From Eubacteriaceae bacterium (GTDB taxonomy: Bacteria; Bacillota; Clostridia; Eubacteriales; Eubacteriaceae): a DNA stretch of 32,922 nt. The DNA lies in assembly GCA_012522805.1 (NCBI GenBank), contig JAAYJS010000030.1, positions 1 to 32,922 of the forward strand. Reading direction: 5' to 3'. Position 1 is the stretch's first letter, and each line of letters opens with the position of its first letter. The position numbers and the translations under genes were made by a program. Positions 1 to 32,922 of this stretch are shown here, piece by piece. The notes under the pieces were generated by a model. The model was not told the origin of the DNA and did no database searches. It saw only the letters and a program-made list of their open reading frames with translations.

Positions 1-2
1 AT

Positions 3-2688
<2,686 letters not shown>

Positions 2689-2727
2689 AAGTAGGCGACT
2701 TCTAACCGCCCTACGAGCAAGAAGTAT

Positions 2728-2751
2728 AAGTGAAAAATATTTACTTTTTTT
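2728..2751 (+). terminator. Weak AT-rich hairpin with T-run after ligA
   Basis: AAGTGAA (2728-2734) can pair with TTTACTT (2740-2746, one G-T wobble), followed by TTTTT to 2751. The stem is short and AT-rich, so termination would be inefficient. It overlaps the proposed -35 of the gatC promoter, so at most one of the two readings may matter. Confidence 0.3.
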
Positions 2752-2768
2752 GGGCTTTGATTTATAAT
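2740..2768 (+). promoter_or_regulatory. Putative sigma-A promoter for gatCAB
   Basis: TTTACT (2740-2745), a 17-nt spacer and a perfect TATAAT (2763-2768) lie 27 nt before the gatC ATG. The ribosome site AAAGGAG follows at about 2780. The -35 matches consensus at 4 of 6 positions. Confidence 0.6.
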
Positions 2769-2794
2769 GACAAGCAGTATAAAGGAGTGTAACT

Positions 2795-3082
2795 ATGAGT
2801 ATAAGTAAAGAACAAGCAAGTTATATTGCCGAATTAACGAGACTTGAATTGAAGGAAAATGAAATTGAAGGCTTCGTTGCCGATTTAGATAAAATCATCA
2901 ATTACGTCGATACGATCAACCAATTGGATACGACCGATGTTGAAACGACCGAACATATATTGGATTTAAAAAATGTGACGAGGGAAGATGTCGTTGCGCC
3001 ATCCTTATCGATCGAAGAAGTATTAAAAAATGCACCTGAACAAGAAATGAATTGCTTTAAGGTGCCCAGAGTACTCGAATAG
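2795..3082 (+). CDS. gatC: Asp-tRNA(Asn)/Glu-tRNA(Gln) amidotransferase subunit C
   Basis: Small subunit (95 aa, usual size) that clamps GatA and GatB together in the heterotrimer that converts mischarged Glu-tRNA(Gln) and Asp-tRNA(Asn) to the amidated forms. The N-terminal helix IAELTRLELKENEI and the TTEHILDLKNVTREDV segment, with the C-terminal NCFKVPRVLE, are typical. ATG is preceded by AAAGGAGTGTAACT. It is first in a compact gatC-gatA-gatB operon. Its TAG stop is contained in the AGGAGG ribosome site of gatA, which suggests coupled translation. Confidence 0.96.
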   Translation: MSISKEQASYIAELTRLELKENEIEGFVADLDKIINYVDTINQLDTTDVETTEHILDLKNVTREDVVAPSLSIEEVLKNAPEQEMNCFKVPRVLE

Positions 3083-3091
3083 GAGGCTGTT

Positions 3092-4549
3092 TTGAAACTA
3101 GAAACGTTAACCATACACGAAATTGTTGATTTATTAAAAAACAAAGAGATCTCCTACTCGGAGGTTGTAGACAGTGTCCTCAAGCAAATTGAAGGACAAA
3201 ACGAAAAATATGGTGCTTATTTATACACCGATCCCGATGGTGTCAGAGAACAAGCCAAGGCCTTAGACGATAAGGGTGTGACGCCCCAAAACCCACTCTA
3301 TGGTATTCCCTATGGGTTAAAGGACAACTTTTGTACGGATCATATGCCCATGACCTGTGCTTCCAAGATGTTGGAAAACTTTCGTCCGCCTTACAATGCA
3401 ACGGCTTATGAAAGCATCAAAAATGCAGGTGGCATCCTACTGGGAAAAACAAACATGGACGAATTTGCCATGGGCTCTTCGACGGAAACCTCTTATTTTA
3501 AGGTTACAAAAAACCCGTGGGATCTGACAAAAGTTCCAGGTGGTTCCAGCGGAGGGTCCGCAGCGGCGGTTGCAGCCAACATGGCTTATTATTCACTGGG
3601 TACGGATACCGGCGGTTCCATCCGCCAACCCTCTTCATTTTGCGCGACAGTGGGTTTAAAACCGACCTACGGTTTGGTATCACGCTACGGTGTTACCGCT
3701 TTCGCCTCTTCCTTCGATCAAGTTGGTCCCATTACCAAGGACATCACCGATTGTGCCTTGGTACTCAACGCTATTGCCGGTCACGATGCCAAGGATACAA
3801 CGTCCTTAAATCTTGACAAGAAAGATTACACCCAATGCTTAACAAAGGATATTAAAGGCTTAAAGGTTGGGATTTGCGACAGCTTTATGGGTGATAATTT
3901 ACAACCGGAAATTAGAGCCGCCATTGACGCAGCCATTGAAGTCTATCGAGATTTAGGGGCTGAAATCGTACCGGTATGCGCTCAATTTTTAGACCATGCC
4001 TTAGCGGCTTATTATATTATTTCCTCGGCGGAAGCCAGCACCAACATGTCGAGATACGACGGCGTCCGCTATGGTTATAGAGCTGAAGATTACAACGACT
4101 TAGAAGAAATGTACAATAAAACCCGGTCGGAAGGGTTTGGCTTAGAAGTAAAACGCCGCATCATTTTGGGAAGTTATGTACTCAGTTCGGGTTATTACGA
4201 CGCTTACTATAATAAAGCGACACGTGTCCGCACGATGATACGCGAAGACTTCAATCGCATGTTTGACTCTTGCGATGTTTTGTTGACACCTACCACTGCC
4301 AATACGGCCTTCGGCCTCGGTGAAAGAACCGATGACCCCTTGGCAATGTACTTAACCGATGTTTACACCGTTCCGGCAAATATAGTGGGCGCTCCCGCTT
4401 TATCGATGCCCTGTGGCTTTGATAAAAATGGTTTGCCGATTGGGTTACAATTGATGGGACCCGTGTTGTGTGAAGAGACCATACTCAAAGCGGCTTTTGC
4501 CTTTGAATCAGCGACAGACTTTCATACACAACAACCGAAAATAGATTGA
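3092..4549 (+). CDS. gatA: Asp-tRNA(Asn)/Glu-tRNA(Gln) amidotransferase subunit A (glutaminase/amidase)
   Basis: Amidase-signature subunit that hydrolyses glutamine (or asparagine) and channels ammonia to GatB. At 485 residues the Ser-cisSer-Lys triad is readable: Lys77 (GIPYGLKDNF), Ser152 (PGGSSGGSAAAVAAN) and Ser176 (GTDTGGSIRQP), matching the spacing in characterised GatA proteins. The start is TTG at 3092, chosen because a perfect AGGAGG (3081-3086) lies 5 nt upstream and no ATG fits. gatB begins 10 nt after the stop. No anomalies. Confidence 0.98.
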   Translation: MKLETLTIHEIVDLLKNKEISYSEVVDSVLKQIEGQNEKYGAYLYTDPDGVREQAKALDDKGVTPQNPLYGIPYGLKDNFCTDHMPMTCASKMLENFRPPYNATAYESIKNAGGILLGKTNMDEFAMGSSTETSYFKVTKNPWDLTKVPGGSSGGSAAAVAANMAYYSLGTDTGGSIRQPSSFCATVGLKPTYGLVSRYGVTAFASSFDQVGPITKDITDCALVLNAIAGHDAKDTTSLNLDKKDYTQCLTKDIKGLKVGICDSFMGDNLQPEIRAAIDAAIEVYRDLGAEIVPVCAQFLDHALAAYYIISSAEASTNMSRYDGVRYGYRAEDYNDLEEMYNKTRSEGFGLEVKRRIILGSYVLSSGYYDAYYNKATRVRTMIREDFNRMFDSCDVLLTPTTANTAFGLGERTDDPLAMYLTDVYTVPANIVGAPALSMPCGFDKNGLPIGLQLMGPVLCEETILKAAFAFESATDFHTQQPKID

Positions 4550-4559
4550 GGAGGCAAAA

Positions 4560-6008
4560 ATGGATTATGAAATAGTCATCGGGATGGAAATTCACGTGGA
4601 AATGGCAACCAAGACCAAATTATTTTGTAACTGTACAACAGAATTTGGCGGCAACGAGAATACCCACGCTTGTCCCATTTGCCTTGCCATGCCGGGAACC
4701 CTTCCGGTGCTCAATGAAAAAGTCTTAGATTTTGCCATCAAAGCCGGCTTAGCTTTGAATTGTGAGATACAACACTACAGTAAATTTGACCGAAAAAATT
4801 ATTTTTATCCGGATTTGCCTAAAGCTTATCAAACCTCACAGTTTTACTATCCGATCTGTAAAGATGGATACGTTGAGATCGAAGCAGGGGGCAAAAAGAA
4901 AAAAATCGGCATTACAAGAATACACATCGAAGAAGATGCCGGAAAATTATTGCACGAATCCGTAGATGGCACATTGTTAGATGCCAACCGCTGTGGTGTA
5001 CCACTTGTGGAGATTGTTTCCGAACCCGATATCCGCTCAGCGGAAGAAGCGCAGGTTTTTGCGGAAAAAGTGCGTAATATTTTAGAATACACCGGTGTCT
5101 CTGACTGTAAAATGGAAGAAGGTTCCTTGCGCTTTGATGTCAACCTATCCATCAGAGAAAAAGGTGCGGAGGCCTTTGGCACGCGAACCGAAATGAAAAA
5201 CCTCAACTCCTTTAGAGCGTTGGGTCGAGCGGTGCAATACGAAAGTAAACGCCAAGTCATCGACATCAAAAAAGGCAGAGAAATCATTCAGGAAACCAGA
5301 AAATGGGACGATGTTAAAGGGGTTAGCTCCGCCATGCGCAGTAAAGAGGAAGCCCACGATTATCGTTATTTCCCTGAACCGGATTTAGTGCCTATCATTT
5401 TGTCGGAAGAACGCATTGAAGAGGCGCGCCGAACTTTACCGGAGCTGCCGGAGGCCAAACAAGCACGCTATGTGAGGGATTACGGTTTACCGCAATACGA
5501 TGCAGAAGTTCTGACTGCATCCAAAGCGACGTCGCAATTTTTCGAGAAAACAGTTGCGCTATACGATGAACCGAAACAAATCTCAAACTGGATCATGGTA
5601 GAAATTCCACCATTCCTGAAGGAAAAGGAGATATCGATAGAAGAAATTCCTTTTCAACCCGAAGATCTGGTAGAACTGCTGACGCTCATACAAAAAGGAA
5701 AAATCAGTGGTAAGATCGGGAAGAAAGTTCTATCGTTGATGTTTGAAGAGAGCGCAGGCAGCCCTTCTCAAATTGTTGAAGAGAACCAATGGGCGCAAAT
5801 GAGCGATGCCGGCGAATTGTCCGATATCATTGCGAAAATAATCGATGAAAACCAAAAGTCCCTGGACGATATTGCAAAAGGCAACAAAAAAGCCTATGGT
5901 TATCTAACCGGCCAAGTGATGAAAGCCACGAAGGGGCAAGCCAATCCGCAGTTGGCCAATCAATTGATTCGCGAAATGGTCGAAAAAAAGTTAAACAGTC
6001 GTGATTAA
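4560..6008 (+). CDS. gatB: Asp-tRNA(Asn)/Glu-tRNA(Gln) amidotransferase subunit B
   Basis: Kinase-like subunit that activates the mischarged tRNA and accepts ammonia from GatA. 482 aa, the expected length. Begins with the family hallmark YEIVIGMEIHVEM; zinc-type cysteines are visible in LFCNC and THACPICLAMPG (residues ~21-45); MEEGSLRFDVNLSIR and the C-terminal YqeY-like tail domain (GQVMKATKGQANPQ...LIREMVEKKL) are present. The ATG is preceded by GAGGAGGCAAAA. Presence of gatCAB implies that this organism uses the indirect route to Gln-tRNA(Gln) and/or Asn-tRNA(Asn). Confidence 0.98.
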   Translation: MDYEIVIGMEIHVEMATKTKLFCNCTTEFGGNENTHACPICLAMPGTLPVLNEKVLDFAIKAGLALNCEIQHYSKFDRKNYFYPDLPKAYQTSQFYYPICKDGYVEIEAGGKKKKIGITRIHIEEDAGKLLHESVDGTLLDANRCGVPLVEIVSEPDIRSAEEAQVFAEKVRNILEYTGVSDCKMEEGSLRFDVNLSIREKGAEAFGTRTEMKNLNSFRALGRAVQYESKRQVIDIKKGREIIQETRKWDDVKGVSSAMRSKEEAHDYRYFPEPDLVPIILSEERIEEARRTLPELPEAKQARYVRDYGLPQYDAEVLTASKATSQFFEKTVALYDEPKQISNWIMVEIPPFLKEKEISIEEIPFQPEDLVELLTLIQKGKISGKIGKKVLSLMFEESAGSPSQIVEENQWAQMSDAGELSDIIAKIIDENQKSLDDIAKGNKKAYGYLTGQVMKATKGQANPQLANQLIREMVEKKLNSRD

Positions 6009-6020
6009 TCCATAGATGTT

Positions 6021-6049
6021 TTCTTTGCACAAAAGACTGTGCAAAAGAA
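6021..6049 (+). other. Hairpin just after gatB
   Basis: TTCTTTGCAC (6021-6030) pairs with GTGCAAAAGAA (6039-6049) with one bulged A and an 8-nt loop. No T-run follows on the + strand, so it is not a classical intrinsic terminator. It may protect the gatB 3' end or be a Rho-dependent stop. It lies directly upstream of the rph promoter. Confidence 0.4.
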
Positions 6050-6058
6050 ACAAAAATA

Positions 6059-6067
6059 TGATATAAT
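6059..6067 (+). promoter_or_regulatory. Extended -10 promoter for rph-rdgB
   Basis: TGATATAAT (6059-6067) is an extended -10 (TG-N-TATAAT). The region where a -35 would lie (GTGCAA, 6039-6044) is poor, which the TG extension can compensate. Predicted transcription start is around 6073-6075, leaving a ~135-nt leader before rph. Confidence 0.6.
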
Positions 6068-6069
6068 TT

Positions 6070-6208
6070 TTGACAGTGTTTGTTTATTGGACAAGCACCG
6101 TCAACATTTATTTATGGAATATTTATTTATCAAACACTACCAATCAATTATATACAAATTGGTAGCTCAGAAAACAATATATAAATGTGATATTTGTAAA
6201 GGATAAAG
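6070..6208 (+). promoter_or_regulatory. Structured 5' leader of rph
   Basis: Two hairpins and a direct repeat fill this leader. TTGACAGTGTTTGT (6070-6083) pairs with ACAAGCACCGTCAA (6091-6104) over 14 positions, with one A-C mismatch and one G-U. CTACCAAT (6137-6144) pairs with ATTGGTAG (6158-6165). ATTTATTTAT occurs twice (6106-6115 and 6121-6130). The AAAGGA ribosome site lies at ~6198. The first hairpin would sit at or very near the RNA 5' end. I recognise no known riboswitch or protein-binding leader class. Confidence 0.45.
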
Positions 6209-6928
6209 ATGATAAGACATGATGGAAGAGCTGCGGATCAATTAAGGGAAGTAAAAATAGTACGACAGTACACCCGATATGCCCAAGGCTCCGTATTGAT
6301 ACAAACGGGTAATACCACAGTATTGTGCACCGCTATGATAGAGGATAAGGTGCCGCCTTTTTTAAGAGGAAGTGGCAAGGGGTGGATAAGCGCAGAAGAC
6401 GATATGCTGCCCTCCGCCAATGCTCATCGAAGAATACGAGACCGCAATAAAAATAAAATTGACGGCCGTACCATGGTAATACAAAGGCTCATTGGAAGAA
6501 GCCTACGCTCTGTAGTCGATTTAACAAAACTGGGAGAACGGACCCTATGGGTCGATTGTGATGTGATTCAAGCCGACGGTGGTACGAGATCTGCATCCAT
6601 TACCGGAGCTTACGTGGCAGTCGTGGATGCCATACAGTTTTTAATGGATCGCGGCTCGATTAAAGAGTGGCCGATCAAAGCGGCGGTTGCTGCTACCTCG
6701 GTCGGAATTTTTAACGAAAACAGTTTGTTGGATTTGTGCTATGTAGAAGATGTCGAAGCCGCTGTGGATATGAATATCGTGATGACTTCCGGTGGAGAAA
6801 TCGTAGAGATACAAGGTACCGGGGAAGAGAGACCTTTTACCGAAGGTGAAATGCAGGAGCTCATCGCCTTAGGGAAAAAAGGACTGCAACAATTGTTTCA
6901 AATGCAAAAAGAAGCCCTAAATCAATAA
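6209..6928 (+). CDS. rph: Ribonuclease PH
   Basis: Phosphorolytic 3'-5' exoribonuclease that trims tRNA 3' ends, using inorganic phosphate. 239 aa with the family hallmarks: RHDGRAADQLREV at the N-terminus, the substrate loop DDMLPSANAHRRIRDR (~64-79), IQRLIGRSLR (~91-100), and the phosphate-binding DCDVIQADGGTRSASITGA (~116-134). The ATG follows GTAAAGGATAAAG. The TAA stop overlaps the rdgB ATG by one base (TAATG), so the pair is translationally coupled. rph next to rdgB is a common bacterial arrangement. Confidence 0.97.
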   Translation: MIRHDGRAADQLREVKIVRQYTRYAQGSVLIQTGNTTVLCTAMIEDKVPPFLRGSGKGWISAEDDMLPSANAHRRIRDRNKNKIDGRTMVIQRLIGRSLRSVVDLTKLGERTLWVDCDVIQADGGTRSASITGAYVAVVDAIQFLMDRGSIKEWPIKAAVAATSVGIFNENSLLDLCYVEDVEAAVDMNIVMTSGGEIVEIQGTGEERPFTEGEMQELIALGKKGLQQLFQMQKEALNQ

Positions 6929-7524
6929 TGAAGACGATCGTTTTAGCAACAAAAAACAAAAATAAAGCCCGAGAAATAGCGGAGATGCTCAACCATCAAT
7001 ACAAAGTTCTGACAATGGAAGATGTCGGTTTTAGCGACGATATCCAAGAAGATGGCCTAAATTTTAAAGAGAATGCCGACATCAAAGCCCGAGCTTTGTA
7101 CCGTCACTTAAAAGGACAAGATGTGATGATTATGGGGGACGACTCCGGCTTGGTTGTCGATATATTAGAAGGTGCACCGGGTATTTACTCCGCTCGTTAT
7201 GCGGGCGAACCTGTGGACGATCGTCGCAACAACCAAAAACTTTTAAAAGAATTGGAAGGTTTTTCTAAAAACGAAAGAAAAGCACACTTTGTTTGTGTTT
7301 TATCCCTCATCGACGGAAAAACCGGAAAAATCTACCATGCGGAGGGACGTGTCACAGGGTTTATAGGCGAACGCGAGATGGGTGAGGGTGGTTTTGGATA
7401 CGATCCAGTTTTCATGATAACGGAAGACCGAAGCTTCGCTCAACTGTCTTCTGAAGAAAAAAACCGGATCAGTCATCGTGGCGAAGCGATTAAAAAAGCA
7501 AAAAATATCTTGAAAGTGTTTTAA
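6928..7524 (+). CDS. rdgB: XTP/dITP pyrophosphatase (RdgB/HAM1 family)
   Basis: Hydrolyses non-canonical purine triphosphates (XTP, dITP, ITP) to monophosphates, keeping hypoxanthine and xanthine out of nucleic acids. 198 aa, standard length. Visible motifs: the N-terminal nucleotide-binding ATKNKNKAREI (7-17), the metal/base-specificity region DDSGLVVDILEGAPGIYSAR, DRRNNQKLLKEL, GGFGYDPVF and SHRGEAIKK near the C-terminus. The start overlaps the rph stop by 1 nt. The next gene starts 4 nt after the stop, so the three form one operon. Confidence 0.96.
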   Translation: MKTIVLATKNKNKAREIAEMLNHQYKVLTMEDVGFSDDIQEDGLNFKENADIKARALYRHLKGQDVMIMGDDSGLVVDILEGAPGIYSARYAGEPVDDRRNNQKLLKELEGFSKNERKAHFVCVLSLIDGKTGKIYHAEGRVTGFIGEREMGEGGFGYDPVFMITEDRSFAQLSSEEKNRISHRGEAIKKAKNILKVF

Positions 7525-7528
7525 AAAA

Positions 7529-8014
7529 ATGATAAAAATTGGCGTTATGAGTGATAATCACGGAAATTTTGAATTTATTAAAAAAGCTCTCGAAATTTTA
7601 GGAGAAATAGATTACCTTTTTCATTTAGGGGACTACTTAGGGAAAAAGTCTACCTTAGAAGAAATGACCGATGCGAATATATATTTGCTTTTAGGCAACA
7701 TGGACTATCGACTCAAGGATGGTGTCGATGAAATAACGACGACCATTGAAGGCAAGAGGATTTTTGCATCTCACGGTCACGATTATCATGTCAAACGTCA
7801 ACTCAATATAATTTTCTGTAAAGGCAAAGAAGAAGAGGCGGATATCGTTCTTTTCGGCCATACCCACGTACCTTATCTTGAAGAGGTTGAGGGTATTTTG
7901 ATGATGAATCCGGGGTCCGTCCGGTATCCCAACGGCATGTATCATCCCAGTTGTGGATTGATTACTATCCAAAATAACCGGGTGACGGGGGAGATCAAGT
8001 ACCTGAATATATAA
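7529..8014 (+). CDS. YfcE/MJ0936-type metallophosphoesterase
   Basis: Calcineurin-like phosphodiesterase, 161 aa, likely cytoplasmic and manganese-dependent by family. All five metal motifs are readable: SDNHGN (8-13), HLGDYLG, LLGNMDYR, ASHGHDY and FGHTHVPY, followed by MNPGSVRYP. The natural substrate of this family is uncertain; characterised members hydrolyse artificial phosphodiesters. It sits 4 nt behind rdgB with no obvious SD (only A-rich sequence), so it probably relies on coupling to rdgB. It is the last gene before the tRNA promoter. Confidence 0.92.
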   Translation: MIKIGVMSDNHGNFEFIKKALEILGEIDYLFHLGDYLGKKSTLEEMTDANIYLLLGNMDYRLKDGVDEITTTIEGKRIFASHGHDYHVKRQLNIIFCKGKEEEADIVLFGHTHVPYLEEVEGILMMNPGSVRYPNGMYHPSCGLITIQNNRVTGEIKYLNI

Positions 8015-8042
8015 AAATCAGGTGAAAAGTCTAAAACAAATC

Positions 8043-8071
8043 TTGACAGACCTTTGTAAATGAAGTATACT
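8043..8071 (+). promoter_or_regulatory. Consensus promoter of the tRNA operon
   Basis: A perfect TTGACA (8043-8048), 17-nt spacer and TATACT (8066-8071) lie 51 nt before the first tRNA. Such a near-consensus promoter is expected for stable RNA. Confidence 0.9.
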
Positions 8072-8122
8072 ATGTCTTGTCCTTGAATAGAGGCATATTT
8101 TATACCCTGTTCAGTTGACAAT

Positions 8123-8196
8123 GCGGGTGTAGCTCAGTGGTAGAGCCCTGGCCTTCCAAGCCAGTCGCGAGGGTCCGATTCCCTTCACCCGCTCCA
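8123..8196 (+). tRNA. tRNA-Gly (anticodon UCC)
   Basis: A 74-nt cloverleaf with acceptor GCGGGTG/CACCCGC, anticodon loop CTTCCAA within the stem CTGGC/GCCAG, discriminator T and encoded CCA. First of five closely packed tRNAs. Confidence 0.97.
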
Positions 8197-8214
8197 TTTA
8201 GGTCTGTTATTTTG

Positions 8215-8291
8215 GCGCCAATAGCTCAGTCGGATAGAGCAACGGCCTTCTAAGCCGTGTGCCCGGGGTTCGAATCCCTGTTGGCGCGCCA
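8215..8291 (+). tRNA. tRNA-Arg (anticodon UCU)
   Basis: A 77-nt cloverleaf with acceptor GCGCCAA/TTGGCGC, anticodon loop CTTCTAA within ACGGC/GCCGT, T-arm GGTTCGAATCC, discriminator G and encoded CCA. Reads AGA codons. Confidence 0.97.
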
Positions 8292-8298
8292 TTATTGT

Positions 8299-8374
8299 GG
8301 TGGACGTAGTTCAGTGGTAGAGCGCCAGATTGTGGTTCTGGTTGTCGTGGGTTCGAGTCCCATCGTCCACCCCA
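8299..8374 (+). tRNA. tRNA-His (anticodon GUG)
   Basis: Acceptor GTGGACG/CGTCCAC with the His-specific extra G-1 (8299) opposite discriminator C (8371). The anticodon loop is TTGTGGT within CCAGA/TCTGG; CCA is encoded. Confidence 0.97.
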
Positions 8375-8380
8375 TTACGC

Positions 8381-8456
8381 AGGGGTATCGCCAAGTCGGT
8401 AAGGCACTAGACTTTGACTCTAGTATGCGTAGGTTCGAGTCCTGCTACCCCTGCCA
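8381..8456 (+). tRNA. tRNA-Gln (anticodon UUG)
   Basis: A 76-nt cloverleaf with acceptor AGGGGTA/TACCCCT, anticodon loop CTTTGAC within CTAGA/TCTAG, T-arm GGTTCGAGTCC, discriminator G and encoded CCA. By family logic it is charged with Glu and amidated by the GatCAB encoded ~4 kb upstream, unless a GlnRS exists elsewhere. Confidence 0.97.
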
Positions 8457-8475
8457 TTTTTATGTAAATTATTCT

Positions 8476-8551
8476 GACCCATTAGCTCAGCCGGCAGAGC
8501 ACCTGACTTTTAATCAGGGTGTCGGGCGTTCGAATCGCCCATGGGTCACCA
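8476..8551 (+). tRNA. tRNA-Lys (anticodon UUU)
   Basis: A 76-nt cloverleaf with acceptor GACCCAT/ATGGGTC, anticodon loop CTTTTAA within CCTGA/TCAGG, T-arm CGTTCGAATCG, discriminator A and encoded CCA. Last tRNA of the operon. Confidence 0.97.
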
Positions 8552-8590
8552 TTGCAAGTATCGTCATGGTTATTCGAAACGACGTCAATA

Positions 8591-8625
8591 AGCCAACCTG
8601 AGGGAACACTCCGGTTGGCTTTTTA
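8591..8625 (+). terminator. Intrinsic terminator of the tRNA operon
   Basis: AGCCAACC (8591-8598) pairs perfectly with GGTTGGCT (8613-8620) and is followed by TTTTTA. It lies 40 nt after tRNA-Lys. Confidence 0.9.
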
Positions 8626-8658
8626 AATGAAAAATGTAACCCTCATGGACCATCAACA

Positions 8659-8714
8659 AAAACCTCCTAAACAACTTCGAGATCTAAGTGTCTCAGAGTT
8701 GTATAGGAGGTTTT
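8659..8714. terminator. Bidirectional hairpin, terminator of the first LCP gene
   Basis: Arms 8659-8676 (AAAACCTCCTAAACAACT) and 8697-8714 (AGTTGTATAGGAGGTTTT) pair with one mismatch over 18 positions; an inner GAGA/TCTC extends the stem. Reading the - strand, the stem is followed by TTTTTGTTG, a good U-tract for the LCP gene ending at 8750. On the + strand the TTTT tail makes it a back-up terminator for the tRNA operon. Confidence 0.8.
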
Positions 8715-8749
8715 ATGATTCTTGAATGATGTATTTACAGTTGAAATTT

Positions 8750-9985
8750 TTACTCTTCTAAAACTGGGCTCGGAGTTTGGATGGGCTCTTCGCTTTCCGA
8801 GGGTTCCGGTGTTGAATAGTCCTCTGCGGGTTCAGGTGTATAGAGAGCAGGCTCGTTACTTGCTTCGGGTTCGTAGGGTTCGGCTTCTTCGGTGGCTTCG
8901 GGCATTGCATCCGGCGCCTCTGTGGGCTGCATACCGGGCAATACGGGCATTGTAGTGCCGGAGCCGACAAAACCGCTGACATTGGCAATATAGTCGCTGA
9001 TTTCCTTAACGGTAGCGGAAGGTTGGTAATCCGTTTGCGCACCGTAAATAAAACGGTGCAGGGCTATAGCGCTTTCTTCTAAATTATTCGGGAAGACAAA
9101 AGAAACGCCGTCCAAGTAACCATCAGAAACATGACCGTCATCGGGTACTCGGTAGGTCTCCATGGTTTTGTCTTGTTCGTTCATGAATAATTTAGCGTAG
9201 GAGGTAATCTCCTGTAAAGTCATAGAGGTTTCCACATAAGGGTAAATTCGACTCATTAAGGAGATACCGGTAATTAAATCCAATTCAAAACTCTTTTTCA
9301 GAATCTGGCCAACCACTTCCCGTTGCCTTTCCGTTCGTTTGTAGTCATTGTCGGAAAAGCGAATCCTAGAGTAAGCTAGGGCTTGAGAGCCGCTGAGATG
9401 TTGGGGACCAATCGATTCTATATGGGGATCGTGCCGATTTACATGGGCATTGGTATCGTCAATGTATTTGTTTAGCCATTCTAAAACGCTTTCGTTTTCA
9501 ATATGAACATCGACGCCGCCAACGGCCTCCACCACATGGACCAAAGCATCAAAGTTAATGGTGGCATAATTTTTAATGTTTAAATCGAAATTTTGATTGA
9601 GGGCTTTAACGGCCAGTTGCGGACCGCCGTACTCGTAAGCTGCGTTAATTTTTTCGTAGCTGTCGTAACGTTCGGCGTCGCCGGGTATTCTCGCCATCAT
9701 ATCCCGCATAATGGAGGTTATTTTGACGGTTGATGTGTTAAAATTAATGGAGACAATCATGATGGTGTCGGAACGGTCGCCATCTACACCGTCTCGGCCG
9801 TCAACGCCAAAAACGGCAACATTGGCAACATAGCCATCCAACCCTTCTTTGATGTGCAAATCCTGTGCACTGAGGGAACCGGTTAATACACCCCTGTAGA
9901 TGGTCACCCCGTATACCAAGCCCGAACCGACGACAAGCATGATAATAGAGAGTAGAAATGTCAAAATTCTTTTTTTGAGAGACAT
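8750..9985 (-). CDS. LytR-CpsA-Psr (LCP) family wall-glycopolymer ligase, acidic C-terminal tail
   Basis: Membrane-anchored phosphotransferase that by family moves an undecaprenyl-pyrophosphate-linked glycopolymer onto peptidoglycan. 411 aa: short basic N-terminus, one membrane segment (~7-29), then the extracytoplasmic LCP domain with conserved Asp62 (AVFGVDGRDG), Arg71/Asp73 (DRSDTIMI), Arg94 (SIMRDMM) and the YSRIRFSDNDYKRTERQREV signature. The last ~60 residues are Pro/Glu/Thr-rich with repeated EPE/PEP units and probably disordered. Start ATG at 9985 is preceded by AAAGGAAG. It is divergent from rfbD, sharing a 158-bp promoter region, which ties it to the polysaccharide cluster. A polymer hydrolase or regulator role is less likely. 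Confidence 0.93.
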   Translation of the reverse strand: MSLKKRILTFLLSIIMLVVGSGLVYGVTIYRGVLTGSLSAQDLHIKEGLDGYVANVAVFGVDGRDGVDGDRSDTIMIVSINFNTSTVKITSIMRDMMARIPGDAERYDSYEKINAAYEYGGPQLAVKALNQNFDLNIKNYATINFDALVHVVEAVGGVDVHIENESVLEWLNKYIDDTNAHVNRHDPHIESIGPQHLSGSQALAYSRIRFSDNDYKRTERQREVVGQILKKSFELDLITGISLMSRIYPYVETSMTLQEITSYAKLFMNEQDKTMETYRVPDDGHVSDGYLDGVSFVFPNNLEESAIALHRFIYGAQTDYQPSATVKEISDYIANVSGFVGSGTTMPVLPGMQPTEAPDAMPEATEEAEPYEPEASNEPALYTPEPAEDYSTPEPSESEEPIQTPSPVLEE

Positions 9986-10022
9986 TTGTTCTTCCTTTAT
10001 ATTTATATTTTATTCAACTTAT

Positions 10023-10051
10023 ATTATAACAATAGATATTTAAAATGAAAA
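10023..10051 (-). promoter_or_regulatory. Promoter of the first LCP gene
   Basis: On the - strand, TTTTCA (10051-10046), a 17-nt spacer and TATAAT (10028-10023) lie 37 nt before the ATG. It is back-to-back with the rfbD promoter in an AT-rich gap. Confidence 0.6.
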
Positions 10052-10087
10052 GAAATATTGATTTGACTTATAAATCTCTTAATAAAT

Positions 10088-10116
10088 TAGACAAAAAACA
10101 TAGCTTTGGGTATAAT
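10088..10116 (+). promoter_or_regulatory. Promoter of the rfbDACB operon
   Basis: TAGACA (10088-10093, 5/6 of consensus), a 17-nt spacer and a perfect TATAAT (10111-10116) lie 27 nt before the rfbD ATG, giving a leader of only ~20 nt with an AAAGGA ribosome site. Confidence 0.75.
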
Positions 10117-10143
10117 TAAGACGAAAATAAAGGAAATAGCGAG

Positions 10144-11019
10144 ATGAATATAAAAAAAGTATTAATAACCGGTGGAGATGGCCAATTGGGGCGTGCGCTG
10201 TCCTTGGAAATGGACCAACGAAAGATAGAAGCGTTTGCTTACGACTTGGGGGACCTCAATATTACCGATGCACAAAATATCGATAAGGTTTTAGATCAGG
10301 TCGGTCCGGAGGTGGTCATCAATTGTGCTGCCATTACAAACGTAGACGGTTGTGAAACCAATAGGGAACAGGCCTTTGTGGTTAATGCAGAAGGACCTCG
10401 TTTGTTAGCGGAAGCGTGTCAAAAAAAAGATATTGCATTGGTGCAGGTTTCGACGGATTATGTTTTTGATGGTACTGGCATCAAGGAGAAGGATAACATC
10501 AGACCTTACATTGAAAGCGATGAGCCGAATCCTAAAACGGTGTATGGTGCTTCTAAAGCCAAAGGTGAAGAAAACGTCATGGGCATCATGAAGCGCTTTT
10601 TTATTGTACGCACAGCATGGCTCTACGGCGATGGTGCCAATTTTGTTAAAACGATGTTGCAATTGTCCAAAGAGCACCCGGAACTGACGGTGGTTAACGA
10701 CCAAGTTGGGACACCAACCAGTACAAAAGATTTAGCTATTGCCATTGCGGATTTAATTCAAACGGAACATTACGGCATTTACCATGGAACTTGCGAAGGC
10801 CAATGCTCTTGGTACGATTTTACTGTAGAGATATTTGCGCAAATGGGCATCGATGTTCCAGTACGACCGGTAACTTCGAAAGAATTTGTTAGACCGGCGC
10901 CAAGACCTGCCTTTTCCGTATTGGAAAACAAGGCCTTAAAAGATTTAGGTATGAACCGCTTCAGACCTTGGCAAGAGGCATTGGCAGATTATTTAAATGG
11001 CATATCACGACATATATAA
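10144..11019 (+). CDS. rfbD: dTDP-4-dehydrorhamnose reductase
   Basis: Last step of dTDP-L-rhamnose synthesis: NAD(P)H reduction of dTDP-4-keto-L-rhamnose. 291 aa SDR fold with nucleotide motif GGDGQLG (10-16), the STDYVFDG strand (~103-110), catalytic Tyr134-x3-Lys138 (YGASKAKGE) and RTAWLYG (~160). It is the first gene of a D-A-C-B order set, 22 nt before rfbA. Also called rmlD. Confidence 0.95.
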   Translation: MNIKKVLITGGDGQLGRALSLEMDQRKIEAFAYDLGDLNITDAQNIDKVLDQVGPEVVINCAAITNVDGCETNREQAFVVNAEGPRLLAEACQKKDIALVQVSTDYVFDGTGIKEKDNIRPYIESDEPNPKTVYGASKAKGEENVMGIMKRFFIVRTAWLYGDGANFVKTMLQLSKEHPELTVVNDQVGTPTSTKDLAIAIADLIQTEHYGIYHGTCEGQCSWYDFTVEIFAQMGIDVPVRPVTSKEFVRPAPRPAFSVLENKALKDLGMNRFRPWQEALADYLNGISRHI

Positions 11020-11041
11020 AGAGAAATAAGAAAGGAAAACT

Positions 11042-11941
11042 ATGAAAGGCATTATACTCGCCGGAGGATCGGGAACACGTTTATATCCCATCACACGATC
11101 GGTTTCAAAACAACTCTTACCGGTTTACGACAAACCGATGATTTATTACCCACTGTCAACTTTGATGTTGGCAGGCATTAGAGATATTTTAATCATATCC
11201 ACTCCGGAGGATACCCCTGTTTTTAAAAGATTGTTTGGAAGTGGCGAGGAATTGGGGTTAAGTTTTACTTATAAAGTACAGGAGGCACCCAACGGGTTAG
11301 CAGAAGCCTTTATTATAGGAGAGGACTTTATCGGCGACAAAAAAGTCGCTTTGGTGTTAGGAGATAATATTTTTTATGGCCAAGGTTTTACCAAGTCCAT
11401 ACGTACTGCCGCCGCATTAGAGGATGGCGCCGTTATTTTCGGATACCCGGTCCATGACCCGGAACGGTATGGTGTGGTAGAGTTTGACGATTGTGGAAAA
11501 GTCATATCGATTGAAGAAAAACCGGCAAAACCGAAATCTAAGTTTGCCGTACCGGGACTCTATTTTTACGACAATGATGTTGTAGAAATAGCCAAGAACA
11601 TTACACCCTCGGCGAGAGGTGAGTTGGAAATTACTGCGGTTAACGACGCTTATCTAAAAAGAGGAAAATTGGAAGTCGAGCTGTTTAGCCGCGGCATGGC
11701 GTGGTTGGATACGGGTACCTACGACTCCTTAATTGAAGCGGGTAACTTTGTAGAAACCATACAAAAAAGACAAGGACTTTACGTTTCTTGTATCGAAGAA
11801 ATTGCTTACAATATGGGTTTCATCTCCAAGGAACAATTACTGAATTTAGCAGAACCTTTACAGAAAACAGCCTATGGACAATATTTGATATCCAGAGCCT
11901 GTGAGGAAAGGGGCAATCAAAAATGGCTGGGATTACAGTAA
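11042..11941 (+). CDS. rfbA: Glucose-1-phosphate thymidylyltransferase
   Basis: First step of dTDP-L-rhamnose synthesis: dTTP + glucose-1-P to dTDP-glucose. 299 aa with the nucleotidyltransferase signature [10 protein letters not shown] (7-16), [11 protein letters not shown] (23-33), GDNIFYG (~107) and EEKPAKPKS (~158). Strong SD AGAAAGGAAAACT before ATG. Its 3' end overlaps the rfbC start by 19 nt. Also called rmlA; length and motifs match the RmlA-short (rhamnose-type) enzyme. Confidence 0.96.
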
Positions 11942-12486
11942 CGCAAACGGGTATTGACGATTTAGTGATTATAGAACCAACGGTTTTCGGAGATGAACGC
12001 GGTTATTTTATGGAAACTTATAACCGTCAAGTTTTTGAAGAAGCCGGTCTCAACATGACCTTTGTACAAGACAATGAGTCTTGCTCAAGAAAAGGTGTTT
12101 TGCGTGGTCTGCATTTTCAAACACAAAATGTTCAAGGTAAACTGGTTCGTGTAACAGAGGGAGCCGTTTGGGACGTTGCCGTCGATCTGCGAAAGGAATC
12201 TAAAACCTTTGGCGAATGGGTCGGCATCACCCTATCCGCAGAGAACAAAAAAATGTTTTATGTTCCCGAAGGCTTTGCCCATGGTTTTGTCGTTTTGTCC
12301 GACATGGCAACTTTTACCTATAAGTGCACCAATTTTTATGCACCGGAATTTGACGGAGGCATTCGCTACGATGATCCGGATATAGGTATTCAGTGGCCAA
12401 CCCAAGAAATAGAGACTCTGCTTTTATCGGATAAAGATCGACAACTACCATTTTTAAAAGAAGTCGCCGATCATTTGCCATTTTAA
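11923..12486 (+). CDS. rfbC: dTDP-4-dehydrorhamnose 3,5-epimerase
   Basis: Third step of dTDP-L-rhamnose synthesis. 187 aa cupin-type epimerase with [12 protein letters not shown] (22-33), the catalytic His64 in RGLHFQ (61-66), WDVAVDLR and the [15 protein letters not shown] signature. Starts inside the end of rfbA (19-nt overlap, different frame) with SD GAGGAAAGGGG, so translation is coupled. Also called rmlC. Confidence 0.96.
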
Positions 12487-12513
12487 ACAACGGTTCATTA
12501 AAAGGAGATTGTT

Positions 12514-13620
12514 TTGAAAACCCTATTAGTAACAGGTGGAGCCGGCTTTATCGGCTCAAATTTTGTAAAGGAAAGTCTGCGCGCATTTCCGGATTTTAAA
12601 ATTGTCAATCTGGATGCTTTAACCTACGCGGGTAATTTAGAAAACTTGAAGGATGTAGAAGACCATCCTCAGTATGTCTTCATTAAAGGTGATATCACCG
12701 ATGCTGCTTTAGTAGAGCGCCTTTTCGAAGAACACGATATCGACTATGTCGTTCATTTTGCGGCGGAAAGCCATGTGGATCGTAGCATTGAGGACCCGGG
12801 TATTTTTGTTAAAACCAACATCATGGGCACCCAAGTTCTATTGGACGCTGCGAAAGCCCATTGGGAAACCGGAAAGGACGACTTAGGTTACCCAACTTAC
12901 AGAGAAGGTGTCAAATATCTTCAAGTTTCCACCGATGAGGTTTACGGTGACTTGGGCAAAACCGGTTTGTTTACGGAGAAGACATCTCTTAAGCCCAACA
13001 GCCCGTACTCCGCGTCAAAAACCGCCGCGGACTTGCTGGTAAGATCCTACGGCAAAACTTTTAAACTACCTATTAACATAACTCGCTGTTCCAACAACTA
13101 CGGAGCTTATCAATTCCCTGAAAAATTGATCCCATTAATGTTGTCCAACGTATTGGATTTAAAACCTTTGCCTATTTATGGAGATGGGATGCAAGTGCGG
13201 GACTGGTTACACGTCAAAGATCATTGCATCGGCATTGCAACGGTACTTTTACATGGTAAAGACGGTGAGGTCTACAACATCGGTGGCAACAACGAAAAAG
13301 CCAATATCGAAATTGTCGATCTCATACTGGAAACCGTACGCAAAAAACTAACAGAAAAAAAATACTCCGGGATCGATACCGACCCCGCAAAAATCGATGA
13401 CAGCTTAAAAACCTATGTCGAAGACAGACTGGGACACGATCGACGATATGCGATCGATAATACAAAAATTACGACGGAATTGGGTTTTGTGCCGACCTAT
13501 ACCTTTGAAGAGGGCATTGAGGAAACCATCGAATGGTATTTAAACAATCAGGATTGGTTGGACCAGGTGCGCTCGGGAGACTATCAAGACTACTACGAAA
13601 AGATGTATAGTAAAAAATAA
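12514..13620 (+). CDS. rfbB: dTDP-glucose 4,6-dehydratase
   Basis: Second step of dTDP-L-rhamnose synthesis. 368 aa extended SDR with NAD motif GGAGFIG (8-14), HFAAESHVDRSI (~81-92), catalytic T140-D141-E142 (STDEVYGDL) and Y165-x3-K169 (YSASK). The C-terminal part is somewhat longer than many RmlB proteins, with extra Lys-rich sequence around 285-310. The start is TTG at 12514 with AAAGGAG at 12501-12507. Last gene of the rml block; a 161-bp gap with a strong hairpin follows. Also called rmlB. Confidence 0.96.
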   Translation: MKTLLVTGGAGFIGSNFVKESLRAFPDFKIVNLDALTYAGNLENLKDVEDHPQYVFIKGDITDAALVERLFEEHDIDYVVHFAAESHVDRSIEDPGIFVKTNIMGTQVLLDAAKAHWETGKDDLGYPTYREGVKYLQVSTDEVYGDLGKTGLFTEKTSLKPNSPYSASKTAADLLVRSYGKTFKLPINITRCSNNYGAYQFPEKLIPLMLSNVLDLKPLPIYGDGMQVRDWLHVKDHCIGIATVLLHGKDGEVYNIGGNNEKANIEIVDLILETVRKKLTEKKYSGIDTDPAKIDDSLKTYVEDRLGHDRRYAIDNTKITTELGFVPTYTFEEGIEETIEWYLNNQDWLDQVRSGDYQDYYEKMYSKK

Positions 13621-13734
13621 ACCCATCGGGTGACAGTAGTTTGAGGTCTCGAATATTGTCTTGTGTTGAAAATATCTTCAAATCGCTTTTCAAACGGATG
13701 TTTTAGATAAAAGCCAAAGACTCTAGGTCACAAT

Positions 13735-13770
13735 AAACTTACCAATCTGCGATTGGTAAGTTTGTCTTTT
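13735..13770 (+). terminator. Perfect 13-bp hairpin between rfbB and the exporter
   Basis: AAACTTACCAATC (13735-13747), loop TGC, GATTGGTAAGTTT (13751-13763), then GTCTTTT. The tail is a short T-run, so it can act as a partial terminator. The downstream ATG is only 18 nt away, leaving no room for another promoter, and I see no convincing promoter in 13621-13734. It is therefore probably an attenuator, or an mRNA processing or stability element, within one operon. Confidence 0.65.
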
Positions 13771-13781
13771 AAGGAGAAAAA

Positions 13782-14594
13782 ATGAATGAATCTGAAAGGG
13801 CATTGACAGTGCCTTCCCAAGGGCTCAAAGACTATTTTGAAAAATTTTATCGTTACCGTCACTTATTAAAAGAGTTGGTGTCCAGAGATATTAAAATAAA
13901 ATACCGAAGGTCTGTATTGGGCATTGTGTGGAGTGTTTTAAACCCTTTGCTGATGATGTTGGTCATCACTGCTGTATTTTCCAGGTTTATGAGAACAGAG
14001 AATTTTGCAGCCTTTTACCTATGCGGATCCCTGATATACAATTTTGTATCCGAAGGGACCAATGGTGCCATGAACGCCATACTCATCAATGCATCCTTAA
14101 TTAAAAAAGTGTATGTACCAAAGTATATCTTTCCTCTGGAAAAGGTGCTGTTTGCCTTGGTCAATGCGTTGTTCTATTTAATTGCGGTAGCTATTGTTTT
14201 TATAATAGCCAAGGTACCCTTGCATTGGACTATTGTTTTGTTTCCCATACCATTGGCTTACACGTTTCTTTTTGCTTTGGGCTTGGGGTTAATCTTATCG
14301 ACGATCAATGTTTTTTTTAGAGATATGAACCATCTGTATTCGGTTTGGCTGACGGCATGGATGTACTTGACACCAATTATCTACCCGGTGGACATTTTGC
14401 CGGAAGAGGTGCACAAGCTGATTCAATTGAATCCTTTATACCATTATGTAACTTACTTCCGAGATGTTATGATGTATGGTAGGGTACCCGGCTTAGTGGA
14501 AAATCTGATTTGTTTGGGGATTGCACTGATCTTTTTATCAATCGGCTTAACAGTCTTTAAAAAATACCAAGATCAATTTATTTTGAGAGTGTAG
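13782..14594 (+). CDS. ABC-2 type polysaccharide/polyol-phosphate export permease (Wzm/TagG-like)
   Basis: Membrane half of a lipid-linked glycan exporter. 270 aa with the ABC2_membrane pattern: amphipathic N-terminus (YRHLLKELVSRDIKIKYRRSVLGIVWSVLNP), about six membrane segments, and the conserved loop FFRDMNHLYSVWLTAWMY-LTPIIYPVD near residues 180-205, then NPLYHYVTYFRDV. Strong SD AAGGAG. The ATPase gene follows after 3 nt. By context (rhamnose genes, glycosyltransferases) the cargo is likely an undecaprenyl-pyrophosphate-linked rhamnose-containing polymer; teichoic acid is an alternative. Confidence 0.92.
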   Translation: MNESERALTVPSQGLKDYFEKFYRYRHLLKELVSRDIKIKYRRSVLGIVWSVLNPLLMMLVITAVFSRFMRTENFAAFYLCGSLIYNFVSEGTNGAMNAILINASLIKKVYVPKYIFPLEKVLFALVNALFYLIAVAIVFIIAKVPLHWTIVLFPIPLAYTFLFALGLGLILSTINVFFRDMNHLYSVWLTAWMYLTPIIYPVDILPEEVHKLIQLNPLYHYVTYFRDVMMYGRVPGLVENLICLGIALIFLSIGLTVFKKYQDQFILRV

Positions 14595-14597
14595 TTT

Positions 14598-15341
14598 ATG
14601 GAAAAAATGATTGAAGTAAGAGACGTATCCATGCGCTTTAATATGGCCAGCGAAGTGATTTCAGGCTTAAAGGAATATGTCATCAAATTAGCGAAAAGAG
14701 AATTATTTTTTAAAGAGTTTTATGCTTTAAGAGACATGACCTTCGATATTCATAAAGGGGATGTTTTTGGCATCGTGGGCTTAAACGGCTCAGGGAAATC
14801 GACTCTGCTGAAAATCATATCCGGAATTTTAAAACCCACCACCGGCTTTGTACGAGTGGGAGGTAGTTTATCACCTTTAATAGAATTAGGGGCGGGTTTT
14901 GATTTTGAGCTGACAGCCCGAGAAAATGTCATGCTCAACGGATTGGTTTTAGGGTATTCGAAAGATTTAATGCTCTCCAAGATGGATGAAATCATTGAAT
15001 TTGCCGAGCTTAGAGAGTTCATGGATGTCGCTATTAAAAACTTTTCTTCAGGAATGATTGCTCGCTTGGCTTTTGCCATCGCCACGGCAGTTACACCGGA
15101 GATTCTCATTGTCGATGAGATTCTATCGGTCGGTGATTTTCTTTTTCAAGAAAAATGTGAGCGACGTATCAATGAAATGATGAAAGGGGATACAACCGTT
15201 ATCATCGTATCCCACTCAATCGATCAAATAGAACGTTTGTGCAACCGCGTTCTTTGGATAGATAAGGGAAGAATGGTGCGTATAGGAGAAACGCAAGAAG
15301 TGTGCAGTGCATATAAAAATTTCGGCGGTCAGCCGGTGTAG
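14598..15341 (+). CDS. ABC exporter ATPase for polysaccharide (Wzt/TagH-like, no glycan-binding domain)
   Basis: Energises the adjacent permease. 247 aa with Walker A GLNGSGKST (61-69), signature FSSGM (149-153), Walker B ILIVDE (169-174) followed by SVGD, and switch His206 (VSHS). It stops directly after the ATPase fold: the C-terminal carbohydrate-binding domain of Wzt proteins that recognise a capped O-antigen (~400 aa) is absent, so export is probably not gated by a terminal sugar cap. Weak SD; likely coupled to the permease gene ending 3 nt earlier. Confidence 0.93.
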   Translation: MEKMIEVRDVSMRFNMASEVISGLKEYVIKLAKRELFFKEFYALRDMTFDIHKGDVFGIVGLNGSGKSTLLKIISGILKPTTGFVRVGGSLSPLIELGAGFDFELTARENVMLNGLVLGYSKDLMLSKMDEIIEFAELREFMDVAIKNFSSGMIARLAFAIATAVTPEILIVDEILSVGDFLFQEKCERRINEMMKGDTTVIIVSHSIDQIERLCNRVLWIDKGRMVRIGETQEVCSAYKNFGGQPV

Positions 15342-15358
15342 GTTATAGGGAGGACCAC

Positions 15359-17377
15359 ATGTTTAAAAAGAAAAATATTTTTTATTCCGTAGATACTGTT
15401 AAGAAATCCAAAGATCTTCTAAACGTTAAGATCAGAGGTTGGACTGTTTCCAGATGTGATCATGAAGCGCTGAAAGTTGAAATCCTCAATAGAAAAACGT
15501 ATAAAATTCGCATCAAACCCGTCTATCGAAAAGATGTAAACGAATTCTTACAACTCGATGATCGTAGAAAACTAGGATTTGAGATTTATATTCAGTCTAA
15601 AACACCTTTGCCGAAATATTTTGTTTTAAAATTTTCTGACGAGTACGGTCATACCGCTTACAAAAGGGTCTCTGAGATCAATGTTTATAGGATGACATTA
15701 AAAGAATCCTTTGCTTTTTATTCCCAGCTAGCACGGGAAAGAGGACTGAGTTATACCGTCCAGCGTATCAGGGCACAAACACGAGAACAGTGGGACAACT
15801 ACTCACAATGGATCTATGAGAACGAAACTTTACCCACAAAAGCCGAAAATCTTTCAGAGAATGACTTTAGTTATAAACCAAAAATCTCCATTGTGACACC
15901 TGTCTATAATGTGGATAGAAAATGGTTGGATGCTTTGATTAAGTCCGTATGCAACCAAACTTACAGCAATTGGGAATTGTGCTTAGCGGACGACTGTTCC
16001 ACCAATCCGGAAGTTCGCCCGGCTTTGGAGCATTACCGAGATTCCGATCGGCGAATAAAAGTTGCCTTTAGAAAAACTAACGGGCATATTTCTGAGGCAA
16101 CCAACACGGCATTATCCTTAGCTTCGGGAGAATACATTGGATTTATGGATAACGATGATCTTTTAGCACCCAATGCTTTAATGGAATACATCCGGGCTAT
16201 CAATGAAGATAAAACGAGAGATTTTATTTATTGCGATGAAGACATGATTTCCGTGAGTGGCAGACGTTTCAATCCTTTTTTCAAAAACGCTTGGAACGAA
16301 GAGTTGCTACTCAATCACAATTACATCACCCATTTTGTTGTCGTCAGTCGCCAACTCTACGAATCCGTAGGGCCTTTAAATTCTGAAATGGATGGAGCTC
16401 AGGATTACGATTTTGCATTGAGGGCAACAGAAAAGGCGAGAAACGTCTATCATATCCCTAAAATATTGTATCATTGGAGAACCATAGAGGGCTCTGTGGC
16501 AGAAAACCCGGAAGCTAAAAACTACGCCTACGATGCAGGCAAAAAAGCTTTGGAAAATGCTTTGGAGAGGAGAGGTATCGACGGAGAAGTAGCAATAGGT
16601 GAAGAATACGGTACCTATACCATCAACTATGAAAGGGAGACCGACCCTACGGTAGATATTTTTCTACTCTGTGATCACGACACCAAAGTGGAGACGGTTC
16701 TCAACACCATAGACACCATACAGGCAACGACACGCTACCCTCATTACAAACTGTACTTGGCCGGTTATCCTGACGATTTCAAGGTAAGTGAAGTCATAGA
16801 AAAAGGTGTTTATGTTTTAAAACCACTGCCTATTAACAAAATGCTGGAACTGTCCGATGGCGACTATATACTTTTCTTGAACCCTTATCTGCAACCCTTG
16901 TACGAAAATTGGTTAACCAACATGGTTACGCACTTACAACGACCTCATATTGGAGCTGTCGGTGGCAAAATTTTAAATACCCAGGGCAGAATAGTCAAAG
17001 CCGGCTACAATTACAATCGATCTAAGAATCGTTTGATCAAAACACAAGTTGGGGTAAAAGGCTTTACAATGGGTACGTATTACCGTCTAATGTCCACCAC
17101 GTATATCTTTGCTACCGATGAAGACTGTCTCATGGTCAGCCGTGAAGACTTTGAAAAGGTGGGAGGCGTTGGCATGGATACACCGCCTCTGATCAAAGGG
17201 ATCGAGCTTTGTATCAAAATTTCCCAATTGGGCTTGAGAACTTTGTTTACACCTCAAGCAGCTTTCTATCAGCCTTATCCTCAAGAAGATACAGAAGAAT
17301 TGGTACTACTAGGTCAGCTGAAAGATTGCGCAGTGGATCCCTACACCAACCCCACATTACTTGAAAGAGAAGTGTAA
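15359..17377 (+). CDS. Large two-domain GT2 glycosyltransferase; second domain catalytically degenerate
   Basis: 672 aa. Residues 1-~110 form a beta-rich domain (VKIRGWTVSRCDHEALKVEI), ~110-165 a helical linker, ~175-405 an intact GT2 domain with DDC (211-213), DNDD (264-267), GAQDYD (346-351) and YHWR (371-374). Residues ~432-640 resemble a second GT2 domain, but where the downstream paralogue has LLNDDTE this one has FLNPYLQ (506-512), and where that has NDVD it has KGIE (613-616); the HYES element is also gone. The second domain is therefore probably non-catalytic. Excellent SD GGGAGGA. No clear substrate can be assigned; rhamnose transfer is plausible from context. Confidence 0.88.
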   Translation: MFKKKNIFYSVDTVKKSKDLLNVKIRGWTVSRCDHEALKVEILNRKTYKIRIKPVYRKDVNEFLQLDDRRKLGFEIYIQSKTPLPKYFVLKFSDEYGHTAYKRVSEINVYRMTLKESFAFYSQLARERGLSYTVQRIRAQTREQWDNYSQWIYENETLPTKAENLSENDFSYKPKISIVTPVYNVDRKWLDALIKSVCNQTYSNWELCLADDCSTNPEVRPALEHYRDSDRRIKVAFRKTNGHISEATNTALSLASGEYIGFMDNDDLLAPNALMEYIRAINEDKTRDFIYCDEDMISVSGRRFNPFFKNAWNEELLLNHNYITHFVVVSRQLYESVGPLNSEMDGAQDYDFALRATEKARNVYHIPKILYHWRTIEGSVAENPEAKNYAYDAGKKALENALERRGIDGEVAIGEEYGTYTINYERETDPTVDIFLLCDHDTKVETVLNTIDTIQATTRYPHYKLYLAGYPDDFKVSEVIEKGVYVLKPLPINKMLELSDGDYILFLNPYLQPLYENWLTNMVTHLQRPHIGAVGGKILNTQGRIVKAGYNYNRSKNRLIKTQVGVKGFTMGTYYRLMSTTYIFATDEDCLMVSREDFEKVGGVGMDTPPLIKGIELCIKISQLGLRTLFTPQAAFYQPYPQEDTEELVLLGQLKDCAVDPYTNPTLLEREV

Positions 17378-19513
17378 ATGCGCAAATCAATTATGTACCA
17401 CATCGATTCGATCTTAAAAGATCCAAGAGAAAATGCCGTCGTGGTGAAGGGATGGGCCTTTGATCGAAAGACAAAAAAAACTGTGTGCATTGACGTTCAA
17501 TCCCACGGAACAGAAGTGGTAGAAGTAAAAACTTCTACCACTTTACGTCACGATTTAACAACTAATTATAACCTTCCGGCCGAAGAGAATGTCGGGTTTA
17601 CCGCCATCGTCACCGTGTCGGAAATGAAAGGCCGACTCATTTTCTCCTTTAAAAGCGATGGTGCAAAAACCACAAAAAAAGTCATCAACCTATACAGGGA
17701 TTATCCTCTAGAAAATGAATTTGCTGGAGGTTTCGTCAAACAATTGTATGTTTTAAAACGCGGATTATTTTACCTCAGAGAAAACGGCGTCAAACAAACT
17801 TTTAAAAAGGTCGTTCAAAAATTCAATCCCAATAACGCTAAAGCCTATAAAAAATGGATCGCTCAAAACGAAAAAATAGATGAAGGGAAGATTCATCGTG
17901 CCATCAAAGCGTTTGAGAAACAGCCACGGTTTTCGATTTTGGTACCAATTTACAATGTCGAACCTCAATGGCTGGAAGAGTGTATTGCATCCATACAAAG
18001 TCAATACTACCCCCATTGGGAATTGTGCCTTGCAGATGACTGTTCCACCGCTGAATGGATTGTTCCTATGTTGGAAAAATTTGCAGCAGAAGATCAACGC
18101 ATCAAAGTAACCTATCGAGCGTATAATGGCCACATTTGCGAGGCGACCAATACTGCTCTGGAAATGGCAACCGGCGAATACATCGTACTGTTAGATAATG
18201 ACGACATCTTACCGCCTTTTGCCCTATATGAAGTGGCTAAAGTCATCAATGAAAAACCGGATACGGATTTAATTTATTCCGATGAAGACAAACTCACCAT
18301 GAAGGGTGTTCGTGTGGAACCCGCTTTTAAACCGACATGGTCTCCGGATTTGTTAATGGGTACCAATTATATTTCACATTTAGGTGTATACCGCACAAGT
18401 ATTGCAAAATCAATTGGCGGTTTTAGAAAAGGCTATGAAGGTGCCCAAGACTACGATTTCGTGTTACGCTTTACAGAAAAAACTAAAAATATCGTTCGTA
18501 TTCCGAAGGTGCTTTATCATTGGCGGAAGGTACCGGGCTCTACAGCGGATACCCAAGAGGCAAAACACTACGCCTTCGAGGCGGGGAAGAAAGCTCTACA
18601 ATCCGCTTTAGATCGTCGAGGTATTAAGGCCAAAGCAGAACATGGCAAAGCCTTAGGTCTTTACAATATTCGTTACGATTCCGATAAAAAAGGTAAAGTA
18701 TCCATTTTAATACCGACGAAAGACAATCCGGAATTATTAGAAAAATGTGTATCTTCTATTTTGACTAAGACGAAGTATCCGAATTATGAAATTGTCATAT
18801 TGGACAATGGGTCCGTCAAAAGTCAAACGCTCAAACTATTCAATGCTCTCAAACAGAATTCAAAGATAGTCGTTGAAAGGGTTGACATCCCCTTTAATTT
18901 TTCCACACTCAATAATATTGGGGTAGAGAGAACACAGGGGGATTATATCTTATTACTCAATGATGATACGGAGGTCATCAACGGGGAGTGGCTCTGCAAT
19001 ATGGAAAGCCTTTGTTGCCAAGAGCGTGTCGGAGCCGTAGGGGCAAAACTGCTCTATGAAGATCGTACCATTCAACATGCCGGTATCATCATGGGCTTGG
19101 GTGGTATTGCCGGCCATGGACACATCGGCATGCCGGCGGCGGATTTAGGTTATTTTGGGCGATTAGCTATCGATGTCAACTACTGTGCCGTTACCGGCGC
19201 CTGCTTGCTCGTCAAGAGAAAAGATTACTTGGCTGTAGGCGGCTTGGATGAATCTTTAACCGTCGCTTTTAACGATGTAGATTTTTGCTTAAAACTACTG
19301 GAAATCGGAAAAGATAATGTTTGGGTTCACAATGCGCAGCTATTTCACTACGAATCGAAATCTCGTGGAAAAGAAAACACAGCTGCGAAGCAAAAACGTT
19401 TCGATCAAGAATCCCAGGAAATGATGAAACGATGGAAGCAGTATATCCTAGAAGATCCTTTTTATAGTCCAAACCTATCTTTGGTGGCTGGACAATATCA
19501 AGTAAAATCATAA
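17378..19513 (+). CDS. Large bifunctional GT2 glycosyltransferase (two intact GT2 domains)
   Basis: 711 aa, directly adjacent paralogue of the preceding gene. N-terminal beta-rich domain (1-~105, VVVKGWAFDRKTKKTVCIDV), linker, first GT2 domain ~183-410 with DDC (220-222), DNDD (273-276), GAQDYD (355-360) and YHWR (380-383), second GT2 domain ~440-665 with LDNGS, LLNDDTE (526-532), NDVD (632-635) and HYES (657-660). The architecture matches rhamnan/S-layer-glycan transferases of the RgpF-neighbour and WsaE type, in which one protein adds more than one sugar. Ends in EDPFYSPNLSL, a common C-terminal motif of such proteins. Starts immediately after the upstream stop (TAA-ATG). Sugar specificity is inferred only from the rml genes. 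Confidence 0.9.
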   Translation: MRKSIMYHIDSILKDPRENAVVVKGWAFDRKTKKTVCIDVQSHGTEVVEVKTSTTLRHDLTTNYNLPAEENVGFTAIVTVSEMKGRLIFSFKSDGAKTTKKVINLYRDYPLENEFAGGFVKQLYVLKRGLFYLRENGVKQTFKKVVQKFNPNNAKAYKKWIAQNEKIDEGKIHRAIKAFEKQPRFSILVPIYNVEPQWLEECIASIQSQYYPHWELCLADDCSTAEWIVPMLEKFAAEDQRIKVTYRAYNGHICEATNTALEMATGEYIVLLDNDDILPPFALYEVAKVINEKPDTDLIYSDEDKLTMKGVRVEPAFKPTWSPDLLMGTNYISHLGVYRTSIAKSIGGFRKGYEGAQDYDFVLRFTEKTKNIVRIPKVLYHWRKVPGSTADTQEAKHYAFEAGKKALQSALDRRGIKAKAEHGKALGLYNIRYDSDKKGKVSILIPTKDNPELLEKCVSSILTKTKYPNYEIVILDNGSVKSQTLKLFNALKQNSKIVVERVDIPFNFSTLNNIGVERTQGDYILLLNDDTEVINGEWLCNMESLCCQERVGAVGAKLLYEDRTIQHAGIIMGLGGIAGHGHIGMPAADLGYFGRLAIDVNYCAVTGACLLVKRKDYLAVGGLDESLTVAFNDVDFCLKLLEIGKDNVWVHNAQLFHYESKSRGKENTAAKQKRFDQESQEMMKRWKQYILEDPFYSPNLSLVAGQYQVKS

Positions 19514-19679
19514 GAGATTCAGGAAATGTCGCGTAGTTGCTATGTGAAGCCGTACGATTTAGAGGCCAATAGAAAAATTTTTGTTGATCCTGCCTACTAA
19601 AAGTTAGATGAATACAATTCGAACGCTTGCTTTACAAAATAAACACATTGTTAACAGAAAAACAAAACCTGAAAGGCCG

Positions 19680-19733
19680 TAAAATAGCGCTTTCTTGAAA
19701 GATATTGGACTGAAATCATTGACCGCTATTTTA
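19680..19733. repeat. Inverted repeat overlapping the autolysin promoter
   Basis: TAAAATAGCG (19680-19689) and CGCTATTTTA (19724-19733) are exact reverse complements separated by 34 nt. The right arm covers the last base of the -35 box and part of the spacer. It could be an operator with two half-sites or a remnant of an insertion. Confidence 0.5.
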
Positions 19734-19747
19734 GATTGTGTTATGAT
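19719..19747 (+). promoter_or_regulatory. Promoter of the autolysin gene
   Basis: TTGACC (19719-19724), 17-nt spacer, TATGAT (19742-19747). Predicted leader of ~105 nt. Both boxes match consensus at 5 of 6 positions. Confidence 0.75.
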
Positions 19748-19858
19748 TTATCGTAAGCAGGCTATGGTATCATCCTAATGACAATTTGACTAGGCAACAA
19801 GTTTGAGCAGCACAATCAAGAACCGAGCCTCTTGTTCTATGATATTAGAAAGGAGGAC

Positions 19859-22462
19859 ATGTTTATTAGTTTCAAAAAAATGAATAGGGTTATCCCCCTA
19901 TTACTAAGTGTTATCATCTTAGTATCGATGATCACTTTTGCGCCGCCGGCACAAGCCGCAGGCCCAAAGGTAGTCATTAACCCAGGACATTTAGTCGGCA
20001 GAGATCCCGGTGCAGTCAACAACAATACCGGTGTCCGAGAAGCGGACTTAAATGCAGAGGTTGCAGCAAAAGTTGTAAACAGATTAAAATCTGAAGGCTA
20101 CGATGTTTACTTAACGCAACCGGTTGCGGGGTGTTCTATTCCGGCACTTTGTACCACACAAGAATTGGTCAATGCATACAACAATGGAGTTGCATTAAAA
20201 ACGACCGGTCAAAAGGTGAATCAAGCGAATCCGGATTTATGCATCAGCATTCATTTCAACGCCGGTAGTTCTACTGCCAGCGGATACGAGTTTTACTGGA
20301 GCTCCTACCGACCGGCTTTGGACACAAAAGATGTTTACAGAGTGGACAATTTGTGGCCAGGTGGGGATTGGGGTTACCGCGACAAAACACCCTGTAGTGT
20401 TGCCGTTAAATCGAGAGAATTGGCCGGGATTTTAGAAAAAAATTATCAAGGTATCGGTATTCCCTTTCGAAGAACAGTAGAAAGAGACGATTATTTACCG
20501 GCACATGTTAATTCCCCCACCGTATTGATTGAAGGTGGTTTCGTTTCGAACGATTCCGAGTCGAGATTGCTCGCAAGTGATGCGTATCAAAACAAAATGG
20601 CGGATAGAACCGTTAAATCCATTAACGATTTCTTCGGCAGGGAAACGACAACCCAAGCAAAACCGACTGCTAAAGAACTGAAAGTTACGTCTGTATCCGA
20701 TACTTCCTTCAAAATTGAATTAAAGGGAGTCACAGAGACGTCGGTTTCAAAAATTGTTTTCCCGGTTTGGACATCAAAAAATGGGCAAGACGATTTGCGT
20801 TGGTATGAAGCAAAAAGAGATGGTGAGGGTCTTTATTCCTTCGTCGTCAACAATGCCAATCATAACAATGAAAGTGGCTTATATATTGTTCATGCCTATG
20901 CCCAGACATTCAGCGGTGAATTGGTACTCTTAAAATACACCGACTACACCTTGAAACCGCAGGAGAAACCGTCAGCAGAGGCGATTGAAATTACCAATCT
21001 AACTTCCGACGGCTTCAGAGCAACGGTTAAGGGCCTCAAAGGTAATGTAACGGGAGTTACACTGCCGACATGGAGCTCACACCAAGGCCAAGACGATTTA
21101 AAATGGTATACGGCAAAAAAAGATAACGACGGCAATTATTACACAGATGTAAAAATTGCGGATCATAAAGGCGACCGGGGTGTCTATCACGTACATGCAT
21201 ACGCCAACACACCGGATGGTAAATTAGTTGGTTTGTACAACAATTCGACTAAAGTACCGGAACCCGCAGTGGTTGAACCTGAAGGATCCTCAGATTTTTA
21301 TGCAGAAAATATTACTTCAAGTGGGTTTACCCTACAATTAACAGGGGTGCCTCGCGAAGTATCCGGAGTTTATCTACCGACGTGGAGCGATAATAACGGG
21401 CAGGACGATTTAGTTTGGTATTGGGCGAAACGGGTTTCCAATGGTGTTTATACTGCTAAGATCAGTACAGATAAACACAAAGGCGATACCGGACGTTACC
21501 ATGTACACGCTTACTACGTCAGCTCTAAAGGAAGAATTTCTTACCACAATAAGCTTGACGTATCGGTACCGGAACCGGAACTTGAAGAGCCACCGGTCAG
21601 TAACGAGCTATCCTTCTCCAATGCTTCCGGAAAAGGTTTTGATGTTAGATTGACCGATATTGACGGCAAAAAATATTCAAGAATCTATTTCCCAACATGG
21701 AGTGAAGACAAAGGACAGGACGATATTGTTTGGTACAACGGTAAAAAGGTGAACCAAAATGAGTACACCTTAACCGTGTCGACGTCTAACCATCTCAACA
21801 CTCAGGGCATTTATCATGTACATGCTTATGGGAAACTCACAAATGGTTCCCTTGAATACATTGCCGGTGCAACGGTAAAAGCCGGTGAACCCGGTGCTAC
21901 ACCTCCGGCAGAAGAGAATCAACCAAAACCCAAGGAAGTCTTTACAAAGAATACGACCATTTTAGGTCCGACTCAAACAAGTAAACAACGCTTTGTAGAA
22001 TTTTTCAACCAAAATGCAAGTTTCCCCAAACACTATGTGGACAGGGGTGTCAATTTGGAACAATTTGTACAAATGTACATGGAAGAATCTGCAGCAGAAG
22101 GCGTTCGAGGAGATTTGGCATTTGCACAAATGCTGCATGAAACCGGATATCTAAGATTCGGTGGAGATGTCAAAATTCAACAGTTTAACTTTGCAGGACT
22201 GGGTGCAACCGGTGGTGGCGTTCCCGGAGCCGACTTTAGGAAATACGGAGACGATGCCAACGGTATTCGGATGGGTATTCGAGCTCAAGTTCAGCATTTA
22301 AAGGGATACACAAGTACACCGGAGTTATCCAATCCTTGTGTAGACCCGAGGTATGGTGCCTGGTTAGCCGGTCGTGCCAACACTATCGGAGAATTAACAG
22401 GTACGTGGGCAACAGACCCACACTATGCGGATAAATTAGTGAACATAATGAATAAATTCTAG
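19859..22462 (+). CDS. Secreted autolysin: N-acetylmuramoyl-L-alanine amidase + four GBS-Bsp-like repeats + glucosaminidase
   Basis: 867 aa from ATG 19859. Signal peptide (n-region FKKMNR, hydrophobic ~20 residues, AQA-AG cleavage). An Amidase_3 zinc domain follows: zinc ligands in INPGH, Glu in READLNAEV, His in CISIHFNAG, catalytic Glu in LIEGGFVSN. Then four ~95-aa repeats (20672-21891) and a C-terminal glucosaminidase-type domain (FAQMLHETGYLRFGG, NFAGLGATGGG, GIRAQVQHLKGY). It would cut both the stem-peptide link and the glycan strand. The start was chosen at ATG 19859 because AAAGGAGG (19849-19856) lies just before it, though the 2-nt gap is unusually short; TTG 19832 lacks a site and ATG 19880 is the alternative. 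It sits as a single gene with its own promoter and terminator inside the glycan cluster. Confidence 0.93.
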   Translation: MFISFKKMNRVIPLLLSVIILVSMITFAPPAQAAGPKVVINPGHLVGRDPGAVNNNTGVREADLNAEVAAKVVNRLKSEGYDVYLTQPVAGCSIPALCTTQELVNAYNNGVALKTTGQKVNQANPDLCISIHFNAGSSTASGYEFYWSSYRPALDTKDVYRVDNLWPGGDWGYRDKTPCSVAVKSRELAGILEKNYQGIGIPFRRTVERDDYLPAHVNSPTVLIEGGFVSNDSESRLLASDAYQNKMADRTVKSINDFFGRETTTQAKPTAKELKVTSVSDTSFKIELKGVTETSVSKIVFPVWTSKNGQDDLRWYEAKRDGEGLYSFVVNNANHNNESGLYIVHAYAQTFSGELVLLKYTDYTLKPQEKPSAEAIEITNLTSDGFRATVKGLKGNVTGVTLPTWSSHQGQDDLKWYTAKKDNDGNYYTDVKIADHKGDRGVYHVHAYANTPDGKLVGLYNNSTKVPEPAVVEPEGSSDFYAENITSSGFTLQLTGVPREVSGVYLPTWSDNNGQDDLVWYWAKRVSNGVYTAKISTDKHKGDTGRYHVHAYYVSSKGRISYHNKLDVSVPEPELEEPPVSNELSFSNASGKGFDVRLTDIDGKKYSRIYFPTWSEDKGQDDIVWYNGKKVNQNEYTLTVSTSNHLNTQGIYHVHAYGKLTNGSLEYIAGATVKAGEPGATPPAEENQPKPKEVFTKNTTILGPTQTSKQRFVEFFNQNASFPKHYVDRGVNLEQFVQMYMEESAAEGVRGDLAFAQMLHETGYLRFGGDVKIQQFNFAGLGATGGGVPGADFRKYGDDANGIRMGIRAQVQHLKGYTSTPELSNPCVDPRYGAWLAGRANTIGELTGTWATDPHYADKLVNIMNKF
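20672..21891 (+). repeat. Four tandem GBS-Bsp-like repeats inside the autolysin
   Basis: Units begin near 20672, 20977, 21290 and 21602, each about 290 bp coding plus a short Pro/Glu linker. Shared core: PTWS-x3-GQDD-[LI]-x-WY-x-AKK, then H-x3-(G/S)-x-YHVHAY. Unit 1 is the most divergent (PVWTS, LYIVHAY). The repeats are diverged at protein and DNA level, so they are an old expansion. The family is thought to mediate wall or surface binding. Confidence 0.85.
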
Positions 22463-22475
22463 GTTAGAAGAGTTT

Positions 22476-22506
22476 AGGACCGAGGTTTTCCTCGGTCCTT
22501 TGTTTA
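22476..22506 (+). terminator. Intrinsic terminator of the autolysin gene
   Basis: AGGACCGAGG (22476-22485), loop TTTT, CCTCGGTCCT (22490-22499), then TTGTTTA. A perfect 10-bp GC-rich stem 14 nt after the stop codon. Confidence 0.92.
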
Positions 22507-22545
22507 TTTATAAGCGCTTCTAACCCTTTAACCTTTCCTAAAAAT

Positions 22546-22574
22546 TTGCAGTAATCCTGTAAATAGGCTACAAT
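22546..22574 (+). promoter_or_regulatory. Promoter of the second glycosyltransferase operon
   Basis: TTGCAG (22546-22551), 17-nt spacer, TACAAT (22569-22574), giving a ~100-nt leader before the ATG at 22682. It follows directly after the autolysin terminator. Confidence 0.65.
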
Positions 22575-22681
22575 ATAGCAATTGTAGTGGTGAATTATTT
22601 GCGAAGCAGCGATACTGATGGGCAAAACGAGCACTTGCCTTTCGCCACAATACAACCATCTGAGACCCTAAAGGAAAAAAG

Positions 22682-23671
22682 ATGAATCAAGCAAGAAAAA
22701 CTATCCAAACTTCAGTCATCATCCCCAATTACAATGGCATGGCCTATATCGACAATTGTATCAAGAGTTTGTTACCGTTAAGGGAAGATCAGGAAATTAT
22801 CGTTATAGACGACGGCTCTTCCGACAACAGCAAGGCTTATTTGAAAGATTTAAAAGAAAAAGGCCTGATACGTTTTTATGAAAATCAAGAGAACAAAGGC
22901 TTTGCCTATTCCGTGAATCGAGGCATTACAGAAGCTCAAGGACAGTTTGTTTTGCTCCTCAACAACGATGTGGTAGTTGAAAAAGGTTTTGTTGCGAACT
23001 TAACCTCAGCAATACAATCAAAAGCAAACGCTTTTTCCGTTTCTTCAAAAATGGTACGCTTCTACGAGCGAACCTTACTGGACGATATTGGAGATAACTA
23101 CACCATATTGGGTTGGGCTTATAAAAGAGGGGACGGCAAGCCCTTGGCCGATGGAGCACGATCTTCTAAAATATTCAGCACCTGTGCAGGTGCCGGTATT
23201 TATCGCAAATCTGTTATAGAAAAAATCGGTGGATTTGACGAAAGCTTTTTTGCTTATTTAGAAGATGTGGATTTGTCCTATCGGGGCAAATTGTATGGCT
23301 ATACCAACTATTACACGCCAAAAGCGGTTTGTTACCATATCGGCTCTGCAACGACTGCAGACGGTAAAAAGTACTCACCTTTTAAGGTGTCTCTTTCAGC
23401 TCGCAACAATGTGTATTTGGCTTATAAAAATATGCCAACCCTCCAACTCATTTTAAATGCGCCCTTTTTATTGCTGGGGCATATGATTAAAGGAGTCTAT
23501 TTTCAAATAATAGGTTTTGGTTCGGATTATCGCAGCGGTTTGTGGGAAGGTTTGACAACGATGGGTTGCAGATCAAAAACACCTACAAGTTTTAAAAAAA
23601 TACCGATTTATTTAAAAATTCAGATAGAATTATTGGTGAATATGTTTAAATATATAAAAGAAAAATGGTAA
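22682..23671 (+). CDS. GT2 glycosyltransferase (WbbL/rhamnosyltransferase-like)
   Basis: 329 aa, probably cytoplasmic-face. GT-A motifs: SVIIPNYNG (11-19), VIDDGSSDNS (~42-51), LLNNDVVVEKG (the DXD equivalent, ~92-102), CAGAGIYRK, and the acceptor/catalytic LEDVDLSYRGK near 195. The C-terminal ~90 residues have a moderately hydrophobic segment (LILNAPFLLLGHMIKGVYF) that may attach to the membrane. SD AAAGGA before ATG. First gene of an operon running to 28130. Donor sugar is not readable; dTDP-rhamnose is plausible. Confidence 0.88.
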   Translation: MNQARKTIQTSVIIPNYNGMAYIDNCIKSLLPLREDQEIIVIDDGSSDNSKAYLKDLKEKGLIRFYENQENKGFAYSVNRGITEAQGQFVLLLNNDVVVEKGFVANLTSAIQSKANAFSVSSKMVRFYERTLLDDIGDNYTILGWAYKRGDGKPLADGARSSKIFSTCAGAGIYRKSVIEKIGGFDESFFAYLEDVDLSYRGKLYGYTNYYTPKAVCYHIGSATTADGKKYSPFKVSLSARNNVYLAYKNMPTLQLILNAPFLLLGHMIKGVYFQIIGFGSDYRSGLWEGLTTMGCRSKTPTSFKKIPIYLKIQIELLVNMFKYIKEKW

Positions 23672-23674
23672 ATC

Positions 23675-24547
23675 ATGGACTTATCTATTATTATTGTCAA
23701 TTATAAAACACTTGAATTGACCGATCAGTGTGTGCGCTCTATCAAAGAAGCCAATATGAGCGACTTAAGCTATGAAATTATCTTAGTTGATAACGCCTCC
23801 CTAGACGGTAGTCTGGAAGCTTTAAAAGAAGCACATCCCGATTGTATCTTTATCGAAAACAAAGAAAATCTCGGATTTTCCAAGGCGAATAACCAAGGTT
23901 TGAGGATTGCTAAGGGTCGATATCTCCTTCTACTCAATTCCGACACCATTGTAGAAACACTGACTTTAAAACAATGTGTTGCATTTTTAGAACATCACAG
24001 CGGTGTGGATGTTTTAGGTTGCAAGGTGGTATTGGAAGATGGATCCTTAGATCCTGCATGCAAACGCAGCTTTCCCACACCGGCAAATAGTTTGTACCAT
24101 TTTTTGGGTCTCGGAAAGCGTTTTCCCAAAAGTCGACGTTTTGGAGAATATAACTTAACCTATGTAGATGAAGACAGCATTTTTTCTGTCGATTGTATCA
24201 TGGGTGCTTTTATGATGATGCGCAGAGAAATTTTAAATACAGTTGGCTATTTGGATGAGGACTACTTCATGTACGGAGAAGATATCGATTGGTGTTATAG
24301 AATGAAACAAGCAGGACATCAAATCATTTATTATCCAAAAGTCAAAGTATTTCATTATAAAAAAGCTTCCGGCATCGGAAAAAGAAACCCTAAGGTCATT
24401 TCCGCGTTTTATGATTCAATGGGCATTTTTTTTAAAAAGCACTATCACAACCAATATTCACCGCTTTTGACTGCATTGGTTTTGAGTGGCACAAAGGTTT
24501 TAAAAGGTATTGCATTGATAAAAAACAAAGGAAAAAATGAACGATGA
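23675..24547 (+). CDS. GT2 glycosyltransferase (WbbL-type, putative rhamnosyltransferase)
   Basis: 290 aa with SIIIVNYKT (4-12), LVDNASLDGS (~37-46), LLLLNSDTIVE (~88-98), CIMGAFMMMRRE (~173-184) and GEDIDWCYRMK (~203-213) followed by VFHYKKASG; this arrangement is typical of WbbL-like rhamnosyltransferases. Starts 3 nt after the previous stop with a poor SD, so likely coupled; its TGA overlaps the ATG of the next gene (ATGA). Acts on a lipid-linked acceptor by context. Confidence 0.88.
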   Translation: MDLSIIIVNYKTLELTDQCVRSIKEANMSDLSYEIILVDNASLDGSLEALKEAHPDCIFIENKENLGFSKANNQGLRIAKGRYLLLLNSDTIVETLTLKQCVAFLEHHSGVDVLGCKVVLEDGSLDPACKRSFPTPANSLYHFLGLGKRFPKSRRFGEYNLTYVDEDSIFSVDCIMGAFMMMRREILNTVGYLDEDYFMYGEDIDWCYRMKQAGHQIIYYPKVKVFHYKKASGIGKRNPKVISAFYDSMGIFFKKHYHNQYSPLLTALVLSGTKVLKGIALIKNKGKNER

Positions 24548-25941
24548 TTAAAAGCAATCAAAAATATTTTAATTTTTTGCAATTTGTATTGGATATGCTG
24601 TCCGTCAGTTTGGCATTGTTATTTGCCTGGTATATACGTTTTGTATCTCCATTTTTCCCGGATTGGGTGCGTTCCTTAGATTTTGTTGCCTACATCAATT
24701 TAGTCATTGTCTTGATACCGGTCTATGCGCTGATTTATTATGCCTTTGATCTCTACAAACCCTTTAGAAAAACACCTTTTTTCAGAGAAGCAGAGAAAAT
24801 GTTGCTAGCAAATTCCTTGGGATTGCTCATTATGGTAGCTTACCTATATGGTACAAAAAGCATCCATTTTTCTCGAATCATGCTGGGATTTTTCTATATT
24901 TTCAGCAATATCTTCATGATGTTGGAACGCTACATCATTCGCCAAACCTTAAGGCGCTTTAGAGCGAAGGGATACAACTTAAAACACATCGTCATCATCG
25001 GTGCCGGGCAAACAGGCATCACCTTTGCCAATAAAATAAAAAGCGATCCCCGTTTAGGTTATAATATCGTGGGCTTTGTAGATGATTACGTTGATTGCGA
25101 TACCGTAGAAAATATACCCGTATTGGGGAAGACCAAAGACGTCGAGGCGATACTGGAAGATCAACGCTTGGACGAAGTAGTTATTGCGTTATCCACCAAT
25201 AGCCATCAAAAAATCAATAAGCTGATTGATGTTTGTGAATACCAAGGCGTTAAAACCCAAGTCGTACCGGATTATTTTCACTTGATACAAGGTTCCAAAC
25301 CGGCATTTGACGAATTAGACGGCATACCTTTAATTTATACACGGTACATCCCCCTAGATGAGCCCATCAACAGAGGGTTGAAACGACTTCTAGATATGTT
25401 GTTTTCGTTGGTGGTCATTATTTTGCTCTCTCCATTTTTGTTGATCGTGGCACTCTTGGTCAAACTGACCTCTCCGGGGCCAATTATTTATAAACAAGTA
25501 CGAGTAGGAATGAATCGCAAGGAATTTAAAATTTATAAATTTCGATCCATGCGCAACGACATTCCGGAAGTAGGAGAGACGGAATGGACCGTAGAGGATG
25601 ATCCCAGACGGACAGTCTTCGGGACATTTATTCGAAAAACCAGCATCGATGAATTGCCACAGTTTTTCAACGTCTTGAAAGGAGACATGAGTGTCGTCGG
25701 TCCCAGACCGGAGCGGCCTTATTATGTCAACCAGTTTAAGGACGAAGTCCCTAAGTACATGATTAAGCACCACGTGCGTCCGGGTATAACCGGTTGGGCA
25801 CAAGTCAACGGTTGGCGAGGGGATACCTCTATTGTTGAACGTATTAATTGCGACATCGAATATATTGAAAAATGGACCCTGTGGTGGGATATTAAGATCT
25901 TTTTCATGACCTTTGCCGCTGTATTCAAAAACGCTTATTAA
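24544..25941 (+). CDS. Undecaprenyl-phosphate sugar phosphotransferase (WbaP/WcaJ type)
   Basis: Initiates glycan synthesis by moving a hexose-1-phosphate from a nucleotide sugar to undecaprenyl phosphate. 465 aa: four N-terminal membrane segments (~10-125), a Rossmann-like CoA-binding domain (HIVIIGAGQTG, 148-158, to ~240), then a reentrant/transmembrane helix (~281-307) and the phosphoglycosyltransferase core with KFRSMRND (332-339), catalytic Asp369-Glu370 (TSIDELPQ) and GDMSVVGPRPERP (380-392), GITGWAQVNG. ATGA overlap with the upstream gene. The expected sugar is glucose or galactose; the sequence does not decide. Confidence 0.94.
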   Translation: MIKSNQKYFNFLQFVLDMLSVSLALLFAWYIRFVSPFFPDWVRSLDFVAYINLVIVLIPVYALIYYAFDLYKPFRKTPFFREAEKMLLANSLGLLIMVAYLYGTKSIHFSRIMLGFFYIFSNIFMMLERYIIRQTLRRFRAKGYNLKHIVIIGAGQTGITFANKIKSDPRLGYNIVGFVDDYVDCDTVENIPVLGKTKDVEAILEDQRLDEVVIALSTNSHQKINKLIDVCEYQGVKTQVVPDYFHLIQGSKPAFDELDGIPLIYTRYIPLDEPINRGLKRLLDMLFSLVVIILLSPFLLIVALLVKLTSPGPIIYKQVRVGMNRKEFKIYKFRSMRNDIPEVGETEWTVEDDPRRTVFGTFIRKTSIDELPQFFNVLKGDMSVVGPRPERPYYVNQFKDEVPKYMIKHHVRPGITGWAQVNGWRGDTSIVERINCDIEYIEKWTLWWDIKIFFMTFAAVFKNAY

Positions 25942-25949
25942 GGTAAAAT

Positions 25950-26306
25950 ATGACAACTGTAATTTCAATTTTCGTTTATTTGTTATGTAGTGTGGGTGGT
26001 TTGACTTTGGTAAAAGTTGGACAAGACCACAATCAGGCCGCACTACATTCCCAATATTTTCAACTGTCCCTGTCCTACGTTACTTTGTTGGGACTGGTCA
26101 TGTATGTTTTTAGTTTTTTGATGTGGATCGTCATCGTGCAAAAATACAATTTAAGTTATATCCAACCCATTACGACGGGGTTGTCCTATATCTTTATCAT
26201 CGCCATGTCTATTTTCGTTTTAAAAGAGACCATCATCAGAACACAATGGATCGGCATTGTGTTCATATTGATCGGCGTTCTGCTTATGAATATCAAACCC
26301 AGCTAG
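25950..26306 (+). CDS. SMR/EamA-like four-helix small membrane protein (candidate Und-P-sugar flippase)
   Basis: 118 aa with four predicted membrane helices (~4-20, 38-62, 66-88, 93-114). The sequence QPITTGLSYIFIIAMSIFVLKE followed by a fourth helix (QWIGIVFILIGVLLM) is characteristic of EmrE/ArnE-like proteins. The gene immediately precedes a polyprenyl-phosphate-sugar-synthase-like gene, so flipping of an undecaprenyl-phosphate-linked sugar is more likely than drug efflux. I cannot see a clear Glu14-equivalent of the drug pumps in helix 1. SD is AAGGTAAA. Role is inference. Confidence 0.75.
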   Translation: MTTVISIFVYLLCSVGGLTLVKVGQDHNQAALHSQYFQLSLSYVTLLGLVMYVFSFLMWIVIVQKYNLSYIQPITTGLSYIFIIAMSIFVLKETIIRTQWIGIVFILIGVLLMNIKPS

Positions 26307-26313
26307 AAGGTGA
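26305..26313 (+). promoter_or_regulatory. Ribosome site that sets the start of the DPM1-like gene
   Basis: AGAAGGTGA ends 5 nt before ATG 26319. It overlaps the in-frame GTG at 26310, which would otherwise extend the frame by three codons but has no site of its own. Confidence 0.7.
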
Positions 26314-26318
26314 CTTAT

Positions 26319-27044
26319 ATGCGTGTACTCATGATTATACCGGCTTACAACGAAGCCATGAATATAGAAAAAGTGATTGATGATATCCATAATAACTTTA
26401 AAGAAGCGGATATCTTAATCATCAACGATTGCTCTCAGGATAATACCCTGGAGGTGATTCAAAAAATTGACGGCATCGACTACGTCAACCTCCCGGTTAA
26501 CTTGGGGTACTCTTTTGCAGTACAGACCGGATTCAAATATGCGGTCGAACAAAACTACGATTATCTCATCCAATTTGACGGAGACGGCCAACATTTGGCT
26601 TCTGAAGCAAAAAGAATGTACGATTATGCCTTAGAAAAAGATTGTGATGTGCTGATCGGTTCGCGGTTCTTGGAAGCGACGGATTATCAACACTCTTTCT
26701 TTAGAAAAATCGGCACCGGTCTGTTTCAGAAAATCATCAGGATGCTGACGGGTAAAAAGATATCCGACCCGACATCGGGACTACAGGTGTTGAATCGAAA
26801 GGTTTTTACACCTTTATCCAAAATCAACAATTATCCTGAATTTCCCGATGCCAATTTGTTGATCCAATATATTTTTCAAGGTTACCAAATCGAAGAAGTG
26901 GGCGTTCAAATGAAAAGCAGAGAATTTGGCGAAAGCATGCACAGTGGCATTTTAAAACCTGCCAAGTATATGATTAAAATGTTTTATTATATATTAGTGG
27001 TTTTTGCCAACCACCTCACCGGTAGAAGGGGGCAGAAATCGTGA
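26319..27044 (+). CDS. DPM1-like GT2, putative undecaprenyl-phosphate-sugar synthase
   Basis: 241 aa. Begins RVLMIIPAYNEAMNIEKVI with LIINDCSQDNT, the QFDGDGQH metal motif (~86-93), GSRF and SDPTSGLQVLNR, the pattern of dolichol/polyprenyl-phosphate mannosyl- or glucosyltransferases (also GtrB-like). No C-terminal membrane anchor is apparent, unlike GtrB/CsbB. It would transfer a nucleotide-activated sugar to undecaprenyl phosphate on the cytoplasmic face. Flanked by the SMR-like gene and a DUF2304 gene, whose start overlaps its TGA (GTGA). Confidence 0.85.
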   Translation: MRVLMIIPAYNEAMNIEKVIDDIHNNFKEADILIINDCSQDNTLEVIQKIDGIDYVNLPVNLGYSFAVQTGFKYAVEQNYDYLIQFDGDGQHLASEAKRMYDYALEKDCDVLIGSRFLEATDYQHSFFRKIGTGLFQKIIRMLTGKKISDPTSGLQVLNRKVFTPLSKINNYPEFPDANLLIQYIFQGYQIEEVGVQMKSREFGESMHSGILKPAKYMIKMFYYILVVFANHLTGRRGQKS

Positions 27045-27382
27045 TCACCCAAATATTTTTTATACTCCTTGCTGTTGCCCTCATTGCTTATATCTACGCA
27101 GGTGTTCGGAAAAATCAATTATCCCAAGATGAGAGCATTTTTTGGATGTTGGGTTGCTTGGTGGTTTTGCTCTTGGGCATCTGGCCAAATATCATCGTGT
27201 TTTTAGCAAAACTCATCGGGATTGATTATCCTCCGTCTCTTTTGTTTTTAATGGTATCGATCTTTATTATTTTCTTAGCTTACCGCAATAGTCGGCATAT
27301 CTCCATCTTGAACGAAAAAAATAAAGAATTGATTCAAATTGTCGCTTTGATGGAGAAGAGAATTAGAGAGTTGGAAAAGTAG
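27041..27382 (+). CDS. DUF2304 family small membrane protein
   Basis: 113 aa: three membrane helices (~2-19, 33-54, 63-81) with the family-typical LSQDESIFWMLGCLVVLLLGIWPNII region, then a cytoplasmic amphipathic/coiled-coil tail (NEKNKELIQIVALMEKRIREL). Biochemical function unknown; DUF2304 genes usually sit next to a DPM1-like glycosyltransferase, as here, and may anchor the soluble synthase to the membrane (inference). GTG start overlapping the upstream TGA; an AAGGGGG-type ribosome site lies upstream. Confidence 0.85.
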   Translation: MITQIFFILLAVALIAYIYAGVRKNQLSQDESIFWMLGCLVVLLLGIWPNIIVFLAKLIGIDYPPSLLFLMVSIFIIFLAYRNSRHISILNEKNKELIQIVALMEKRIRELEK

Positions 27383-27383
27383 A

Positions 27384-28130
27384 ATGTCTAAAGTATCGAT
27401 CATTATGCCAGCATATAATGAAGAAAAACATATAGCTGAATCTATTGAATCTGTTTTGAAGCAAATTTACCAAAACTGGGAATTAATTGTTATCAACGAC
27501 GGCTCTCAAGATCGTACCCGTGACATTGTGGCACAATACGCATCCGAGGATGAGCGCATTATTCTGATTGATAACGAAAAAAATATGGGGATTGTGTGCG
27601 CTAGAAATAACGGTATCAACCGGATGACCGGACGATATCTGGCTTTTTTAGATTCTGATGATTGCTGGTATCCTCACAAGTTGGAAAGACAAATTGAGGT
27701 TTTAAAAGAAACGGGTTATCCCTTTGTCTTTTCCTCCTACGATAAAATGGATGAAAACGGCAATCCATTAAAAAAGAAAGTTTGTGTCAAAGGCAAATAT
27801 ACCTATCAGAAAATGCTGAAAGCAAATTTTGTTGGAACTTTAACTGCGATCTACGATACACATCAAGTAGCACGCAGACTCTTTGTGCAAGACTTTTTAA
27901 TGGAAGATTACAAACAGTGGTTGAATATCTTAAAAGAAATTGATTTTTTATATGCCATAGAAGAACCCCTTGCGAGGTATCGTGTTCGAGAGAGTTCGCT
28001 TTCCAGCAATAAATGGAAGGTGGTTAAAGCGGATTACGATATTTACCGTAGAGGTGAAAACTTATCGGTAGCCCAATCTCTTTATTATACTTTGTCCCAT
28101 ATTTGGATTAAAGTGTTCAAGAATTCCTAA
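27384..28130 (+). CDS. GT2 family glycosyltransferase
   Basis: 248 aa with a standard N-terminal GT-A domain: VSIIMPAYNEEKHI (3-16), VINDGSQDRT, ARNNGINR, FLDSDDCW (~93-100), and a C-terminal LARYRVRESSLS typical of teichoic/capsule GT2 enzymes. The middle is short, so it is compact. Starts 1 nt after the DUF2304 stop with a poor SD. Last gene of the operon before the bidirectional terminator. Donor and acceptor unknown. Confidence 0.88.
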   Translation: MSKVSIIMPAYNEEKHIAESIESVLKQIYQNWELIVINDGSQDRTRDIVAQYASEDERIILIDNEKNMGIVCARNNGINRMTGRYLAFLDSDDCWYPHKLERQIEVLKETGYPFVFSSYDKMDENGNPLKKKVCVKGKYTYQKMLKANFVGTLTAIYDTHQVARRLFVQDFLMEDYKQWLNILKEIDFLYAIEEPLARYRVRESSLSSNKWKVVKADYDIYRRGENLSVAQSLYYTLSHIWIKVFKNS

Positions 28131-28152
28131 CATAAACAATTGACTATAAAAT

Positions 28153-28213
28153 AAAACAACTTAGGATCTGCAGTTTTTTTCACACAATACAGATCCTAAG
28201 TTGTTTTTTATTT
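28153..28213. terminator. Bidirectional terminator between convergent operons
   Basis: AAAACAACTTAGGATCTG (28153-28170) and CAGATCCTAAGTTGTTTT (28190-28207) are perfect complements over 18 bp. The right arm runs into TTTTTTATTTT on the + strand, and the A-rich left flank gives TTTTAT on the - strand. It separates the glycosyltransferase operon from the DUF2142 operon. Confidence 0.93.
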
Positions 28214-28244
28214 TGAGATCCTCTAAAGTTGTTATTTTAAATGA

Positions 28245-29750
28245 TTAAAATGCAGTGGATGTATAGAGATAGGTGATCAAAAGCCCTCCTGTTAGAAAAA
28301 CCAATGACGCCATCGTATAAAAAGAAAAGACCTTTTCTATGTGGGACTCTTTTATAACGCCAACTTGAAAAACAAGTGGCAATATGGCGAATAAGGGCAT
28401 AAAATACCTTCCCTGGACGCCGGATATCTCCAATGCGCCCACTGTAGTCCAAGTGATATACATACTGAAGTTGGTGACTAGAAAGATCACGAAAGCGATC
28501 GTTAACAGGCCAATTTTTGCAAAGAGAGATAAGTGTTTTTTACCGGGTTTACCTGCTAGCAATGTGAGGCTGCCGTATACATATGGAAAGTACTTGGTTG
28601 CAACTTGATCCTCGTATTCAAACCATCCGTATATGAAAATTGTATTGACTTTGTCTGTAACGTTAGCGATTGCCTTGAGCATGATGTAGATAAAGTCGCG
28701 GGGATGATTAAATATAAAAGCAATTTGATCACCATAATGAATGCCTTGTTCGGCAAGATAATCAATTTTGTTGAGTCCGATTGTTGACGTCCCGCTTTTT
28801 AGAATGACCAGACATAAGATAAACAAACAACCTATCAGCCCGAGAGACGACAGAACAGGACGTTTGAGTTTAAAGTTTCTTTGAGGGATGGTCAACAACA
28901 GACAAATGAGAACAAAATAAGTTACTTTGCTCATACCGGCTCCAATGGTCATCAAGGCCAGTATGGTGCACTCACGCATACCGACGGTTTTTTCTTTCTT
29001 GAAATATAATTTGATAAAATAAGATAGTGTTAAAAGGGCAAAACCGTTGATGGTCGCATCGGGACTACAAGAGGCGGCTTGAAAAACCGTCATGGGCAAA
29101 AGCCATACAAATGCAAAAACCTCTTTGTATTGTGGTGCAATTTTAATGGTGTGATAGGCCAAGAACGAAGCACAGAGCAAATTACACAGTCGTCCTAACC
29201 ACATCAGCCAGATGGGAGGTAATCGCAAGGCTTTGGCAATGAAAATACCCAAGGCTTGGGGTAAATAGCTGACAAAAAAATTTTGTCTGGCCACATCAAA
29301 GGTCTTAGCAGGCTCTAAATTCCGAGATTTATGACGAATGGTTGAAACCTGATACAGTTTTTGTGCGTCTAGGCTCAGATCTTCAACAGTCTGTATCGTA
29401 TTGTAGGTTGTGTCATCATTTTGCTTTGGAAAGAAGTCCAATCTGGAGGTTGCTTCGGATCTGGCAAAATGAGCTACCTCATCGGGCACTCCTAAAATGG
29501 GCGTCAAAATCAAAGATAAAAAGCCGAAACATAATAAGATACAACAAACTTTCTTTTCTATGGGTGCTTCGTGGTGATACATAAAAAAACCGGACAAAGC
29601 GGTAAATACCAATGTAAAGAATAAGGCGGAAGAAGGTATTTGCAGGTTCTGATCGGTTGGTTGATAAATCCACCAAAAGGTCAATGAAATCAAATAAATA
29701 CTAAAAAAGATTGTAAAATTGCGATGACGGGTTATCCATGCTTTGATCAT
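28245..29750 (-). CDS. DUF2142 family integral membrane protein, shorter copy (putative GT-C glycosyltransferase)
   Basis: 501 aa, about 12 membrane helices. First outer loop carries VPDEVAHFARSEATSR (89-104), the acidic DE-x2-HF motif diagnostic of DUF2142; near the C-terminus VQGRYFMPLFAILP is the second family motif. The family resembles GT-C enzymes that use polyprenyl-phosphate sugars outside the membrane, but function is unproven. Start chosen at ATG 29750 because CAAGGAAACGAAGT precedes it; a TTG at 29771 lacks a site. Follows the longer copy by 24 nt in an operon with an LCP gene. Confidence 0.85.
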   Translation of the reverse strand: MIKAWITRHRNFTIFFSIYLISLTFWWIYQPTDQNLQIPSSALFFTLVFTALSGFFMYHHEAPIEKKVCCILLCFGFLSLILTPILGVPDEVAHFARSEATSRLDFFPKQNDDTTYNTIQTVEDLSLDAQKLYQVSTIRHKSRNLEPAKTFDVARQNFFVSYLPQALGIFIAKALRLPPIWLMWLGRLCNLLCASFLAYHTIKIAPQYKEVFAFVWLLPMTVFQAASCSPDATINGFALLTLSYFIKLYFKKEKTVGMRECTILALMTIGAGMSKVTYFVLICLLLTIPQRNFKLKRPVLSSLGLIGCLFILCLVILKSGTSTIGLNKIDYLAEQGIHYGDQIAFIFNHPRDFIYIMLKAIANVTDKVNTIFIYGWFEYEDQVATKYFPYVYGSLTLLAGKPGKKHLSLFAKIGLLTIAFVIFLVTNFSMYITWTTVGALEISGVQGRYFMPLFAILPLVFQVGVIKESHIEKVFSFYTMASLVFLTGGLLITYLYTSTAF

Positions 29751-29774
29751 ACTTCGTTTCCTTGAGTGCAAAAC

Positions 29775-31691
29775 TTACAGGTTGGTTAACCAAAACAAAT
29801 AGACCAATGTATATTGGTTGAGTACAAAGGCAAAACTCCCAATACCTAAGGTAAGGATTTCCGGCGTTATTTTTGTTTTTGTGGCATGGCTCGACACCAT
29901 CAAAATCAATGGCAAGAGTAATGGTGCGAAATACCGTGGTTGTATACCGTTAATCGTATTGGCACCAACAGCGTTAAAGGTTAAATATAAGACACTGCAG
30001 ACCAAGCCCCAAGTTAAAATAACAGTCATGAAAAGCGTGAATCGATCTCTAGCGGTTAAATAGAGCTTGTTGGAGGGCATCCCATCTTCTGTAAATGTGA
30101 CAAAAAATAGGCTGACCAATGCAACAGCAGGAAAGAACTCAGGTGTATAGCCTAAATAAGCAAACTTGTTGATCGGTGTGGTCCAATATTTTAAAAACAT
30201 ATTCAACACCTCTTGAAAACAAAGGTGGATTAAGTGTAGGGGGTGGCGCAAAACATACATTATTTGACCACTGACAGACATACCGGGAACCTCCCATTGG
30301 GCGGCACCGCTGATTGTGGCATAAACATAGGTCAGCAATGTAAAAAGAGCAGTGATGGTAAAAACCGCACCGGTATACTTTCTGCGTTGACCCTTCACAA
30401 AGGAGTCTTGAGGTAATAATAAAATTAAAAGACAAATTAAAAAATAGGGTAGTTTAGCCATCAATGTTAAGGCACATAAAAAAGAAAAGAGTAGGGTTTC
30501 CTTCCAACCTATTTTCGTATTTTTGTCCGTCTTCCAATTGACGACCAAAGTAACAGCTGCTAAGGCAAAAATAAAAGTTGCCAAATCCGCTGTGTAAAGC
30601 GCAAATTGGAAAATCAATCCGGGGAAAAGGCAGAGCAATAAGATGGTTTTTTGTTTGATGACAGCTTTTTTGATGATCAAGGCACCGAGAACGGCGTAGG
30701 CTATACTGCCGGACAATCTTCCTAAATAAAAAATGGTCATCAGTGACGCATTGCATAGCTTGCCGATCAATATTCCCATGGCCGAAAAAACATAAGGAAC
30801 CGGTGTATAGGTGTCAGCGGTGCTCCACTCATAGCCACTGTAACGACGCCCCTTGAGCTCGGAAAAATGATCCATAAAATTCTGACGTTGTTCGTAAGTT
30901 GTAAATGTAGAACGGTTAATATGATAAGAAAAAAAATCATCTAAACCGTCTTTATCAGGCCAAGAGTTGGCGCTTTTTCTGATTCCGAAACTCGGAGTAG
31001 CAGTTTTATAAGCTTTGACAAAGTGTTCTCTTTCGTCAAAACCGCAATAGGGCGGTAATAAAAGACTCATGGAACACCCAATGTATAGGGCTAAAATTAA
31101 AAAAGTGAGAGCCGGTTTTTGGACCCATACTTTTCTATAGCGAATACCTAGGATCAATACGATAAGTCCGTTGGCGATTAAAAAGAACCGTACCGTATTA
31201 AAAGGAATAGTGGCGTCAACCTCCATAATGTCTATTGAAAAATCTTTGACCTCTCCGATGAAAGTATTAATGTGAATGGGCTGTTGGTTTAATGGGACCG
31301 ATCCTTTTACCGGCATGATCTGAGGAAAAGCGTTCCAACCGCTGTACTGTACCGTGGGCAACGGGTTATCCTGAGCAACAGCGCCGACTGATAGCGTGGT
31401 TGTTTCATCAATAGGCTGTATTTTTAGTTCAAGTTGCTGTGCATAAGTGTCTCTTTCGATCACAAAGCTCGGGTTTGGACCGGTTACCACAAAGGTATTC
31501 TCTTCCGTTTTTTGAAGGTCTGTTATAGAAAGTTCATCAAGTGCGATAGGACGAAGATCTTGACGATGCAATCGGTTGTTGGTGATCTTTGTATAGAAAG
31601 CTTCTCCGATCCATACGGTTAAGAGTATAGAAAAAATAATCAACAAGCTGATCAGATTATTTTTTTTGACTAAAGTTTTGAAATTTAGCAT
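29775..31691 (-). CDS. DUF2142 family integral membrane protein with extracytoplasmic N-terminal domain (putative GT-C glycosyltransferase)
   Basis: 638 aa from ATG 31691. Membrane helix ~13-33, then a ~130-aa beta-rich outer domain (~40-165, few charges in clusters, no cysteines), then about eleven helices. The motif CGFDEREHFVKAY (216-228) and IQPRYFAPLLLPL near the C-terminus match its neighbour and define DUF2142. The ATG is 4 nt after the stop of the LCP gene (TAA-ATCT-ATG), suggesting termination-reinitiation; an upstream in-frame ATG at 31763 would overlap the LCP gene by 68 bp and lacks a ribosome site. Polymer-decorating transferase is inferred from context. Confidence 0.85.
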   Translation of the reverse strand: MLNFKTLVKKNNLISLLIIFSILLTVWIGEAFYTKITNNRLHRQDLRPIALDELSITDLQKTEENTFVVTGPNPSFVIERDTYAQQLELKIQPIDETTTLSVGAVAQDNPLPTVQYSGWNAFPQIMPVKGSVPLNQQPIHINTFIGEVKDFSIDIMEVDATIPFNTVRFFLIANGLIVLILGIRYRKVWVQKPALTFLILALYIGCSMSLLLPPYCGFDEREHFVKAYKTATPSFGIRKSANSWPDKDGLDDFFSYHINRSTFTTYEQRQNFMDHFSELKGRRYSGYEWSTADTYTPVPYVFSAMGILIGKLCNASLMTIFYLGRLSGSIAYAVLGALIIKKAVIKQKTILLLCLFPGLIFQFALYTADLATFIFALAAVTLVVNWKTDKNTKIGWKETLLFSFLCALTLMAKLPYFLICLLILLLPQDSFVKGQRRKYTGAVFTITALFTLLTYVYATISGAAQWEVPGMSVSGQIMYVLRHPLHLIHLCFQEVLNMFLKYWTTPINKFAYLGYTPEFFPAVALVSLFFVTFTEDGMPSNKLYLTARDRFTLFMTVILTWGLVCSVLYLTFNAVGANTINGIQPRYFAPLLLPLILMVSSHATKTKITPEILTLGIGSFAFVLNQYTLVYLFWLTNL

Positions 31692-31695
31692 AGAT

Positions 31696-32886
31696 TTACC
31701 AACGTTCTTCAATATTTCTGGAGATTTCCTTTGCGTTTTGCGAAGGGTTGTAGTCCGATTCATAAATAAATCGATACAATGCTTTGATATTATCCTCTAA
31801 AGTATCCGGAAATACGTAAGAGACATCGCCCCGCATATCCTCGGCTAAATACCGACTGTCCGGGATTTGTGCCTGCTCGATTCTTGCATTTCTGTGAAAG
31901 ATCATTCTGCCCCCGTAGGTCATCAATTGGTTGAAAGACAAAGAGGTGTCGATATAAGGTTTAACCGTATTATAAAAGGCTATTTGCTTCCATGGCGGCT
32001 GTTTGATGACTTTTTTTAGAACTTGTTCAAACACAGCTCGTTGTCTTTGGGTGCGTACGTAATCGCCGTGTCCGGCATAGCGCACACGACAATAAGCCAA
32101 AGCCTGGTTACCGTCTAAGCGTTGCAACCCGATGTCCGGAATATTTGGCGAATGGGTATTGACTTTCTCATTAACATCCCACAAGTATTCGTTGGTCCAT
32201 TCCAACTCATCGTAGGTTTTAATCTCAATATCGACACCGCCAACAGCGTTTACCATCTGTGGCATGGAATTAAAGTCGATGACAACATAATCGGTCACAG
32301 CGACATCGAAGTTTTCGTTGATAACCTTTAAAGCTTTTTCCGCACCACCGATAGAATAGGCGGCATTTAATTTATCAAAACCATAGTCTTCATCGATATA
32401 GACATAAGTATCCCTTAAAAGAGAAGTCACTTTGATGGCATTATGCTCATAGTCGGCAGTGGCGATCATCATAGAGTCGGAGCGACTGCCTTCGACACCT
32501 TCTCTTTCATCTACACCTAGGACAGCGACATTTACAATTTTATGCCTTAAAGCAAAATCGTAGGCAGATGGGGAAACTTGCAGCCGAAAAGCATTCTTTT
32601 TTAAATCGGAATGGAGATTTCCGAAAATGATAAGATAAAAAAAATAAAGAAATCCGATTGCAACAAAAATCTTTAAGAATCGGGCAAGACAACCGTTTTT
32701 TTTCGCAGACCGTTTTTTTCTGTTAGGGTGGTTGCCACTTCCATTGCCATTGTCGTTATACAGTGAAGAAGCCCCCTGATTCCTTGTTTTACGGGGACTT
32801 GGCTTATTTCTACGGGTATTTAATTCTTGTGAACGTCTTGGTTTGGGACGTCTGTTTCCAATGATGGGTTTTCTTCGTTTATCCAT
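31696..32886 (-). CDS. LytR-CpsA-Psr (LCP) family wall-glycopolymer ligase, basic N-terminal tail
   Basis: 396 aa. Residues 1-~65 are a cytoplasmic Arg/Lys/Pro/Asn-rich tail, one membrane segment ~70-88, then the LCP domain with Asp126 (AVLGVDEREG), Arg135/Asp137 (SRSDSMM), Arg158 (SLLRDTY) and YCRVRYAGHGDYVRTQRQRAV. Ends directly after the LCP fold with no extra domain, unlike the LCP protein at 8750-9985. First gene of the - strand operon with two DUF2142 genes, so its polymer may be the one they modify. ATG at 32886 has only a weak GGA-type ribosome site. Confidence 0.93.
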   Translation of the reverse strand: MDKRRKPIIGNRRPKPRRSQELNTRRNKPSPRKTRNQGASSLYNDNGNGSGNHPNRKKRSAKKNGCLARFLKIFVAIGFLYFFYLIIFGNLHSDLKKNAFRLQVSPSAYDFALRHKIVNVAVLGVDEREGVEGSRSDSMMIATADYEHNAIKVTSLLRDTYVYIDEDYGFDKLNAAYSIGGAEKALKVINENFDVAVTDYVVIDFNSMPQMVNAVGGVDIEIKTYDELEWTNEYLWDVNEKVNTHSPNIPDIGLQRLDGNQALAYCRVRYAGHGDYVRTQRQRAVFEQVLKKVIKQPPWKQIAFYNTVKPYIDTSLSFNQLMTYGGRMIFHRNARIEQAQIPDSRYLAEDMRGDVSYVFPDTLEDNIKALYRFIYESDYNPSQNAKEISRNIEERW

Positions 32887-32913
32887 AATATATCCATTAA
32901 TATTTTTTTGTTT

Positions 32914-32919
32914 ATTATA
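32914..32919 (-). promoter_or_regulatory. Possible -10 box of the LCP-DUF2142 operon
   Basis: TATAAT on the - strand (32919-32914) lies 27 nt before the ATG. The matching -35 would be beyond the window edge, so this cannot be confirmed here. Confidence 0.4.
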
Positions 32920-32922
32920 TCA

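Follow-up and report, generated by a model that had tools for sequence, protein, structure and literature searches.

The window analysed here, a 32,922-nt stretch from a Eubacteriaceae bacterium (contig JAAYJS010000030.1, assembly GCA_012522805.1), probably carries a multi-component module for the transmembrane glycosylation of a cell-wall polysaccharide that contains rhamnose, is exported by an ABC transporter and is anchored by an LCP protein. The basis for this is gene content, a conserved neighbourhood, the replacement of flippases and transferases as modules, the lack of any GtrA, or of a Wzx protein in the cluster, that could serve instead, and a weak GT-C-like model of one DUF2142 protein. 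The same evidence backs the functional reading of a first-pass annotation of this DNA. All catalytic and transport activities, the acceptor and the contact between synthase and DUF2304 protein are inferred, as would be any sugar and linkage. The module interpretation is well supported and consists mostly of known parts, the variation being an ArnE/F-like flippase within a GacIJ-type Gram-positive system.

In the proposed mechanism, an anchorless GT2 synthase would be kept at the membrane and activated by a DUF2304 protein, and would move sugar from a nucleotide sugar onto undecaprenyl phosphate (Und-P) at the inner face. An SMR/ArnE-F-like protein would flip the resulting Und-P-sugar, probably as a dimer, and at the outer face one or both of two DUF2142 GT-C proteins would move the sugar to the exported backbone.

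Gene content of the cluster

The strongest predicted terminator (22476-22499) is just 5' of a GT2 glycosyltransferase gene (22682..23671, + strand; PF00535, 1.4e-27) which is the first gene of the putative operon and keeps its position in Acetobacterium and other genera. It is followed by another GT2 gene (23675..24547, +; PF00535, 2.6e-23), syntenic in relatives, and by a gene for a WcaJ-type Und-P hexose-1-phosphate transferase, the main-chain primer (24544..25941, +; TIGR03023, 488 bits against a cut-off of 411). In the majority of relatives, as here, the WcaJ-type gene is immediately 5' of the gene for the SMR-like protein, a four-TM protein and proposed Und-P-sugar flippase (25950..26306, +; EamA 3.8e-8, ArnF 3.4e-8). 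Then come the predicted Und-P-sugar synthase, a GT-A protein of DPM1/GacI/PpgS type (26310..27044, +; PF00535, 1.8e-23), the DUF2304 protein, its proposed membrane partner and activator of GacJ/WpsB type (27041..27382, +; PF10066, 2.1e-25), and a TuaG-like GT2 (27384..28130, +; NF047683, 8e-69).

Facing these on the minus strand are genes for two polytopic DUF2142 proteins, both proposed outer-face GT-C transferases: DUF2142b (28245..29771; PF09913, 4.9e-44) and DUF2142a (29775..31691; PF09913, 1.4e-44). The LCP-family glycopolymer-peptidoglycan ligase gene (31696..32886, minus strand; PF03816, 2.8e-34) is the cluster end in relatives too, with the same orientation. Context is given by the rmlDACB genes for dTDP-rhamnose, the backbone precursor (10144..13620, +), and by a Wzm/Wzt-type ABC exporter for the backbone (13782..15341, +; PF01061, PF00005).

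Open reading frames and domains bear out the genes named in the first-pass annotation (an SMR-like protein, an anchorless DPM1-like synthase, DUF2304 and two facing DUF2142 genes), which left a second GT2 of the + operon, the TuaG-like one, unmentioned. Same-order orthologues in Acetobacterium and other genera confirm that the gene set goes beyond chance.

The synthase and its DUF2304 partner

No hydrophobic TM segment is found in the synthase or its orthologues. Its active-site residues are invariant across 16 homologues (DxD motif, R119, R132, E196, R204 and S209), and the ATG at 26319, preceded by AAGGTG, is the preferable start. DPMS and ArnC relatives are present in the PDB, with Pyrococcus furiosus DPMS (5mlz) matching at 1.8e-22 over the GT-A part only. 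The DUF2304 protein has three TM segments and a charged C-terminal helix, and a PDB profile search with it found no credible relatives. A GT2 synthase gene is immediately 5' of DUF2304 in 20/20 sampled loci of our class-wide survey. One 450-aa ORF (L022), at first taken for a DUF2304 fusion, reads as an antiporter-like transporter and was set aside as a chance match.

The idea that DUF2304 supplies the missing anchor is not new: it is already published for GacI/GacJ and WpsA/WpsB, with a complex model, activation and natural GacJ-GacI fusions (PMC10821137, PMC8327497). Likewise, DUF2142 transferases have a precedent in WpsJ/WpsI (PMC12599335), and SMR-type Und-P-sugar flippases have one in ArnE/F (PMC9574504).

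The candidate flippase

The SMR-like protein (118 aa) matches Pfam EamA (PF00892) at 34.2 bits against a cut-off of 28.2. The Pfam search gave no PF00893 match, and NCBIfam ArnF scores 34 bits, far under its equivalog cut-off of 99. Its orthologues are 60-68% identical and have four hydrophobic segments, in line with the four helices of a low-confidence AlphaFold model (shallow alignment, mean pLDDT 55), which was left out of fold searches; a PDB profile search found no credible relatives. Its size, four TM helices and lipid-sugar biosynthesis context fit the SMR lipid subtype (ArnE/ArnF). At the position of EmrE Glu14 it has Ser14, a residue shared with ArnE, and many orthologues have Thr there; flipping would therefore probably proceed without proton coupling. 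The position of the Tyr switch, Tyr60 in EmrE, is Gln72 (Ala in some orthologues), and is Tyr in ArnE and in the homologues L121, L130 and L133.

The weak ArnE/F scores, the absent PF00893 match and the unkept Tyr-switch residue would suit a protein that exports some other solute or is an accessory subunit, leaving a SpoVB-like MOP protein or another protein to move the lipid-sugar. We consider this improbable, as SMR genes are closely linked to synthase plus DUF2304 or to GT-C genes in several families, GtrA holds the equivalent place in other loci, and ArnE-like genes occur as pairs where DUF2304 is absent. As for other flippases, GtrA (PF04138) has 0 matches in the window's genome and the cluster has no Wzx-type flippase (GacK/WpsG type). 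For PF01943 (Wzx/MOP), the genome search detected a single protein, which is SpoVB-like and lies outside the cluster; within the cluster, the SMR-like protein stands in place of a Wzx-type flippase.

The DUF2142 proteins and the TuaG-like GT2

DUF2142a probably starts at 31691 rather than 31763, because the longer ORF (29775-31763) runs into the LCP gene; the end coordinate of the first-pass annotation implies this start too. It has a domain of ~140 residues after TM1. Both proteins contain the DE-x2-HF motif reported for them earlier (DEVAHF in DUF2142b, DEREHF in DUF2142a), and its D, H and F are invariant in ten DUF2142 homologues. Profile methods found no significant match of DUF2142 to the PMT_2 set or to ArnT (hhalign) and no credible relatives in the PDB. 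An AlphaFold model of DUF2142a was compared with the PDB, with caution since it comes from a shallow alignment (pLDDT 45): ArnT ranked first (Z 12.5), and all rows from Z 12.5 to 6.8 were GT-C or GT-C-fold proteins, so this weak model suggests a fold resembling GT-C. DUF2142 proteins also include a putative polymerase, WpsI, which means that transfer to a side chain is not their sole role.

The TuaG-like GT2 may act on the main chain or in side-chain elongation, and its slot is occupied by a different GT2 in relatives. Immediately 3' of DUF2304, the window and most of its relatives in the Eubacteriaceae carry a GT2 gene, and in this family such a GT2 could act in elongation prior to flipping. 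Taken further, the Und-P-sugar might be only a primer, as in a WpsA/WpsB-type route: the TuaG-like GT2, with others, would extend it to an oligosaccharide, and after flipping the two DUF2142 proteins would ligate or polymerise this product. These two mirror WpsI/WpsJ (PMC12599335), and WpsC elongates WpsA/B products (PMC10821137). Against this, the cluster has no Wzx and the only MOP protein detected in the genome is the SpoVB-like one, SMR-type flippases have a precedent with monosaccharide lipids (PMC9574504), and synthase-DUF2304-SMR-PMT_2 units of other families have no intervening GT2. We regard the primer route as a minority possibility, and prefer the transfer of a single flipped sugar by DUF2142.

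Conservation among relatives

We surveyed 40 Eubacteriaceae genomes and, class-wide, 391 genomes with 44 DUF2304 loci. DUF2304 is present in 20/40 of the former: in 17/17 genomes with SMR vs 3/23 without (Fisher 1.3e-8, which ignores genome relatedness). The usual gene order is WcaJ-SMR-synthase-DUF2304, and SMR-synthase-DUF2304 is kept in 12 distinct Eubacteriaceae loci. Class-wide, DUF2142 is within 2.5 kb of DUF2304 in 11/44 loci (expected 0.06) and an SMR homologue in 7/44 (expected 0.03), figures which take no account of genome relatedness or of the general clustering of envelope genes. The first-pass annotation would have been refuted by the lack of a conserved neighbourhood in relatives; one was found, so by this check it is not refuted.

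The opposite strand of the DUF2142 genes, their joining with LCP, and the failure to detect DUF2142 in some relatives with SMR and DUF2304 (e.g., G003) could mean that they belong to a separate process, such as one tied to the LCP gene, and are not partners of the + strand cassette. This seems very unlikely: DUF2142 is co-directional with and adjacent to the cassette in Acetobacterium, is immediately next to SMR in five genomes (L039, L043, L044, L074 and L075), and recurs beside DUF2304 in the class-wide loci counted above. In most relatives DUF2142 is on the cassette strand, so the split over convergent operons named in the first-pass annotation is no property of the system; it is rejected as a meaningful feature and reflects a local rearrangement.

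Contiguous synthase-DUF2304-SMR-PMT_2 (GT-C) units occur in other families (L121, L130), GtrA adjoins DUF2304 in three loci (L028, L167 and L169), and relatives without DUF2304 (L083-L085) have synthases with two TM segments of their own and paired ArnE-like genes. This shows that flippase (SMR, GtrA, Wzx) and transferase families are swapped around a constant synthase-DUF2304 core.

Comparison with known systems

The window shares a soluble GT-A synthase followed by a DUF2304 partner with GacI/GacJ/GacK/GacL (group A carbohydrate of Streptococcus pyogenes) and WpsA/WpsB/WpsG/WpsJ (Lactococcus), as well as the setting, a gene cluster for a rhamnose wall polysaccharide exported by an ABC transporter, and a DUF2142 protein, here a candidate GT-C transferase, as in WpsJ (PMC10821137, PMC8327497, PMC12599335). 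It differs in its candidate flippase, which is SMR/ArnE-F-like where theirs is Wzx-type (GacK/WpsG), and in having two DUF2142 proteins and a WcaJ primer within the operon.

ArnC-ArnE/ArnF-ArnT, which adds L-Ara4N to lipid A, combines a DPM1-family synthase, an SMR-type flippase and a GT-C transferase, as is proposed for the window; the Ser shared with ArnE and the low-confidence alignment of DUF2142a with ArnT add to the likeness. However, ArnE and ArnF are a pair and the acceptor is lipid A; the window's SMR scores under the ArnE/F equivalog cut-offs. ArnC has TM helices of its own.

The three-step logic is also that of GtrA/GtrB/Gtr and CsbB/GtcA/YfhO, but the window's genome has no GtrA-family protein, its synthase lacks the C-terminal TM segments of GtrB/CsbB, and no YfhO was seen in the cluster. 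PpgS (Rv3631), a GT2 polyprenyl-P-GalNAc synthase of Mycobacterium tuberculosis, is paired with the small membrane protein Rv3632 (PMC3485146) and is the synthase's best NCBIfam match (1.8e-27). With a score of 96 against a cut-off of 370, the synthase is no orthologue by the PpgS model, and wall polymer and transferase differ.

Significance

Our literature search found no paper describing SMR together with GacI/DUF2304 and none on the wall polysaccharide of Eubacteriaceae, so an SMR-type flippase in a GacIJ-type setting seems undescribed. We lean, by a little, towards a distinct side-chain system, widespread among Gram-positives, that gives a GacI/GacJ-type synthase pair its own SMR-like flippase encoded by one gene; flippases of the SMR, GtrA and Wzx types would be exchangeable modules, as would the GT-C transferases (DUF2142, PMT_2, others).

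The question at stake is which protein flips Und-P-sugars in the decoration of Gram-positive wall polysaccharides; for example, the flippases for the glucose side chains of Streptococcus mutans are marked as unknown (PMC11754754). The conserved operon described here, in a genome without GtrA, offers a clean test of SMR-like flipping, since its four-gene unit has a single small candidate flippase gene. The distinct system outlined above, if real, would provide SMR-like candidates for the Und-P-sugar flippases still missing from Gram-positive wall-polysaccharide pathways.

Gene content of the cluster

The window is a single contig, occupied from 10.1 kb onward by a wall-polysaccharide cluster, in a 2.0-Mb genome whose family (Eubacteriaceae) includes Acetobacterium. 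On the plus strand, rmlDACB, an ABC exporter, two large GT2 proteins and an amidase with GBS-Bsp repeats are followed, in order, by two GT2 genes, WcaJ, an SMR-like gene (25950-26306), a GT2 synthase (26310-27044), DUF2304 (27041-27382) and a TuaG-like GT2 (27384-28130). Facing them on the minus strand are LCP (31696-32886), DUF2142a (29775-31691) and DUF2142b (28245-29771). ORF and domain analysis of the window found every feature of the first-pass annotation in place; all genes on its list are real, and it left out the second GT2 (27384-28130). The genes between 22682 and 28130 are directly adjacent or share a few bases, and the strongest predicted terminator (22476-22499) lies immediately upstream, so these genes probably form one operon. 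The amidase (19832-22462) unites Amidase_3, four GBS-Bsp-like repeats and a glucosaminidase in one protein within the polysaccharide cluster, and it is also kept beside that cluster in relatives.

The synthase and its proposed DUF2304 partner

Among solved structures, the synthase is closest to the dolichol-phosphate mannose synthase of Pyrococcus furiosus (1.8e-22) and to ArnC (~1e-17), in alignments covering the GT-A domain alone. Asp40, the DxD motif (Asp90, Asp92), Arg119, Arg132, Glu196, Arg204 and Ser209 are invariant among 16 homologues, and the protein has no transmembrane segment. Its top NCBIfam model is mycobacterial PpgS, with a score under that model's cut-off. The family contains two synthase subfamilies, and SMR genes are found alongside both.

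Of 20 loci sampled across the class solely for a DUF2304 match, all have a DPM1-like GT2 immediately upstream of DUF2304, in most cases without a predicted TM. The role of DUF2304 as a synthase partner is already established in the literature: GacJ, whose domain is named as DUF2304 in PMC8327497, binds and activates GacI, as WpsB does WpsA (PMC10821137). In an AlphaFold model, WpsB positions WpsA, which has no TM, at the membrane; a WpsB-WpsA fusion is active, a WpsA-WpsB fusion inactive, and GacJ-GacI fusions occur naturally (PMC10821137). In three loci of relatives without DUF2304 (L083-L085), the DPM1-family synthases occupying the same genomic slot each have two built-in TMs, which fits the idea that DUF2304 is an anchor. 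These synthases are AglJ-like, with the TMs C-terminal; in the same loci DUF2142 lies immediately 3' of WcaJ and two overlapping small ArnE-resembling genes occur as a pair, an apparent alternative solution at this locus.

DUF2142 proteins and their arrangement

In the DE-x2-HF motif, just past a predicted TM helix, D, H and F are invariant among ten homologues. Foldseek with the low-confidence DUF2142a model (mean pLDDT 45, core ~70) returned nothing below E 0.001, and its high-probability matches were GT-C enzymes. When this model was re-aligned, all rows from Z 12.5 to 6.8 were GT-C enzymes or GT-C-fold subunits, with ArnT at the top (rmsd 4.9 over 269 residues, Z 12.5); the first unrelated proteins appeared at Z 6.1. 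Helical proteins may attain such Z by chance, so a GT-C fold is supported rather than proven. WpsJ and WpsI of Lactococcus bear the same DUF2142 domain (PMC12599335). Read as its long ORF (29775-31763), DUF2142a runs 68 bases into the LCP gene; a start at the internal ATG (31691) avoids this and is likelier.

DUF2142 is co-directional with the cassette in most relatives. The convergent split described in the first-pass annotation is thus a rearrangement particular to the window, next to LCP. Acetobacterium loci (L024-L027) have DUF2142 3' of DUF2304 and a GT2; elsewhere it immediately precedes SMR, as in L039, L043 and L044 and also, at a distance of ~10 kb on the 5' side of the synthase, in L074 and L075. 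In Acetobacterium clusters, the large membrane proteins encoded 3' of DUF2142 (DUF6056 and DUF7657/DUF7654; L024:12913-15663, L025:12930-16558) are candidate additional outer-face transferases.

Neighbourhoods across the class

Across 391 genomes, a DUF2142 gene lies within 2.5 kb of DUF2304 in 11/44 cases (0.06 expected) and an SMR homologue in 7/44 (0.03 expected); these expectations assume random gene placement and independent genomes, so significance is overstated, yet the families involved are many. A class-wide search with the SMR sequence as the only query gave 20 loci outside the family, half of them (10/20) with a DPM1-like gene at most two genes away. Gene orders include contiguous synthase-DUF2304-SMR-PMT_2 (L121, L130), synthase-SMR-PMT_2 (PF13231; L120, L131, L127), synthase-DUF2304-12-TM protein-SMR (L119) and, as in the window, SMR-synthase-DUF2304 (L179). 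DUF2304 is followed by GtrA in L028, L167 and L169, and synthase-DUF2304 is adjoined by DUF2142 in L164, L165, L168 and L181. The four-gene units (L121:5361-8266, L130:1446-4151) belong to other families and may be the system at its simplest.

The SMR-like protein and alternative flippases

The SMR-like protein has an EamA match over the Pfam cut-off and weak ArnF/ArnE matches; a Pfam search gave no match to PF00893. Orthologues at eleven other loci share 60-68% identity. The EmrE Glu14 position is Ser, as in ArnE (Thr in many orthologues), which agrees with lipid-type SMRs having no proton-binding Glu (PMC9574504). At the Tyr-switch position it has Gln, differing from ArnE.

Within the family, 17/40 genomes have the SMR-like protein, and all 17 of these have DUF2304. 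Three have DUF2304 without it: one (G027, locus L046) has GtrA and a Wzx fragment close to the synthase, and another (G026, locus L050) has in its cluster a 13-TM protein matching no Pfam family. Two overlapping ORFs at L046:4547-5772, which have ~12 TM segments altogether and match Wzx weakly, resemble a single flippase gene split by a frameshift or assembly error. GtrA occurs in 283/391 genomes of the class; none was found in the window's genome, whose single PF01943 protein is SpoVB-like and sits on another contig. In the main rival explanation, the GT2 behind DUF2304 elongates the lipid-linked sugar first, as in Lactococcus; the absence of a Wzx makes this less likely.

Proposed mechanism

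We prefer the Und-P-sugar side-chain module proposed in the first-pass annotation, which was right in observation and mostly right in interpretation, with elements already published for other organisms. The window's variant differs from the GacI/GacJ-type system by a proposed ArnE/F-like flippase beside the GacIJ-type pair; such a flippase serving such a pair, conserved across Clostridia, seems not to be described in the literature we found. The mechanism as a whole is mostly inferred: the synthase and DUF2304 would produce Und-P-sugar inside, the SMR-like protein would flip it, and outside, DUF2142 would use its sugar to decorate a rhamnose-containing, ABC-exported chain, which LCP would then attach to peptidoglycan.
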